From assembly GCF_029946185.1 (NCBI RefSeq), contig NZ_JAQSEA010000294.1:1-59453 (forward strand): 59,453 bases of DNA, written 5' to 3'. Below the pieces are notes generated by a model. That model was not told the DNA's origin, made no database searches, and saw only the letters and a list, made by a program, of their open reading frames with translations. Every line of letters starts with the position of its first letter. The stretch's first letter is position 1. The DNA comes from Prosthecobacter sp. (lineage in GTDB: Bacteria; Verrucomicrobiota; Verrucomicrobiia; Verrucomicrobiales; Verrucomicrobiaceae). The position numbers and the translations under genes are program-made. Positions 1 to 59,453 of this stretch are shown in pieces.

Positions 1-68
1 CCCTGGCACCGAATCCGGCGAGGGCGAAGCGGATGGGTGGAATCAGGGGTTGGAAGAGAGGGAAGGGG

Positions 69-128
69 AGGTCAACGGGTCTAGAGTCTTCTAGCACGGT
101 CAAGACTCGACCCTTGACCCGTTGACCT
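69..128. repeat. nested inverted repeat downstream of the flavin monooxygenase gene
   Basis: A perfect 13-bp inverted repeat (AGGTCAACGGGTC at 69-81, its complement at 116-128) encloses a second pair (AGTCTT at 85-90, AAGACT at 102-107). A third, overlapping pair (GGTCAAG at 98-104, CTTGACC at 113-119) can compete with it. It starts 5 bp past the stop of the leftward monooxygenase gene, so it could act as an mRNA 3' hairpin, but there is no U-tract for a classic terminator. The 132 bp left of the gene hold no coding region I can support. Confidence 0.6.
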
Positions 129-132
129 CCGC

Positions 133-1284
133 TCATCTCCGCGGAGCGGTGGTGAGCGGAGTGACGGGTTCGGGGACGCGGCGGCCTTGGAGTTCGTTGA
201 GGCGGCAGGTGGGGAGGTGGGGGAGGACGTGCTGGGCGAAGAGGTCACATTCTTCGAGGTGGGGGTAGCCGCTGAGGATGAAGGCGCGCATGCCGAGGTC
301 CATGTAGCGGTTGAGCTTGGCAAGGACTTGCTCGGGATCGCCGACGATGGCGCTGGCGCAGCCGCTGCGGGCGAGGCCGATGCCGCTCCAGAGATGGGGC
401 TCTAGGTAGAGGTCGGTGCTCTGAGCGCGGAGTTCGTCCTGGCGTTTCACACCGGCGCTTTGGCTGTCTTGGGAGCGGGCTTTGATTTCGGCTCCTTTTT
501 CGGCGGTGAGTTTGGAGATGAGTCGGTCGGCGGCGGCGCGTGCTTCGGCTTCGGTTTCACGGACGATGACGTGCGCACGGAAACCGAAGTCGATTTTGCG
601 ACCGTAGGCGGCGGCTTTTGCGGACATGATGCGCATGGTTTCGGCGATGCGGTCTTCGGTTTCGGGCCACATGAGGAAGACGTCGCAGTGCTTGGCGCAG
701 AGGTCCTGCGCTGCGGGTGAGATGCCGCCGAAGTAGAGGAGGGGGCCGCCGTTTTGCTGGTAGGGCTTGGCGGGTTCGGTGGTGGGGAGGCTGATGTTGT
801 AGTAATCGCCTTTCCATTCAAAGGGGCCGTCGGTGCGCCAGAGTCCCTGGAGGATCTGGATGATTTCGCTGGCGCGGGCGTAGCGGACTTCGTTGCTTTC
901 CTTCATGCCGGGCATGTCGGAGGAGATGATGTTGATGCAGAGGCGGCCTTTGGCGATGTGATCGACGGTGGCGAGGGCGCGTGCGAGCATGGGTGGCCAG
1001 ACTTCGCCCATGCGCAGGGCGACGAGTTGATTGATCTGGGTGGTCAGCGGGGCCATGGCTGCGGCAAAGGCCAAGGCGTCTTGACCGGCGATCCAGCCGG
1101 AGGGGAGGAGAACGTTCTGGTAACCGAGGGCGTCGGCTTGTTTTACGATTTCGCCACAATGCTCAAAATTGGAGCGGATGGAGCCATCCGGAATGCCGAG
1201 GAATTCGTAATCGTCGGAGCAGAGAGCAGAAAACCATGCGACTTCACACTTGCGATCAGGGGTGCGGATGGGTAATTCACTCAT
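133..1284 (-). CDS. LLM-class flavin-dependent monooxygenase (SsuD-like)
   Basis: A 383-residue protein, the usual length of FMNH2-dependent alkanesulfonate monooxygenases (about 380). It shows the luciferase-like TIM-barrel pattern: a [18 protein letters not shown] stretch near residue 65, a CINIISS strand, and the [16 protein letters not shown] helix followed by an [10 protein letters not shown] segment typical of the SsuD branch. Family members use reduced flavin and oxygen to cleave C-S or related bonds, in the case of SsuD releasing sulfite and an aldehyde. No flavin reductase or ssuABC transport gene lies in the window, so the substrate is open. The gene is divergent from a ROK regulator (68 bp apart), which may control it. 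The leader is pyrimidine-rich and lacks a Shine-Dalgarno sequence. Confidence 0.85.
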
Positions 1285-1352
1285 GGAAAAAATGTTGAAG
1301 GAGGTGCATTGATCCTGCTGGACAGAAAGAGATCAACCGGCTTTTTATTCGA

Positions 1353-2486
1353 ATGCGAAAAAACCCTATCGTTCAACGTGAAACACTTGGAGCTGCAGTG
1401 CTGCAGATCCGCAGCGGGCGTGCGACTTCGCGCACGACGCTGGCCAAGGCGCTGGGAATTTCTCCTTCCACTACCGGCTTGTATGTCGATCACCTGATTG
1501 CGGAAAAATATCTCAACGAATCGGGCTTGAACCAAGGGCCGATGGGGCGACCGCGGCGTCTGCTGAGCACGCAAGCGAATGCGGGCTGGTTTGCCGGGGT
1601 GGAGTTCAATGCCCAGCGCATTCAAGCTGTGGGCGTGGATTTTTCGGGTGGACTGAAGGTGTCCGAAGAAGTGATCCTGCCAGCCGATGTCATGGCGGAC
1701 GAGGTGGTCAAATCGATCCTCGAGTGCGTGGCCAAGTTGGCTAAGGAGATGCAAGGTCCGCTGCTCTCGGTTGGGATTGGCGTGCCGGGGCTGGTGGATG
1801 CGCAGGCCGGGGTGGGATTGTACTATGCGTTCATCCCGGATTGGCAACTTGTGCCGCTGGTCGAGAAAATTGGTTCGAAGCTGAAGGTTCCGGTCATACT
1901 GCAGAATAATTTGCGAGCGATAGCACTGGCAGAACGCTGGTTTGGTATGGGACATAGTTTGAACGATTATGTGATTCTCGGACCTCGCAGCGGCTTTGGC
2001 GTCGCCATAGTTCAGGATGGTCGAGTGACCGAAGGTGCGCATCATGCGGCCGGGGAGGTGGGGCGCTGGCTGTGGCCGTTGATGGATCCGGCGGGTGGCG
2101 GGCAGGAACTGCACCATGCGCTGAGTGCTCCCGCGACATGGCGGAGACTGGCAGGAGTGGGTGAGAAGACCAATCTGCCCGAAGATCTGCGCGCAGGGCT
2201 TGCTGCAGTGGCTGAGTCGGCAGGGCCGCAATGGGACGCGGTGTGTGGGGACTACGCACGCGTGATCGGCCTGTTGCATTTGATCATCGACACGGGTGTC
2301 TTCATCCTGCACGGACCCCTGACGATGTTGGGGGAGCGTTTCTGCCATTCGATCACAGAAGCGGCGTGCGCCTTGATGCCCGCGCTGCGTGATGCTGGAC
2401 TGAAGGTGGTGCCTTCGACGCTGGGTGATAACGCCGGGGCACTCGGTGCGGCAAGTCTGGCGATGGAAGCGTGGTCGCCGGCTTGA
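1353..2486 (+). CDS. ROK-family transcriptional regulator
   Basis: A 377-residue protein with an N-terminal winged-helix segment (residues about 18-60, with TLAKALGISPSTTGLYVDHL as the recognition region) followed by a ROK fold (GVGIGVPGLVDA near 143, NNLRAIALAERWFG near 190). In sugar-kinase ROK proteins the nucleotide loop is DxGGT, the catalytic segment NDANAAA, and a CxCGxxGC zinc motif follows. Here these are replaced by EFNAQRI, NNLRAIA and a Cys-free segment. I infer a sugar- or metabolite-sensing repressor without kinase activity. It is divergent from the monooxygenase gene. The ATG at 1353 fits the start of the DNA-binding domain. An AAGGAGGTG at 1298-1306 is too far upstream of it and is probably just the complement of the opposite gene's pyrimidine-rich leader. 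Confidence 0.85.
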   Translation: MRKNPIVQRETLGAAVLQIRSGRATSRTTLAKALGISPSTTGLYVDHLIAEKYLNESGLNQGPMGRPRRLLSTQANAGWFAGVEFNAQRIQAVGVDFSGGLKVSEEVILPADVMADEVVKSILECVAKLAKEMQGPLLSVGIGVPGLVDAQAGVGLYYAFIPDWQLVPLVEKIGSKLKVPVILQNNLRAIALAERWFGMGHSLNDYVILGPRSGFGVAIVQDGRVTEGAHHAAGEVGRWLWPLMDPAGGGQELHHALSAPATWRRLAGVGEKTNLPEDLRAGLAAVAESAGPQWDAVCGDYARVIGLLHLIIDTGVFILHGPLTMLGERFCHSITEAACALMPALRDAGLKVVPSTLGDNAGALGAASLAMEAWSPA

Positions 2487-2506
2487 GCCTGTCAGGCTGC
2501 GGGCAC

Positions 2507-2544
2507 AAAAAACCGGGTGGCAGGACTGGTTCCCGCACACCCGG
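2507..2544 (-). terminator. rho-independent terminator of the rhodanese gene
   Basis: On the minus strand a CCGGGTG...CACCCGG stem (2538-2544 with 2513-2519) with an inner TGCGGG...-type pairing is followed by six Ts (2512-2507). It lies 22 bp past the stop of the rhodanese gene. Confidence 0.8.
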
Positions 2545-2565
2545 CTGATGAATCTCTGAAGAAGA

Positions 2566-2943
2566 TTACTTCTCGAGGGGTTCTTTGGCGGCTTTCCAGC
2601 CGGAGATGCCGGCGGAGAGATGCTTCACGTTGGTGTAGCCGAGTTCGCTGGCCTTGTTGGCTGCGGCCTTGTAGGCGCTGCAGGCAGGACCACCGCAATA
2701 GGCGACGACGAGGGCATCTTTGTCAGCTGGCAGAGCAGTAGCAAGGCTGGAGCCTTGGGACGCGAAGTCGATGGCGGTTGGCACATGGCCGGCCTTGTAG
2801 GAGGCTGCGCCGTTCACGTCGATGACGGTGACCTTCTTGTCGGCGATGGCCTGCTTGAGATCGGCAATGCTGATGTCCGGGAATTCGGCAGCGAAACCGG
2901 CGGAGGCGACGAGGGCAAAGACGAGTGCGATGAGTTTCTTCAT
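2566..2943 (-). CDS. secreted single-domain rhodanese-like protein
   Basis: A 125-residue protein. Residues 1-19 are a signal peptide (MKKLIALVFALVASAGFA, cleavage before AEF), so it acts in the periplasm. The rest is one rhodanese domain: DISIADLKQAI near the start, VIDVNGAASYKAGHVPTA in the middle, and the active-site loop VVAYCGGPACSAY, where the first Cys would carry the persulfide. Rhodanese domains transfer sulfane sulfur; the natural acceptor cannot be told here. I took the ATG at 2943, because a longer reading to 3018 would bury the signal peptide. It is a single-gene unit with its own terminator. Confidence 0.88.
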   Translation of the reverse strand: MKKLIALVFALVASAGFAAEFPDISIADLKQAIADKKVTVIDVNGAASYKAGHVPTAIDFASQGSSLATALPADKDALVVAYCGGPACSAYKAAANKASELGYTNVKHLSAGISGWKAAKEPLEK

Positions 2944-3225
2944 GATTGGATCTGGTTGGTTTGAGTTAAGAGATGCGCGTTGGACTGTGCGCGGCAGCGG
3001 CCCCGTCTGCCGGAGCAAAGGTTTGAGGTTCAGGAGTATGATGACGTCATGCGTTCAGGTATGATGCTGGAGCCTGCGGATTTATTCCCGAAAAAAAGCG
3101 ATTGTTACCATGCAACGGCAGAGACCGGGGCTGGGAAGAGGTGGAAAACCTAGAGGCATCATGACAGGTTGGGAATGTACAACGTTGCTAGATACGGTTG
3201 GTTTTGCCAAAAGATGCAAAAGTTC

Positions 3226-4722
3226 TTACAGCGCGGGAATGAACAGGCGCGCAAAACCGTTGCGCAGGCGATGCAGGACTGGCGCGTTTTCCAGCATTTC
3301 GTGGGTGATTTCACGGCTTTGGGCCAGCTTAGTGTCCATCTCCGCAGCGAGTCGCCGGCAGAGTTCAGGGTCGTGGCAGGCGAGGTTGAATTCAAAGTTC
3401 AGGCGCAGGCTGCGTGGATCCCAGTTGGTGGAGCCAAGGAAGGACCAGACGCCGTCGATGAGGAACAATTTGGAGTGATCAAACGGGGGGGCGGATTCAA
3501 AGATGCGGCAGCCCATTGAGAGCAGGTCGGGATACAAGGTCCGTGCGGCCCATCCTACAAAGGGGATGTTGTTCTCTGCTGGAGTGAGGATGATCACCTC
3601 CACACCACGCACTGCACACAACCGCAGCGCGGCTATGAGCACTGCATTGGGAAGAAAGTAGGGGGTGATGATCTTCACCTCCTCACGGGCGGCATTGAGC
3701 GCGGCAAAAAATGCCGCAGGCATTACCTCCATGTCTTCGTCGGGACCATCGACGATGCCGATGGCGCTGGTGCTGCCCGTGGCGGTGAGGTCGGGGAACC
3801 AGAGGGGGCCGTCCAGCGTTTCGTTGGTGCAAAAGGCCCAGTCTTCAGTAAAGACGCGCTGGATTTGAGCGACGCATGGGCCGGTGACTTGAAAGTGGAG
3901 ATCGTGCACGGGATGCGGTGGCTTGCGGGCGACCATGTTTCCTTCGCGGATGTTCATCCCACCGGTGAATGCCGTGTGACCGTCCACCACGAGGATTTTG
4001 CGGTGATTGCGCAGGTTCATCGTGATCAGGCGCAGGAGCATCCGGCTGGGCATGAAGCGGCGTGCAGTCACTCCGGCCTGAGTCAGCGCCTCCACCACGG
4101 GGGGCCTGGAGTAGCGCGTGCCTGCATCATCCACCATGACACGCACTTGCACACCGCGCTTCACCGCCAGGGAGAGTTCGGTCACGAAGTCCGCGCCGAT
4201 GCCGGTGGCCTCAAAGATGTAGCTGGCCAAGGTGATGCTTTGCCGAGCACCACGGATCGCCTCCAGCATGCGCGGCATGGCCTCGTCACCATTGTGCAGG
4301 ATCTCGAGGTGATTTCCCAGCGTGTAGCTGAAGCGTGAGATACGGTCCAGCGTACGTGCCAGCTGCTGGTGCTCCTGCATGGCCCAGCTGTCGGTGGAGG
4401 AGATGGGCAGTGGCTGCTCCGGCACCGGATCGCGCCATGGTTCATTGATGCCGCTGCGGTAACGACGGCCGCTGCGACGCAAAATATTGATTCCCAGTAA
4501 AAGGTACAGCAGCGGGCCGATCAGCGGTGTGAAGACCACAAGTGCCGTCCAAAATGCAGCAGAACGGTAGTCGTGATGCCGCAGAAGCAGATGGATCAGC
4601 GCAATGACAGAACCGACGATCGAGGCGGTCGCCAGCACCATCGTCCAGAAATTGTGTTCGAACCAAGTCATGGCGGAGAATGCGCGAATCATGACGAAGT
4701 GCAAAGCACAACCCTGTTGCAC
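3226..4722 (-). CDS. cardiolipin synthase-like phospholipase D family protein
   Basis: A 498-residue protein, close to the 480-510 of bacterial cardiolipin synthases. Two hydrophobic helices (residues about 25-75) anchor it in the inner membrane. Two HKD motifs follow: HRKILVVDG near 240 and HSKLFLIDG near 414, the latter continuing into GSTNWDPRSLRLNFE, typical of the family. Family enzymes condense two phosphatidylglycerols into cardiolipin plus glycerol. The exact start is uncertain: ATGs at 4722, 4692 and 4671 (MTWFEHNF) are in frame, and the last directly precedes the first membrane helix. Its first codon is 6 bp from the end of the PrsW-like gene, so it may be the last gene of that leftward operon. 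Confidence 0.9.
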   Translation of the reverse strand: MQQGCALHFVMIRAFSAMTWFEHNFWTMVLATASIVGSVIALIHLLLRHHDYRSAAFWTALVVFTPLIGPLLYLLLGINILRRSGRRYRSGINEPWRDPVPEQPLPISSTDSWAMQEHQQLARTLDRISRFSYTLGNHLEILHNGDEAMPRMLEAIRGARQSITLASYIFEATGIGADFVTELSLAVKRGVQVRVMVDDAGTRYSRPPVVEALTQAGVTARRFMPSRMLLRLITMNLRNHRKILVVDGHTAFTGGMNIREGNMVARKPPHPVHDLHFQVTGPCVAQIQRVFTEDWAFCTNETLDGPLWFPDLTATGSTSAIGIVDGPDEDMEVMPAAFFAALNAAREEVKIITPYFLPNAVLIAALRLCAVRGVEVIILTPAENNIPFVGWAARTLYPDLLSMGCRIFESAPPFDHSKLFLIDGVWSFLGSTNWDPRSLRLNFEFNLACHDPELCRRLAAEMDTKLAQSREITHEMLENAPVLHRLRNGFARLFIPAL

Positions 4723-4728
4723 GACGGT

Positions 4729-6357
4729 TCAAGCATTCTCAAACTTCCGCCAGTACAGCAGAGCAATGGGAACCATGCTGAGGCATTCCTGACCGGCCTT
4801 GGCGACGCCCGCCATGGTATGCGTGCTCCATGCTCCAATGATGAGGGAAATAGCGATCAAAATGGCGGAGCCAAAGAGGAAGACTGCCCGTGGTGCGATG
4901 GTGAGATGCACGGGGCGGGTTTCTTCGCCGAGGAGATCAATGAAACGTGCTGCGCATAGAATAAGTACAATGATGGAGAGCCAGCCGTTGTCATTGAGCC
5001 TGCCGGGAGAGAGGTAGTCGTAGGCACCGTGCGCAGTGACCGCCAGCAGGAAGGTGGCGATGAATTCATCTGCACGAGCGAAGCGTGTGTGCAGCATGCG
5101 GTAGAGACTGTGCGCGCAGATGCCGGTGAGGGAGATATGGAGAAAGTTGGCGGAGAGGAAGCGCGTCCAGGCGATGCTGCCGCCGAAATTTTGGTAGTAG
5201 CCGATGTTTTCTTCCAGCGAAAAACCGAGCCCGACAAAAGCACCTGTGAGCAGTGCCAGGCCCGGAGTGCGCCGCCACATCAACCATGGCAGGAACAGCG
5301 CAAAGAGCAGGAGCTTGCAGCCTTCCTCACGCAGTCCGACTCCCACGATGTAGTAGATCAAATCGTGAGGAAAGGGGGCGGCTGAGGTCATGCCCTGAAA
5401 AAACTCCTGGTAGGCGAGGATGCTGAGCGTGGGCCACACGCTGGCCACCCCGGCCATGAGAGCGGCGATGGGCCGCGCCCAGCGCCAGCGTTCGTGGTCG
5501 CTGTGCTGTACCAGGATGAAATACCACAGACCGGCCGCGAAGAGCGCGAGGCCGAGCATGCCATAGGGGATTTCATCGAGACGGTGACGCATGAGGCCAT
5601 GCCACTGCATCCAGACGTCGCCGAGGAGAGAGCCTGCATGGTGTTGGAGCAGGGGAGGGCAATGCTCGATCCAGCCGGGCTGGGCGGCGATGGTGCGCAG
5701 GAGCTTAAAGTCACGCTGTGATACGGCCAGGTGAAGGGCTTCTTCGCGTGAGGTGGTGGCATCCACAAAGTGAAGCCCCTCGGTATAAAACGCCGTCATG
5801 GCCGCCGGGATATTGTTGCGGCGCTTTTGTACACTGCCGAGCAGCTCTGCGGCGAGCATTTCAGGTGGCGATGCCCGGGCATTTTGCTCCAGCTGCTCCA
5901 GCGCAACCGGATCTCCAGCGAGCGCTGCGGCAAGAAAACTCTGGAACAAACCGGCTGGGGCATCCGTGGAGGCATGCTGATGAATAAGATCTGCTACTTC
6001 ATAGCCGCCAAGTTTCCCCGTCTCAGTGAAGATTTTAAACGCGCTTGCATCGTTTTCTTCCATCAATTGAGGGAGTTGTGGGAGAAGCATGCGCAGCCAG
6101 AGCGCGAACTGGCGTGGCTGTGGGGTGGTTTCATACCGGAGGCGGTGAAACTCTTCATGCACCCGGCTCAAGGCGGAGAGGTCAGACTGAGTCTGTTTTG
6201 GTTCTCCCTGTCTGACGCTGCCGATCACGATCACACAGGCGATGATCATTCCTGTTGCGATGATGCTGGCGGCGGTGCGCAGTAGGAAACGACGATTCCG
6301 CGTGAGGTAGTGGGTGCGCGCACGCCAGCCGTGAAAAAGAGAACGATGCTCGCTCAT
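4729..6357 (-). CDS. PrsW-family intramembrane metalloprotease-like protein
   Basis: A 542-residue membrane protein. An N-terminal membrane helix (about 25-48) is followed by about 230 soluble, mostly helical residues. The C-terminal half has about eight membrane segments with PrsW hallmarks: EEGCK (the EExxK motif) near residue 343, SLEENIGYY, HISLTGICAH and AHGAYDYL near 442, whose Glu and His would bind the metal. PrsW proteins cut membrane-bound substrates such as anti-sigma factors. The soluble N-terminal half is additional to the classical family. The ATG at 6357 is chosen because upstream residues are out of character. It is 7 bp from the small membrane-protein gene and probably cotranscribed with it. 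Confidence 0.8.
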   Translation of the reverse strand: MSEHRSLFHGWRARTHYLTRNRRFLLRTAASIIATGMIIACVIVIGSVRQGEPKQTQSDLSALSRVHEEFHRLRYETTPQPRQFALWLRMLLPQLPQLMEENDASAFKIFTETGKLGGYEVADLIHQHASTDAPAGLFQSFLAAALAGDPVALEQLEQNARASPPEMLAAELLGSVQKRRNNIPAAMTAFYTEGLHFVDATTSREEALHLAVSQRDFKLLRTIAAQPGWIEHCPPLLQHHAGSLLGDVWMQWHGLMRHRLDEIPYGMLGLALFAAGLWYFILVQHSDHERWRWARPIAALMAGVASVWPTLSILAYQEFFQGMTSAAPFPHDLIYYIVGVGLREEGCKLLLFALFLPWLMWRRTPGLALLTGAFVGLGFSLEENIGYYQNFGGSIAWTRFLSANFLHISLTGICAHSLYRMLHTRFARADEFIATFLLAVTAHGAYDYLSPGRLNDNGWLSIIVLILCAARFIDLLGEETRPVHLTIAPRAVFLFGSAILIAISLIIGAWSTHTMAGVAKAGQECLSMVPIALLYWRKFENA

Positions 6358-6364
6358 GCAGGAT

Positions 6365-6547
6365 TCAAAGGTCCGGCTTCGTGGTACGCCGCCAGATAAG
6401 CCCGGCCCACATGGCAAACGCGCCCAGCAGAAAGAACAGAGTGTTGAGCGTGAAGAGCACGACGCAGTCGGAGGCCTCCCGCCACTCACGTGGGATTCTG
6501 ACTGTGCCGCCTTCGGACCGGGGGAAGTAGGCGATGAGCGCGTGCAT
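6365..6547 (-). CDS. small single-span membrane protein, unknown
   Basis: A 60-residue protein with one clear hydrophobic segment (about residues 27-50, CVVLFTLNTLFFLLGAFAMW) followed by a basic tail, predicting N-out/C-in or tail-in topology. It sits 14 bp after the acetyltransferase stop and 7 bp before the PrsW-like start. That packing, and the lack of a better reading frame in the gap, support it as a real gene. I do not recognise a family. Its position suggests a partner or substrate of the PrsW-like protease. Confidence 0.65.
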   Translation of the reverse strand: MHALIAYFPRSEGGTVRIPREWREASDCVVLFTLNTLFFLLGAFAMWAGLIWRRTTKPDL

Positions 6548-6561
6548 GAAGGCGGACCGGT

Positions 6562-7035
6562 TTAGAGATCGTTAAAAACGAGCCGCATCGGGATCATCTT
6601 GGAGAACTGGAAGTTGTGCTGCTGGAAAAAGGACTGCGAGTCGGCACTGATGCGGTCTGTGAGCAGGGTGATGCGGCGGAAGTGCTTCTCCCGAGCGAAC
6701 TCGATGGCGTGTTCGAGCAGTCGTCCGCCGTAGCCTTGGCGGCGATGCTGAGGATGCACGATGACGTCCTCCATGATGAGCACCAGACCACCTTCTGCGG
6801 TGCTGATGGTGAAGAGCAGATTGATCATGCCGATGACCTTGTGTTCCGTGCGCAGCACAAAGATGCGGCCGCGATTGGGCTGCTCGAGAATGAGACGCAG
6901 GCCGTGCTCCTGCTTGGAGCGGTCTGGTTTGAAATCTTCTTCTTCACTGAACAAAGCGAGAAGCAGTTCCACCAACTGAGGCAGGTCTTCGATGGTTGCC
7001 GGTTCGATATGGGGCACAATGTCGGTGTCGGGCAT
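6562..7035 (-). CDS. GNAT-family N-acetyltransferase
   Basis: A 157-residue single-domain protein. The acetyl-CoA binding loop (motif A) is visible as HPQHRRQGYGGRLLEHAI around residue 95, preceded by the EDVIVHP strand. The C-terminal NFQFSKMIPM resembles the last strand of the fold. GNAT enzymes move an acetyl group from acetyl-CoA to an amine; the acceptor is unknown. It is the first gene of a likely leftward unit with the small membrane protein and the PrsW-like gene. Confidence 0.88.
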   Translation of the reverse strand: MPDTDIVPHIEPATIEDLPQLVELLLALFSEEEDFKPDRSKQEHGLRLILEQPNRGRIFVLRTEHKVIGMINLLFTISTAEGGLVLIMEDVIVHPQHRRQGYGGRLLEHAIEFAREKHFRRITLLTDRISADSQSFFQQHNFQFSKMIPMRLVFNDL

Positions 7036-7146
7036 GGGGCTTAGAATAACGGGCTCGTGGACAAAGGCAATGTGTTCAATGGAATGACTGCGGCACTTTT
7101 AGTCATGCTCACGCATCAGGGATGCAAAGGGCACAGCCTCAATTTG

Positions 7147-9678
7147 CTATTGCTTTTGCATCGCCTCCCGCAGGTTCTCCCAAGCACGGCGAAAATCCTG
7201 TTTCATCATGTACAAGGTGGCGATTTCCTGACGGACGTACGCAGGTGCATTGGGGAATGCGGCTACTTTTTCCAGTGTGCGCAGGGCCCCGTCCACATCT
7301 CCCTGGGCCTTCTGTGCTTGGAATAAATCGATGCCGCGTCTGGCATCGGTCGGATTGTAAAGCAGGGCACGCTCCAGCGCAGGGATGTCGGTGGTGGTTC
7401 CGGGAGGAGTGCGAATGATCGAGGGCAGGTAGGGGAAGGCGGTTTGACAGGCTCGCTGGAAATCGGAATTGCGTGCGTAGTGTTCCGCAAGGATGCGCCA
7501 CCCGTCGTCCCGCCATTTGCGGTTGGTTTCCAGCGCGGTGATAAGCGCCTCTTGATTGCCGTATTGATACCACATGCTGAAGAGGTTCTCCCGATGCGAG
7601 GGCTCCAAGCCTTTGAGATCGGGTTGTTGAGCCAGCAAGCTTTTCAAACAGCGGTCGAATTCATCGCGGGTCTGAACACTCCTTAGAAACTCAAATTTTA
7701 ATTCCGAAGTGGTGGCAAGCGTCCAGAGCGGCTCGCGCAGTTCAGGATGCTGATAGGAATAGCCGAGCATAGCGCGGTAATAACCGTAGTCCCCAGAGGC
7801 CGCTTCTGGATAGCGGCGTAGATACTCGCGCCAGGCGACGACTGCATACTGAGGGTGGTAGTCGAGCCAGACGAGTCCTTCTGTGTAACAGGTCACGGCG
7901 TAAGTCGGGTCGACCTCACGCGAACGAGAAAAATCAAGCAAAGCATCCTCCTTCGGCTGGCCGAGGCGAAGACGCAGACATGCCCTTTCGTAGTAGTAGC
8001 GGAAGTCCAGCGGCGTCATTTCAATGGCTTGATCTAAGAGAGGCAGAGCGCCAGCAGGAGAGCCGGAGTCGGCAAGTTTACCTGCCCGGCTTCGCAATGC
8101 TTCCGCGGCGCTCGTTCCCGGCAAAACTGGATGTCCCAGCGCTATGGCCGTCCACGCCGCACCAAGCGCCAGAAGCATGACTCCGCCAAGTCGGAAGACC
8201 AGACGTTGTGGCATGCTGGATGCGTTTGGTAGTCTCCTGGGCCGAATTGCGATTCCCGCCAGCAAGGCCATGAAGAGCGCATAACCGAGACCATGATTGG
8301 GCACATCAACCAGTCCATGGAATGTGCCGAGACCGAACACGATGGCTGCAGCATTGCGCAGGCGACGATCCTGCATGCCGGATTTGCGTTTCCTTTTCTT
8401 GCCATACCAAGGGCCGGTGGACAGAAAAATCCAAAACAGCACCAGCATGGCGGGCAGCACCGTTAGTAATCCGCCTTCAACTAGAAGCCAGAGCCAATCA
8501 CTTTCAGGATGGAGGAAGCGATATGTTGTTGCCGGTAACGTGGAGAATTGGGGGAAAACAGCTTCGAAATTTCCCAGTCCGATGCCTGTCCAAGGGGAAT
8601 CGAGGGTCATCTTGAGACATTCTACAAGCAGGGAGCTACGCTTGTTGTCTGAGACAAAATGTGCAATGCCACCTTCTGAAAGCCGCTTGGAAACATTCCC
8701 ACCGGACAAGATTAGCAAAGTGGAGATGATAAAGATCAGAGAGGTGGAGACGGCCAGTTTCTGAAAGAACCCTCGCCGCAGGGCAATGGTGCCAAACCAA
8801 GCGGTCATGCCAAAAAACAGCAAGATCAGGCCTGCGCGCGAAGTGTTCATGTATAGGCAGATAACGGGCGGGATGAATCCCAGCAAACATGGGATCCATA
8901 AGCGAGACTTACGCCGATGAGCATCAAAGCCGGTCGCAGCACAGAGCACGCAGGTCATGGCGGCGATGCTGCTGATGTGATTGCGATTGGCAAAAGGGCC
9001 AAATGCAAAGCCCCATTCTTTGGTGTTGCGCGGCCACCAGGGAATGCTGATCGACTTGGTTCCCTCTAAAATGGAGACCACGCAAAGCAGGATGCCGCCA
9101 AAGGTGAGGGTCTGGACCATCGCCCGGCGTTGGCGATCTGAAAACCCCCGCGTCAAACACCACGCAAGCCAGGTGCAGCAGACGGCAAAAAAGAACCATG
9201 CCTCCATCGTGACAGCGGCTTGAGGAGTCAGGGTTTTGGACAGATGGATGTCCCAGTCTTCGACCAAGGCCGTTTGCCATGCAGGAGACTTAAACAGCCA
9301 GTTGGCGGGCAGAAACGAGAGCAGCGGGGCCAGCATGGTGCCCAGCAGAGCGAACAATGCTATCGGCGGCAGTTTGCGCCTGGGAGCAAAGAAGATCAGG
9401 ACCAAGGCCAACAGGAGGGTGATGCCCCCTTTGGACCAAGTTTCGCGTCCTGCCCCAAACATGCAGGCAATTATCGGCAGTGCGGCAAAAACATATCCTT
9501 GCCATGCGGGACCCAGGACAACATCACTGCGCACAAGAACCGCTGTGCCGTCTTCGTCAAGGTCGTCTTCCTGTACCTCATCCGTTCGATGGCGTGAACC
9601 CACGTCATCAGTTTCATCCCCGGCAAGCAGCGGAAGCTGTTTCTCTGCCTTTACAGACTGGTCGGACTCCTTTTTCAT
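7147..9678 (-). CDS. O-antigen ligase-family (Wzy_C) membrane protein with TPR-like C-terminus
   Basis: An 843-residue protein. After about 60 polar residues come roughly 12 membrane helices (residues 60-510). The Wzy_C/WaaL signature region includes FGPFANRNHISSI and the large loop with LECLKMTLDSPWTGIGLGNF, typical of polymerases and ligases that join lipid-linked O-antigen or exopolysaccharide units. The last 300 or so residues are soluble and helical, with repeated tetratricopeptide-like patterns (ALPLLDQAIEMTPLDFRYYYERA). It shares a 4-nt ATGA overlap with the upstream WecA-like gene, so the two are translated together and likely act in one polysaccharide pathway. Whether it is a ligase or a polymerase cannot be decided. 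Confidence 0.85.
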   Translation of the reverse strand: MKKESDQSVKAEKQLPLLAGDETDDVGSRHRTDEVQEDDLDEDGTAVLVRSDVVLGPAWQGYVFAALPIIACMFGAGRETWSKGGITLLLALVLIFFAPRRKLPPIALFALLGTMLAPLLSFLPANWLFKSPAWQTALVEDWDIHLSKTLTPQAAVTMEAWFFFAVCCTWLAWCLTRGFSDRQRRAMVQTLTFGGILLCVVSILEGTKSISIPWWPRNTKEWGFAFGPFANRNHISSIAAMTCVLCAATGFDAHRRKSRLWIPCLLGFIPPVICLYMNTSRAGLILLFFGMTAWFGTIALRRGFFQKLAVSTSLIFIISTLLILSGGNVSKRLSEGGIAHFVSDNKRSSLLVECLKMTLDSPWTGIGLGNFEAVFPQFSTLPATTYRFLHPESDWLWLLVEGGLLTVLPAMLVLFWIFLSTGPWYGKKRKRKSGMQDRRLRNAAAIVFGLGTFHGLVDVPNHGLGYALFMALLAGIAIRPRRLPNASSMPQRLVFRLGGVMLLALGAAWTAIALGHPVLPGTSAAEALRSRAGKLADSGSPAGALPLLDQAIEMTPLDFRYYYERACLRLRLGQPKEDALLDFSRSREVDPTYAVTCYTEGLVWLDYHPQYAVVAWREYLRRYPEAASGDYGYYRAMLGYSYQHPELREPLWTLATTSELKFEFLRSVQTRDEFDRCLKSLLAQQPDLKGLEPSHRENLFSMWYQYGNQEALITALETNRKWRDDGWRILAEHYARNSDFQRACQTAFPYLPSIIRTPPGTTTDIPALERALLYNPTDARRGIDLFQAQKAQGDVDGALRTLEKVAAFPNAPAYVRQEIATLYMMKQDFRRAWENLREAMQKQ

Positions 9679-11150
9679 GTCGTGACTGAGCGCTGAATAT
9701 GGGGAGGGGTTGCTGCAGATTCGATTTCAGTGCTGGATGGCAGAGCTTTCCATTTTTCCAGACAGCGTTCGAGTGCAGGCACGAGTACATCAAGTCGGAG
9801 ATGCCATTCCCCTTGTTCGATGTCATCCTGCAGGCGGTGGACAATAAAGCTCCGGCCCCCGCTCAGGGCAAATACTTCAGGCTGGCTGCCATCGCTGGGC
9901 TGCATGCTCAACTCCATTCGTTCCAGTCCATGCTGAAACATGACGGCAAAGCTCTGAAGGTCCGTGCAGCGCTCCACCTCGAAATCTAGGACGCGACCAT
10001 AGGCCCGAAAAAATTCCCGCTGCCTGCGCCGTTCCATGGTTTCGTTGATCTGGGTGCGAAAATTGGACCAACTGCGCACGTATCCCAGATAGCGTGCAGT
10101 GCCCAGTGCCAGCAAAAATAAAAATGCACCCATCATTGGCAACGCGATCCCCTTGATCACCAAGATGCTTAATCCCACCAAGCTGAGTGCCAGACAGACG
10201 GCATACAAGGCAGCCAGTGCTCGCCCTTTGCTGTAACCCAGAAGAATCAACCGATGATGGATGTGTTCGGCGTCCGCGTTGAAGATGGAAACTCCCCGGA
10301 TGGCCCTTCGAATGATGGCAAACAGGGTGTCCAAGATCGGCACCCCGAGGGCAATGATGATGACCAGCAGCGCGCCGATGATGGATCCTTTGTTCGAGGT
10401 GAACAAGGACACCGAGGCGATAAAAAAGCCGATCAAGTATGCTCCGCCATCACCCAAAAAAATCTTGGCTGGTGGGAGGTTAAAAATAAGGAAGCCCGCC
10501 AGTGCGCCCGCCATCGCCAGTGAGACAACCAAGACGTCAGGCTGACCGCTGTAATATCCGAGGAATGCCAGCGTCAGGCTTAAAAACAGTCCGAAACCAC
10601 CCGCCAGTCCATCCATGCCATCAATCAGATTGACGATGTTTGGAATGCTCACGAGCCACAGCAGGGTCAGAGGGAGGCTCCACCATCCCAATGTCAGCGC
10701 ACCTGCGCCGAAAGGGTTGCTGAGAATTTCGATCGACACCCCTAACGAATACAAAATCAACGCCGTGCCGATCTGGCCCACGAGTTTCACCCTGGCTCCC
10801 AGAGGCTTGAGATCATCCACGAAGCCCACGCTGAATATCAAGGCATTGCACACAGCTACAGGTAGCCAGCGGGTCCAGCCAAGTCCGCCAATGTAGCCAG
10901 CCACCAGCGAGGCCAGACCCACGGCTAGGAAAATCGGGGCGCCACCAAGCCGTGAAATCGCCTTCTGATGCAGTTTGCGCCGTGTATCCGGTTCATCCAG
11001 CCCGATTTTTCCATCGCGGTGGAGTATCCACCAAGTTCCAAACGCGGCCACCAGCAGGGCACCGCCAAAATAAACGACCATTTCAAGCCATGAGACATGC
11101 CTCGGAGCCCACGGGCCCATGGCGGTGTCTTGGATGGCAGGGATGAACAT
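9675..11150 (-). CDS. WecA/MraY-like polyprenyl-phosphate sugar-1-phosphate transferase
   Basis: A 491-residue membrane enzyme that would attach a HexNAc-1-phosphate from a UDP-sugar to undecaprenyl phosphate, the first step of envelope polysaccharide synthesis. Visible motifs are the substrate region DEPDTRRKLHQKAISRLGG, VGFVDDLKPLG (Mg-binding Asp pair), NLIDGMDGLAGG, KIFLGDGGAYLIGF and DAEHIHHRLILLGYS (the cytoplasmic His motif of the WecA branch). About 11 membrane helices end near residue 350. A soluble tail of about 140 residues follows that is longer than in WecA (about 367 residues). The gene opens the two-gene unit with the Wzy_C-like gene. Confidence 0.88.
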   Translation of the reverse strand: MFIPAIQDTAMGPWAPRHVSWLEMVVYFGGALLVAAFGTWWILHRDGKIGLDEPDTRRKLHQKAISRLGGAPIFLAVGLASLVAGYIGGLGWTRWLPVAVCNALIFSVGFVDDLKPLGARVKLVGQIGTALILYSLGVSIEILSNPFGAGALTLGWWSLPLTLLWLVSIPNIVNLIDGMDGLAGGFGLFLSLTLAFLGYYSGQPDVLVVSLAMAGALAGFLIFNLPPAKIFLGDGGAYLIGFFIASVSLFTSNKGSIIGALLVIIIALGVPILDTLFAIIRRAIRGVSIFNADAEHIHHRLILLGYSKGRALAALYAVCLALSLVGLSILVIKGIALPMMGAFLFLLALGTARYLGYVRSWSNFRTQINETMERRRQREFFRAYGRVLDFEVERCTDLQSFAVMFQHGLERMELSMQPSDGSQPEVFALSGGRSFIVHRLQDDIEQGEWHLRLDVLVPALERCLEKWKALPSSTEIESAATPPHIQRSVTT

Positions 11151-11208
11151 GCGTTAAATGGGAATGGGGTTGGAACTTGGGGAGCTTAAACGTTGCACAT
11201 TCATGGAG

Positions 11209-11270
11209 CAAGACTTCAGCGTTGAAGAAGTCTTTTGTTGCAAGTTCGAAGAACCGCTTCTTGAACTTTT
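11209..11270 (+). promoter_or_regulatory. two tandem hairpins in the mnmE leader
   Basis: Hairpin 1 pairs AAGACTTC (11210-11217) with GAAGTCTT (11227-11234) and is followed by TT. Hairpin 2 pairs AAGTTC-AAGAA (11242-11252, one bulged G) with TTCTT-GAACTT (11258-11268) and is also followed by Ts. They sit in the 144-bp gap between divergent genes, 25 bp upstream of the mnmE start. They could attenuate mnmE transcription or fold as a leader structure. This is structural evidence only. Confidence 0.45.
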
Positions 11271-11294
11271 GCCGCACCCCTCTCACCATCGCCA

Positions 11295-12638
11295 ATGCTC
11301 AACGACACCATCGCCGCCATTTCCACCGCCTTGGGAGAGGCTGCGATCAGTGTGGTTCGCATTTCCGGCCCGCAGGCGCTGCAAATTGCCTCCCAAGTCG
11401 CCCGATTGCCGGTGAATGTCACGCCACGGCAGGCTCATCTTGTTCCCGCTGTGGACGCGGACGGAGGTGCGCTGGATCATGGACTGCTGCTCTACTTTAA
11501 GGGGCCGGCGAGTTACACGGGCGAAGACATCATCGAATTCCACGGTCATGGGGGTGTTCTCGTCACCCAGCGTGTTTTGGACCGCTGGCTTGCCTGTGGT
11601 GCGCGTGCCGCTGATCCGGGGGAATTCACTCAGCGTGCCTTTTTAAACGGCAAAATGGACCTGACGCAGGCCGAGGCCGTGATGGATTTGATCCATGCGC
11701 AAAGCACGCTCGCGCTCCGTGCAGCCAATGAGCAACTCGGCGGTGCGATAGGTCGTGAAGCTACTGCGATGCAGCAGGAGATCATCCCCGTGCTCGCCCA
11801 TATCGAGGCCTACATTGACTTTCCCGAGGAAGACATCTCGCCCGAAACCGGGGCGGATCTGCTGCGTCGTATCGATGCCGTGCTCGGGCGTGCGCAAAAA
11901 CTCATCGCCACTTCCGAACAGGGCCGAATTTTGCGGCATGGTGCCCGGACGGTCATTTCTGGCTCTCCCAATGTCGGTAAAAGCAGCCTGCTAAATGTCC
12001 TGCTGGGCTTTGAGCGTGCCATCGTCAGCCCCACGGCAGGCACTACCCGCGATACCATTGAGGAGATCATCCAAGTGCACGGCATTCCACTGCGACTTGT
12101 GGATACTGCCGGTCTGCGTGTGGCCGGTGATGACATCGAGCGCGTGGGCATTCAACGCACGGAACGGGAACTGGAACGCGCCGACCTCGTCATTGAAGTC
12201 GTGGATGGCAGCCTGCCAGGTGCGAACGACAGGCTCAATCTATCGCCCGAACTCGCCCGCCGCCGCATTCTCATCCTGAACAAAAGCGATCTCGGTATTC
12301 ACGCCGATTGGAGCAGCGAAGTTGGGGCCATCCCACTCTCATGCCATACCGGTGAAGGGGTCGAGCCGCTGCGTGATGCCATTCGTGCTGTGATAGCCAC
12401 GGCGGGGCCACTCGCTACGGATCACCCCATTGCGATCAATGCGCGGCACAAGGCTGCCTTCGAGCGCAGCGCCGGGTGCCTGCTGGCTGCCAGGGCGGCC
12501 CTCGACGGCAATGAGGCCCCCGAATTCATCGCCCTCGAAATCCGTGAAGCGCTTCAGGCTCTTGGGGACGTGATCGGACAGGTCGATGTCGAGCGCATCC
12601 TCGATGTCATCTTTTCCACGTTCTGCATAGGAAAGTGA
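11295..12638 (+). CDS. mnmE: tRNA uridine-34 carboxymethylaminomethyl-modification GTPase MnmE
   Basis: A 447-residue protein, the normal MnmE length. An N-terminal tetrahydrofolate-binding domain (MLNDTIAAISTALGEAAISVVRISGP) is followed by a helical domain with an inserted G domain: P-loop GSPNVGKSS near 222, TAGTTRD switch I, VDTAG switch II and NKSD near 335. The protein ends in FCIGK, the invariant C-x-G-K C-terminus whose Cys is essential in the family. With MnmG it installs the cmnm5 group on U34 of several tRNAs. mnmG is not in the window. It reads away from the WecA-like gene. Confidence 0.97.
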   Translation: MLNDTIAAISTALGEAAISVVRISGPQALQIASQVARLPVNVTPRQAHLVPAVDADGGALDHGLLLYFKGPASYTGEDIIEFHGHGGVLVTQRVLDRWLACGARAADPGEFTQRAFLNGKMDLTQAEAVMDLIHAQSTLALRAANEQLGGAIGREATAMQQEIIPVLAHIEAYIDFPEEDISPETGADLLRRIDAVLGRAQKLIATSEQGRILRHGARTVISGSPNVGKSSLLNVLLGFERAIVSPTAGTTRDTIEEIIQVHGIPLRLVDTAGLRVAGDDIERVGIQRTERELERADLVIEVVDGSLPGANDRLNLSPELARRRILILNKSDLGIHADWSSEVGAIPLSCHTGEGVEPLRDAIRAVIATAGPLATDHPIAINARHKAAFERSAGCLLAARAALDGNEAPEFIALEIREALQALGDVIGQVDVERILDVIFSTFCIGK

Positions 12639-12665
12639 TCTTGGTGCCGTTTGACTCCTACAACC

Positions 12666-13550
12666 ATGAACCGCCGCCATTTCTGCGCCACCGCGCTTGC
12701 CGCCACTGCTGCCTCCCGTCTCAGCGCCCAGTCCATTGACAAAGCTGCTGCTGATGCTGCCTACGTCATTAAAAACCATGGGATCAAGCACACCGTCATG
12801 GGGTGGTGCTTTAAGCCGATGGACATGATGGTACTCGCCAAGCACTGCAAGGACATCGGTCTCGTTGGCATGGAGGGCATCGACCGCAAATACTACCCCG
12901 ATGTAAAGGCGCTCGGCCTCGACATTTCCCTCGTCGGTTCGCACGGCTTCACCAATGGGCCGTGCAATCCCAAGTTCCGCGACGAGGTCATCACCAAGCT
13001 CAATGACGCCATTGATGTGGCAGCGGATGTGGGCTGCAAAAAGGTCATCACCTTCACCGGCATGAAGTTTGACGGCATGGACCGTGAGCAGGCCATCAAA
13101 GACTGCCTGGACACTTGGAAAGTCGTCCTGCCGCATGCTGAAAAGAAGGGCATCACCCTCGTGCTGGAGCACCTGAACTCACGTGATAGCTCCCACCCGA
13201 TGAAGGGCCACCCCGGTTACTTCGGCGACGATGTGGATTTCTGTATCGATCTTATCAAGCAGGTCGGCAGCCCCAATTTCAAGCTGCTCTTCGACATCTA
13301 CCATGTCAGCATCATGAATGGCGACATCATCCGCCGTCTGCGCCTTCATAAGGACTCCATCGGTCACATCCACACGGCTGGGAATCCGGGGCGTTGTGAA
13401 CTCGACGAGCACCAGGAGATCAACTATCCCGCCGTGATGCAGGCGCTGCTCGAAATCGGCTACCACGACTTCGTTGCTCACGAGTTCATCCCAACATGGG
13501 ATGATCCGATTCTGGCGCTACGGCATGCGGCGATGGTGTGTGATGTTTGA
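12666..13550 (+). CDS. TIM-barrel sugar isomerase/epimerase-like protein (hydroxypyruvate isomerase-like)
   Basis: A 294-residue protein. The ATG at 12666 gives MNRRHFCATALAATAASRLSAQ, a Tat-type signal peptide, which predicts export in folded form. The mature part is an AP-endonuclease-2/xylose-isomerase-like TIM barrel: LVLEHLNSRDSSHPM (metal-binding Glu), LLFDIYHVSIMNGD, IGHIHTAGNPGR (metal ligands) and a final FVAHEFIP. Many Verrucomicrobia and Planctomycetes proteins of this layout are called hydroxypyruvate isomerase, but the substrate is not proven. A TTG at 12651 in frame would place five residues before the signal and is less likely. It starts 27 bp after mnmE. Confidence 0.85.
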   Translation: MNRRHFCATALAATAASRLSAQSIDKAAADAAYVIKNHGIKHTVMGWCFKPMDMMVLAKHCKDIGLVGMEGIDRKYYPDVKALGLDISLVGSHGFTNGPCNPKFRDEVITKLNDAIDVAADVGCKKVITFTGMKFDGMDREQAIKDCLDTWKVVLPHAEKKGITLVLEHLNSRDSSHPMKGHPGYFGDDVDFCIDLIKQVGSPNFKLLFDIYHVSIMNGDIIRRLRLHKDSIGHIHTAGNPGRCELDEHQEINYPAVMQALLEIGYHDFVAHEFIPTWDDPILALRHAAMVCDV

Positions 13551-13594
13551 AGTGGTGTTCTTCGTGTGGGGAGGACCGGCTCAAGCGCAAGCTC

Positions 13595-14524
13595 TCATTC
13601 CTTTACCAAAATCATCTGCTGATTTGACGTCACGGCTCCGAGGGTGAGGGCAACCATGTCGAGAAGTGTGAAGAGAGTGAGGAAGATCACGTTGGTATCG
13701 TTAAGGCGCGTCCAGCGGGGCCAGCCTTGGCGTGACTGCAGAGCACGAGCCGTGCTCATCCAAATGAGCGGCGCAAGCAGGGGGCGCCACTGAGTGACTC
13801 GCATGCCTGTGCGTTCGAACTGGCGGAAGAGTCCTGCCTGGCTAAACAGGTTGAGATGGCGCGGAAAATAGTACCCACCCCACGCGCCCTTGTGAAACCA
13901 ACTGGCGTCATAGCCCTCGGTGTTTGGAGTGCATACGCTCAGCACCCCACCGGACCTCAAACAGCCACGAACCTTCTGTAGGCAGGCTTCCACATCCCAA
14001 AGATGCTCGATCACCTGATTCATCACTACGAGCGAGACGTCATTGGGGAGCGGAGCGCTCTCCAAAGCTGACTCGATCACGGAAATGCCAGCCTTTTCCA
14101 TGCGTTCCCGTTGAATTGCAGAAACGGCAAAGTCGACGCCGCAGAGCCGTGTGTCTGGCCTTTCCTGGCGCATGGCGAGAAGCAGTGAGCCATCACCACA
14201 TCCAAGATCGACAATGCTGCCGCCTTGAGGGACTGCGTGGAGGAGGGGCCGCAGACGGCTGCGCACCACCCTGTCCTTCATTCGCCCCAGCAGGCGAAAT
14301 CCATCAGGCTGATGGGAGGTGTTCAGCGTGTAATAGTCTGCGGGGTAAATCTCCGGTGCAGATTGCAGTGTGGGGCGCGGGTTGAGATAAACATGTCCGC
14401 ACTGGCTGCAGCGCCCAAAATGAAACGCCACGGCTGTGGTTGCGCATTCGTAGTCAATTCCGACGGCCAGCGGGGTAACTTCGTCTGCACCACACAGCAG
14501 GCACTGTGTCTTTTCAGTGGTCAT
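13595..14524 (-). CDS. class I SAM-dependent methyltransferase with N-terminal zinc-ribbon-like motif
   Basis: A 309-residue protein. Residues 9-12 and 39-42 hold two CxxC pairs (CLLCGADE and CSQCGHVYLNPRP), a zinc-ribbon-like start common in sugar and small-molecule methyltransferases. The Rossmann core follows: IVDLGCGDGSLLLAM (SAM loop), CGVDFAVSAI, and NQVIEHLWDVEACLQKVRGCLRSGG. A hydrophobic segment at the C-terminus (LTLFTLLDMVALTLGAV) suggests membrane attachment. It overlaps the desaturase gene by ATGA, so the two are likely co-translated. The substrate is unknown; a lipid or saccharide is plausible given its partner. Confidence 0.85.
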   Translation of the reverse strand: MTTEKTQCLLCGADEVTPLAVGIDYECATTAVAFHFGRCSQCGHVYLNPRPTLQSAPEIYPADYYTLNTSHQPDGFRLLGRMKDRVVRSRLRPLLHAVPQGGSIVDLGCGDGSLLLAMRQERPDTRLCGVDFAVSAIQRERMEKAGISVIESALESAPLPNDVSLVVMNQVIEHLWDVEACLQKVRGCLRSGGVLSVCTPNTEGYDASWFHKGAWGGYYFPRHLNLFSQAGLFRQFERTGMRVTQWRPLLAPLIWMSTARALQSRQGWPRWTRLNDTNVIFLTLFTLLDMVALTLGAVTSNQQMILVKE

Positions 14525-15462
14525 GGGCGGGGGCTCTTCTCAAGTTCCCCGATTTCATGCACCAGCCTCCTGAATGTGTGCAAGTAGCCGTGTGAATTCA
14601 CGTCGTTACTGGCGAAATCGAAACGTTCGGCCAGGAAGCGATGCGTGAAAGCCAGGTCGTAATAGGGCACCTGCGGCAGCCAATGATGTTCGAGATGATG
14701 TCCGTAGCCATAGGGAGCGATGCAGAGATATTCCAGCCATCCCGTCAGCGAAGTGCGGTTCACTTGGATACCCTGAAAACCCGGGTAATGTTCCACGATT
14801 GTGCGCAAGCGATTCAAGCAAATCGCCACGGTCATCAACGGTGCCACCCAGAGGAGCAGCCAAGCGTACCACTTTCCAGTCACTCCAAAAAGGAGAAGCC
14901 AAAGGAGGAACTGCACGAGCAAAAAAAAAGGCAGGGCGTAGGTGGGATTGTTCATTCCCAGTTTTCCACTGCCAGCGCACACCTGACGTTTGAAAAACTT
15001 CTGAATGGCGCTGATGCCTGAGCAATCAATTAAAAAGCACCTGATCAAATGCTGCCTTGTCGGATATTCACCGTAGAGCTCGAAGTATGGATCTGTCGTT
15101 TCGCCTGAACAGCGGTGGTGCTCGAAGTGGGGTGTGCGATACCCTTGCACGGTGTTGAAAATGGGAAGGCATACCAACGCATCACACCAAAGATCGCTGG
15201 CTTTCTTGTTGTGATGGAAAAAGTAATGGCTGCCCTCGTGCATGAGTAGTCCGAGAGCATTCTGAGTGAAGCCGATGACCAAGGCCGCGAGCAGCCAGAA
15301 AAAAACCGAATGCGGCCAGCGCACCAGGAGGAGGCATGCCAGCACAAACGGCATCACGGTGAGTACCCAGGTGCGGAGGAACAGCGGAAAGGGATCTCTC
15401 TTGCGCAGTGAAAGGGCAGTCATCAGTTCCTCTCGGAAAGGTGTGAGTGCTTCCATGTTCAT
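14521..15462 (-). CDS. fatty acid desaturase-family membrane protein
   Basis: A 313-residue protein with the three histidine boxes of the membrane di-iron desaturase/hydroxylase family: HEGSH near residue 74, HFEHH near 111 and HHLEHH near 254. Four or more membrane helices lie between them (about 30-70 and 170-215). The family uses O2 and an electron donor to desaturate or hydroxylate acyl chains, carotenoids or sterol-like lipids. No ferredoxin or cytochrome partner is adjacent. It is the first gene of a pair with the methyltransferase. Confidence 0.88.
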   Translation of the reverse strand: MNMEALTPFREELMTALSLRKRDPFPLFLRTWVLTVMPFVLACLLLVRWPHSVFFWLLAALVIGFTQNALGLLMHEGSHYFFHHNKKASDLWCDALVCLPIFNTVQGYRTPHFEHHRCSGETTDPYFELYGEYPTRQHLIRCFLIDCSGISAIQKFFKRQVCAGSGKLGMNNPTYALPFFLLVQFLLWLLLFGVTGKWYAWLLLWVAPLMTVAICLNRLRTIVEHYPGFQGIQVNRTSLTGWLEYLCIAPYGYGHHLEHHWLPQVPYYDLAFTHRFLAERFDFASNDVNSHGYLHTFRRLVHEIGELEKSPRP

Positions 15463-15571
15463 GGGGAATTCAAGATCATTATTTCGCTGAGCCTAAGCGA
15501 TTACCGCTCAGTGAAAGGCGAGGATTGTCACAAAATGAAGGCCCTTTCGTCTATCCTTGGTCAGGGGGAAC

Positions 15572-15604
15572 AAAAAAACCCCGCCGAGTGAACTCGGCAG
15601 GGTT
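15572..15604 (-). terminator. rho-independent terminator of the pdxJ-rpmF operon
   Basis: On the minus strand a 12-bp stem (AACCCTGCCGAG with CTCGGCGGGGTT, one G-T pair) with a 4-nt loop is followed by seven Ts. It lies 26 bp past the rpmF stop. Confidence 0.92.
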
Positions 15605-15629
15605 GGAAAATAGATTAACGAGAGGGGGA

Positions 15630-15818
15630 TCAGGCTTCGCCAGCGACTTTGCTGATCACCTGACGACCGCGGTAGTAACCGCAGGAGGGGCAGGCGACAT
15701 GGCCGGGGACGGAGGTGCCACATTCTGGGCAGCTCTTGAGGGTGGGTGCCTTCCAGCGGTTTGCGCCTTGACGCATGCGTTGGCGGCTCTTGGATTGTCT
15801 GCGCTTCGGATTGGCCAT
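15630..15818 (-). CDS. rpmF: 50S ribosomal protein L32
   Basis: A 62-residue basic protein with the L32 pattern: start MANPKRRQSKSRQRMRQ, then two CxxC pairs (CPECG and CPSCGYYRGR) forming the zinc ribbon of the C+ type. It is a component of the large ribosomal subunit. It is the last gene of the leftward operon, 27 bp after the DUF177 gene, the standard yceD-rpmF pairing. Confidence 0.98.
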   Translation of the reverse strand: MANPKRRQSKSRQRMRQGANRWKAPTLKSCPECGTSVPGHVACPSCGYYRGRQVISKVAGEA

Positions 15819-15845
15819 GAGAGTATCGAGGTGAGGTCTGTTCTT

Positions 15846-16325
15846 CTAGTTTAACTTGTTCAAAGCTTCCCACACACCCGGACCCGCACTTTGAGGCTCG
15901 TCGGGCGCTGTTTCCAGTGCCGGTTCAAACCTGCCTTCGGCGGGACACTGACGGGGGCGGACATTGCCGTCCTCACAGCGTGGGTAGCTCGGAAGGGTGA
16001 GCAGAGTATCTTCCCTGATGGTATCCGTCAAGTTGATCGTGTCATCCTTTGCAATCTCGATCTCGGATTGGTAATCGGTCACTTCGACATGGTAGTCGAA
16101 GCGTTCCAAGCAGGCACCGCACTCCAAGCTGAAAGTGGCCTCCAACTTGCCGCTGATGAGGAGTTCCTTGCCGTCACGCTCCACGTGAAGGTCGTACTTC
16201 AGTGGGGAGATGGCCTGGACCGGGTCTTTGGCGTCGAGTGCAAAGAAAGCGGGGATTTCCTGTCCGGTGAGGTCATTGCCTCCTTCGGGCAGGGAACGTA
16301 GATCAATAAAAAAGGGACGGTGCAT
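15846..16325 (-). CDS. DUF177/YceD-family protein
   Basis: A 159-residue protein. It shows the YceD/DUF177 features: central LECGACLERFDYHVEV segment with the CxxC pair, and a second Cys-containing stretch (YPRCEDGNVRPRQCP) near residue 120. Its position immediately before rpmF is conserved across bacteria. The family has been linked to 23S rRNA accumulation, in plants and E. coli, but the biochemical role is not settled. It ends 27 bp before rpmF and starts 18 bp after coaD. Confidence 0.9.
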   Translation of the reverse strand: MHRPFFIDLRSLPEGGNDLTGQEIPAFFALDAKDPVQAISPLKYDLHVERDGKELLISGKLEATFSLECGACLERFDYHVEVTDYQSEIEIAKDDTINLTDTIREDTLLTLPSYPRCEDGNVRPRQCPAEGRFEPALETAPDEPQSAGPGVWEALNKLN

Positions 16326-16343
16326 AGGGGGAAGGTGTGAAAT

Positions 16344-16826
16344 TCAGGCCAGTTGCAGCTTGCTCTTGAGAGCGGTGACGACGTTGGGCGGGACGAACTG
16401 ATCGACGTGACCACCGAGGCGGCAGATTTCCTTGACCAGCCGGCTGCTGATGTAGGTGTATTCTTCACGGGGCATGAGGAAGAGGGTTTCGAGGTTTGGT
16501 TCTAACTTACGATTCATGAGGGCAAGTTGGAACTCGAATTCGAAGTCGGACACGGCGCGCAGGCCGCGAACGAGGGCGCAGGCTTGGTGCTTGCGGGCGA
16601 AATTGACCAGAAGGCCGTCAAAAGGCATGACCTCGATGCCGGGGATCTCGGCGGCGGCGTTGCGGATGAGCTCGACGCGCTCCTCGACGGTGAAGAGGCT
16701 GTCCTTGGAGTTGTCGCGGGCGACGGCAATGATGAGGTTGTCAAAAATGCCCGCGGCGCGCTGCAAGACGTCGAGATGTCCGTTGGTTATGGGGTCAAAG
16801 CTGCCGGGATAGATCGCGCGTCGCAT
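16344..16826 (-). CDS. coaD: pantetheine-phosphate adenylyltransferase
   Basis: A 160-residue protein of normal CoaD length. It begins RRAIYPGSFDPITNGHLDVLQRA, containing the nucleotidyltransferase TxGH-type motif that binds ATP, and carries the ISSRLVKEI loop near residue 128. It adenylates 4'-phosphopantetheine to dephospho-CoA, the penultimate step of CoA synthesis. It lies beside acpS, which uses CoA to charge acyl carrier protein. Confidence 0.97.
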   Translation of the reverse strand: MRRAIYPGSFDPITNGHLDVLQRAAGIFDNLIIAVARDNSKDSLFTVEERVELIRNAAAEIPGIEVMPFDGLLVNFARKHQACALVRGLRAVSDFEFEFQLALMNRKLEPNLETLFLMPREEYTYISSRLVKEICRLGGHVDQFVPPNVVTALKSKLQLA

Positions 16827-16877
16827 GAGGGTATGGCCTGACTGTAGCGGCGGGGTTGGTGTGTGAAAAGAGAAAGC

Positions 16878-17249
16878 TCACGCCAGCAGCACCTGCGCCA
16901 TGGCAAGATCACGTGTGTGCGTGAGACTGACGAGGCAGGTGGAGCCAGCGGCGTGCTCTTTGGCCGCGCCATGCAGGAGGATGGAGGGCTTGCCGTTGTC
17001 GGCACGCACGACCTCGATATCCGTCCAGTTCACGCCTTCCGCCCAGATGCCGGTGCCTAGAGCCTTGGCCACGGCCTCTTTCGCGGCAAAGCGTGCGGCG
17101 TAATTCATGGCGGGCTCGGCGCAGGCATCACAGTAAGCGATTTCACCTGCGGTGAAGGTGCGTTCTTTGAAGCGCTGCCCGTGCCTTTCCAGCATATCGC
17201 GGATGCGGGGTACTTCCACGAGGTCTATGCCGATGCCGGTGACTTTCAT
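16878..17249 (-). CDS. acpS: holo-[acyl-carrier-protein] synthase
   Basis: A 123-residue protein matching AcpS length. The two conserved blocks are present: GIGIDLVEVPRIRDML with the Mg-binding Asp near residue 8, and ARFAAKEAVAKALG near 55. It transfers 4'-phosphopantetheine from CoA to acyl carrier protein. It starts 5 bp after pdxJ, the classical pdxJ-acpS arrangement, which supports the operon. Confidence 0.97.
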   Translation of the reverse strand: MKVTGIGIDLVEVPRIRDMLERHGQRFKERTFTAGEIAYCDACAEPAMNYAARFAAKEAVAKALGTGIWAEGVNWTDIEVVRADNGKPSILLHGAAKEHAAGSTCLVSLTHTRDLAMAQVLLA

Positions 17250-17254
17250 GGGAA

Positions 17255-18010
17255 TTAATTGTGATAGGTCGCCATGACGGCGAGCATCTCACGCACCGCG
17301 CCTTGCAGGCCGGTAAAGATGGCGCGTGAAACGAGGTGATGGCCGATGTTCAGTTCCGCGAGGTGCGGGACGGGCCAGAGATCAGGCAGGTTTTTAGTGG
17401 TGAGGCCGTGCCCGGCGTTGATCTGGAGGCCGAGGGTGTGGCCCAGTTCAGCTGCGGCGCAGAGGCGCTCGACTTCGGCGGCGCGTTCCGCTCCGGCGTG
17501 GTTGGCAAAGGTGCCGGTGTGCAGTTCGATCATGGCTGCGCCGATCTCGGCGCTGGCGCGCACTTGTTCGAGATCGGGATCAATGAACATGCTGACGCGA
17601 GTGCCGTTGTCGCTGAGGGCCTTTACAGTGCGGCGCAGCGACTCGCGCTGGCCGGCCACATCGAGGCCGCCTTCGGTGGTGACTTCTTCACGGTTTTCCG
17701 GCACCATGCAGACGAAGTCGGGGCGCACTTGGAGTGCGATGTCCAAAATTTCCTGGGTGTTACCCATTTCCAAATTCAACTTGGTGCCGATGCTTTTGCG
17801 GAGCAAATATACATCTACATCCTGAATGTGGCGGCGGTCAGCGCGCAAATGCACGGTGATGGAGTGTGCGCCTGCGGCCTCCGCAGCCAAGGCCGATGCC
17901 AGGACTGAAGGCTCCGCATGGGGAGAGTCCGGCAGGGTGCGGTAGCGTGCCTGCCGCAGGGTTACGACGTGGTCGATATTAACTCCGAGGAGCAGGTTGT
18001 TTTGTGACAT
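17255..18010 (-). CDS. pdxJ: pyridoxine 5'-phosphate synthase
   Basis: A 251-residue TIM-barrel protein with the family start LGVNIDHVVTLRQARY, the GAHSITVHLRADRRHIQD segment, the LNLEMGNTQEILDIA block and the C-terminal GHGLTTKNL and LNIGHHLVSRAI blocks. It condenses 1-deoxyxylulose 5-phosphate with 3-amino-2-oxopropyl phosphate to pyridoxine phosphate in the DXP-dependent vitamin B6 route. It is first in the leftward operon with acpS, coaD, yceD-like and rpmF. Confidence 0.97.
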   Translation of the reverse strand: MSQNNLLLGVNIDHVVTLRQARYRTLPDSPHAEPSVLASALAAEAAGAHSITVHLRADRRHIQDVDVYLLRKSIGTKLNLEMGNTQEILDIALQVRPDFVCMVPENREEVTTEGGLDVAGQRESLRRTVKALSDNGTRVSMFIDPDLEQVRASAEIGAAMIELHTGTFANHAGAERAAEVERLCAAAELGHTLGLQINAGHGLTTKNLPDLWPVPHLAELNIGHHLVSRAIFTGLQGAVREMLAVMATYHN

Positions 18011-18169
18011 GAGCGCTATGTAGCGCAGGCCTTCCCACTCGCAAGCTTCTGGTCAATGAGGCTTTCGACGTGAAATTTACATAAAAATGTAACTGCACGC
18101 CCAAGAAATTGAAGTACTCAATTGTGTTATCACGCGATGGAGTGTGAGTAATCACCTAAAAATACCCCC

Positions 18170-19078
18170 ATGAAGTCTCTATTCTATACAATCCTTATTA
18201 TTGGCGGTGCCTTTCTCGCCTATGACTACTTCGGGGCACCTCCTGGCAAAAAAATGGTCTTCAAAAGCCTCAATCCACCGGTGAAACCCAAGGTTGTGAC
18301 GATGAAGCCTATTGAGGTGGAAAAACCGGTTATCAAAGAAATGCCCCCCGAGCCCATGAAGCCCGTCGCGGCGGAGAAGCCGGTGGAAAAGGTCCCTGCG
18401 CCAACGGCTGCCCCGGTTTCCTCTGGTCCGAAATTTGAACCCATCGAGGCGCTGACCGGCAACTGGTTGAAAATTCCGTCGTCCGCCTTTCCGCGTGAGG
18501 TGAAGCTGGTACAGGACGCGATGTTCAAGATGAGTGTGGGATCGAGCAAGATCGCTGCCGGTGGCAAGGTCTATGTGCTGGCTGCGGATAACGGGGTGCT
18601 TACCCTCGCTCCGACGGCATCTTCGCCAGCGCGTGCGCAACTGGCCATTGACGGCACTGACTTGAAGGATCAACTCAACGCGGCCTATGAAAAATGGAAG
18701 ATCACACGTGCGGAAGAGATCAAGGTCATTGCTGCGACTAAAGTGAGGGCTCAATCCGAAGTGCCGGCGGTTGAGGCGGGACCTTCTAGCAGCGAGGCGG
18801 ATGCTAGCGGCAAGCCCGTGCGTGATTCCGACGGGGGATATCCATTGCTGATCAACAGCATGAAGCGCGGGCAGATCACGGAGATCAAGGCGGAGAACAT
18901 CACCCGCTGGCAGGATGCGCAGCCTATCGTGATTCAAGGCAAGCCGGGCTGGGCAGTGAAAGTGGAGTGCAATGTGAAGACGATCTTCGGGCTGCAGCCA
19001 GTGGAAGCGCAGGCGCTGGTGCTCAATGGCAAAATCACCGGCTGGTATTACACCGGGTCAGGTGAAGAGGTGCCGTGA
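18170..19078 (+). CDS. membrane-anchored protein of unknown function, Pro-rich linker
   Basis: A 302-residue protein I do not recognise. Residues 2-20 form a signal-anchor (LFYTILIIGGAFLAYDYF). Residues 30-85 are a Lys/Pro/Glu-rich linker (repeated KPV/EKP units) that would cross the periplasm. The remaining part has a globular look: a segment near 95-165 with DAMFKMSVGSSKIAAGGKVYVL, and a C-terminal block (about 225-302) with KRGQITEIKAENITRWQDAQ and a final GKITGWYYTGSGEEVP. It starts with ATG after a run of Cs, no Shine-Dalgarno. It is divergent from pdxJ and followed by tRNA-Asp. Confidence 0.75.
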   Translation: MKSLFYTILIIGGAFLAYDYFGAPPGKKMVFKSLNPPVKPKVVTMKPIEVEKPVIKEMPPEPMKPVAAEKPVEKVPAPTAAPVSSGPKFEPIEALTGNWLKIPSSAFPREVKLVQDAMFKMSVGSSKIAAGGKVYVLAADNGVLTLAPTASSPARAQLAIDGTDLKDQLNAAYEKWKITRAEEIKVIAATKVRAQSEVPAVEAGPSSSEADASGKPVRDSDGGYPLLINSMKRGQITEIKAENITRWQDAQPIVIQGKPGWAVKVECNVKTIFGLQPVEAQALVLNGKITGWYYTGSGEEVP

Positions 19079-19107
19079 TAAAAATTTTCATACGAGCGTT
19101 TTTCCAT

Positions 19108-19135
19108 TTGCCAGCAAGTGGAGAGCGTTTATTAT
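19108..19135 (+). promoter_or_regulatory. sigma70-like promoter of tRNA-Asp
   Basis: TTGCCA at 19108-19113 and TATTAT at 19130-19135 are separated by 16 bp and end 19 bp before the tRNA. Spacing and position fit a stable-RNA promoter. Confidence 0.7.
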
Positions 19136-19154
19136 CGCGACCCCAAACGGCAAA

Positions 19155-19231
19155 GGAGCGGTAGTTCAGTTGGTTAGAACGCCAGCCTGTCACGTTGGAG
19201 GTCACGGGTTCGAGCCCCGTCCGCTCCGCCA
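19155..19231 (+). tRNA. tRNA-Asp (anticodon GTC), CCA encoded
   Basis: A 77-nt cloverleaf: acceptor GGAGCGG (19155-19161) pairs with CCGCTCC (19221-19227), discriminator G, then encoded CCA. The anticodon stem CCAGC/GTTGG carries loop CTGTCAC with anticodon GTC. The T arm contains the canonical GGTTCGAGCCC. Confidence 0.97.
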
Positions 19232-19242
19232 GTTGGGTTATA

Positions 19243-19276
19243 GGCCGCCTTGCTTTAAGCAGGCGGCCTTTTTTTT
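19243..19276 (+). terminator. rho-independent terminator of tRNA-Asp
   Basis: GGCCGCCT (19243-19250) pairs with AGGCGGCC (19261-19268), with inner TGCTT/AAGCA pairing possible, followed by eight Ts (19269-19276). It is 12 bp past the tRNA. Confidence 0.93.
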
Positions 19277-19335
19277 GGCAGTCATCTCCACCGCTCTGCG
19301 TGGGTCGCTCCGAACGGGACTTCGGGAAGCTTTGA

Positions 19336-21228
19336 CTACTTCTTTAAAACACTCTCAAAACAGCGCTGCTCCTCGGGCAGCATGCTGGCCTTGGGATTGA
19401 TGGCCTTGATCACCCCCAGTGCTTCGTTATGAAATCCTCCGCTGTTGGCAATGGCCGCAAACACGGCGCGCTGTCCCTCGGTGAGAGGATTGAGATCAAT
19501 GTATTGCAGATTTTGCACCGCCTGTTGAGTATCTTGCAACCGCCAGCGAGCCAGGGCGACGGTGAGCTTGCGTTGATTGTCAGCAGGCTGAATTTTTAGC
19601 AAATTGACGGCGTTGCGCAGAGCAAGTTCGATGTTTTTGCCAGCCAGCAGGCTGACGTAAAGATAGGTTTCGACAAAATTTGTGTCATCCGGCCAGCGTG
19701 TCACGGCCTCCTGAGCAGCTTGAATCAGAGATTCAGTGCTGCGGTTGGCCCGACATGCTTTGATCAGACCTGTGAAGGCGTCGCGCTCGATGCGAGGGGA
19801 GGCTGAGGCACGCTGCGCAGCCTTGATTGCAAGGCGGTAGGCATCTTCTGCGATGTCAAAGTGGCCGCGGTCCTCACCATAACTGGCAATTTGCAGCAGG
19901 GCGGGATAACGTCCGTTGAACTGCGCAGCGTCCTTGGCTGCGATCAGTTTGGAGCGCAGTTCTTCGGCTGGTTTATTCAAAATGTAAGCCAGATGCGCAC
20001 GGAACATCGCCACTGTCGTGGGATCCAGCACTTCTGCGACCTTGGGATCGTTGACGAGACGCTCCAGATCATCGAAGCGCTGCAGCATGGTGAGGGCGTT
20101 GAGGTAGTTTTCCAGCAGGCCTTGATGGGCTTTGGCTTCTTCTTCTGGCAGGACGGACAAAATTTGGCGAAATTCCCCCTCTTCAACCAACCAGCGGATG
20201 AATGGCAGCAATTGGTCACGTTTTTTGTCTCGATATTTTGTCGTGGCTGCCATGACGATTTCCTTTTTGTGTCCTGGCGACTGCTGAACTTCACGCTTCA
20301 GCGCAGTCACGTAATGTCTGTCGTCTGCCTTGGGATGTTTCTTGAGGCGATCAATCAACCGAGTGGTGTCTGCGGGGGGCAAAGAAGGCAGGCTGTTGAT
20401 GTGCTCCAAGGTTTGCAGGCCGATAGCATCATCTCCAGAGGCGAGTTTCCAGAGCGATTCCATACCCAGGCCGACTTCCGTCGGATTCTCTGAGGTCAAT
20501 TGCACTTTGGCGAAGCGTAGCGCCCCTTCCTTGTCATCTGGATGTGCCTGAGTGTATTTGCGCAGGACATTGAGCAGCGGTTTGTTGTTTTCACGCTGTC
20601 CCCAGACTTCCTCGGCAAGTTGAATCAGCGCTTCGCTGGGATGAGCCACCCGCATCAGTTGTTCCAGTGCCTGGGAGGCCTCCTTGGGTTTTCCCAGATT
20701 GAGAAGGCAGCGCACATAGAGCTGCTCGTCGGCAGGAGTGAGGGCGTCGAGATTCTTCAACTTGTCATAGAAATACTCGGCTGTGTTACGCTTCATCAGC
20801 GTGAAATATTCAAAATTCAGTCGGATGGCTTCTTCACTTTCGGGAGCTTTTGAATAAGCCTCCTGGGCTTTCATCACCGCATTCACGACCTGGCCGTTTT
20901 CCGCCATTTGTCGTGCTTCCTTCACCATGCTCTCCGCGCGCATGGTTTTGTATGAGTTTTTCAGCGGACGTGCGTAGACGATGCCGAGGATGAGCACCGA
21001 GGTGCAAATGCCCAGGATCACAGAGGCCGCCACCCAGCGCGCCAGCGGCGACTGCCGGTCCCGATGTGCCACGGTCGGAGGCACGAGCCATTCCCAGAGG
21101 GCAATGAAAGGACGCCACAAAACGAAGGGTTTTTTTGTGAGATCTTTGGTGGGATCTATGTTTTGGTTCCAAAGCATGGCGATTCGCGACTGGGGCGCTG
21201 AATGTAGGTGTGCAGAATGCATCGTCAC
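19336..21228 (-). CDS. TPR-like membrane-anchored protein, unknown
   Basis: A 630-residue protein. One membrane helix lies near residues 66-88 (WVAASVILGICTSVLILGIV), after a cytoplasmic head containing an aromatic stretch (KPFVLWRPFIALWEWLVPP). The remaining 540 residues are helical with degenerate TPR-like units (MVKEARQMAENGQVVNAVMKAQEAYSKAP, then LLNLGKPKEASQALEQL). TPR arrays are scaffolds for protein complexes; no catalytic motif is visible. An in-frame ATG at 21177 (MLWNQNIDPTK) may be the true start, because the upstream 17 residues are His/Ser-rich and unconvincing. It is divergent from the Gld-like ABC block, so a shared regulatory region of about 190 bp lies between them. Confidence 0.75.
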   Translation of the reverse strand: MTMHSAHLHSAPQSRIAMLWNQNIDPTKDLTKKPFVLWRPFIALWEWLVPPTVAHRDRQSPLARWVAASVILGICTSVLILGIVYARPLKNSYKTMRAESMVKEARQMAENGQVVNAVMKAQEAYSKAPESEEAIRLNFEYFTLMKRNTAEYFYDKLKNLDALTPADEQLYVRCLLNLGKPKEASQALEQLMRVAHPSEALIQLAEEVWGQRENNKPLLNVLRKYTQAHPDDKEGALRFAKVQLTSENPTEVGLGMESLWKLASGDDAIGLQTLEHINSLPSLPPADTTRLIDRLKKHPKADDRHYVTALKREVQQSPGHKKEIVMAATTKYRDKKRDQLLPFIRWLVEEGEFRQILSVLPEEEAKAHQGLLENYLNALTMLQRFDDLERLVNDPKVAEVLDPTTVAMFRAHLAYILNKPAEELRSKLIAAKDAAQFNGRYPALLQIASYGEDRGHFDIAEDAYRLAIKAAQRASASPRIERDAFTGLIKACRANRSTESLIQAAQEAVTRWPDDTNFVETYLYVSLLAGKNIELALRNAVNLLKIQPADNQRKLTVALARWRLQDTQQAVQNLQYIDLNPLTEGQRAVFAAIANSGGFHNEALGVIKAINPKASMLPEEQRCFESVLKK

Positions 21229-21420
21229 GTTGAAATTTATTCTGCAACCTGATTGTTAGATTCGACGTTGAAGGCACTCTGCAACCCGAGAGAATTCAGT
21301 TGAAAAGACCTGTGTACCCCCTAAAGCAGCAATCCGCGATTGAACGTCCGGAGGAGGCGAACAACCAGAACCGCCTTTACGTGTCGTTCTGTTTCCCTAA
21401 CCAACCGATCCAACGACGTT

Positions 21421-22161
21421 ATGATCCAAGTTAAGAACCTCATCAAGGTGTTCGGCACCAAAGTGGCTGTCGATGATGTCTCCTTCTCCGTGGAAAAAGG
21501 AGAAGTCCTGGGCTTTCTCGGGCCGAATGGTGCCGGCAAATCCACCACCATGCGAATGGTCACCGGCTATTTCCGCCCTACCAGCGGCAGCGTGAGCATT
21601 TGTGGGATCGATATGCTTGAAGAGCCTGAACTGGCCAAGCAGCGCCTCGGTTACCTGCCAGAAAACGCGCCGCTTTATTCCGATATGACGGTGGCCAGTT
21701 TCCTCGGCTTTTGCGCCGAACTGCGCGGCATGCATGGGGCGGCGCGCACCCGGGCCATCGACCGCGTGCTGGACCTGTGCTTCCTCGACAGCGTGCGGAA
21801 TCAGAGTGTGGACACGCTGTCCAAAGGCTACCGCCACCGCACCTGCTTCGCGCAAAGCATCATTCATGACCCGGATGTGCTCATTCTCGACGAGCCTACT
21901 GACGGTCTCGATCCGAATCAGAAGCATGAAGTGCGCAGCATGATCAAGCGCATGGGCAAGGATAAGGCGATCATCTTTTCCACGCACATTTTGGAAGAGG
22001 TCGAGGCCGCCTGCTCCCGCGCCATCATCATCGACCGCGGCAAAGTGGTGGCTGACGGCACGCCTGAAAGTCTCAAGAAACTCGTTCCCGGCGCGAACTC
22101 GCTCGACGAGGTTTTCCGCATCATCACCAATCCAGATACAGCTGTAAAAAAAGCAGCCTGA
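21421..22161 (+). CDS. ABC transporter ATP-binding protein (GldA/NatA-like)
   Basis: A 246-residue ATPase. Walker A is GPNGAGKSTT near residue 38, the signature appears as LSKGYRHR (LSKGY in place of LSGGQ, common in this subgroup), Walker B is VLILDEPTDGLDP, and the H loop is FSTHILEEVE. It would energise the permease encoded next. The ATG at 21421 starts the fold directly; upstream residues in frame are not domain-like. No Shine-Dalgarno is seen; the leader is CCAACCGATCC-like. It opens a four-gene rightward block. Confidence 0.93.
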   Translation: MIQVKNLIKVFGTKVAVDDVSFSVEKGEVLGFLGPNGAGKSTTMRMVTGYFRPTSGSVSICGIDMLEEPELAKQRLGYLPENAPLYSDMTVASFLGFCAELRGMHGAARTRAIDRVLDLCFLDSVRNQSVDTLSKGYRHRTCFAQSIIHDPDVLILDEPTDGLDPNQKHEVRSMIKRMGKDKAIIFSTHILEEVEAACSRAIIIDRGKVVADGTPESLKKLVPGANSLDEVFRIITNPDTAVKKAA

Positions 22162-22197
22162 GATAATTGTTCTTTTTACCCCCAATCCAATCAACGC

Positions 22198-22956
22198 ATG
22201 AGCAATCGAGCCATCCAAAACACTCTGGCCGTTTTTAAGCGGGAGTTTCTGGCCTATTTCAACTCTCCCGTGTTTTATGTCATCGTCGTTATCTTCCTGC
22301 TGGCGACGAACGGCTTCACGTTCTTCTTCTCCCGCCTGCTGGATAGTGACGATGTTTCACTGGCTACGCGTTTCTTTGTCTGGCATCCGTGGATCTACAC
22401 AGTGCTGGCTCCTGCCGTCGGCATGCGCTTGTGGTCGGAGGAGCACCGTCTTGGTACCATCGAACTGCTGATGACCATGCCGGTCTCGCCCTGGCAGGCC
22501 ATTTTGGGTAAGTTTTTTGCGGCTTCCGTTATCTGGCTGATTGCTCTGGCTCTGACCTTCCCAATCGTTGGGACGGTGGCCTACTTGGGTGATCCTGACA
22601 GCGGCCCCATCATCAGTGGTTATGTGGCCAGCTACCTTTATGCCATGACCTGTCTTGCGGTGACTTCAGCCATCAGCGCTTTCACCCGCAGCCAAGTCGT
22701 CTGCTTTATCATCAGTGTCGCCTTTTGTCTGGTCATCGCCCTCATCGGCGATCCTGGCCTGACGCAGACGGTGGTCAACGCCGTTCCAAACGGGATGGAG
22801 GGCGTGGTGCAGTTCATCAGCTTCTTTAGCTTCATGGATCACTTTTTTGAAATGACCAAGGGCATCTTCGTCCTTCGCGACGTGCTCTACTTCGTTTCGG
22901 TCATCGTTGTGGCGCTCCTGGTGACCGACCTGGGTCTCCGCTCCAAACGCGCCTGA
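22198..22956 (+). CDS. ABC-2 type permease (GldF-like)
   Basis: A 252-residue membrane protein with six hydrophobic segments. It starts with the typical cytoplasmic KREFLAYFNSPVFYVI motif of GldF/NosY-type permeases, and carries the EEHRLGTIELLMTMPVSPWQAILGK loop that contacts the ATPase. It forms the membrane pore of the exporter with the preceding ATPase (36 bp upstream). The substrate is unknown. The leader is pyrimidine-rich. Confidence 0.92.
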   Translation: MSNRAIQNTLAVFKREFLAYFNSPVFYVIVVIFLLATNGFTFFFSRLLDSDDVSLATRFFVWHPWIYTVLAPAVGMRLWSEEHRLGTIELLMTMPVSPWQAILGKFFAASVIWLIALALTFPIVGTVAYLGDPDSGPIISGYVASYLYAMTCLAVTSAISAFTRSQVVCFIISVAFCLVIALIGDPGLTQTVVNAVPNGMEGVVQFISFFSFMDHFFEMTKGIFVLRDVLYFVSVIVVALLVTDLGLRSKRA

Positions 22957-22998
22957 TTCACACCGAGCTTTCCTTTTCAACCAACCTTTTTTCTCATC

Positions 22999-24954
22999 AT
23001 GAGTGCTTCCAACAAGAACGCCGCAGCCGGCGTCACCACACTGTTGATCATTGCCGTTATTTTTGCCCTGAATTTCCTCGTCGGCGGGGTGGGCTTTGGC
23101 AATCTTCGCCTCGATCTCACCGAAGACGGATTGTTTACCCTCTCGCAGGGCACAAAGAACATTCTCAGCCAGATCAAAGCTGGGGAGCCGGTGTCGATCA
23201 AATTTTATGCCACGAACGATGACCGGGTCATGCCGAACATCCTCAAGCCGCACGCCCGCTCCATTGAGGACCTGCTGCTGGAATATGAAAAGCAGAGCGA
23301 CGGCGGCGTTTCCCTAGAGGTCATCCATCCGAATCCAGACACGGATGATGAGGACAAGGCCAAGGACGATGAAATCCGCGGCATGCAGGTCAATCAAGAG
23401 GGTGACCATATTTATCTGGGGCTCACCGTTCAGTGCCTCGACCGTAAGGAGATCCTCCCATTCCTCAATCCAGAAGATGCCACGGCGTTCGAATACGAAG
23501 TGTCCCGTGCCATTGCGAAGGTGCTCAAGCCTACCAAGACGGTCATCGGGCTCATGAGCGCCATGCCGATCGGCGGGGTGCCTTCCATGCCCTTCCAGCA
23601 GCAACGCGGACCGGAGGCATGGGCGATAGTTCAACAACTTCGGGCTGACTACGAGGTACGTGAGGTGCCCATGACGACCGATAAAATTGACAGCGACATC
23701 ACCGTCCTTCTAATCGTGCATCCGGCAGATATCAGCGCGACGGCTGAGTTCGCTGTCGATCAGTACCTCCTCGGCGGCGGCAATGTCGTTGCCTTTGTGG
23801 ATCCGCAGAGTCTCCTGGCCCAAGCGATGAGCAGCCAGCCCAATCCGATGACCGGCCAGCAGGGCAATATGATCAACACTTCCTCCGACCTGCCGACCTT
23901 GTTCAAGGCTTGGGGTATTAGCTATCAAAAGGACATGGTGCTGGCAGACATGAACTATCGCGGCAACCTTCAAGGACGTCTCATGGCGACGGCTCTGCAA
24001 CTTCCAGGCAAAGCCATCAATCAGGATGACCGCGTGACTTCCGGTTTGCAGTCCTTCACCCTCGTTAATGCCGGTGCCTTGAACATTGACCTCAAGCAAG
24101 GACTGGACGTGATTACGCTCGCTTCGAGTTCGGAGGCTTCGGAGCTGATCGATATCGCTACGGCAGATAAACTGCGCCGAGAGCCCATGGTAAACTTTAC
24201 CGCCAGTGGTAAAAAGCAGGTGCTCGGTGTTCGTATCGCCGGCAAATTTAAGACGGCCTTCCCGAATGGCAAACCTGCAGCTTCTGCTGTATCAAAAGAA
24301 ACGGGCGGCCCCCAGCAGGACGCGAGTGCTCCAGGAGCCGTTGCGGCAGCGGCGAAGGCTCCTGAACAGAAGGCCGACAACTCGCTCAAAGAGTCCAAAG
24401 ACAGTCAGAGCAATGTCATCCTCTTTTCGGACTCCGACATGCTCTATGATGCCTTTTGTCTGCGTCAGGGAGATCTCGGTGTCGGTCTCATCACCACGGG
24501 CGGCAACCTGCCCATGCTGCTCAACGCCGTGGAGGTGCTCGTCGGGGGGGGCGATCTCATTCAGGTTCGCAACCGCAAGTCCCCTGTCCGTCCTTTCACC
24601 AAGTTGAAGGAGATGCGTGAGACGGTTGAAGAAAAATACCGCCCACAGCTTATCGAGTTGGAGAAGGAACGTCAGGACTTGGCGGAGAAGCTCAGCAAAG
24701 CGCGCCCGCAGCTCGATTTGAAGAAGGGGGCATTGATCGTGGACCAAGGCACGATGAACAATATTAAAGAGATGGAGAAAAACTCAAAGACCATCGACAA
24801 GGAGGTGCGGAACATCCGCAAAGAGGTCAACAAGGAGGTGGAGTTCCGCAAGACTCTGATCAAGACACTCAATGTTCTCGTCGTTCCTCTTCTGGTGGGA
24901 CTGGTGGGCCTGCTTTTCGCCATGCAGCGCCGCACCCGCACAGCGGCGGCCTGA
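22999..24954 (+). CDS. GldG-like ABC transporter auxiliary protein
   Basis: A 651-residue protein with one N-terminal membrane helix (TTLLIIAVIFALNFLVGG) and one C-terminal helix (VLVVPLLVGLVGLLFAM), so the bulk is periplasmic. The sequence after the first helix, RLDLTEDGLFTLSQGTKNIL, is the hallmark of the GldG/ABC_transp_aux family, followed by the SIKFYATNDDRVMP segment. A coiled-coil-like charged region (about 555-625, RPQLIELEKERQDLAEKL) precedes the last helix. In Bacteroidetes GldA, GldF and GldG are required for gliding; outside that phylum the role is not established. It lies 42 bp after the permease. Confidence 0.9.
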   Translation: MSASNKNAAAGVTTLLIIAVIFALNFLVGGVGFGNLRLDLTEDGLFTLSQGTKNILSQIKAGEPVSIKFYATNDDRVMPNILKPHARSIEDLLLEYEKQSDGGVSLEVIHPNPDTDDEDKAKDDEIRGMQVNQEGDHIYLGLTVQCLDRKEILPFLNPEDATAFEYEVSRAIAKVLKPTKTVIGLMSAMPIGGVPSMPFQQQRGPEAWAIVQQLRADYEVREVPMTTDKIDSDITVLLIVHPADISATAEFAVDQYLLGGGNVVAFVDPQSLLAQAMSSQPNPMTGQQGNMINTSSDLPTLFKAWGISYQKDMVLADMNYRGNLQGRLMATALQLPGKAINQDDRVTSGLQSFTLVNAGALNIDLKQGLDVITLASSSEASELIDIATADKLRREPMVNFTASGKKQVLGVRIAGKFKTAFPNGKPAASAVSKETGGPQQDASAPGAVAAAAKAPEQKADNSLKESKDSQSNVILFSDSDMLYDAFCLRQGDLGVGLITTGGNLPMLLNAVEVLVGGGDLIQVRNRKSPVRPFTKLKEMRETVEEKYRPQLIELEKERQDLAEKLSKARPQLDLKKGALIVDQGTMNNIKEMEKNSKTIDKEVRNIRKEVNKEVEFRKTLIKTLNVLVVPLLVGLVGLLFAMQRRTRTAAA

Positions 24955-25000
24955 TTCTCATTTCAACTCGTTTTAAGAACCTGTTCTTTTCCTCAACAAC

Positions 25001-26479
25001 ATGAAGAAGATCATTATCCTTTTGGTTGTCCTCGTCGCAATCGCTGGCACCGCCTATTTTCAGTCCAACAAGCGCAATTCGCGCCTGAATCGTTCCGTCA
25101 CGAACGTGAAATCGAGGGAGCTGTTGTTCCCCGATTTTGACATCAACGGCATCAAAAAAATCCGAATCAAAGAGGACAAGTCTGAGACTACCCTCGCCGT
25201 CCAGAATGACACCTGGGTCGTCCTTGAGCGTGCGGGGTATCCCTTGGAGAAAGAGAAGCTCCAGACCGCGCTGATGAGCCTCAAGTATGAAAAGATCAAA
25301 GGCAGCCGCCAGATCGGCAAGGATTCCTGGGGCAAGGTGGGGGTGAACTCTCCCGGAAATGCCACCGTCTCTGGCGCGGGTACTCTCGTTGAGTTATTCG
25401 ACGACAAGGACGTTCTGAAATACTCTTTTGTGCTGGGCGGGCAGGTGACCAGTTCTGGCGGCTCTAACAACGACCAGATGCAAATGTTTGGCGGGCCTAA
25501 GGGAGACCGTTTCATCCGCATCCAGGGAGAAGACACCATCTGGGAGATCAATGACCAACTGCCCGATCTGGTGACCAAGCCAGACGCCTGGCTGGCGAAA
25601 GGTTTTTTTGACGTGCAGAAGCTAAAGTCTGTCGAAGTCACCGCCGCAAAACCGGCTGACTCGTGGAAAGCCGCCCGTGCAGATGAAACGGGAGATTTCA
25701 CCCTCGAAGGCGCCGGGCCTGGTGAAAGCATCGATGCTGGTAAGGTCTCGCTGGGCACGTTGCTCTCCAGCCCGACTTTCAACGACGTGCTCCCCAAGGA
25801 CAAGGCTGCCGCCATCATGAAAGACGCAGTGAAGGCAAAGCTGGTCACCTTCGATGGCTTCACCTACAATATCCAGGCTGTGAAGAAGGCCGGGCAGGGG
25901 GATGGAGACAAGTACCACCTCACCATGACTGTCAGTGCCGACCTTCCCAAGGAACGCGCCGCCGTGAAGGACGAAAAGCCTGAAGACAAAAAGAAAAACG
26001 ACGAAGCTTTCGCCGAAGCAAAGAAGACTTTGGAGGGGAAACTAGCCAATGAGAAGAGATTCGAAGGCTGGGTCTATGAGGTTACTGAATACACCGTCAG
26101 CAGCCTTTTGAAGAAGCGCGCTGAAATTCTCGGCGCACCTATGCCGGCGAATCAGCAGGCCCCTGCCGCAAGTGGCAATGCCAGTCCTTCCGGGCTGCCC
26201 GATATCAAAAAGATGATTCCCGGCCTGAACTTGGCTCCGCCCACACCCGTGCCAAGCAGCCCAGCCGCTCCTGTTGCGAATTCCGCGCCTCCCATGAGCG
26301 TGACCACGCCTGCCGTTCCATTGCCTGCAGCGCCTAAAACGGAGATCAAGCCTGCCCCGGCACCAGAAGCCAATCCCATCACAGGTGAAAAACCTGCGGT
26401 ACCAGCACCTGCTCTGGAATCTAGCAAACCAGCGGCACCTGCTCCTTCTGTGGAGCCTATCCAACCTGCGAAGCCTTAA
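25001..26479 (+). CDS. DUF4340-family membrane-anchored protein
   Basis: A 492-residue protein. An N-terminal signal-anchor (MKKIIILLVVLVAIAGTAYF) is followed by the DUF4340 region (LLFPDFDINGIKKIRIKED, then NDTWVVLERAGYPLEKEKL), a family found beside GldG-like ABC systems. The last 110 residues are a Pro/Ala/Ser-rich low-complexity tail that looks disordered and may span the periplasm. The function is not known; the neighbours suggest a periplasmic accessory of the exporter. It is the last gene, followed by a terminator. Confidence 0.88.
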   Translation: MKKIIILLVVLVAIAGTAYFQSNKRNSRLNRSVTNVKSRELLFPDFDINGIKKIRIKEDKSETTLAVQNDTWVVLERAGYPLEKEKLQTALMSLKYEKIKGSRQIGKDSWGKVGVNSPGNATVSGAGTLVELFDDKDVLKYSFVLGGQVTSSGGSNNDQMQMFGGPKGDRFIRIQGEDTIWEINDQLPDLVTKPDAWLAKGFFDVQKLKSVEVTAAKPADSWKAARADETGDFTLEGAGPGESIDAGKVSLGTLLSSPTFNDVLPKDKAAAIMKDAVKAKLVTFDGFTYNIQAVKKAGQGDGDKYHLTMTVSADLPKERAAVKDEKPEDKKKNDEAFAEAKKTLEGKLANEKRFEGWVYEVTEYTVSSLLKKRAEILGAPMPANQQAPAASGNASPSGLPDIKKMIPGLNLAPPTPVPSSPAAPVANSAPPMSVTTPAVPLPAAPKTEIKPAPAPEANPITGEKPAVPAPALESSKPAAPAPSVEPIQPAKP

Positions 26480-26508
26480 GGCTCAAGCCGCCAGATTGTT
26501 TTCCCCAA

Positions 26509-26541
26509 AACGGAGTGATGCCTCGCATCACTCCGTTTTTT
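26509..26541 (+). terminator. rho-independent terminator of the Gld-like block
   Basis: CGGAGTGATG (26511-26520) pairs perfectly with CATCACTCCG (26526-26535), loop of 5 nt, then six Ts (26536-26541). The flanking AA/TT extends the stem, so it may also act leftward on the adenosyltransferase operon. Confidence 0.93.
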
Positions 26542-26584
26542 GCTTTAACTGTGCAGGAATAATTGTGACGTCTTGGCCGTAACA

Positions 26585-27145
26585 TTATTTGGATTCTGTT
26601 TGTTCACCACTTTGCTCCTCCCATCGCGCCAGAAGCCACAGCACATCTGAAAGGCGGTTGAGGAACCTGATGAGTTCTTCATTAGGCACGTGATCGGCAG
26701 TGCCTTGCAGGTCGATGACGTTGCGCTCGGCGCGGCGGCAGGCGACGCGGGCGAGGTCGGCGTAGGCACCGCTCATGACTCCGGCCTCGCCGGGAAGCGC
26801 CCAGCCCTTGAACTTCAGCGCACCGCCGGCTTCCAGCTTTGCCACCCATTCATCCAGCCAGACGACGTTGGGGGTGGAAATGCGTTCGGGGTGGGAGGCT
26901 GCATAACGGGTTTCATCGCCGGGAGGGGTAGCCAACTCTCCCATGAGTTCGATGAGCCAGCGCTGCACCTGGGGGACGATTTCTTGTGTCTCTTTCCGCA
27001 ATGCGGCGATGCGCAGCGGACCGAGGGCGGCGTTCAGTTCATCCACGGCACCGAGAGCGTGGACGCGGGGATGGGATTTGGCGAGACGACAGCCAAACAG
27101 CAGGTCGGTCTGACCTTGGTCTCCTTTACGGGTGGCGATGGACAT
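26585..27145 (-). CDS. cob(I)alamin adenosyltransferase, PduO type
   Basis: A 186-residue protein. The ATP-binding N-terminus is IATRKGDQGQTDLLFGCRLAKSHPRVHALGAVDELNA, equivalent to the family's TGDxGTT...DELN pattern, with LLFG in place of LLGG. The CRRAERNVIDL helix near residue 137 and a DVLWLLARWEE C-terminal helix complete the five-helix bundle. It makes adenosylcobalamin from cob(I)alamin and ATP. It follows the small secreted protein by 18 bp in a leftward unit. Confidence 0.92.
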   Translation of the reverse strand: MSIATRKGDQGQTDLLFGCRLAKSHPRVHALGAVDELNAALGPLRIAALRKETQEIVPQVQRWLIELMGELATPPGDETRYAASHPERISTPNVVWLDEWVAKLEAGGALKFKGWALPGEAGVMSGAYADLARVACRRAERNVIDLQGTADHVPNEELIRFLNRLSDVLWLLARWEEQSGEQTESK

Positions 27146-27163
27146 GGGAAGGGGATGACGGGG

Positions 27164-27334
27164 TTACTCGTCGGGGAATGTGCTTGGCGGTGTATCGTTA
27201 GTTGGGGCCGCCCTGGCGGGAACTGGGGGCGGAAGGGCTGCTGTTTTTCCTTTTCGACAGGCGCGCACGGTCCACCCAAACAGAAGAGTTAGCAAGAGCA
27301 GGGCAGCTAGGCGTGCGGAACGTGTGGAAAGCAT
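27164..27334 (-). CDS. 56-residue membrane or secreted protein
   Basis: A short frame between the rhomboid and adenosyltransferase genes. It starts ATG at 27334 (12 bp after the rhomboid stop) and ends TAA at 27164 (18 bp before the next start). The product begins MLSTRSARLAALLLLTLLFG, a basic head plus a hydrophobic stretch like a signal anchor, then WTVRACRKGK and a Pro/Ala/Thr-rich tail. The Cys near residue 26 has no good lipobox around it. I do not know a family. Its packing and its hydrophobic profile make it a probable gene. Confidence 0.55.
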   Translation of the reverse strand: MLSTRSARLAALLLLTLLFGWTVRACRKGKTAALPPPVPARAAPTNDTPPSTFPDE

Positions 27335-27345
27335 GTGACTTGGGC

Positions 27346-28335
27346 TCAGCCACCTTTGGCCTGGCGGTGGCGTTCCATTTCACGGCTGGCACGTTCTAAG
27401 GTGAGCTTCTCATCCGCAGTGAGGCTGTCTTTGCCGTGAAGGTTTATTTTATCCAGTAGCGGATTCACCACCTCTTCCATCCAGGCTTCCACCGACCCCA
27501 ATGGCCGTTGGGCAACCGGGGGGTGGGGATCCCTTTCGAGATTGGTCGCTGGGCGAACATTTGTGCGTGCCATGGCTGGTTTGCGCTGTTGCTGGTACTT
27601 TGTGGGCTGCCACTGGCTGGCATAAGTCAGGGGTCTGCCTCCATAGCCGAGGCTGCGTGCATAAAACCATCCCAATGCGGCACCCCCAAGATGGGCGAAA
27701 TAGGCGATATTCATCCCCTCGGGCAGGACATGAAACAAGACTCCGGCGAGACCGAAGACCAGCTGGATGATGAAGAGCCCCTTGGCCAGGGTCCAAAGCC
27801 GCAACTGCACGGGAATGATGAAGTAGATGAAAGCGGTGATTTTTTCATCGGGCATCACCATGGCGAATGCCATGAGCAAACCAAACACTGAAGCCGAGGC
27901 ACCAATCAGCGGCGTGGTAAGGTCCCCTAGCACAAGGCCATTCACCGCCATCTCCGTCGCTGCTCCCACAACGCCTGAGAGCAGGTAGATCAGGGTGAAA
28001 TGGCGGCTGCCGAACATCTGCTGCACTCCGCGACCGGCGAACCACAGCAGCATCATGTTTAGACCAAAGTGGATCACGCTGCCATGAACAAACATGTAGG
28101 TGAAGAGAGTCCAGATATTACCACGCATCAGTTCCTGCACGCTTACACCGCCCAACGGCATGTACATTTCTCCCGTCAGCGGGTGCCGGGCCCAGCCGGT
28201 CTCAAACACAAATTGGATGATGAATACTGCGACATTGATACCGAAGAACACCTGGAATGCGGTGAGCTCCCGCGCCATTCCTCCAATAGAACGGGGCGGT
28301 CCTTCACGCATGTAGTCGCGGTCATACAGGGCCAT
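27346..28335 (-). CDS. rhomboid-family intramembrane serine protease
   Basis: A 329-residue membrane protein with six to seven helices. The catalytic Ser is in GASASVFG near residue 146 and the partner His in the AHLGGAALGW segment near 215. The HFGLNMMLLWFAG helix carries the conserved HxxxN motif. Rhomboids cut single-span substrates inside the membrane. The C-terminal 80 residues (EEVVNPLLDKINLHGKDSLT...) form a soluble helical tail seen on many Bacteroidetes and Verrucomicrobia rhomboids. The ATG at 28335 is preferred to 28407. It is divergent from mgtE. Confidence 0.9.
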   Translation of the reverse strand: MALYDRDYMREGPPRSIGGMARELTAFQVFFGINVAVFIIQFVFETGWARHPLTGEMYMPLGGVSVQELMRGNIWTLFTYMFVHGSVIHFGLNMMLLWFAGRGVQQMFGSRHFTLIYLLSGVVGAATEMAVNGLVLGDLTTPLIGASASVFGLLMAFAMVMPDEKITAFIYFIIPVQLRLWTLAKGLFIIQLVFGLAGVLFHVLPEGMNIAYFAHLGGAALGWFYARSLGYGGRPLTYASQWQPTKYQQQRKPAMARTNVRPATNLERDPHPPVAQRPLGSVEAWMEEVVNPLLDKINLHGKDSLTADEKLTLERASREMERHRQAKGG

Positions 28336-28427
28336 GGGTGAATGTGCCCGTCCGTGCGCCCTGTGCGAGGTTTTTTTCGCGTTGGCGATGACAAGCGCCT
28401 CGGGCAAGCTTACGCTTGATTCGCCGC

Positions 28428-29630
28428 ATGAAACCGTCCTCTGACTCTCTGCTCGAAGCCGTGTCCCAAAGTGGTGCGCATGACGCTGCCGACCTGCTGG
28501 AACAGGCCTCGGGCGAGGATGCGGCGAAGGTACTGCAGCAACTCAACCCCCTGGTGGCGCAGCAAGTGCTGGGGGAGATGCAGGATGAGCAGCGAACTGC
28601 GGCCATGACGTTTGTCCCGCTGCGCAAGGCTAGGCAGTGGGCCAGCAATCGTGAGCACCCCGAAGACAGCGTCGGCTGGCTGATGGAGGAGCCGGTGGCG
28701 GTGTTCCGGCCTGATGCGACCGCACGAGACACCATTGAAGACGTACGCAAGCTCGCAAAGAAGGCCTTTATTACTTACGGGTACATCACGGATGAAGAGG
28801 GGCACCTGCTCGGTCTGCTGGTGATGCGTGACCTGATGCTGGCCAAGCCGGATGCCCGGCTGGCGGAGGTGATGCTGAAAGATCCGTTCAAGCTGGATCC
28901 TGACATGGAGCTGACGGAGGCGATGAAGATGGTCGTGAACAAGCACTATCCCGTCTATCCGGTGTGTAGCAAAGACGGCATTCTGCTGGGACTGGTGCGC
29001 GGACAGACATTGTTCGAGGCGCGTGCCATCGAAATTAGCGCCCAAGTTGGATCGATGGTGGGGGTTGAAAAGGAAGAACGCCTCTCCACGCCGCTGCTGC
29101 GTAGCTTGCGTTTTCGTCATCCGTGGCTGCAGATCAATCTGGTCACCTGCTTCATCGCTGCGACGGTGGTCGGGGTGTTTGAGGGGACGCTCGGCCGCTT
29201 GGTTATTCTTGCCGCATTTCTGCCGGTGCTTGCCGGCCAGTCGGGTAATACCGGCTGCCAGGCGCTAGCAGTGACCTTACGTGGCATGACTTTGGGAGAT
29301 CTGAAGCCGGGGGATGAACGTCGGCTGGTGATCAAGGAGGGGCTGCTTGGCTTGTACAATGGCATGCTTGTGGGCATTTCCGCAGGCGTCGGCATGGGGA
29401 TATATGCACGCATGAACCACAATCCCAACGCTCTCATGCTGGCATTCGTGGTGTGGGTCGCGATGACTTTTAGCTGCGTCGTCAGCGGCTTGAGCGGGGC
29501 TTTGATTCCGCTGCTGCTGAGGAAATTTGGCGCTGATCCTGCCACCGCATCCAGCATCTTCCTCACCACGGCCACGGATGTGATCAGCATGGGGACATTT
29601 CTGGGACTCGCGACGCTGCTGGTGCCATGA
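28428..29630 (+). CDS. mgtE: MgtE-type magnesium transporter
   Basis: A 400-residue protein. Domains in order: MgtE N-domain (about 1-110, AKVLQQLNPLVAQQVLGEM), a pair of CBS domains (about 115-235, with MRDLMLAKPDARLAEVM), a connecting helix, and five membrane helices (about 240-400). The pore region shows SGNTGCQALAVTLRGM, matching the family's GNxGxQ motif, and the TDVISMGTFLGLATLL end. It carries Mg2+ down its gradient, gated by the CBS/N domains. The ATG at 28428 is chosen over a TTG at 28416. It overlaps the next gene by ATGA. Confidence 0.93.
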   Translation: MKPSSDSLLEAVSQSGAHDAADLLEQASGEDAAKVLQQLNPLVAQQVLGEMQDEQRTAAMTFVPLRKARQWASNREHPEDSVGWLMEEPVAVFRPDATARDTIEDVRKLAKKAFITYGYITDEEGHLLGLLVMRDLMLAKPDARLAEVMLKDPFKLDPDMELTEAMKMVVNKHYPVYPVCSKDGILLGLVRGQTLFEARAIEISAQVGSMVGVEKEERLSTPLLRSLRFRHPWLQINLVTCFIAATVVGVFEGTLGRLVILAAFLPVLAGQSGNTGCQALAVTLRGMTLGDLKPGDERRLVIKEGLLGLYNGMLVGISAGVGMGIYARMNHNPNALMLAFVVWVAMTFSCVVSGLSGALIPLLLRKFGADPATASSIFLTTATDVISMGTFLGLATLLVP

Positions 29631-30589
29631 TCGTGTGGGGCAGAGAGCAATGGCAGGCGCACATGCAGGCACATGCCGCTCGCGTGGCTGCGCATGCGGA
29701 CGCATTTGTGGACCGCCGCAGTCGTGATGCCAAGCATCCGGTGCATGATTTTCTCTTCACGTATTACAGCTTTGCACCGGCGAAGCTCAAGCAGTGGGTG
29801 CCGCCGCATGGTGTAAGCCTGGCAGTTACCAGTGCTGATCTCGAAGCCTGCCCGTGGTGGCAAGGTGAACGATTCGTGCGGGAGAATGACCGGCTGCATC
29901 TCAACGCGCGGTTCTTCAAGCAGCGCGAGCGCGAATTTGCCGCATGGGTGGCCATGCTGTGCACGCGTATTCTCGGCAGGGCAGGGCGGTTTGCCTGCTA
30001 TGGACTGCATGAGTGGGCCATGGTGTACCGCCAGACTGCGCAGCAGGTGCGGCATCAGGGGTATGAGTTGCGGCTGCCTCCGCACGAGCTCGCCGCCTTT
30101 GTGGAATCGCTCCCTGTGTGCTGCTCACACTATGACGCGTTTCGGTTTTTCACAGCGGAGGCGCGGCCTATGAATGTGCTGCAGCCCACGCTGGACTCAC
30201 GGCCTGATCTCGAACAGGGCGCGTGTTTGCATGCGAACATGGATTTGTACAAATGGGCTTCCAAGCTCTGGCCCTGGACGGGTTCGGATCTGATTGGGGA
30301 GTGCTTTGAGCTGGCGCTGATGGGGCGTGATCTCGACATGCGTGCCAGTCCGTATGACCTGAGCGGCATGGGCTATGAGCCGGTGAGAATTGAAACCCCT
30401 GAAGGTCGTGCCGAGTATGAGCGTGAGCAGCGTGAGCTGGCGGTTAAGGCGGCGGAGCTGCGCCGGAGGCTTCTCGATCTGTGCTCGGCACTTTCACAGG
30501 TGGTCGTTGCTCATCCGCCGCCCCACCTCTTCACAGAGTCCGATGAAGGTGCGCTCGGGCAGGTTCAGCGGGCGGTTTTTGAGGGTTGA
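29627..30589 (+). CDS. conserved protein usually labelled 3-methyladenine DNA glycosylase
   Basis: A 320-residue protein. It carries HPVHDFLFTYYSFAPAKLKQWVPP near residue 45, a block I associate with an uncharacterised family often labelled 3-methyladenine glycosylase in Actinobacteria and PVC genomes, plus GLHEWAMVYRQ and HANMDLYKWASKLWPW. None of the classical AlkA HhH or Tag zinc motifs is visible, so I treat the enzyme name as unproven. It overlaps mgtE by 4 nt. Its final 96 bp overlap the 3' end of the LysR gene on the opposite strand. Confidence 0.7.
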   Translation: MIVWGREQWQAHMQAHAARVAAHADAFVDRRSRDAKHPVHDFLFTYYSFAPAKLKQWVPPHGVSLAVTSADLEACPWWQGERFVRENDRLHLNARFFKQREREFAAWVAMLCTRILGRAGRFACYGLHEWAMVYRQTAQQVRHQGYELRLPPHELAAFVESLPVCCSHYDAFRFFTAEARPMNVLQPTLDSRPDLEQGACLHANMDLYKWASKLWPWTGSDLIGECFELALMGRDLDMRASPYDLSGMGYEPVRIETPEGRAEYEREQRELAVKAAELRRRLLDLCSALSQVVVAHPPPHLFTESDEGALGQVQRAVFEG

Positions 30590-31408
30590 GACAATCCAGC
30601 GGCGCTTGAGTTTTGTTTTCGGCAACGGCAGCGCGATCAACTGGCCCGCTTCGATTTCGGTGCGTGCAATCCAGCGTGCGGCAATCGCCACGCCGATGCC
30701 CAGCTTGGCCAGCTCCACCGTAGCCTCGGAGCTGCCCAACTCGATGAAGGAGTGCAAGCGCACGCCGTTCTTGAGAAAGTACTCCTGAATCATGGAGAAG
30801 TTCAGACTGTTGCGGCTCGCCACGATGAAGGTTTCGTTTGCCGCATCTTTCAGCTTCGGGCGGGTTTGGGCCCAGCGGTGCAGCGGCGAGACGAGAAACT
30901 CCAGTTCATCATCAAAGATGGCGTGGCAGTTCAGGCGCGAGACATCCAGCGGCCGCAGGCTCACCGACAGGTCAATTTCGTTTTTTACCAGCCGGTCAAT
31001 GGTGTCCGGTGTCTCACCGCAGACGACTTTAATTTCATATAGAGGGAAGGACTCCTTGAACTCACGCAGCACGGTGGGGAGGATGAACTGGGCGGCTGCT
31101 GTGGTGCAGCCGATGTGGAGCCTGCCGCGCGGGGTCTGATCCAACGTTCCCAGCACGGCGCGTGCATGAGACATGGACTGCAGAATCGTTTCCGCATGCG
31201 GCAGCAGCTCACGGCCTGCATGTGTGAGGTGCACGTGTTTGCCCTGGCGGTGAAACAGCTTGCTGCCGAGATCTGTCTCCAGGGATTTGATGGCGTGGCT
31301 GACAGCACTCTGCGTCAGGTGCAATTCGCGTCCGGTCTGGGTGAAGCTGCCGCTGCGGGCGAGGCGCACGAAGGCGCGGAGCTGTCGGGTGTCGATGGCT
31401 TGTTCCAT
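30494..31408 (-). CDS. LysR-family transcriptional regulator, likely of nitrate assimilation
   Basis: A 304-residue regulator of normal LysR length. Residues 5-65 are the winged helix (LRAFVRLARSGSFTQTGRELHLTQSAVSHAIKSLE), followed by the linker helix and a two-lobed effector domain (LHIGCTTAAAQFILPTVLREF at 95, then IDLSVSLRPLD). The gene is divergent from the nitrate uptake and reduction genes. By analogy with cyanobacterial NtcB or other LysR nitrate regulators, I infer it activates them in response to nitrate/nitrite. The gap (31409-31498) contains two dyads that may be its sites. Its 3' end overlaps the preceding gene. Confidence 0.9.
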   Translation of the reverse strand: MEQAIDTRQLRAFVRLARSGSFTQTGRELHLTQSAVSHAIKSLETDLGSKLFHRQGKHVHLTHAGRELLPHAETILQSMSHARAVLGTLDQTPRGRLHIGCTTAAAQFILPTVLREFKESFPLYEIKVVCGETPDTIDRLVKNEIDLSVSLRPLDVSRLNCHAIFDDELEFLVSPLHRWAQTRPKLKDAANETFIVASRNSLNFSMIQEYFLKNGVRLHSFIELGSSEATVELAKLGIGVAIAARWIARTEIEAGQLIALPLPKTKLKRRWIVSTLKNRPLNLPERTFIGLCEEVGRRMSNDHL

Positions 31409-31416
31409 GAATTTTA

Positions 31417-31433
31417 TTCATACATCTATTGAA
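31417..31433. promoter_or_regulatory. TTCA-N9-TGAA dyad, candidate LysR site
   Basis: TTCA (31417-31420) and TGAA (31430-31433) form a dyad of the T-N11-A kind bound by LysR-type regulators, lying 9 bp upstream of the LysR start. Position fits autoregulation. Confidence 0.4.
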
Positions 31434-31454
31434 AAACATTGCGCTTTGTTTATA

Positions 31455-31467
31455 GCGAAATATTCGC
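31455..31467. promoter_or_regulatory. GCGAA-ATA-TTCGC palindrome, candidate operator
   Basis: A perfect 5-bp inverted repeat with a 3-bp spacer lies 32 bp upstream of the nitrate receptor start in the divergent gap. A second regulator or LysR half-site is possible. Confidence 0.4.
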
Positions 31468-31498
31468 AGATGGCCTCCGTGGTGCTGATAGGGAGGGC

Positions 31499-32614
31499 AT
31501 GTCGCAGCACTCAACAGTTTCAAAAGTCTCTCTCGCTGGAGTCGTCAAGCCGGTCCGAATCGGGTTCATCCCCCTGGTGGACTGCGCTCCGCTGCTGGTG
31601 GCCAGGCACATGGATCTGTTCAGCAAGCACGGTGTCAGAGTTGAGTTAAATTGTGAGGTCGGATGGGCCACCATTCGGGAGAAGCTGCTCTATGGGCAGC
31701 TGGATGCGGTGCATGCCATCGCCGGCCTGGTGCTGGCGCTGCGGCTTGGGCTCAGCACTCCGCCCTGTCGAGTGGTGGCTCCGTTCGTTTTCAACCTGCA
31801 TGGCAACGCCATCACCCTCAGCCGGGATCTCTGGAACCGGGGAGTGCGTGATGCCGCCAGTCTGAAAAAACTCATCCGCAGCGCATTCAGCCGCCGCTTC
31901 ACTTTTGGCATGGTGTCGCGTTACTCCTCCCACTATTTTCTCCTGCGCCAATGGCTGCAGTCAGGCGGCATTGATGTCGAAACAGACGTGCGCATCGTCG
32001 CGCTGCCTCCTACGCAGATGGCGTCCAGTCTGGCAGAGGGTCTCATTGACGGATATTGCGTCGGTGAGCCGTGGAACTCTTATGCCGTCGAGCGCGGCAT
32101 CGGCTGGGTCGCCGCCACCAGCGAACAGCTCGCTCCCGGGCACCCTGAAAAAGTCCTGCTCACGACCGAGCGCTTTGTCACCACTCATGCGGAAGAGTCG
32201 CAGGCGATCATCAATGCCTTGAAAGAGGCCTGCGAGTTCTGCGACGTCAGGGAAAACCGCCCGGAAGTCGTCCGGGTGCTGGCCGACAGCGGCTACTTCA
32301 CCGGCCACGAGAAAATTTTGCAGCGCTCCCTCGTGGGGCCGCTGGATCTCGGCTCCGACAAATCCGCCGCCGTCGAGGATTTCCACATCTTCCACCGCCG
32401 TGAGGCCAACATCCCTACGAGTGATCGCGGCCGCTGGCTGCTCGAGCAGTTTATCGCTCACGGTCTGCTTTCAAGCACCCAATACACCAAAGCTGCCTCC
32501 GCCCTGAGTGAGGCGTGGACTGCTGAACTCTATTTTCCCAAAGCCAAGGCCGCCGCCAGCAACGACCCAAAACCTGCTAAATCCAACAAACGCTCATCAA
32601 AAACCAAAGTATGA
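31499..32614 (+). CDS. cytoplasmic NrtA/CmpA-like (NasS-like) ligand-binding protein
   Basis: A 371-residue member of the nitrate/bicarbonate receptor family. The hallmark blocks match those of the next gene: [33 protein letters not shown] and [10 protein letters not shown]. There is no signal peptide or lipobox, so it should stay in the cytoplasm, as does NasS, the nitrate sensor that works with the ANTAR antiterminator NasT. No NasT gene is in the window. The ATG at 31499 is preferred over an upstream TTG (31439) because GGGAGGG (31491-31497) precedes it. The C-terminal 25 residues are Lys/Ala-rich. It overlaps nrtA by ATGA. A passive receptor for the ABC transporter is the alternative. Confidence 0.85.
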
Positions 32615-33960
32615 AATTCACTCTCACTACACTCGCGCGACTAGCGCTTATGATCACCGCACCTGCATTTGCAGGCACCACGGAACTGCTCGATGTCGAA
32701 AAAGATCAGCTCAAGATCGGCTTCATCAAGCTGACGGACTGTGCACCTCTTGTCATTGCCAAGGAGAAAGGCTTCTTTGAAGATGAGGGGCTGATTGTCG
32801 AGGTGGAAGCCCAGGCAAACTGGAAAGTGCTGCTCGATCGCGTCATTACCGGCGAACTCGACGGCGCTCACATGCTGGCTGGACAACCCATCGGTGCCAC
32901 GGTCGGTTTTGGGATCAAAGCGGAGGTCATCACCCCGATCAGCCTCGACTACAATGGCAACGCCATCACGGTCTCCAACGCTGTATGGGAGAAAATGAAG
33001 CCTGCGATCCCGAAGGATGCGGACGGGAAGCCCGTGCATCCGATCAAAGCCGACAGCTTCAAACCCATCGTCATGGAAGCCAAGGCCACCGGCAAGCCTC
33101 TGCAGTTTGGCATGGTATTCCCTGTCTCCACTCATAACTACGAGCTGCGCTACTGGCTCGCTGCCGGTGGCATCAATCCCGGGTTCTATTTCGATCCGAA
33201 AAGCGGTGAGGAAAACATTCCCGGAGTTCTGAATGGTGATCTGGTCATCTCCGTGACGCCGCCACCTCAGATGCCCTCCACGCTCGAAGCTGGCACCATT
33301 GTCGGTTACTGTGTTGGCGAGCCCTGGAACCAGCAGGCGGTCTTCAAGAAGATCGGCGTTCCGGTGGTCACCGATCATGAAATCTGGGCCTACAATCCAG
33401 AAAAAGTCTTCGGCATCACGAAGGCATTCGCGGAGAAAAATCCAAACACCACACTGGCGCTGACCAAGGCCATCATTCGTGCCTGTGCCTGGCTCGACGC
33501 GAGTCCTGAAAACCGCAAAGAGGCGGTGAAGATCCTCAGCAGGCCCAATTACGTCGGAGCTGATGAGGCGGTGATTGCCAACAGCATGACGGGCACCTTT
33601 GAATATGAGCCTGGCGACAAGCGCGCTGCGCCGGATTTCAATGTCTTCTTCAAGCATGACGCCACGTATCCATGGGCGAGTGATTGCGTTTGGTATCTCA
33701 CGCAGATGGTGCGCTGGGGGCAGGTGAAAGAGCAGAAGCCGGATGCCTGGTATGCAGAGACGGCCAAGTCCGTCTATCGGGCCGACATCTATGAGCAGGC
33801 CGCGAAGCTGCTGATCAAAGAAGGCTTCTTCACCGACAAGGACTTCCCGCTCGGCACTGACGGCTTCCGCGAGCCGTCCTCCGAATTCATCGACGGCAAG
33901 ACCTACGACGGTCACAAGCCGAACGACTACCTCAAGGCCTTCGAGATCGGCCTGAAATAA
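32611..33960 (+). CDS. nrtA: periplasmic nitrate-binding protein NrtA-like
   Basis: A 449-residue protein. Residues 1-20 form a type I signal peptide ([21 protein letters not shown], cleavage before GTT); no lipobox Cys, unlike cyanobacterial NrtA. The mature domain has [40 protein letters not shown], the PPPQMPSTL loop and [14 protein letters not shown], typical of NrtA/CmpA. It captures nitrate (or nitrite) and delivers it to the NrtB-like permease. The 4-nt overlap with the receptor-like gene upstream couples the two. Confidence 0.93.
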
Positions 33961-33994
33961 ATCTCAATCACGTCCCTGAAAAGCCGCCGCCATC

Positions 33995-35134
33995 ATGAAC
34001 GCCACCACCGTCCATCCCCCCACCGTAGTTGCTGCGGTGCCTGCTCCGAAGCGTGAACCCCTGCGCCTGCTTGCGTTTGCCTCCTTGCTGGAAAAACTCG
34101 GCCTCGGCTATTTCAGCCCCTTTGTCCGCATGGCTGCCCGCTACGATGTGAAATCGCAGTGGCAGCAGGTGGTGACGAACACGGTTTTGCCCGGCGTCGT
34201 GATCATCCTGTTCATGGGATTTTGGACCCTGTGCTCAAGCATGGTGCATACGGACAGCCAGCGCATCCCGACTCCCACGGAAACCTGGAAGGCATGGCAG
34301 GGCATGCGTGAATTTGCCCGTAACGAGGCCGTCAAGAAACAGGAGTTTCTTGCCAGCATGTCCACGATTGCCGCCAAGTGGGATACGAAGGCAGCGGAGG
34401 CCAAGGCCGCAGGCAATGCGGCTTCGGCCACCAAGTTTGGCGAAAAGGCTGAGAGCTACCGCAGCAAATACTACGCTGGCCCTCCGACCTTCGGCACACA
34501 GATCATGACCAGCCTGCTCACCGTGGCGATCGGCATCGGTGCGGCCACCTTGATCGCCGTGCCGCTTGGCTTTCTTTGTGGATTGAGCCCGCGCTTCAAT
34601 CTGGCGATGAATCCGATCATTCAGATCTTCAAGCCGGTGTCTCCGCTGGCCTGGTTGCCCATCGTGTTCGTGTTTGTGACGGCGCTCTATCAGCCAGCCG
34701 GGGATGCCAGCATCTCGCGGGCGCTGCTCATCTCCGCAGGCACGGTGACGCTGTGCTCGTTGTGGCCCACGTTGATCAATACAGCAGTCGGTGTGGCCGG
34801 GGTGGATCGTGACTACCTCAATGTGGCCAAGGTTCTCAAGTTAAACGCCTTTCAACGCATCTGGAAAATCATCCTTCCCGCCGCGTTGCCGCTGATCTTC
34901 ACCGGCATGCGTCTTTCCATCGGCGTCGGCTGGATGGTGCTGATCGCCGCTGACATGCTGGCGCAGAATCCTGGGCTCGGCAAATTCGTCTGGGACACCT
35001 TCCAGAACGGCTCCACCGAAAGCATGGCGCAGATCATCGTCGCTGTGTTCGCCATCGGTTTCATAGGCTTCGTCCTCGACCGCATCATGCTGGCCCTGCA
35101 GCGCCTCGTCACCTTCGGCGGTCAGACACTCTAA
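33995..35134 (+). CDS. nrtB: nitrate ABC transporter permease NrtB-like, with extra loop
   Basis: A 379-residue permease, about 100 residues longer than typical NrtB (about 275). Helices are at about 55-80 and 165-370. The cytoplasmic EAA loop is present (YLNVAKVLKLNAFQRIWKIILPAALPLIFTGMRLSIG). Between helix 1 and helix 2 lies an extra segment (about 85-165), mostly charged and Ala-rich and likely coiled coil (AKWDTKAAEAKAAGNAASATKFGEKAE). It would face the periplasm and could contact the binding protein; this is inference. It is 34 bp after nrtA and 13 bp before the ATPase gene. Confidence 0.9.
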   Translation: MNATTVHPPTVVAAVPAPKREPLRLLAFASLLEKLGLGYFSPFVRMAARYDVKSQWQQVVTNTVLPGVVIILFMGFWTLCSSMVHTDSQRIPTPTETWKAWQGMREFARNEAVKKQEFLASMSTIAAKWDTKAAEAKAAGNAASATKFGEKAESYRSKYYAGPPTFGTQIMTSLLTVAIGIGAATLIAVPLGFLCGLSPRFNLAMNPIIQIFKPVSPLAWLPIVFVFVTALYQPAGDASISRALLISAGTVTLCSLWPTLINTAVGVAGVDRDYLNVAKVLKLNAFQRIWKIILPAALPLIFTGMRLSIGVGWMVLIAADMLAQNPGLGKFVWDTFQNGSTESMAQIIVAVFAIGFIGFVLDRIMLALQRLVTFGGQTL

Positions 35135-35147
35135 CCTCACCTGCGTC

Positions 35148-36938
35148 ATGTCCTTGATTGAACTCAACAACGTATCCGTGGGTTTCGGTGCCGCCAGCAC
35201 GCGCACTGAGGTGCTGCGTGACATCAACCTCACGCTGAATGAGGGCGAACTCGTTGCCATCGTCGGCTACTCCGGCAGCGGCAAATCGACCTTAGTCAAT
35301 CTCATCGCCGGTCTGGTAATGCCTGACAAAGGCGCGGCATTGTTTGATGGAAAACCGATCACCGGCCCCGGCCCGGAGCGTGGTCTGGTGTTTCAAACCT
35401 ACGCCCTGCTCCCCTGGCTGAGCGTGCGGGGCAATGTGGCGCTGGCAGTGAACCAGGTCTGCCAGAACGAATCGCTGGAGCAGCGCAATCTGCGCATCAC
35501 CGATGCCGTGGATCAGGTCAAGCTCACGCCCGCGCTGCGCAAGCTCCCCAGTGAACTGTCCGGCGGCATGCGCCAGCGTGTTTCGGTGGCCCGTGCTCTG
35601 TCGTTCGCGCCGCGGGTGCTGCTGCTGGATGAACCTCTGAGCGCACTCGATGCCCTCACTCGTTCGGAATTGCAGGATCAAATCCTGGAACTGAAGCAGC
35701 GCACCGGCCAGACCATCCTGCTCATCACCAATGACGTCGATGAAGCCTTGTACATGGCTGACCGTGTCATTCCATTGACCATGGGCCCTGCCGCCACCTT
35801 TGGCCCGAGCGAGGAGATCCACCTGCGTCGTCCGCGTGATCGTGCAACCTATCTGGCAGAGCCGACCGTGCTCGCCGCGAGAAAACGCCTGCTGGATTTC
35901 CTCATCGCCCAGCGCGCGGACAATGCGGAAAACGTCTCCATCCGCGCGCTGCCGGATGCCGACCCGGTGGACATCTCCCAGTCACGTCCCACCTTTGCCT
36001 TTCGCTGGATTCGTGACCGCAATGAGCTGGAAACCGGCGAACCCGCCGTGCCGAAGCACAAGGAAAGCCACAAGCCCGCTGAAGGCTTCGTCACCATCAG
36101 CCAGCTCGGCAAAACCTACCCGACGCCACGCGGCGCAGCGGTGATCGTGCGAGACTTTGATCTGCACATCAAGCGCGGCGAACTCGTCTCCATCATCGGC
36201 CACAGCGGCTGCGGCAAGAGCACCGTGCTCAGCATGGTTGCCGGACTTTCGAGCATCACCGACGGTGGCGTCATCATCGACGGGCGCGAAATCGACGGTG
36301 CCGGGCCGGATCGCGGCATGGTGTTTCAAAGCCCGAATCTGCTGCCCTGGATGAGCGCCTTGGAGAACGTCATGATGGGCGTGCGCCAGGTGTTTTACCA
36401 CCTCAACAAGAAGGAGCAGCGCGACATCGCCTGCCATTATCTGGAAACGCTCGGCCTCGGTGGCAGCTTTGACAAGAAGCCCGGCACGTTGTCCCAGGGC
36501 ATGCGCCAGCGCGTCGGTCTCGCCCGCGCGTTTGCGTTGCAGCCGAAGGTGCTGCTGCTGGATGAACCCTTTGGCATGCTCGACAAGCTGACCAAACTGG
36601 AGCTGCAGGACGTGCTGCTCGACCTGCGTGACCGCACCGGCACCACGGCCATCATGGTCACGCATGATGTGGATGAAGCTATCTATCTCTCCGATCAGGT
36701 CGTGATGATGAGTGACGGCCCCGCCGCCACCGCCGGTGAAATCCTGCACATCTCCTTTCCGCGTCCGCGTGACCGCAAGGTGCTGATCGAAAGCCCCGAG
36801 TGGCATCACTACCGCGAGCACCTGCTCTCCTTCCTCGAAGAGCGCGCTGACGTGCGTGGGGTGACTACGCACCACAGTCGCGCTGCGGGGACACTGCTCC
36901 GTCGCCGCGCATCCCTTTCCCTGCAAGCCGCCGCTTAG
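35148..36938 (+). CDS. nitrate ABC transporter ATPase with two fused nucleotide-binding domains
   Basis: A 596-residue protein made of two ABC ATPase domains. Domain 1 (about 1-250): Walker A GYSGSGKST near 39, signature LSGGMRQRV near 136, Walker B VLLLDEPLSALD. Domain 2 (about 310-570): Walker A GHSGCGKST near 350, signature LSQGMRQRV near 447 (Gly to Gln at the third position), Walker B VLLLDEPFGMLD. A linker of about 60 residues joins them. In cyanobacteria NrtC and NrtD are separate proteins and NrtC has a C-terminal receptor domain; here the two ATPases are one chain and no receptor domain is fused. It powers NrtB. Confidence 0.93.
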   Translation: MSLIELNNVSVGFGAASTRTEVLRDINLTLNEGELVAIVGYSGSGKSTLVNLIAGLVMPDKGAALFDGKPITGPGPERGLVFQTYALLPWLSVRGNVALAVNQVCQNESLEQRNLRITDAVDQVKLTPALRKLPSELSGGMRQRVSVARALSFAPRVLLLDEPLSALDALTRSELQDQILELKQRTGQTILLITNDVDEALYMADRVIPLTMGPAATFGPSEEIHLRRPRDRATYLAEPTVLAARKRLLDFLIAQRADNAENVSIRALPDADPVDISQSRPTFAFRWIRDRNELETGEPAVPKHKESHKPAEGFVTISQLGKTYPTPRGAAVIVRDFDLHIKRGELVSIIGHSGCGKSTVLSMVAGLSSITDGGVIIDGREIDGAGPDRGMVFQSPNLLPWMSALENVMMGVRQVFYHLNKKEQRDIACHYLETLGLGGSFDKKPGTLSQGMRQRVGLARAFALQPKVLLLDEPFGMLDKLTKLELQDVLLDLRDRTGTTAIMVTHDVDEAIYLSDQVVMMSDGPAATAGEILHISFPRPRDRKVLIESPEWHHYREHLLSFLEERADVRGVTTHHSRAAGTLLRRRASLSLQAAA

Positions 36939-36970
36939 CTGAATCAACAACACACCCACTCCACACACAC

Positions 36971-38371
36971 ATGAAAAGACTGCTCCCGCTTTTGCTTGCG
37001 ACCACATCGCTCGCACTCGCCCAAACCCCCGCTCCCAAAACCACGGTGCCCGTCCCGGTGCCAGGCTTTACGCTCGCCCCTCCACCTTCCACGTACACCC
37101 CCATGAAGATGGGCAAGTTCACCTTCGATGTACAGGAAAAAATGCGCTACGAAGTCCGTGAGAACAACTTTGACTTCAACAGCGCGGTCAACAGTCCGCA
37201 GGACGACGCCTGGCTGCTCCAGCGCTTTCGCCTGGGCTTGGGCTATGACATCAACCCATGGATCAAGCTCTATGTGCAGGGCCAGGACGTGCGGGAGATC
37301 GGCGGAGACCGTGGCCACACCATTGGTGTCAATGGTGCCGAAGGAGATGACATCTTCGACATCCTCAAAGCTTACATTCAAATTGGAAATCTCAAGAAGG
37401 GCTTCAGTTCCGTCCTCGGCAGGCAGTTCCTGTCCTATGGAGATCAGCGACTGCTAGGGCCGCTGGAGTGGGCCAATCAGGCGCGCACTTTTGACGCCTT
37501 CAAGTTCCGCTACACGGCCAGCCAATGGTCCTTGGATCTTTTCACCGCCAGTCCGGTGAACTTCACCAACAACCAGTTCAACAAATCGGACCTGATCAAC
37601 CAGTATGACCACCGCAATGCCTTCATCAGCGGAGCCTATCTCAGCACGCTCTTTGTCCCCTTCAACACCACCACGGATTTCTACGTGCTTCACAACCGGG
37701 ATGACGGCACAGCAAACTTCGGCCCATCGAGAGGCGCGACCAGCTTTGTCACCCTAGGCACCCTTTGGAAAGGGGACCCTAAAAAGCTTCATGGCTTTGA
37801 CTATGACACTGAGATGGACTTTCAGACCGGCAAGGTCGGCGGACGCTCTCTCACCGCTTACGCGGGCCACTGGGGTGCTGGCTACAACTGGCTCAAGCAC
37901 GCCTGGAAGCCACGTTTTGGCTTGCAGTATAACTATGCCAGTGGTGACGGAGATCCCAATGACGGCAAGGTAGGCACCTTCCAGAATCTGTATCCAACGA
38001 ATCATCTCTTCTACGGTTACATGGACACCACGGCGTGGATGAACGTGCACAACCCCCAGGTGAATTTCAGCTTCATGCCGACGCCCAAGATGAAGGTGAT
38101 GCTGGACTACCATCTCTACTGGAACGCCAGCAATTCTGACGCTTGGTATCGCGCCAATGGAGCCACGAAGGTACGTCCTCTCAGCGCCGCCGCGAACAAC
38201 GCCAGCAGCTTCAGAGGCCAGGAGTTTGACATCACGATGAGCTACAAGCTCAACCCCCACGTGGGCTTTCTGGCAGGCTACAGCTACTTCGTCGCCGGTG
38301 ACTACCTGAAGCAGACCGGATCTGGCAGCAATGCACAGTTCGGCTACGTGCAGGTGCAGATCGACTTCTGA
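36971..38371 (+). CDS. alginate-export-type outer membrane porin
   Basis: A 466-residue protein with a signal peptide (MKRLLPLLLATTSLALA) and a beta-barrel-like C-terminus ending YVQVQIDF (terminal Phe). Typical pieces are FTFDVQEKMRYEVRENNFDF near residue 50, LLQRFRLGLGYDINPWIKLYVQGQD near 95, VLGRQFLSYGDQRLLG near 150, and alternating strands to the end, as in the AlgE/alginate-export family widespread in Planctomycetes and Verrucomicrobia. Located between the nitrate ATPase (33 bp) and narK, it probably passes nitrate or nitrite through the outer membrane rather than alginate. That role is inferred from context only. Confidence 0.88.
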   Translation: MKRLLPLLLATTSLALAQTPAPKTTVPVPVPGFTLAPPPSTYTPMKMGKFTFDVQEKMRYEVRENNFDFNSAVNSPQDDAWLLQRFRLGLGYDINPWIKLYVQGQDVREIGGDRGHTIGVNGAEGDDIFDILKAYIQIGNLKKGFSSVLGRQFLSYGDQRLLGPLEWANQARTFDAFKFRYTASQWSLDLFTASPVNFTNNQFNKSDLINQYDHRNAFISGAYLSTLFVPFNTTTDFYVLHNRDDGTANFGPSRGATSFVTLGTLWKGDPKKLHGFDYDTEMDFQTGKVGGRSLTAYAGHWGAGYNWLKHAWKPRFGLQYNYASGDGDPNDGKVGTFQNLYPTNHLFYGYMDTTAWMNVHNPQVNFSFMPTPKMKVMLDYHLYWNASNSDAWYRANGATKVRPLSAAANNASSFRGQEFDITMSYKLNPHVGFLAGYSYFVAGDYLKQTGSGSNAQFGYVQVQIDF

Positions 38372-38386
38372 TCTGCCGGACTCCCA

Positions 38387-38430
38387 GCGCCTGCCGCTGC
38401 AGGCATTCAAGTGGCAGGCGCCAGGGTTTT
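38387..38430 (+). terminator. hairpin plus short T run between porin and narK (partial terminator or attenuator)
   Basis: GCGCCTGCC (38387-38395) pairs perfectly with GGCAGGCGC (38413-38421), followed by CAGGG and four Ts (38427-38430). It lies 16 bp after the porin stop. A weak T run suggests partial termination, which would lower expression of the downstream genes relative to uptake genes. Confidence 0.55.
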
Positions 38431-38548
38431 AGGCATGAAAGTTATTCATCAATATTATAAAAAGGATTCAAGGCGTTCGTTGGATGTCCTGGCACACTTG
38501 GCACACGGGCGGCTCATGGAAACAGCAGATCATCCACAAGCCCCCTCC

Positions 38549-39754
38549 ATGAAAATAGCCGATCTCAAAACCTCCGGACACTGGCCGACGCTCCTCACCT
38601 CGTTTCTGTACTTTGATGTCAGTTTCATGGTCTGGACCATTCTCGGGGCGCTGGGGGCGCAGATTGGGACCTCGCTCGGGCTCAGCGCGCAGGAGAAGGG
38701 GTTGATGGTCGCGGTGCCCTATCTTGCGGGTGCGTTCATCCGCATCTTCCTCGGGATGCTGGTGGACCGCATCGGTGCCAAGAACACCGGTATCATGGCG
38801 CAGCTCATCGTCATCGCGGGCATGACCACGGCGTGGCTCACGGGGTTGCATCATTTTTCCCACACGCTCATGCTGGGCGTGGTGCTCGGGGTTGCCGGTG
38901 CCAGCTTTGCTGTGGCGCTGCCTCAGGCAGGGCGCTGGTATCCGCCGCACATGCAGGGCCTGGTGCTCGGACTCGCGGGTGCGGGGAATGTGGGCGTGGT
39001 CATTGATGCGATCATGGCTCCACGGCTCGCCGTCATCTATGGCTGGAATGCCGTCTTTGGCCTGGCGCTCATTCCGCTGGTCCTGGTGCTCGCCATTTAC
39101 ATCATCTTTTCCAAGGAAGCGCAGGTGAAGGTGAAGAAGAAGACGCTCAAGGATTATGTGAACTTGCTGAAGGAAAAAGACGCGCACTGGTTCTGCTTTT
39201 TCTACACCATCAGCTTTGGTGGTTTCTCCGGCCTCGCTGCATCCCTCATCATCTACTTCACTTCTGAGTTTCATCTCGCGCCAGTGGAGGCCGGCACCTG
39301 GGCGGCGATGTGCACGCTTGTGGGAGCCCTGGGCAGGCCAGTGGGCGGTGCGCTGGCGGACCGCCTCGGGGGCATCCGCGCGCTGCATGTCTTTTTCCTC
39401 GTCGCCGCGCTGGCGCTTGTGCTGGCGGCTTGTTCGGGAACGATCGGGATGTGCGCCTTTGGTTTCTTCCTGGCATCCTGCGCCTTCGGCATGGCGAACG
39501 GCTCGGTCTTCCAGCTACTGCCGCAGCGCTTTGCCAAGGACATCGGTGTGATGACCGGCCTCGTGGGCTGTGGTGGTGGTCTCGGCGGCTTCATGCTCGC
39601 CAGTGCGCTGGGATATTCCAAGGGGTTCACGGGCAGCTACCTCGCTGGGCTGCTCGCCTTTTCCACGCTGTGTATCCTCGCACTCATCGGGCTCAATTTC
39701 GTCAAGCTGCGCTGGCGCACCACCTGGGGCGCTCTGGCTGAGGCACGCATCTAA
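38549..39754 (+). CDS. narK: MFS nitrate/nitrite transporter (NarK/NNP family)
   Basis: A protein of about 401 residues with 12 membrane helices. NNP-type features: the start LKTSGHWPTLLTSFLYFDVSFMVWTILGALG, the RIFLGMLVDRIGAKNTGIM loop (MFS motif A), AGAGNVGVVIDAIMAP in helix 5 (nitrate signature), a Gly-rich helix 11 (GCGGGLGGFM). It carries nitrate or exports nitrite. Alternative in-frame ATGs exist at 38516 and 38435; the latter lies just past the hairpin and gives a Lys-rich head unlike the family. The ABC route and NarK in one island suggest high- and low-affinity uptake. Confidence 0.88.
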   Translation: MKIADLKTSGHWPTLLTSFLYFDVSFMVWTILGALGAQIGTSLGLSAQEKGLMVAVPYLAGAFIRIFLGMLVDRIGAKNTGIMAQLIVIAGMTTAWLTGLHHFSHTLMLGVVLGVAGASFAVALPQAGRWYPPHMQGLVLGLAGAGNVGVVIDAIMAPRLAVIYGWNAVFGLALIPLVLVLAIYIIFSKEAQVKVKKKTLKDYVNLLKEKDAHWFCFFYTISFGGFSGLAASLIIYFTSEFHLAPVEAGTWAAMCTLVGALGRPVGGALADRLGGIRALHVFFLVAALALVLAACSGTIGMCAFGFFLASCAFGMANGSVFQLLPQRFAKDIGVMTGLVGCGGGLGGFMLASALGYSKGFTGSYLAGLLAFSTLCILALIGLNFVKLRWRTTWGALAEARI

Positions 39755-39776
39755 TCCACTTACTTGATCTGAATCG

Positions 39777-41408
39777 ATGAAAGTACTCACCACCAGTCAC
39801 GGCATGGCAAGAGAAGAGGGGATTCCCTCTTCCGACGCCTTCGACGTGCGTGCGTGGGATCAAACAGTCATCGCAGTACTCAGTGACGGCGCAGGCACCG
39901 GCGCACCCGCACGTGAGGCGGCCCACCGCGCGGTGAGCTCGCTCATTGAACACTACAGCGCACGTCCGCGCTCGTGGTCGCCGCAGCAGGCACTCACCAC
40001 TTTTGCCCGCATCCTTAACCAGTCACTGTATCAGGAGTCACAGGTGCGCTATGAGCGCACGGAGATGGTGGCCACGCTGGCGGCGGTGGTGATCGATGGC
40101 GACACGCTGCATGGCATCAATCTCGGAGACTCCGCCGTGTGCCTGTGGCGTGAGGGGCAGCTTAACACGCTGTCCACCGCGCACGTGGAGGCGGAGCGCA
40201 GTCACGTCCTCACGCGTGCGCTCGGAATGAGCGCGGAGATCGAGCCGACCTGCTTCACGCTGACTTTGCAGGACGGGGATGTGGCCTTCCTCTGCTCTGA
40301 TGGTGTGTCTAATCATGTGTCAGAGACGGAGCTGGCTGCAGCGCTCTCCCGCCACAGTTCGGCCCGCAGCATTGTGCTGACTGCGCGCCAGCAGGCGAAG
40401 GAGGAGACGCTGGATGACATGAGCGCACTGGTGCTGGACATTCAGCAAACGGGCAGGCTGCACGCCATGAATGCACGCACGCTCACCATTCCTGCGGTAC
40501 TGAACAAAGGCGACGAAATCGACGGGTATGAACTGATGCGCTCGTTTCATGGCACCAGCCGCGTGTGGCTGGCGGAAAAAGACGGCCACCGTGTCGTCAT
40601 GAAATTTGCACCGGTGGAGGCCGTGGACAGCCCGCAGCACCTCGAAGCCTTCACGCATGAAGTCTGGAACGCCACGCGTGCGCAGTCGGTGCACTTCGTC
40701 CGTGCGTATGAGCCGCCGGGGCAGACCATGCGCTACTACCTCATGGAGTTTGTGGACGCGCCCAGCCTCGCGGCGGTGCTGCGTGAGCGCGTGCTCTCGG
40801 TGGACTCCGCCATCGCTCTGGGGAAATTTCTCGCGGAGGCCGCGCAGACGCTGCTGCGCCTGGACCTCGCGCATGGCGACATCAAGCCGGAGAACATCCT
40901 CTGCATCGGCGACTACACGCGGCTGACTTTCAAGCTGGTGGACCTTGGCAGCGCCGCCGCCATCTTCTCCATCTCATCGCGTGCAGGCACGGCGAGCTAT
41001 CTGGCACCGGAACGTTTTCACAACGCGCCCATCAGCGAGCGCACGGAGATCTGCGCTATTGGCGTCACGTTGTATCAGGCGCTCACTGGCAGGCTGCCCT
41101 ATGGGCAGATCGAGCGCTTTCAAACGCCCGTCTTCCATGCGGCGAAGCGGCTGTCCAAAATCAATCCCAACATCCCCTCATGGCTGGAGGCCGTCATTCA
41201 CCGCGCCATAGCCATCAAGCCACAGCGTCGATACCAGCACTGCTCCGAGTTGACGCATGATCTCAATCATCCCGAGCGTGTGCAGCCTTTCTATGAGGCG
41301 GACACGCCGCTGTTCGAGCGCAATCCGGTCGCCTTCTACAAGGCCGGCTTCTTCATCTTTCTGCTCTCCACGATCTGGCTGGCCTTCAAGCTGCTTTCCC
41401 AGAAGTAA
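39777..41408 (+). CDS. PP2C phosphatase-Ser/Thr kinase fusion protein, tail-anchored
   Basis: A 543-residue fusion. Residues 1-225 are a PPM phosphatase: LSDGAGTG, INLGDSAVCLW, FLCSDGVSN and DDMSALVLDI, giving the metal-binding Asps. Residues 250-495 are a Hanks-type kinase: Lys in VVMKF near 272, catalytic HGDIKPEN near 364, DLG at 387 (in place of DFG) and GTASYLAPE near 403. A hydrophobic helix (about 518-540) anchors the C-terminus in the membrane. Genes of this layout sit in nitrate-assimilation clusters of several phyla (for example near nasA/nirB in pseudomonads), but their substrate is not known to me. It would set phosphorylation of a transporter or enzyme in the island. Confidence 0.92.
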   Translation: MKVLTTSHGMAREEGIPSSDAFDVRAWDQTVIAVLSDGAGTGAPAREAAHRAVSSLIEHYSARPRSWSPQQALTTFARILNQSLYQESQVRYERTEMVATLAAVVIDGDTLHGINLGDSAVCLWREGQLNTLSTAHVEAERSHVLTRALGMSAEIEPTCFTLTLQDGDVAFLCSDGVSNHVSETELAAALSRHSSARSIVLTARQQAKEETLDDMSALVLDIQQTGRLHAMNARTLTIPAVLNKGDEIDGYELMRSFHGTSRVWLAEKDGHRVVMKFAPVEAVDSPQHLEAFTHEVWNATRAQSVHFVRAYEPPGQTMRYYLMEFVDAPSLAAVLRERVLSVDSAIALGKFLAEAAQTLLRLDLAHGDIKPENILCIGDYTRLTFKLVDLGSAAAIFSISSRAGTASYLAPERFHNAPISERTEICAIGVTLYQALTGRLPYGQIERFQTPVFHAAKRLSKINPNIPSWLEAVIHRAIAIKPQRRYQHCSELTHDLNHPERVQPFYEADTPLFERNPVAFYKAGFFIFLLSTIWLAFKLLSQK

Positions 41409-41436
41409 AGCCCCTCCTTTCCCCACCGCTGCCCCA

Positions 41437-43071
41437 ATGAACTTAGTCCCCGTCATTCCTGACAACGCACCCTTCTCCAATGAACAGCGAGCCTGGCTCA
41501 ATGGCTTCCTCGCGGGTGTTCTTAATCGCGGCTCAGGAGCCGCCGCCGTGTCTGCGCCGCAGGCGGCCATCACGCCGCTGCTCATCGCCTTTGGCAGCCA
41601 GAGCGGCAATGCGGAAAGTTTGGCCAAGCGGCTGGCCAGGGAAGCATCGGGTCGGGGTTTTACAGCGCGAGCTGTGGGCCTCGACTCGCTGCAACCCGCC
41701 GATCTCATCAAGGAAAAAAACATCCTCCTCATCACCAGCACCTGGGGGGAGGGAGACATGCCGGACAATGCGATCTCCTTCTGGGACAGCATCAATCAAA
41801 ACGGCAGCAGCCCGAAACTGGATGGCGTGCAGTACAGCGTCCTGGCTCTGGGCGACAAAAACTATGGCGATACCTTCTGCCTCGCTGGCAAGAAATTGGA
41901 CGCCAGACTCGAAGAGCTGGGGGCCAAACGCATCGTGGACCGGGTTGACTGCGATGTGGAATTTGACGCGCAGGCGAAGACTTGGAGCGCCAATGCCTTC
42001 ACGGCCTTGAGCGGAGATTCAGCAACAGCATCCGTCGCGGTCGTGACAGCAGTGGAGGAAGAAGAGACGGGCTATTCCAAAAAGAAGCCGTTCCCCGCCA
42101 GGCTCATCGCCAACGTTCCCCTCAACAGCCGGGGCAGCAGCAAAGACACACGGCATATTGGTTTCTCGCTGACTGGCAGTGACCTGACCTATGAGGTCGG
42201 AGACGCGCTCGGCGTGTTTGTGCAAAACTGCCCTGAAGTGGTCGATGCGGTCATCGCTGCGCATGCGTTTGATCCGCAGGCGGTGGTGGCTCTGCCAGAC
42301 GGCGGCAACGCATCACTGAGAGATGCGCTCATCAAACACTACGAGGTGAGAACCCTTTATGGAAAAGGGGCTGAGGACAATCTGACGCTCACGGCTTTCG
42401 TGGAAAATCTGCGCAAGCTGCAACCCCGCCTTTATTCGATCGCTTCGAGCATTAAGAAGCATGAGAATGAAGTGCATCTCTGCATCGCTGCGGTCCGCTA
42501 CAGCACCGATGGGGTGGTGCACAAAGGCGTGGCTTCCACCTTCCTCGCGGATCGTCTGCCGCTCGAAGAAACGACGGGGATCTACTTCCACGCTGCAAAT
42601 CATTTTCGCCTGCCTGCGGATCTCACAAGGCCGGTCATCATGGTCGGTCCGGGGACGGGCATCGCGCCGTTCCGTGCCTTCCTCGAAGAGCGCGAGGCGA
42701 CGCAGGCTTCTGGAAAAAACTGGCTGTTCTTCGGCGATCAAAAACGCGTCAGCGACTTTCTCTACCACGACCAGATCATTGAGTGGGTGCAGAAGGGGCA
42801 CCTCACACGCCTCGACACCGCCTTCAGCCGTGATCAGGAAGAAAAGATCTACGTGCAAACCCGCATGCTGCAGGCCGCCACGGAACTCTGGCAATGGCTG
42901 GAGGAGGGGGCGCACTTCTATGTGTGCGGCGATGCCAAACGCATGGCCAAAGATGTCGATGATGCGCTGCACAGCATCATTCAAACCGCCGGAGGCAAAT
43001 CTGCTGATGAAGCCGCCGCTTATGTCACTCAAATGAAAAAGGAGAAACGCTATGCCCGCGATGTCTATTGA
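41437..43071 (+). CDS. CysJ-like flavoprotein reductase of the nitrite/sulfite reductase type
   Basis: A 544-residue diflavin reductase (E. coli CysJ has about 599). An N-terminal 20-residue motif (NAPFSNEQRAWLNGFLAG) is followed by a flavodoxin domain (IAFGSQSGNAESLAKRLA at about 48, LITSTWGEGDMPDNA, ALGDKNYGDTFC), the FAD domain (LQPRLYSIASSI, RLTP region) and an NADPH domain (MVGPGTGIAPFRAFLEER, YVCGDAKRM) with the final YARDVY. It passes electrons from NADPH through FAD and FMN to a siroheme partner, here the next gene, with which it overlaps by 20 nt. The ATG at 41437 fits the family; no Shine-Dalgarno is seen. Confidence 0.88.
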   Translation: MNLVPVIPDNAPFSNEQRAWLNGFLAGVLNRGSGAAAVSAPQAAITPLLIAFGSQSGNAESLAKRLAREASGRGFTARAVGLDSLQPADLIKEKNILLITSTWGEGDMPDNAISFWDSINQNGSSPKLDGVQYSVLALGDKNYGDTFCLAGKKLDARLEELGAKRIVDRVDCDVEFDAQAKTWSANAFTALSGDSATASVAVVTAVEEEETGYSKKKPFPARLIANVPLNSRGSSKDTRHIGFSLTGSDLTYEVGDALGVFVQNCPEVVDAVIAAHAFDPQAVVALPDGGNASLRDALIKHYEVRTLYGKGAEDNLTLTAFVENLRKLQPRLYSIASSIKKHENEVHLCIAAVRYSTDGVVHKGVASTFLADRLPLEETTGIYFHAANHFRLPADLTRPVIMVGPGTGIAPFRAFLEEREATQASGKNWLFFGDQKRVSDFLYHDQIIEWVQKGHLTRLDTAFSRDQEEKIYVQTRMLQAATELWQWLEEGAHFYVCGDAKRMAKDVDDALHSIIQTAGGKSADEAAAYVTQMKKEKRYARDVY

Positions 43072-44806
43072 ACCACCGCCCGTTGCTCCGCCAATGAACG
43101 CTGATTTTTCCAGCGAGCAGAAGCGCTACCTCGAAGGATTTTTTGCCGGCATCGCCGCTGGCGGAGTGTCGTTCGTCGATCTCGCTCCTGCACCCGCTGC
43201 TGCGGCACCCGCCGGACCCTCACTGGATGACCTCACCAAGGAGGAGCGCATCAAGCGTGAGCTGCACCCCTTTGATGCCATCGAGCAACTGGTCATGGAT
43301 GCACGGTGGAACTCCAAGCCCGAGCCGGAGTCGATCTTCCGCTACAAATGGAACGGGCTCTTCTGGCTCAATCCCGTCAAAGACGGCTACATGTGCCGGC
43401 TGCGCATTCCGGGTGGCATCGTGAAAAGCTATCAGCTCCGCGAACTCGCCGCCATCGCCCGCGAGCTCACCACGGGTTACATTCAGATCACCACGCGGAA
43501 CAATTTCCAGATCCGCCTCATCGAGCCGAAGAACTGCCCCGAAGTGCTGCGTCGCATTCAGGGCTGTGGTCTTCATTCCAAAGGAGCGGGAGCGGACAAC
43601 ATTCGCAACATAACGATGAACCCATGCGCGGGGTATGATCCCTATGAGATCATCGATGTGCGCCCGCTGGTGAATGAACTTGCCACGCTGATCATTGCTT
43701 CCAAAGAGTTCTACGATCTGCCACGCAAGTTCAACATCGCCTATGACGGCGGTGGTCTCATCTCAGCTGTAGAAGACACCAACGACATCGGCGCGAGTGC
43801 TGTGAAGATTGGTGAGAACAGCGAAGGCATCGAGCCGGGTGTGTATTTCCGCATCGCGCTCGGTGGTGTCACCGGTCATCAAACCTTCGCCAGTGACTGG
43901 GGAGTGGTTGTGAAGCCTGAGCAACTGAACGACGTCATGGTCGCCTTGCTGCGCGTGTTCATTCAATTCGGCGACCGCACCAACCGCAAAAAGGCGCGCT
44001 TCAAGTATGTCATCGAAGACAAGGGGCTGGATGGCGTGCTCGTCGAAGCTGAGAAGTTCCTCAAATTCAAACTCACCCGCCTCTCACCCACCGCACCCTG
44101 TCAGGCTAAGCGCGAGTTCTCGCAGCAGGGCCACTCGCATGTTGGGACCTTCCCGCAGAAGCAGGACGGCCTGGTGTACATCGGCGCGACGGTGCCCGTG
44201 GGCCAAATGACCGCGAAGCAACTCGACCGCATCGCCGATCTTGCCGACAGCTACGGCTCGGGAGAAATCCGGCTCACGGTTTGGCAGAACCTTATCATCC
44301 CTAACATCAAGAGCGCCTATGCAGTCACCGTGGCGAAGTCACTAAAGAAGCTTGGTTTTCCGAGTGAGCAGTCGAATCTCAAAAGTGGTTTCATTGCGTG
44401 CACGGGCAACAAGTACTGTAAATTTGCCGCCAGCGACACCAAGGGCCACGCCATCGCCATGATGGAGTATCTCGACAAGCGCGTGAAGCTCGACAAGCCC
44501 GTGAACATTCACTTCACCGGTTGCGCGCACTCCTGCGCCCAGCACTTCATGGGAGACATCGGCCTGCTCGGTACCAAGGTGAAGTCTGAAAGCGGAGAGG
44601 GCTACCACATCACTGTTGGGGGTGGCTTTGGCGAGAATCGCAAAGTTGGGCGCCAGATTTTCAGCGGGGTAGAATTTGAATCACTCGGCAGCACGCTGGA
44701 GGCGATGCTGAAAGGCTATCTGGACAAGCGCACTGCGGACGAAAGCTTCCATGCTTTTTGCAACCGGCACACGGTGGGGCAACTGCAGGAGGTGTTCAGT
44801 CTCTGA
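43052..44806 (+). CDS. siroheme-[4Fe-4S] nitrite/sulfite reductase (NirA-like)
   Basis: A 584-residue protein. It has two ferredoxin-like half domains (GIVKSYQLRELAAIARELTTGYIQITTRNNFQIR near 130) and the cluster/siroheme ligands CTGNKYC (Cys450, Cys456) and CAHSC (Cys491, Cys495). It reduces nitrite to ammonium with six electrons (or sulfite to sulfide). The island context favours nitrite. Electrons would come from the overlapping flavoprotein gene rather than ferredoxin. An N-terminal motif (NADFSSEQKRYLEGFFAG, residues 15-32) closely matches that of the flavoprotein. The ATG at 43052 is backed by AAGGAG at 43039-43044; a second ATG is at 43061. Confidence 0.9.
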   Translation: MPAMSIEPPPVAPPMNADFSSEQKRYLEGFFAGIAAGGVSFVDLAPAPAAAAPAGPSLDDLTKEERIKRELHPFDAIEQLVMDARWNSKPEPESIFRYKWNGLFWLNPVKDGYMCRLRIPGGIVKSYQLRELAAIARELTTGYIQITTRNNFQIRLIEPKNCPEVLRRIQGCGLHSKGAGADNIRNITMNPCAGYDPYEIIDVRPLVNELATLIIASKEFYDLPRKFNIAYDGGGLISAVEDTNDIGASAVKIGENSEGIEPGVYFRIALGGVTGHQTFASDWGVVVKPEQLNDVMVALLRVFIQFGDRTNRKKARFKYVIEDKGLDGVLVEAEKFLKFKLTRLSPTAPCQAKREFSQQGHSHVGTFPQKQDGLVYIGATVPVGQMTAKQLDRIADLADSYGSGEIRLTVWQNLIIPNIKSAYAVTVAKSLKKLGFPSEQSNLKSGFIACTGNKYCKFAASDTKGHAIAMMEYLDKRVKLDKPVNIHFTGCAHSCAQHFMGDIGLLGTKVKSESGEGYHITVGGGFGENRKVGRQIFSGVEFESLGSTLEAMLKGYLDKRTADESFHAFCNRHTVGQLQEVFSL

Positions 44807-44809
44807 GCC

Positions 44810-46402
44810 ATGATTCGTGATCTGGAGCGCTCGATCTCAGCTGGCGGTTCCTCCGTCAGCATCATCGACGCGGCCCTCCGCGAGCAGCAGACGCTGCGCA
44901 CGCCTGTCGCGCTTTTTGCTGAAGAGTACGATGCCAAATCCGTCCGCGAACGCTTCACTCATCTCATTCCGCTCAGCAAGCCGAGTCCCGGTGAGCAGTA
45001 TGGTTTCGAGGTGAATCTTGATGCCTGCACCGGCTGCAAGGCATGTGTGGCTGCCTGCCATTCGCTGAACGGACTCGATGAGGGCGAAAGCTGGCGTGAT
45101 ATGGGCCTGCTCGTGGGTACACGGAAGCAGCCCTATCTGCAAACCGTCACAACAGCCTGTCATCACTGCGCCGATCCTGCCTGTGCGGAAGGCTGTCCGG
45201 TGCTGGCCTATGATAAAGACGCCGTGACCGGCATCGTGCGGCATCTGGATGATCAGTGCATCGGCTGCAGCTACTGCATTTTGAAATGCCCGTATGAGGT
45301 GCCGAAGTTCAATCTGAAGCGCGGCATTGTACGCAAATGCGACATGTGCCAGGGTCGGCTGGCGGAAGGTGAGGCGCCTGCCTGTGTGCAGTCCTGCCCA
45401 AATGAAGCGATCAAAATCAAAGTGGTGAAACTCGATGCCGTGCCGGATCGCGGCAGCATCATCGCGGGCGCATTTGATTCGAGCTACACACGGCCCACCA
45501 CGACCTACGTGTCGGCGCAACCAACTCCTGCCGCTGCCAGACCTGCGGATGCCGGACGGCTGGATCTCGATGAGGCGCATCACGATCCGCTCGCGTGGAT
45601 GCTGGTGCTCACGCAGATGAGCGCCGGGGGATTCATCGGCTGCGCCATCGCCATGTGGTTGAATCTGCTGACACTCTCACAGGCCGCCATCACGAGCGCC
45701 GCAGCGCTCACCCTAGGTTTGATTGGTGTCGCTTTGAGCACGCTGCATCTGGGGCAGCCGCTGAAAGCCTGGCGTGCCTTTCTCGGCTGGCGCAAATCAT
45801 GGCTGTCACGCGAGATCATGGCCTTCGGTGCTTTGCCGGCAGGTGGTCAGGCCATCTTCGCCACCTGGTGGCTGGGAAATTATGAGTGGATGAAGCTCGC
45901 CGTCACCGGCACCGCCGCCGCTGCCGTGATCGCCGTCTGGTGCTCGGTGATGGTCTATGTGGACACACGCAGACCGTTTTGGTCGATGCCCAATGTGGCC
46001 GCCAAATTCCTCGGCACCATGCTGCTGCTCGGAGCTGGATTGTGCTCTCTAGTCTGGAGTTGCATCGGCCTAGCGATCGCGGCATGGGCCATGGCATTCG
46101 CACTGATCTTTCGCTGGAGTTTGTCGATCTGGGAAATTTCCAGCTACCGCCGTGCCTTGGAGAATGAAGAATGCCTGTGGCACAAGTCGGCACGCATATT
46201 GCAGAAACATCTCGCCAAGCGGATCGAACTGCGTGGTCTGCTGCTTATCGCCACAGGTCTGGTGATTCCCGTTATTATTTCCGCCGGTGCTTCGGTGCCA
46301 TGGATGTTCGGTCTTTCATTGCTGCTCATGTTTGGCAGCCAGTTGATGGAGAGGTTGTATTTTTTCACCGCCGCTGCAGGTTCAAAGATGCCGGGGAACT
46401 GA
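44810..46402 (+). CDS. fused DmsB-DmsC-like electron transfer subunit (4x [4Fe-4S] plus membrane anchor)
   Basis: A 530-residue fusion. After about 70 extra residues, the ferredoxin-type part holds four cluster motifs: [12 protein letters not shown] (Cys73 on), [26 protein letters not shown] and CDMC...CVQSCP. From about residue 260 there are eight hydrophobic helices as in DmsC/YnfH anchors. DmsB/DmsC-type proteins take electrons from quinol to a molybdoenzyme. Here it is followed at 2 bp by NasA, so it should feed NasA from the quinone pool. There is no Tat signal on NasA, so its clusters would face the cytoplasm. Confidence 0.9.
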
Positions 46403-46404
46403 CT

Positions 46405-48597
<2,193 letters not shown>

Positions 48598-48607
48598 CCT
48601 GGTTGCG

Positions 48608-51139
48608 CTACTCGATTTTCCGCACCGCCGTTAGTACCAGCGTAGGCTTCCCATCTTCACGCGCCTGCGCCAGATCTACACTGAATTCCGCCTGCCAGTC
48701 GTTGAGGTCTTCGGGGTCGATGAAGACCTGGCAGATGCGCCATGTCCCGTTGTCTTCGCTTGGCTCCACATAGGTGTGGCGGCCGTTGCGGGCTTCGTTG
48801 TCGAGGCGGATGCGCTCATGGTCGGCGTAGTAGGATTCCATGGTGGCTGCCAGGGCATCGGCATTCAGTGAACTGCTGACGGTGGCGATGGCCTGTGCAT
48901 AGTTTTCTATCACCAGCGGACGCAGGAATCGGAAAATTTCCGTCCGAATAAGGGCGGTGAACTCGCGTTTGTTGCGAGTGATGTCAGGGGCTTCGGTGGG
49001 CTTTTCCTCCTGCGCATCTGGATTGAAATTGGGGTCGCGCATGCGTTCCCATTCGTCGAGGAGGCTGGAGTCCGTGCCTCTCAGCACGCCAGCGATCCAT
49101 GCTTCCATTTCCTGCACGGTCTCGGTTTTGAAATTGTCAGGCACGGTCTGCGCGAGGACTTTGTGAACACCGGAGAGATGGCGCAGCAGCACGCCTTCAG
49201 CGCGGTGCAGTTCGTAGTCGTTGATGTAGTCGCTGAAGGTGCGGAAGTTTTCGAACATTTCGCGGGCGATGCTCTTGGGGCGAATGTTTTCCTGGCCGAT
49301 CCATGGGTGCGCTTCGCTGAAGGCGTTGAAGGTGTTGTAGATGAAGTCGCGGCAGGGTTTCGGGTATTCCAGCTCTTCCAGTTTGGCGATGCGTTCTTCA
49401 AACGGCACGCCTTCATTCTTCATCGCCAGCATGGCTTCGTCCTTCACCTGATCAAGCTGCCGACGCAGAATGATGTCCGGGTTTTCTAGAATGGATTCGC
49501 ACAGGGTCATGATATCCGCCGCATACGTGGGCGAAGCAGGATCAATGAGCGCGAGCGTATCGATGAGATAAAGCGAGAGCGTGTAATTCAGCGAGAAATC
49601 CTCCTGCAACTCCACGTTGAGCCGCAGCTTGGTTCCATCGGCAGGGCGTTGCGCGGTGGGAATGATCTCAATGATCTTGCGCTGCACCAGCGCGCGGAAG
49701 AGCTGCCATGCACGCTTCTCGTGCTGCTTTTTCGCATTGGCGGTTTCATGCGAGTCCGCAATGAGCTGGCGCATGGCCGCACAGGCATCGCCGGGTCTGC
49801 TGAGCACCTGCAGGAGCATGCCATGGGAAACCTGAAAGCGTGAGGTCAGCGGCTCGGGCGTGGCGCTTTGCAGCTTCTTGAAGGTGTCTTCATTCCAGCC
49901 CACGAAGCCCTCGGGTGCTTTCTTTTTCACCATCTTGCGCATCTTCTTCACGTCCCCTGCGGCCTTGGCCTCCATCTTGGCATTTTCCACGACGTGCTCC
50001 GGTGCCTGGCAGACGACATAGCCCACGTCGTCATAGCCACGCCGTCCGGCTCGTCCGGTGATCTGGTGGAAATCACGCGCGCTCAGAGTCGCCACCTTCT
50101 CGCCGCCATACTTGCTTAGGCGCGTGAGCAACACGGTGCGGATCGGCACGTTCACGCCGACGCCGAGGGTGTCCGTGCCGCAGATGACCTTAAGCAGGCC
50201 GCGCTGCGCCAGCTTTTCGACCAGCACACGGTATTTCGGCAGCAGGCCGGCATGATGAATGCCAATGCCATGGCTGAGGTATTTTTTCACTTCCTTGCCA
50301 TAGGGGCTGGTGAACTTGGCACCGACCAGCTCCTCCTTGATCGATGCCTTTTCCGCTGCCGTGCAGAAATTCAGGCTCATCAAATCCTGCGCCGCCTGCG
50401 CGGCATCGTTCTGCGTGAAGTGGACGAGATACACCGGCGCTTTGTTTGCCGAGACAAGTTCCTGTAAGGTCACATCCACCGAAGTCTGCGCATAGCTGAA
50501 CTCCAGCGGCACCGGCCGCTCATACGCGGCTACAATGGAGGTCTCCGCCTTCGTCAGGCGCGTGAGGCCTTCTTTGAAAAACTCCGTGCCCCCCATCGTG
50601 GCTGACATCAGCAGAAAGCGGGACTCGCTCAGGGTGAGCAGCGGTACCTGCCAGGCCACGCCGCGCTCACGGTCGGAGTAGTAGTGAAACTCGTCCATGA
50701 TCACCTCGCGGAACGGAGCCTTCGCTCCGTCACGCAGCGCGTAGTTGGACAGAATTTCTGCTGTGCAGCAGAGGATGGGTGCGGAGCGGTTCACCGTGGC
50801 ATCTCCGGTGGCCATGCCGACGTTGTCGGGGCCAAAGTCACGGCATAGCGCGAGGAATTTCTCATTCACCAGCGCCTTGATCGGACAGGTGTACACGGAG
50901 CGCTGCCCCTTGGCCAGTGAGCGGAAGTGCATGGCCAGTGCCACCAACGATTTGCCGGAGCCGGTGGGGGTGTTGAGGATCACATTGCGATCATCAAACA
51001 ACTCTAGAATGGCTTCTTCCTGCGCGGGGTAGAGCTCCAGCTTTTTCTCTGCCACGTAATCGAGAAATGCCGCCAGCAGCTCGTCATTGGAGCAGTCGGT
51101 GGATTTGGGAAGTCGGCGCAGCAGCGGGTGGTCGGTCAT
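48608..51139 (-). CDS. Ski2-like DEAD/DExH RNA helicase with DUF3516 C-terminus
   Basis: An 843-residue superfamily 2 helicase. Motifs: Walker [10 protein letters not shown] near residue 58, DEFH (Walker B, DExH form), SAT in [28 protein letters not shown], and [13 protein letters not shown] (motif VI). The C-terminal half (about 440-843) matches the DUF3516 region of a helicase family common in Actinobacteria and PVC bacteria, with [19 protein letters not shown] near the end. It probably remodels RNA or DNA; substrate unknown. The ATG at 51139 is chosen, 12 bp inside a longer reading. It converges on nasA with 10 bp between stops, with no visible terminator. Confidence 0.9.
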
Positions 51140-51188
51140 TTGCCTGCACATCGCCTGCGGTCAGCACGCATGCAACAGCGTGACGAGA

Positions 51189-52124
51189 TCAAAACGGAGG
51201 CGGACCGAAACCGGGGGGCGGTCGCATGCCTGGGCCGCCGCGCCTGCCGCGTCCCGGCGGGCCGAAGCCGCCGCCGGGTGGACCACGACGTGCAAAGCTG
51301 GCATCTGGCGTGCCGGCGAACTGACGCGGTATGTAGGGATACTCATCCGTGAGCACGTAGTAGTAGGTGCCTTGGGGAAATTCCGGGGTCACACCGGCTC
51401 GCCCGTTGCTGGCGTCGAGGTCGCCACTGCCTTCGATGTATTCGTAGTCCTGCACAAAGGCACCATCATACTTGCCGCCGGGGGAGCCAGTGGGGCGTGT
51501 GCCCTTCTTGATGGCGTAGCTGGGGGTAAGTTTTTTCAAGGTGCTGCCGGCATCTTTGGCATCGCTGTAGCCCGAGGGGCCATAGATGGGGAAACCATCC
51601 GCCGCCCAGCCGACGAGCACCATCTGCGACTTATCTCCGCCGATTTTTTCGAGCATGCCATTCGGAATGCCGTGGTAATGGTAGGCTCCGTTGGGCTGCA
51701 CATGCGCGTTGCTGGCATCGAGTCCGAGATCGATCGCGCCGCCATGCGGTTCATACTGCCAGCCGCTGGCTGGATTGCCCTGCCACCATTCGGCCGCGAA
51801 GGGGTCAAACAAGACGCCGTTTACCGCGATGCCGAAGGGTTGCATGTGAAAGGGCACCGGCTTCTCCGCTAACTTGGGGTGCAGTGGAACCTTGTAGTCG
51901 TAGCTCTGCGGGGAGATCACATTGGGATTGTGCCGGTTAGGAAACTGGCCGGGCTCATGATTGGGAATACCGTTGGCCTGAATGCGACGGTAATTGCTCT
52001 CGCTGGTGATCTTCACTTCGCTTGTCGGCAGTTGAGATGAAGCGGCGAGGCAGGCGGACACGAGAACGGTGCTGCTCACTTTGAGCAGCATGGCAGGAGT
52101 GGCTGTGAAGCGGGAAAATCGCAT
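51189..52124 (-). CDS. YHYH-domain secreted protein with Gly/Arg/Pro-rich tail
   Basis: A 311-residue protein with a signal peptide (about 1-28, PAMLLKVSSTVLVSACLAASS; the Cys in ACLAASS resembles a lipobox). The YHYH signature is GAYHYHGIPNG, with HEPGQFPNRHNPN, GWAADGFPIYGPSGY and PEFPQGTYYYVLTDEYPYIPR around it. The family is probably metal-binding and its activity is not described. The last 40 residues are Gly/Arg/Pro-rich (GRGRRGGPGMRPPPGFGPPP). It is divergent from the XylR-type regulator across a 161-bp gap. Confidence 0.85.
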   Translation of the reverse strand: MRFSRFTATPAMLLKVSSTVLVSACLAASSQLPTSEVKITSESNYRRIQANGIPNHEPGQFPNRHNPNVISPQSYDYKVPLHPKLAEKPVPFHMQPFGIAVNGVLFDPFAAEWWQGNPASGWQYEPHGGAIDLGLDASNAHVQPNGAYHYHGIPNGMLEKIGGDKSQMVLVGWAADGFPIYGPSGYSDAKDAGSTLKKLTPSYAIKKGTRPTGSPGGKYDGAFVQDYEYIEGSGDLDASNGRAGVTPEFPQGTYYYVLTDEYPYIPRQFAGTPDASFARRGPPGGGFGPPGRGRRGGPGMRPPPGFGPPPF

Positions 52125-52205
52125 GTTGTGGGGGGGGGAACCCGGTGGGAGGGGATTCGTTACAAGAATAATGCGCGGTGAGGCTCCGCAGCCAGAGTTC
52201 CAGAA

Positions 52206-52225
52206 TCGGGGTCGAGTGACCCCGA
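52206..52225. promoter_or_regulatory. perfect 8-bp inverted repeat, candidate operator of the XylR-type gene
   Basis: TCGGGGTC-GAGT-GACCCCGA is a perfect inverted repeat 60 bp upstream of the regulator start, in the divergent gap. LacI-like binding domains favour such palindromes, but this regulator binds DNA through AraC helices, which usually prefer direct repeats; so the assignment is tentative. Confidence 0.4.
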
Positions 52226-52285
52226 CACCTTGGGTGGGGCGATTCGCGCTTGCTTCTGGGCTTGAATTCCGGTTTGCATCTATTC

Positions 52286-53470
52286 ATGCCGAAGGCCTCA
52301 AGTTCCAATCCCGCCCGCATCCCGCAGGTCGCTGTCCTTGTCGATACTTCGCGTTCGTATGGCCGTGACATCGTGCGCGGCATCCGGCGCTATGTGGCGG
52401 AGCATGGGCCGTGGTCGCTTTATCTGGAGCCGCGTGATCTGCACAGCCGATTCCCGGACTGGCTCAAAGACTGGCCCGGTGATGGTATTCTCTCACGTAC
52501 CGTCGATGCCGCGATGCTGCACCAGCTCAAGGCGACGAAGCTGCCGGTGATCGAGCTTCGCACCACGGTGCTGCCTCATTCATTTCCGTTTGTTGGTATG
52601 GACAACTGCATCGTGGGCACGCGAGTGGCCGAACATCTGCGCAATCGCGGCTTTCAGCGATTTGCCTGCTACCTCGACACTGCCGAGGCTTTCTTCGTGG
52701 AGCGCAGCGAGTTCTTTGTGCAGACGCTGCGAGCGCATGGCTTTGAGTGCTCCGTGTTCAAGCCTGGTTTGGCAGGCAAGCAGCGGCTGCGCTGGGATGA
52801 GCACCAGCGTGCGCTGTCCGAATGGCTGACGTCTTTGGAGAAGCCGGTGGGGGTCTTTGCCGTGAATGACCAGCTCGGCTTCTGGCTGCTGGATGCGGCA
52901 CGCCGTGCAGGCATCGCCGTGCCGGAGGAGGTGGCAGTGGTCGGGGCGGAGAATGACAACATGCTCTGTGATACTGCCTCGCCGCCGCTTTCCAGCGTGC
53001 GCTTGCGCGGTCAGGCCGTGGGGTATGATGCGGCGCGCATCCTGGATGAATGGATGGCGAAAAAGCGCATCCCCAAGGCTGGCGAAAAACATCTGCTGGC
53101 ACCGGGAGACATCGTGGTGCGTCAGTCCAGTGACATCGTCGCGGTGGAAGATCCTCGCATCGCCGCCGCGCTGCGCTTTATCCGCCAGCATGCGACGGAG
53201 CAGATCGACGTGACGCGGGTCGCGCGGGAGACCGCGCTGTCACGCAGTGTGCTGGAGCGCCGCATGAAGGCTCTCATTGGCCGTAGTCCCGGGGAGGAGA
53301 TCAATCGCATCCGCTTTGCTGCGGTGGAGAAGCTGCTCACGCAAACCGATCTCACGCTGGATGCCATCGCGGCGCGCTGCGGCTTCACACATCCGCAGTA
53401 TATGGCCGAGGCGTTTCGGAAACGTGCAGGCATGACGCCGGGGGAGTTTCGTCGGCAACGCGCTGTCTGA
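52286..53470 (+). CDS. XylR-type transcriptional regulator (LacI-like sensor plus AraC DNA-binding)
   Basis: A 394-residue regulator. Residues 10-280 are a periplasmic-binding-protein-like sensor of the LacI type (VAVLVDTSRSYGRDIVRGIRRY, GVFAVNDQLGFWLLDAARRAGIAVPEEVAVVGAEND). The C-terminus (about 290-390) has two AraC helix-turn-helix motifs (VTRVARETALSRSVLERRMKALIGRSPGEEINRIR, AIAARCGFTHPQYMAEAFRKRAGMTPGEFR). Such proteins control sugar catabolism, for example xylose; no sugar gene adjoins, so the effector is unknown. The ATG at 52286 fits the sensor start. Confidence 0.9.
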   Translation: MPKASSSNPARIPQVAVLVDTSRSYGRDIVRGIRRYVAEHGPWSLYLEPRDLHSRFPDWLKDWPGDGILSRTVDAAMLHQLKATKLPVIELRTTVLPHSFPFVGMDNCIVGTRVAEHLRNRGFQRFACYLDTAEAFFVERSEFFVQTLRAHGFECSVFKPGLAGKQRLRWDEHQRALSEWLTSLEKPVGVFAVNDQLGFWLLDAARRAGIAVPEEVAVVGAENDNMLCDTASPPLSSVRLRGQAVGYDAARILDEWMAKKRIPKAGEKHLLAPGDIVVRQSSDIVAVEDPRIAAALRFIRQHATEQIDVTRVARETALSRSVLERRMKALIGRSPGEEINRIRFAAVEKLLTQTDLTLDAIAARCGFTHPQYMAEAFRKRAGMTPGEFRRQRAV

Positions 53471-53509
53471 GTTCAGGAATGTGGGGCTTCGGATTCAGGC
53501 ACCCCCAAG

Positions 53510-53542
53510 AAAAAGGGCGGTCCCGGTGAATCGGAACCGCCC
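53510..53542 (-). terminator. rho-independent terminator of the small secreted-protein gene
   Basis: On the minus strand GGGCGGTTCC pairs with GGGACCGCCC (one mismatch-like pair) followed by five Ts. It lies 23 bp past the gene stop. Confidence 0.8.
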
Positions 53543-53564
53543 TAGGGAATGCTTCAATGACCCA

Positions 53565-54068
53565 TTAAGGGACGGATTTCACGCTGGAGAAGATCTTGCC
53601 AAGGGTTTCCAGGCTCTTCTCGCTGTCGTTCTTGGAGATCCAGTAGGTGATGGTCAGAACCTTGCCGTCTCCCACTTCGGTGAAGAGAAAGCCGATGACG
53701 GCAGGCCCCCACTCCTTGCTTTCGCCACTCCAAGAGATGCGGCTCCACTTGCGGCCGGAGTCTTCAAAGTCTTTCGTTTCCTTGCTGGCGGCGTCCACCT
53801 TCACCTCATGGTCTTCAGTCAGCCATTTGAGGCTTTCCTCGATGACGCTGTCCATTTCCTTTTCGTCGGCAACCACTTCGAGGTAGATGGTGGCCACATT
53901 GTCAGGCGATTCAGCGAGGATGCCGTCGTCGGACTCTTCCGGCTCCCAAGAATCGGGGATACTGACCGTAGTCGCCGGTTTGTCCTCTGGCAGTTTGATC
54001 GTTCCGGCTGAGGCCATTACGGGGAAAAGGGTGAGTGCGAGGGTGGCGGCGATGAGGGTTTGTTTCAT
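53565..54068 (-). CDS. small secreted protein, unknown
   Basis: A 167-residue protein with a signal peptide (MKQTLIAATLALTLFPVMASA). The mature part is acidic and shows a mixed alpha/beta pattern (TTVSIPDSWEPEESDDGILA, a central RISWSGESKEWGPAVIGFLFTEV, and KVLTITYWISKNDSEKSLETLGKIFSSVK at the end), like small DUF-type lipocalin or PsbP-fold proteins. I do not recognise the family. It is a single-gene unit with its own terminator and is expected in the periplasm. Confidence 0.75.
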   Translation of the reverse strand: MKQTLIAATLALTLFPVMASAGTIKLPEDKPATTVSIPDSWEPEESDDGILAESPDNVATIYLEVVADEKEMDSVIEESLKWLTEDHEVKVDAASKETKDFEDSGRKWSRISWSGESKEWGPAVIGFLFTEVGDGKVLTITYWISKNDSEKSLETLGKIFSSVKSVP

Positions 54069-54397
54069 GAGGGGGTGTGGCGCTAAGCGCGACTCAGCAA
54101 CGAGTAAGGATATTTAATCGCAAAGGAATTCATGCCTCATTTAGCGGTTGGATGGGACGGTAAACAAAAAACCGGGGCGGATCACTCGATCCGTCCCGGT
54201 TCTTCGAAGTGTGTACCAACAGCCATGCAGGAACCACTATCTGAAAATTGCGACTGGCGGTCTTGCTCCGCTCTCGTTGTCTGGTGGGATATTCGCACAC
54301 TTTAAGAGTGATGTGTCAGAATAATGTAAAACCTTGGCAGGGAAGATGAAATTTCCTAAACCAAGGCGCCTCGAAAGGTGGTTTTTTCCTACGAAAA
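54069..54397. other. 329-bp gap; hairpin terminator and possible small RNA
   Basis: No convincing protein frame. It holds one strong terminator-like hairpin at 54166-54201 and, at 54362-54388, a short hairpin (CGCCT-CGAA-AGGTG) followed by six Ts on the plus strand. A plus-strand transcript ending at 54388 is conceivable but I see no clear promoter for it. Confidence 0.4.
54166..54201 (-). terminator. rho-independent terminator, long stem
   Basis: On the minus strand AACCGGGACGGATC (54201-54188) pairs with GATCCGCCCCGGTT (one mismatch), loop GAGT, followed by six Ts (54171-54166). The nearest upstream minus-strand gene is the DUF2127 frame, 197 bp away. Confidence 0.75.
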
Positions 54398-54852
54398 TTA
54401 GTTCGCATGCGTATTTTTGCGCTTTTGAAGCAGGACGGTGAGGAGATTGAAGACCAACGCGGACACTCGCACCACCGTGACCTTGGCGTAGATTTCATAC
54501 ACCTCGATCGGCTGGTAGATGCAGCCGCCGGCGATAGCCAGCCACGCCGCCCAGGTTTTTTGCTTCCACAGACCGTAGGCCACCCGAGGCGAATGGTGGA
54601 ATACAGCAGTGCCATGCCTGCCAGTGACCAAAGCCGGGTGTCATTGAGCGATGAGAGGAGGTCGATGAAATTGCGCGGATATTTTCTGGCCGGATTCAAA
54701 GGCATCTGCGCCACCAATTCCTCTCCCAGCACGTGGAGGTCCCGGTGCAGAAGTCCCAGCAGACCGAAATTTGCCAGAAGTACCATCACACCTTTAGCTG
54801 CTTCGATTGCGGACACGATGTCGAGACTTTTGCGCAAGCCAGAAGAAGTCAT
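54398..54852 (-). pseudogene. DUF2127-family membrane protein, broken by a 1-nt frameshift
   Basis: Two frames together make a DUF2127-like protein of about 150 residues. The first (from ATG 54852) encodes LRKSLDIVSAIEAAKGVMV, HRDLHVLGEEL and ends at ALLYSTIRLG. The reading then continues one base out of phase in the frame ending at 54398, as AYGLWKQKTWAAWLAIAGGCIYQPIEVYEIY, which matches the family C-terminus (AYGLW and a final EVYE region). The shift is at the CCC run at 54583-54585 (GGG on the coding strand), consistent with a missing G. It is either a real pseudogene or an assembly error in a homopolymer. It lies upstream of the hairpin at 54166. Confidence 0.75.
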
Positions 54853-54912
54853 TCAGAAGCATGCGCGAAAGGTAGAGAGCGGCAAAGTGAAAACGGATGG
54901 ATGCGTGGGCTG

Positions 54913-55878
54913 CTACTTCTGAGTTTGCGCCTGCTGGGCAAACCGCGTGGTCACTCCCTTGGCCTTCGCCGCAGTCTCTTCACCGCGCTTTCTGCCCAGT
55001 ACACACATCGCTGTCGCCAGGGCATCACTGGTGGTGCAGTCCGGGGCAATGACGGAACAGGCGATGCGTTCCTTGAGGCCGAGGCCCGTGAAGGGAGAGA
55101 CAATGTGGGAGTAGCGTGTGCCGTCGATTTCGGTGTACTGGTAGAGATCTCCAGAGGTGGATACGGCGCAGTTGTGCAGGCGCACGGTGGTGAGGTCTTC
55201 TTCTGCGTTGGCACTGGCAAACTGCCGCAGCTTGATTTCCCAGGCGTCAGTGCCGGGTGGGGGATCGCCGATGGCAATGTCGCCACCCGCCATGACGAGG
55301 GCGCGGGTGATGCCGTGCTCGCGCAGTAGACGCAGGCCTGCATCGGCGGCGTAGCCTTTGGCGATGCCGCCGAGGTCGAGCAGCATGCCGGGCTTCAGCA
55401 GCGTGATGGTGTGTGATTTCGCATCCAACTGAACGGCGTGCCAGTCGGTGGAGGTGAGCGCCTGCTGCAGGCGGTCGGCGGGCGGCAGTTTGTGGGTGCG
55501 TTTGGTGCGCCGCCAGAGGTGGGAGAGATTGCCGCAGGTGATGTCGAAGGCCCCCTCGGTGAGGCGGGAGAGTTCGAGGGCGCGTGAGACGATGCTGAAG
55601 AGATCCTCGCTGGCTTTGAAGGGTTTGTTGGGGCCGGTGTTGCAGAGCTGCATGAGCTCGCTGTTAGGCTCGTAGTCGGAGCAGACGGCGTTTAGGTCGG
55701 CGATGCGTTTGAAGGCGGCATCAGCGGCGGCACTTGCCTGTGCCTGAGTCTCCGCATGCACGGCAATGCGGAAGTTGGTGGCCATGAGGGGCGCGGAGAA
55801 ATCGAAACGCTCCAATGCTTGTGCGGGGATGGCACAGAGGAGCAGGAAAAGGAGGGCAATGGAAGATACGGAACTCAC
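54913..55878 (-). CDS. apbE: FAD:protein FMN transferase (ApbE family)
   Basis: A 321-residue protein. A signal peptide (SVSSIALLFLLLCAIPAQA) without lipobox predicts a periplasmic form. ApbE motifs: the N-terminal FSAPLMATNFRIAVHAE, SELMQLC, the EGAFDITCGNLSHLW region, MLLDLGGIAKGYAAD near 165, VMAGGDIAIG near 195, and YSHIVSPFTG with a late DALATAMCVLG. It attaches FMN from FAD to Thr residues of substrate proteins such as Nqr or Rnf subunits. No flavinylation target (Rnf or Nqr subunit) adjoins. It is 75 bp from the roadblock-like gene with a terminator between, so it is a separate unit. Confidence 0.93.
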   Translation of the reverse strand: MSSVSSIALLFLLLCAIPAQALERFDFSAPLMATNFRIAVHAETQAQASAAADAAFKRIADLNAVCSDYEPNSELMQLCNTGPNKPFKASEDLFSIVSRALELSRLTEGAFDITCGNLSHLWRRTKRTHKLPPADRLQQALTSTDWHAVQLDAKSHTITLLKPGMLLDLGGIAKGYAADAGLRLLREHGITRALVMAGGDIAIGDPPPGTDAWEIKLRQFASANAEEDLTTVRLHNCAVSTSGDLYQYTEIDGTRYSHIVSPFTGLGLKERIACSVIAPDCTTSDALATAMCVLGRKRGEETAAKAKGVTTRFAQQAQTQK

Positions 55879-55899
55879 GGCGGGAGGATCGTATCGACG

Positions 55900-55926
55900 A
55901 AAAACCCGGCCTTGGAAAGGCCGGGT
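55900..55926 (-). terminator. rho-independent terminator of the MglA/roadblock operon
   Basis: On the minus strand ACCCGGCCTT (55926-55917) pairs perfectly with AAGGCCGGGT (55913-55904), loop TCC, followed by five Ts to 55900. It lies 28 bp past the last gene of the operon. Confidence 0.92.
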
Positions 55927-55953
55927 AGGGGGCGCAGTCAGCGCTCTTCGATT

Positions 55954-56352
55954 TTACCAAGCCGGTTCGGCGTGCAGCGCGTCGGCGAGATTGAGGGAGG
56001 GAGTGGAGACGGGGCGGATGCGGGTCGTGATGGGCTTCGCCAGTCCCTCACAGGCAGTGCGGAGGGTAGGGATGACGTCGGTGTTTTGGCAGCGGACGAG
56101 GAGTACGCGGCGCTGCGGCAGACTGTGGAGGTAAATGACGCCGCCGTCGTGCTGCTGGATGATTTCCAGGCAATCGCCGCTGCCGGAGCGGCGGCCTAGC
56201 TCGGAGGCGGCAGAGAGCGTGGCATGCGCCAGCACGAGAATGGCGGCGGTGGGCGGCTCGGCAGCGCCAGCGCAATCGAGCAGCCGTCCGGCGTCATCGG
56301 CGATGGCGATCTGAATGACATCCGGAATGGAGGCGAGGGCGGTGAGTTCCAT
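55954..56352 (-). CDS. roadblock/LC7-like protein, MglB-type
   Basis: A 132-residue protein with a roadblock-like pattern: MELTALASIPDVIQIAIADDAGRLLDCAG at the start (sheet with helix 1), a central helix AAILVLAHATLSAASELG, and the strand pair GDCLEIIQQHDGGVIYLHSLPQRRVLLV. In Myxococcus the roadblock protein MglB is the GTPase-activating partner of MglA and sets cell polarity. It lies 21 bp after the MglA-like GTPase gene, so a partner role is likely. The fold assignment rests on pattern and context only. Confidence 0.75.
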   Translation of the reverse strand: MELTALASIPDVIQIAIADDAGRLLDCAGAAEPPTAAILVLAHATLSAASELGRRSGSGDCLEIIQQHDGGVIYLHSLPQRRVLLVRCQNTDVIPTLRTACEGLAKPITTRIRPVSTPSLNLADALHAEPAW

Positions 56353-56373
56353 GGTTAAAGAAGCTACGATGAT

Positions 56374-57027
56374 TTACGCTGCGAGAGCTTGGGTGGGAAA
56401 CTCGTGAGGCGTGGCGGAGGTGCTGTCTGCAGGCGCGGTGCGGAGGCGGAACTGATGTAGCACGGCTTGGGAGATGGCGTTGAGCGTTGCCAGCACATTG
56501 CGGCCGCTGTGTGCGTCAGATTCGAAACTGAGGAATGGCGTGGGCCGGTTGTTGAACAGGTATTCAAGGTACTCGACCGGCGCGGCATTGGGCAGGTCCC
56601 GCTTGTTGTATTGGATGACGATGGGCAGGCGATCAAGCGCGCTGCCGTTCATGCGCAGATTGGCTTCCAGACTTTGCAGGGACTGCAGGTTGTCGCGCTG
56701 GCGGTCCATTTGTGAATCTGCCACAAAGACCACGCCGTCGGCCTGCCGCAGGACGAGCTGCAGTGTGGCATTGTAGGTGATCTGGCCGGGGACCGTGTAG
56801 AGGTGAAAGGTGGTCTTGTAACCGGGAAGCGCATCAGCCTCGACGGCGAGGAAGTCGAAGAAGAGGGTGCGATCTTGCGCGGTTGAGAGCGAGACGAGGT
56901 CGCTGCAGCCATTGGGGTCCAGCTTGGCGTGGATCTGCTGGAGGTTGGTCGTTTTCCCGCTGAGCGGACTGCCGCAATAGACAATCTTGAAGCTGACTGT
57001 GTGGTCGTCGTGATTGATGCTGGGCAT
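56374..57027 (-). CDS. MglA-like small GTPase
   Basis: A 217-residue GTPase. Walker A is GSPLSGKTTNLQ near residue 19, switch II is the TVPGQITYNATLQLVL segment (TVPGQ rather than DTAGQ, an MglA trait), and the specificity motif is QYNKRDLP near 138. MglA proteins govern polarity and motility machinery in Myxococcus and others. It stands between a large roadblock protein upstream (62 bp) and a small roadblock protein downstream, forming a likely three-gene operon. Confidence 0.9.
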   Translation of the reverse strand: MPSINHDDHTVSFKIVYCGSPLSGKTTNLQQIHAKLDPNGCSDLVSLSTAQDRTLFFDFLAVEADALPGYKTTFHLYTVPGQITYNATLQLVLRQADGVVFVADSQMDRQRDNLQSLQSLEANLRMNGSALDRLPIVIQYNKRDLPNAAPVEYLEYLFNNRPTPFLSFESDAHSGRNVLATLNAISQAVLHQFRLRTAPADSTSATPHEFPTQALAA

Positions 57028-57089
57028 GGCAGAGAGGAGTGACGAATGGAAGAAAATGGATGCCGCAGCCTGTCGCAGAACGCCGGGTT

Positions 57090-59453
57090 TTAACCCAGCA
57101 TACGGGCGAGTTCGCGGGCGATGAGAGTGATCTTGTCGCGCATGCCGACGGAGGGTTCGGCATCGTGCAAGACGCCGATGATGGAGTCTCCGGGAAAGCA
57201 GAAAGTCAGCAAGCGTCCGCCCGCATTGAGAGTGAATGTTTCCGCGCCTTCAATGCCGATGAGCGGAGCCAGGCCACGCAACTGGCGGGCGATGTCTGGT
57301 GCCTGGCGCTGGAATTCCAGCGCATCCGCCTTGGTTGAGTCCGCGTGGCTGAGAACGTGTGAGCCATGCAGGCAGACGCAGGCACTCAGGCCATGCTGCA
57401 GAGCCAGCAGTTCGACGACCCGTGGCGCCGTAAGGTTCTCCTCGGTGCCCAGCAAGGCCCGCAGCAGGAGCTGATCCGTCTGAGTGTCGAGCGGGGAAAG
57501 GCCGAGGAAGGAATGCTTTGCCGCCGTCATTTTAGCAGGCGTCGCAGTTGGCGTAGCCTGAGCTGCGGGTGAGGGAGACGCAGCCGGAGCAGACTTGGGT
57601 TCTGGCCTAGCCTGAGGGGGAGCTGGCGCAGGAAACAGCGGCACTGCTTGCGCGTTGAACAATCCACGAGAGGCAGGCTGTGGTTCGGGGGGCGCAGGTG
57701 TGGAGAAAGACGGGATTTCTTCCAATGCTGGAGCGAAGGAAGGTGGTGGTTGGAAGGGTGTAGGTGCCGAAGCGGCAAACATGCTGCTGGCTGGCTGGGT
57801 CTCGGGCGCTGGTGCAAATGCTGACTGCTGCGGTGTGGCAACCTGTCCGAGCAATTGGGCGCTGTTAAAACCTGATTCCGCAGTTGCTCTGGCTAGCATC
57901 GGGCCTGTGGCGGATGAGGCAAAAGGATCAAAAGGTTTGGCGGTGCCGGCAAGAGGTGTACTTGGAGGGGGCGCAGGTTGTGCCACAGGGGAAGGCAGCG
58001 AGGCACCAAAGGATTGAAACGCTCCGGCGAGTGGTTGCAGAGACGTCGATGGAGAGGCCGCTGTCAGTTGCGCAGGAGGGAAGACAAATGCCGGTGAGAC
58101 TGGAGGCTGTGCAGCTTCGGCGGGTGGTGCGGGCGGCGGAAACGCAAACTGACCTGGACCGCTAGCAGGCTGAGGGGAGCCAAAGGCTGATACAGGAGCT
58201 GAAACAACTGCGGGAGGGGAAAACGCAAACTGTGGCGACGCACCGCTAGGCTGAGCGAATCCGAAGGCAGATACGGGGGCTGAAGCCGCTGCGGGGGGAG
58301 AAAACGCAAACTGAGCTGGTCCACCGGTGGGCTGAGGGGAGCCAAAGGCTGACACCGGTGCAGAAGCCACAGCAGGCTGGCTTTGTGCAAAAGGAGACAA
58401 TGCCGCGCCGAACATCGGCGTCTTCGGAGGTGACTCCGCAGGTGCAGGCGCGAAAGAAGCCGCGAACAAGGGCTGCGCATTTTGCGTTGGCTGCTGGGGT
58501 GGATTGGGTTGCACCGACAGGCGATTGGGCACCGCGGGCGGGCTGGGGCTGCCAAAAGCGGAAGGTGCCGCGGGTGCCGCCGACATATTGGTGAGCGAAT
58601 GAAACACCTCGTTTTGCGGCAGCCTGATCTTGAAATCACGCTTTGTATTGGTGAGCGTGTTGCGGAAGCCGAGATCGGAAATGCCATCAATGAGCATGCC
58701 GAGTTCCACAATAATGATACCGGAAGAAATCTGTTCGTTCAACACACTGGCCTGCACGCTGGTGGTGATCCACGTCGGCAGGGTGGCCGGATTAAAACCG
58801 AGCTCTTCGACACTGTAACCGGCTAACACCGCAGCGAATCCTAATTTGGCCATGCCTGATGTGGCAGGCATATTGCTTTTTGCTGCCGCTTGTTGCTGCG
58901 GGGCAAAGGCGTTCGGCGCAGGCGCTAGTGAGACGAAGGCATTCTGGGCAGGAGGTTCGGCCTGCGGCGCTGCCTCTTTCATTTTAGAGACGAAGGAGGA
59001 ATCAAATGGCATTGCTTGCTGCGCCGTTGCCATATCCGAAGGTGCGGATGCTTTTTGCTGCGATGAAGGTGTAAATAAAGTGGAAATGGATGACTGAGGC
59101 TTAATGACTGCCGGAGTCGAAGCCGACCAATTTTCCAGCGGTGCAGGGGCGAAAGGGGCGGCGGATGGCGCAGCTGCTGCGGGCTGTTGTGACATGCTGC
59201 CGAAGGGCGACGCAGGCGAAGAGGCGGGAGCAGCCGCAGCTGGCTGCTGTAGCATGCTGCCGAAGGGCGAGCCGTTGGAATTCGCGCCCAAGGAGAAGGG
59301 CGACGCAGGCGAAGATGCGGGAGCAACTGCTGCGGGCTGCTGTGGCATGCTACCGAAGGGCGAGCCGTTGGAACCCGAGCCCAAGAAGAAGGGCGACGCA
59401 GGCGAAGATGCGGGAGCAACTGCTGCGGGCTGCTGTGGCATGCTACCGAAGGG
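57090..59453 (-). CDS. giant FG-motif-rich, disordered protein with C-terminal roadblock domain (partial)
   Basis: At least 788 residues; the gene starts beyond the right edge. The visible part is mostly Pro/Ala/Ser-rich and disordered, with ten FG dipeptides (SPFGS, AFGSP, MFGA and SFGA types), counting the one at the very edge. Two sets of tandem repeats occur: 31-residue units at the edge and 27-residue units in the middle. A short globular insert (LGFAAVLAGYSVEELGFNP to RDFKIRLPQNEVFHSL, about residues 205-290 of the visible part) has no family I recognise. The final 130 residues (FLGLSPLDTQTDQLLLRALLG to ARELARMLG) look like a roadblock domain. It lies upstream of the MglA-like GTPase. 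Confidence 0.85.
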   Translation of the reverse strand, partial: PFGSMPQQPAAVAPASSPASPFFLGSGSNGSPFGSMPQQPAAVAPASSPASPFSLGANSNGSPFGSMLQQPAAAAPASSPASPFGSMSQQPAAAAPSAAPFAPAPLENWSASTPAVIKPQSSISTLFTPSSQQKASAPSDMATAQQAMPFDSSFVSKMKEAAPQAEPPAQNAFVSLAPAPNAFAPQQQAAAKSNMPATSGMAKLGFAAVLAGYSVEELGFNPATLPTWITTSVQASVLNEQISSGIIIVELGMLIDGISDLGFRNTLTNTKRDFKIRLPQNEVFHSLTNMSAAPAAPSAFGSPSPPAVPNRLSVQPNPPQQPTQNAQPLFAASFAPAPAESPPKTPMFGAALSPFAQSQPAVASAPVSAFGSPQPTGGPAQFAFSPPAAASAPVSAFGFAQPSGASPQFAFSPPAVVSAPVSAFGSPQPASGPGQFAFPPPAPPAEAAQPPVSPAFVFPPAQLTAASPSTSLQPLAGAFQSFGASLPSPVAQPAPPPSTPLAGTAKPFDPFASSATGPMLARATAESGFNSAQLLGQVATPQQSAFAPAPETQPASSMFAASAPTPFQPPPSFAPALEEIPSFSTPAPPEPQPASRGLFNAQAVPLFPAPAPPQARPEPKSAPAASPSPAAQATPTATPAKMTAAKHSFLGLSPLDTQTDQLLLRALLGTEENLTAPRVVELLALQHGLSACVCLHGSHVLSHADSTKADALEFQRQAPDIARQLRGLAPLIGIEGAETFTLNAGGRLLTFCFPGDSIIGVLHDAEPSVGMRDKITLIARELARMLG
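58125..58367 (-). repeat. three tandem 81-bp coding repeats
   Basis: Three consecutive units of 27 codons (starting 58367, 58286 and 58205) with consensus SAPVSAFGSPQP, a Gly/Ala linker, then QFAFSPPA. They are within the FG-rich roadblock gene. Units differ at the middle residues, so the array is older than the edge repeat. Confidence 0.85.
59163..59453 (-). repeat. 93-bp tandem coding repeats, continuing past the window edge
   Basis: Units begin at codons at 59441 and 59348 (31 residues each), then a shortened one of 20 at 59255 and a further start at 59195. Consensus MPQQPAAVAPASSPASPF, then a Gly/Ser/Asn linker and SPFGS. The last 12 bases of the window encode another PFGS, so the array goes on outside. 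Confidence 0.88.

Follow-up and report, generated by a model that had tools for sequence, protein, structure and literature searches.

A long protein with a predicted roadblock C terminus adjoins MglA in Verrucomicrobiota and carries SPF-rich linkers in one lineage

The window, that is the whole stretch of 59,453 nucleotides analysed here, represents bases 1-59453 of a 103563-base scaffold and ends inside a long gene on the minus strand, whose open frame (57090..59453) runs off the window end and encodes the C-terminal 787 aa of a long composite roadblock protein. The right edge (59453) abuts a scaffold gap of 100 N (C294:59454-59553) located within a tandem array of 31-aa SPFSLG...SPFGS units (59202..59453, minus strand), which is cut by the window end and displays, in its window part, a period of 93 bp, 2.7 copies and 93% match. 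The 31-aa units resume past the gap, where the 5' part of the gene was recovered (C294:59554-60523, minus strand); the gene starts at C294:60523 (L038:5524) and opens with MSFSFRGLFQ. The gap length is nominal, and therefore neither the array copy number nor the frame across the gap is fixed by the assembly; the sequences of relatives run uninterrupted through this region. A close MAG record (L066), whose C-terminal domain is 95% identical, likewise begins mid-gene.

After the 31-aa array, the protein displays the second copy of a domain of ~85 residues, here called AB (58587..58865, minus strand; AF2 pLDDT 87, four beta-alpha units), followed by a Pro/Ala/Ser-rich, charge-poor linker with Phe as almost the sole aromatic residue (linker 2, 57504..58586, minus strand). 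Within linker 2 lies an array of 27-aa, SAPVSAFGSPQP-like units (58128..58370, minus strand), a DNA-level repeat with a period of 81 bp, 3.0 copies and 73% match. The protein ends in a domain (57093..57503, minus strand) for which AF2, Foldseek and VIA predict a roadblock/LC7 fold, with MglB as the nearest solved folds. For the visible protein, a sequence-only reading of this DNA had reported ten FG dipeptides, a pair of tandem arrays (31- and 27-residue units) and a gene continuing beyond the edge: the 787-aa frame does contain 10 FG, both arrays are found at the DNA level, and the N-terminal part with its MSFSFRGLFQ start lies past the gap.

Two genes follow on the same strand. The first, 62 bp downstream of the long gene (56374..57027), encodes an MglA GTPase, as that reading had proposed for the neighbour: phmmer matches it to Myxococcus MglA (6hjh) at E 1.4e-51, residues 2-193 are aligned, and so are the P-loop, DRTLFFDF, TVPGQ and NKRDLP. 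The second, 21 bp downstream of mglA (55954..56352), encodes a short single-domain roadblock protein that scores 21.2 bits (E 2.5e-4) against Robl_LC7 (PF03259), whose cut-off is 23, and the short roadblock genes of relatives lie above this cut-off in 8/10 cases tested. An ApbE-type FMN transferase gene (54913-55878) comes after these; BLAST matched it in 10/28 relative loci (own included) and 12/31 named loci, all of them close relatives. Elsewhere in the window, a gene fusing a PP2C phosphatase and a Ser/Thr kinase (39777-41408) was noticed by eye inside a putative nitrate assimilation cluster (31439-48597).

The C-terminal 151 aa of the long protein were matched in 27/37 genomes, own and relatives together, and in 20/24 genomes of the same genus, own included. 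Matches were also obtained in 31 named records, most of which bear the titles Verrucomicrobiaceae, Verrucomicrobia or Prosthecobacter and one Brevifollis gellanilyticus; these titles of the closest named relatives agree with the PVC-type host that had been suspected at the outset. Within the genus the protein is ~850-1200 aa long, and complete proteins display the order MSFSFRxLFQ, domain A (~85 residues), linker 1, copy B, linker 2 and C-terminal domain, with linkers of up to ~460 residues and a conserved GFxSxQLLG motif in linker 2. The N-terminal MSFSFRxLFQ was found in 45/47 listed sequences, a count biased towards the motif because a sequence had to show either a recognised start or the motif to be listed, and several genomes are in it twice; the pattern is absent from L059 and L063, and from the open-frame start of L082, which is outside this list. 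An amphipathic membrane anchor was considered for this motif and found unconvincing, with a hydrophobic moment of 0.11-0.36 in the genus and values of up to 0.53 in three members of the order outside it. In the same genus, a 374-aa frame (L056/L095) keeps the N-terminal motif and the roadblock end, with no AB copy and no adjoining MglA.

The C-terminal domain of the window's protein escaped Pfam and PDB sequence profiles. No Pfam family was listed for the long protein of the window, for which the PF03259 cut-off is not reached, Robl_LC7 was listed for 0/23 relatives, and a Pfam scan of the own genome matched only the short neighbour, under the cut-off. A profile search of the PDB with the C-terminal alignment found no MglB. 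The AF2 model of the domain, built with 29 sequences (pLDDT 88.7, pTM 0.83), has the helix and strand order of a roadblock, and the first 16 rows of a Foldseek search with it are all Myxococcus MglB chains, with E from 4e-5. In VIA, roadblock, MglB and Ragulator chains fill the first seven rows (Z 11.7-11.0), by a modest margin since Z is still about 10 for chains of phytochrome GAF/PHY and profilin. Among distant homologues, the C terminus of the long protein passes the Pfam roadblock cut-off in 3/10 cases (L177, L188 and L160), with 3 weaker matches and 4 without any; these calls are independent of the profiles built in this analysis. Altogether, structure prediction and fold search support the roadblock end that had been read from the sequence, to which Pfam is blind at this locus, and the long protein is predicted to end in a roadblock fold.

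The fold of AB is also a prediction. Its AF2 model (pLDDT 87.4) displays four strands, each followed by a helix, and no convincing relative was found in the PDB by Foldseek (best E 3.0), by VIA (0/86 chains at Z>=2) or by a 32-member AB profile (no chain at E<=1). When the 32 members were run against Pfam, no family matched more than one of them and none fell below E 0.02. Five AB proteins of the class gave no NCBIfam entry at all, and a sixth, which comes from another class, gave just a ComEA-like stretch. AB is thus absent from the family libraries searched and possibly adopts a new fold. The two copies do not match each other significantly when their genus-level profiles (A3 and A4) are compared directly; iterated profiles of each copy detect both copies in most proteins. 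As only these wider iterated profiles unite them, the case for a common origin of the two copies depends on distant intermediate sequences and on profiles whose training set was the same.

We then considered the gene order across the class, where MglA was found in 56/189 genomes of the sample. One MglA locus was inspected in each of 40/56 MglA-positive genomes, comprising 20 with an earlier roadblock-profile match and 20 more (19 unmatched, and G039 with a weak match on another contig). A long roadblock protein is encoded directly upstream of mglA in 40/40 loci and a short roadblock gene directly downstream in 36/40, the remaining 4/40 showing no short roadblock gene. AB is detected in 35/40 long proteins, with at least two copies in 26, and no copy was found in 5/40; our own genome is scored with a single copy because the first one lies past the gap. 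The profiles used for these counts were iterated on sets including the same loci, and the open frames of the long proteins span 458-1055 aa, some of them cut by contig ends or the gap. Among nearer relatives, MglA stands beside the long gene in 25/28 fetched loci, with L062 scored as a miss for want of a BLAST match, and in 30/31 named loci, two sets that overlap. The module consists of a long AB-linker-AB-linker-roadblock protein, MglA and a short roadblock protein, in an order kept across the class.

Beyond the class, in a phylum sample of 194 genomes, AB (E<=1e-3) was detected in 13 and MglA in 15, and all 13 are among the 15 (Fisher 1.8e-18, kinship ignored). Both lie on one contig in 12/13 genomes, the exception being G321. 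Six loci of other classes (L160-L165) hold the AB gene and mglA on one contig, and the two are divergently oriented there. A roadblock match was obtained in 3/6 of their AB frames; the remaining three were either truncated at a locus end or unmatched. A helix-hairpin-helix stretch, ComEA-like in L160, was noticed just before the roadblock region of long proteins beside MglA in L160, L163 and L187. Conversely, the roadblock profile matched 39 class genomes, and in 17/39 MglA was undetected at E<=1e-20. In nine such loci (L131, L133-L139 and L141) no MglA was found within the fetched 9-9.5 kb; their proteins are shorter (frames of 417-650 aa) and match the roadblock profile, with at best a weak or partial AB match. 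Since three loci of MglA-less genomes have partial or weak AB-like matches, the restriction of AB to MglA-bearing genomes depends on the threshold. Co-occurrence with type IV pili was set aside as evidence for the output of the module: the PilT family is present in the own genome, and it is found in 187/189 class genomes, including MglA-less ones, so that it lends no support to a pilus output.

The linkers were analysed by motif counts. The own fragment holds 10 FG against 2.0 expected, a number reached in 0/1000 composition-matched shuffles, and the FG excess noticed in the window protein is thus more than composition. When 28 sequence pieces were compared with shuffles (p<0.05), FG was enriched in 12/28 and SPF in 25/28; folded domains were left unmasked in several rows of this test, and the count in linkers delimited by two AB copies is the better one. 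For the latter, 28/35 proteins were used, leaving aside 7 that are cut by contig ends or have no two AB copies. Linker 1 (7625 residues in the 28 relatives) contains 134 FG against 35.5 expected (3.8-fold) and 264 SPF against 13.7 (19-fold); linker 2 contains 75 FG against 26.8 and 33 SPF against 13.9, totals that are not independent because the sequences are related. The residue after SPF in linker 1 is mainly S (83), G (77) or A (65); here and for FG outside SPF, Gly numbers are half of the raw tally, which scores each Gly twice, and as such they agree with the linker counts. At Phe outside SPF, FG is still found 57 times against 14.9 expected in linker 1 and 68 times against 25.5 in linker 2, so that the FG excess is not merely a by-product of SPF. 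Hence the enriched unit is SPF more than FG, and some of the excess of both is genuine.

The FG dipeptide itself is poorly kept. The sequence-only reading had looked to conserved FG spacing in homologues; spacing is more even than in 95% of shuffles for FG in 4/13 sequences, for Phe in 13/28 and for SPF in 8/26, and at the Phe columns common to at least half of the relatives FG occurs in 0-15/28. It would also have been undermined by homologues lacking the array, and most of those sampled come close: SPF occurs 0-1 times and FG 0-5 times in each of the 33/40 class proteins that belong to orders other than the window's. At least two SPF precede the roadblock domain in 7/7 genomes of the window's family and in 0/33 others (all other orders). 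FG counts overlap between the two groups, the family having 1-11 and the 33 others 0-5, and the charged fraction is 0.06-0.18 in the family versus 0.11-0.25 elsewhere. In other families of the same order, 4/6 proteins have 3-5 SPF, above shuffles, and two have none, with 0-7 FG in all six. The own linkers, taken as three pieces, contain 6-8% Phe and 0-1 Tyr or Trp residue per piece, with a charged fraction of 0.014-0.051. Informally, a Pro/Ala-rich tail ending another frame of the window (25001-26479) was seen by eye to have no Phe, a single contrast to these Phe-rich linkers.

Several explanations of the array were weighed. It might provide docking sites for a putative folded partner, in the manner of the short linear motifs of eukaryotic adaptors and with no condensate, a proposal we regard as tentative. 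In favour of docking, SPF is a short motif that recurs, usually with S, G or A after it, and most of its occurrences lie between the two AB domains (264 in linker 1 against 33 in linker 2). However, the array was not detected in the 33 class genomes of other orders, although these share the rest of the module. Neutral low-complexity drift, in which the linker is a mere spacer and SPF or FG units spread by tandem duplication without function, appears unlikely. It would account for arrays that are tandem DNA repeats, for the variation of linker 1 in length (209-417 aa) and FG number (1-11) among the 28 relatives, and for the near absence of SPF in those 33 genomes. Yet at least four SPF are present in linker 1 of 28/28 relatives, with Tyr/Trp at 0-3, and five Phe columns are kept in 25-28/28, although an aligner readily piles up Phe where sequence complexity is low, and the relatives compared are close to one another.

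The sequence-only reading had likened the protein to FG nucleoporins, and a corresponding condensate would form if the linkers self-associated via FG/SPF stickers into a dense phase that concentrates MglA at a pole or membrane. The linkers do resemble Nup98-type FG nucleoporins in being charge-poor, disordered, Phe-containing repeats, the Nup98 FG domains also being charge-depleted (PMC9918544), and the SPF and FG excess of linker 1, the even Phe spacing in 13/28 and the scarcity of Tyr and Trp speak for such stickers. However, Nup98 has about 8 FG per 100 residues in a GLFG-dominated pattern (PMC9918544), about four-fold more than the ~1.8 per 100 in linker 1 of the 28 relatives, where LFG accounts for only 13/134 FG and SPF is the unit. 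Unlike Nup98-type FG nucleoporins, the linkers are Pro/Ala-rich, are not conserved as FG and are joined to roadblock and AB domains. With the Gly mostly absent after conserved Phe, FG evenly spaced in few sequences and SPF near-absent from sampled homologues outside the order, the likeness to FG nucleoporins was rejected, and a condensate of this kind is improbable.

We favour the reading that the long gene encodes the long subunit of the MglA module, quite probably a composite MglB-like regulator or scaffold of MglA. In this model, the predicted C-terminal roadblock would form a homodimer or pair with the short roadblock protein, and the dimer would bind the neighbouring MglA and set its GTP state, as MglB does. 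The N-terminal MSFSFRxLFQ and the AB domains may recruit the complex to a cellular site or an effector, with the linkers as flexible tethers, so that the long protein would both regulate and position MglA, possibly in partnership with the short roadblock. In the window's family, and to a lesser extent in the rest of the order, the linkers acquired a high Phe content and repeated SPF(S/G/A) motifs; in that family they also became charge-poor. FG is in part SPF with a following Gly and in part reflects a broader tendency for small residues to come after Phe. The SPF linker could then act as a sticker or docking array, its motifs serving as weak self- or partner-binding stickers. Type IV pilus polarity is a plausible output at most.

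Carried to its furthest, the model would describe a phylum-wide, undescribed MglA regulator with an obligate pair of long and short roadblock proteins, in which AB, of a fold not seen before, places the GTPase at a site in the cell, and in which the linker of one lineage is an SPF-sticker condensate, analogous to FG-repeat phases in its physics and not by descent; we consider this full version very improbable. The recurrent three-gene module nonetheless names a likely MglA regulator in Verrucomicrobiota, together with an unlisted domain worth solving. Comparing modules with and without the SPF linker would offer a clean view of the contribution that a sticker-rich linker makes to a switch based on a small GTPase, and AB, detected at E<=1e-3 solely in MglA-bearing genomes of the phylum sample, provides a direct handle.

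MglA-type Ras-like GTPases control front-rear polarity in Myxococcus, and their partner MglB is a single small roadblock protein. The module resembles the MglA/MglB switch of Myxococcus xanthus and Thermus in that its MglA is highly similar, the predicted roadblock is nearest to MglB and the genes are adjacent, the long gene lying 62 bp upstream of mglA here and next to it in 40/40 class genomes examined. Unlike MglB, the roadblock is the end of a ~850-1200 aa protein with AB domains and long linkers rather than a small single-domain protein, and a second, short roadblock follows mglA. No description of a long AB partner of MglA was found in the open-access literature searched, which omits most subscription papers, and on verrucomicrobial MglA or roadblock proteins, only PMC4316618 and PMC4476040, each available in part, were found relevant there.

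The available part of the first of these lists Verrucomicrobia among the holders of Group 5 MglA and describes 1:2 MglA:MglB systems in Group 3, in a few members of Group 1 and in duplicated conservons (Wuichet and Sogaard-Andersen 2014, PMC4316618). One MglA with two roadblock genes is also what we find, although a long composite roadblock partner is absent from that part of the account. In Methylacidiphilum infernorum, of the same phylum, an MglA-like gene adjoins a short roadblock gene, and HGbRL is a roadblock fused to another domain (PMC4476040, available part), both features being reminiscent of our module; the fusion partner there is a globin, unlike in the long AB protein, which is no part of the available account. 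Finally, RomR of M. xanthus likewise belongs to a polarity module, and its ends are folded while its linker is long, disordered and Pro-rich (PMC12719032); its receiver domain and Glu-rich C-terminal region take the place that AB and roadblock domains occupy in the long protein.
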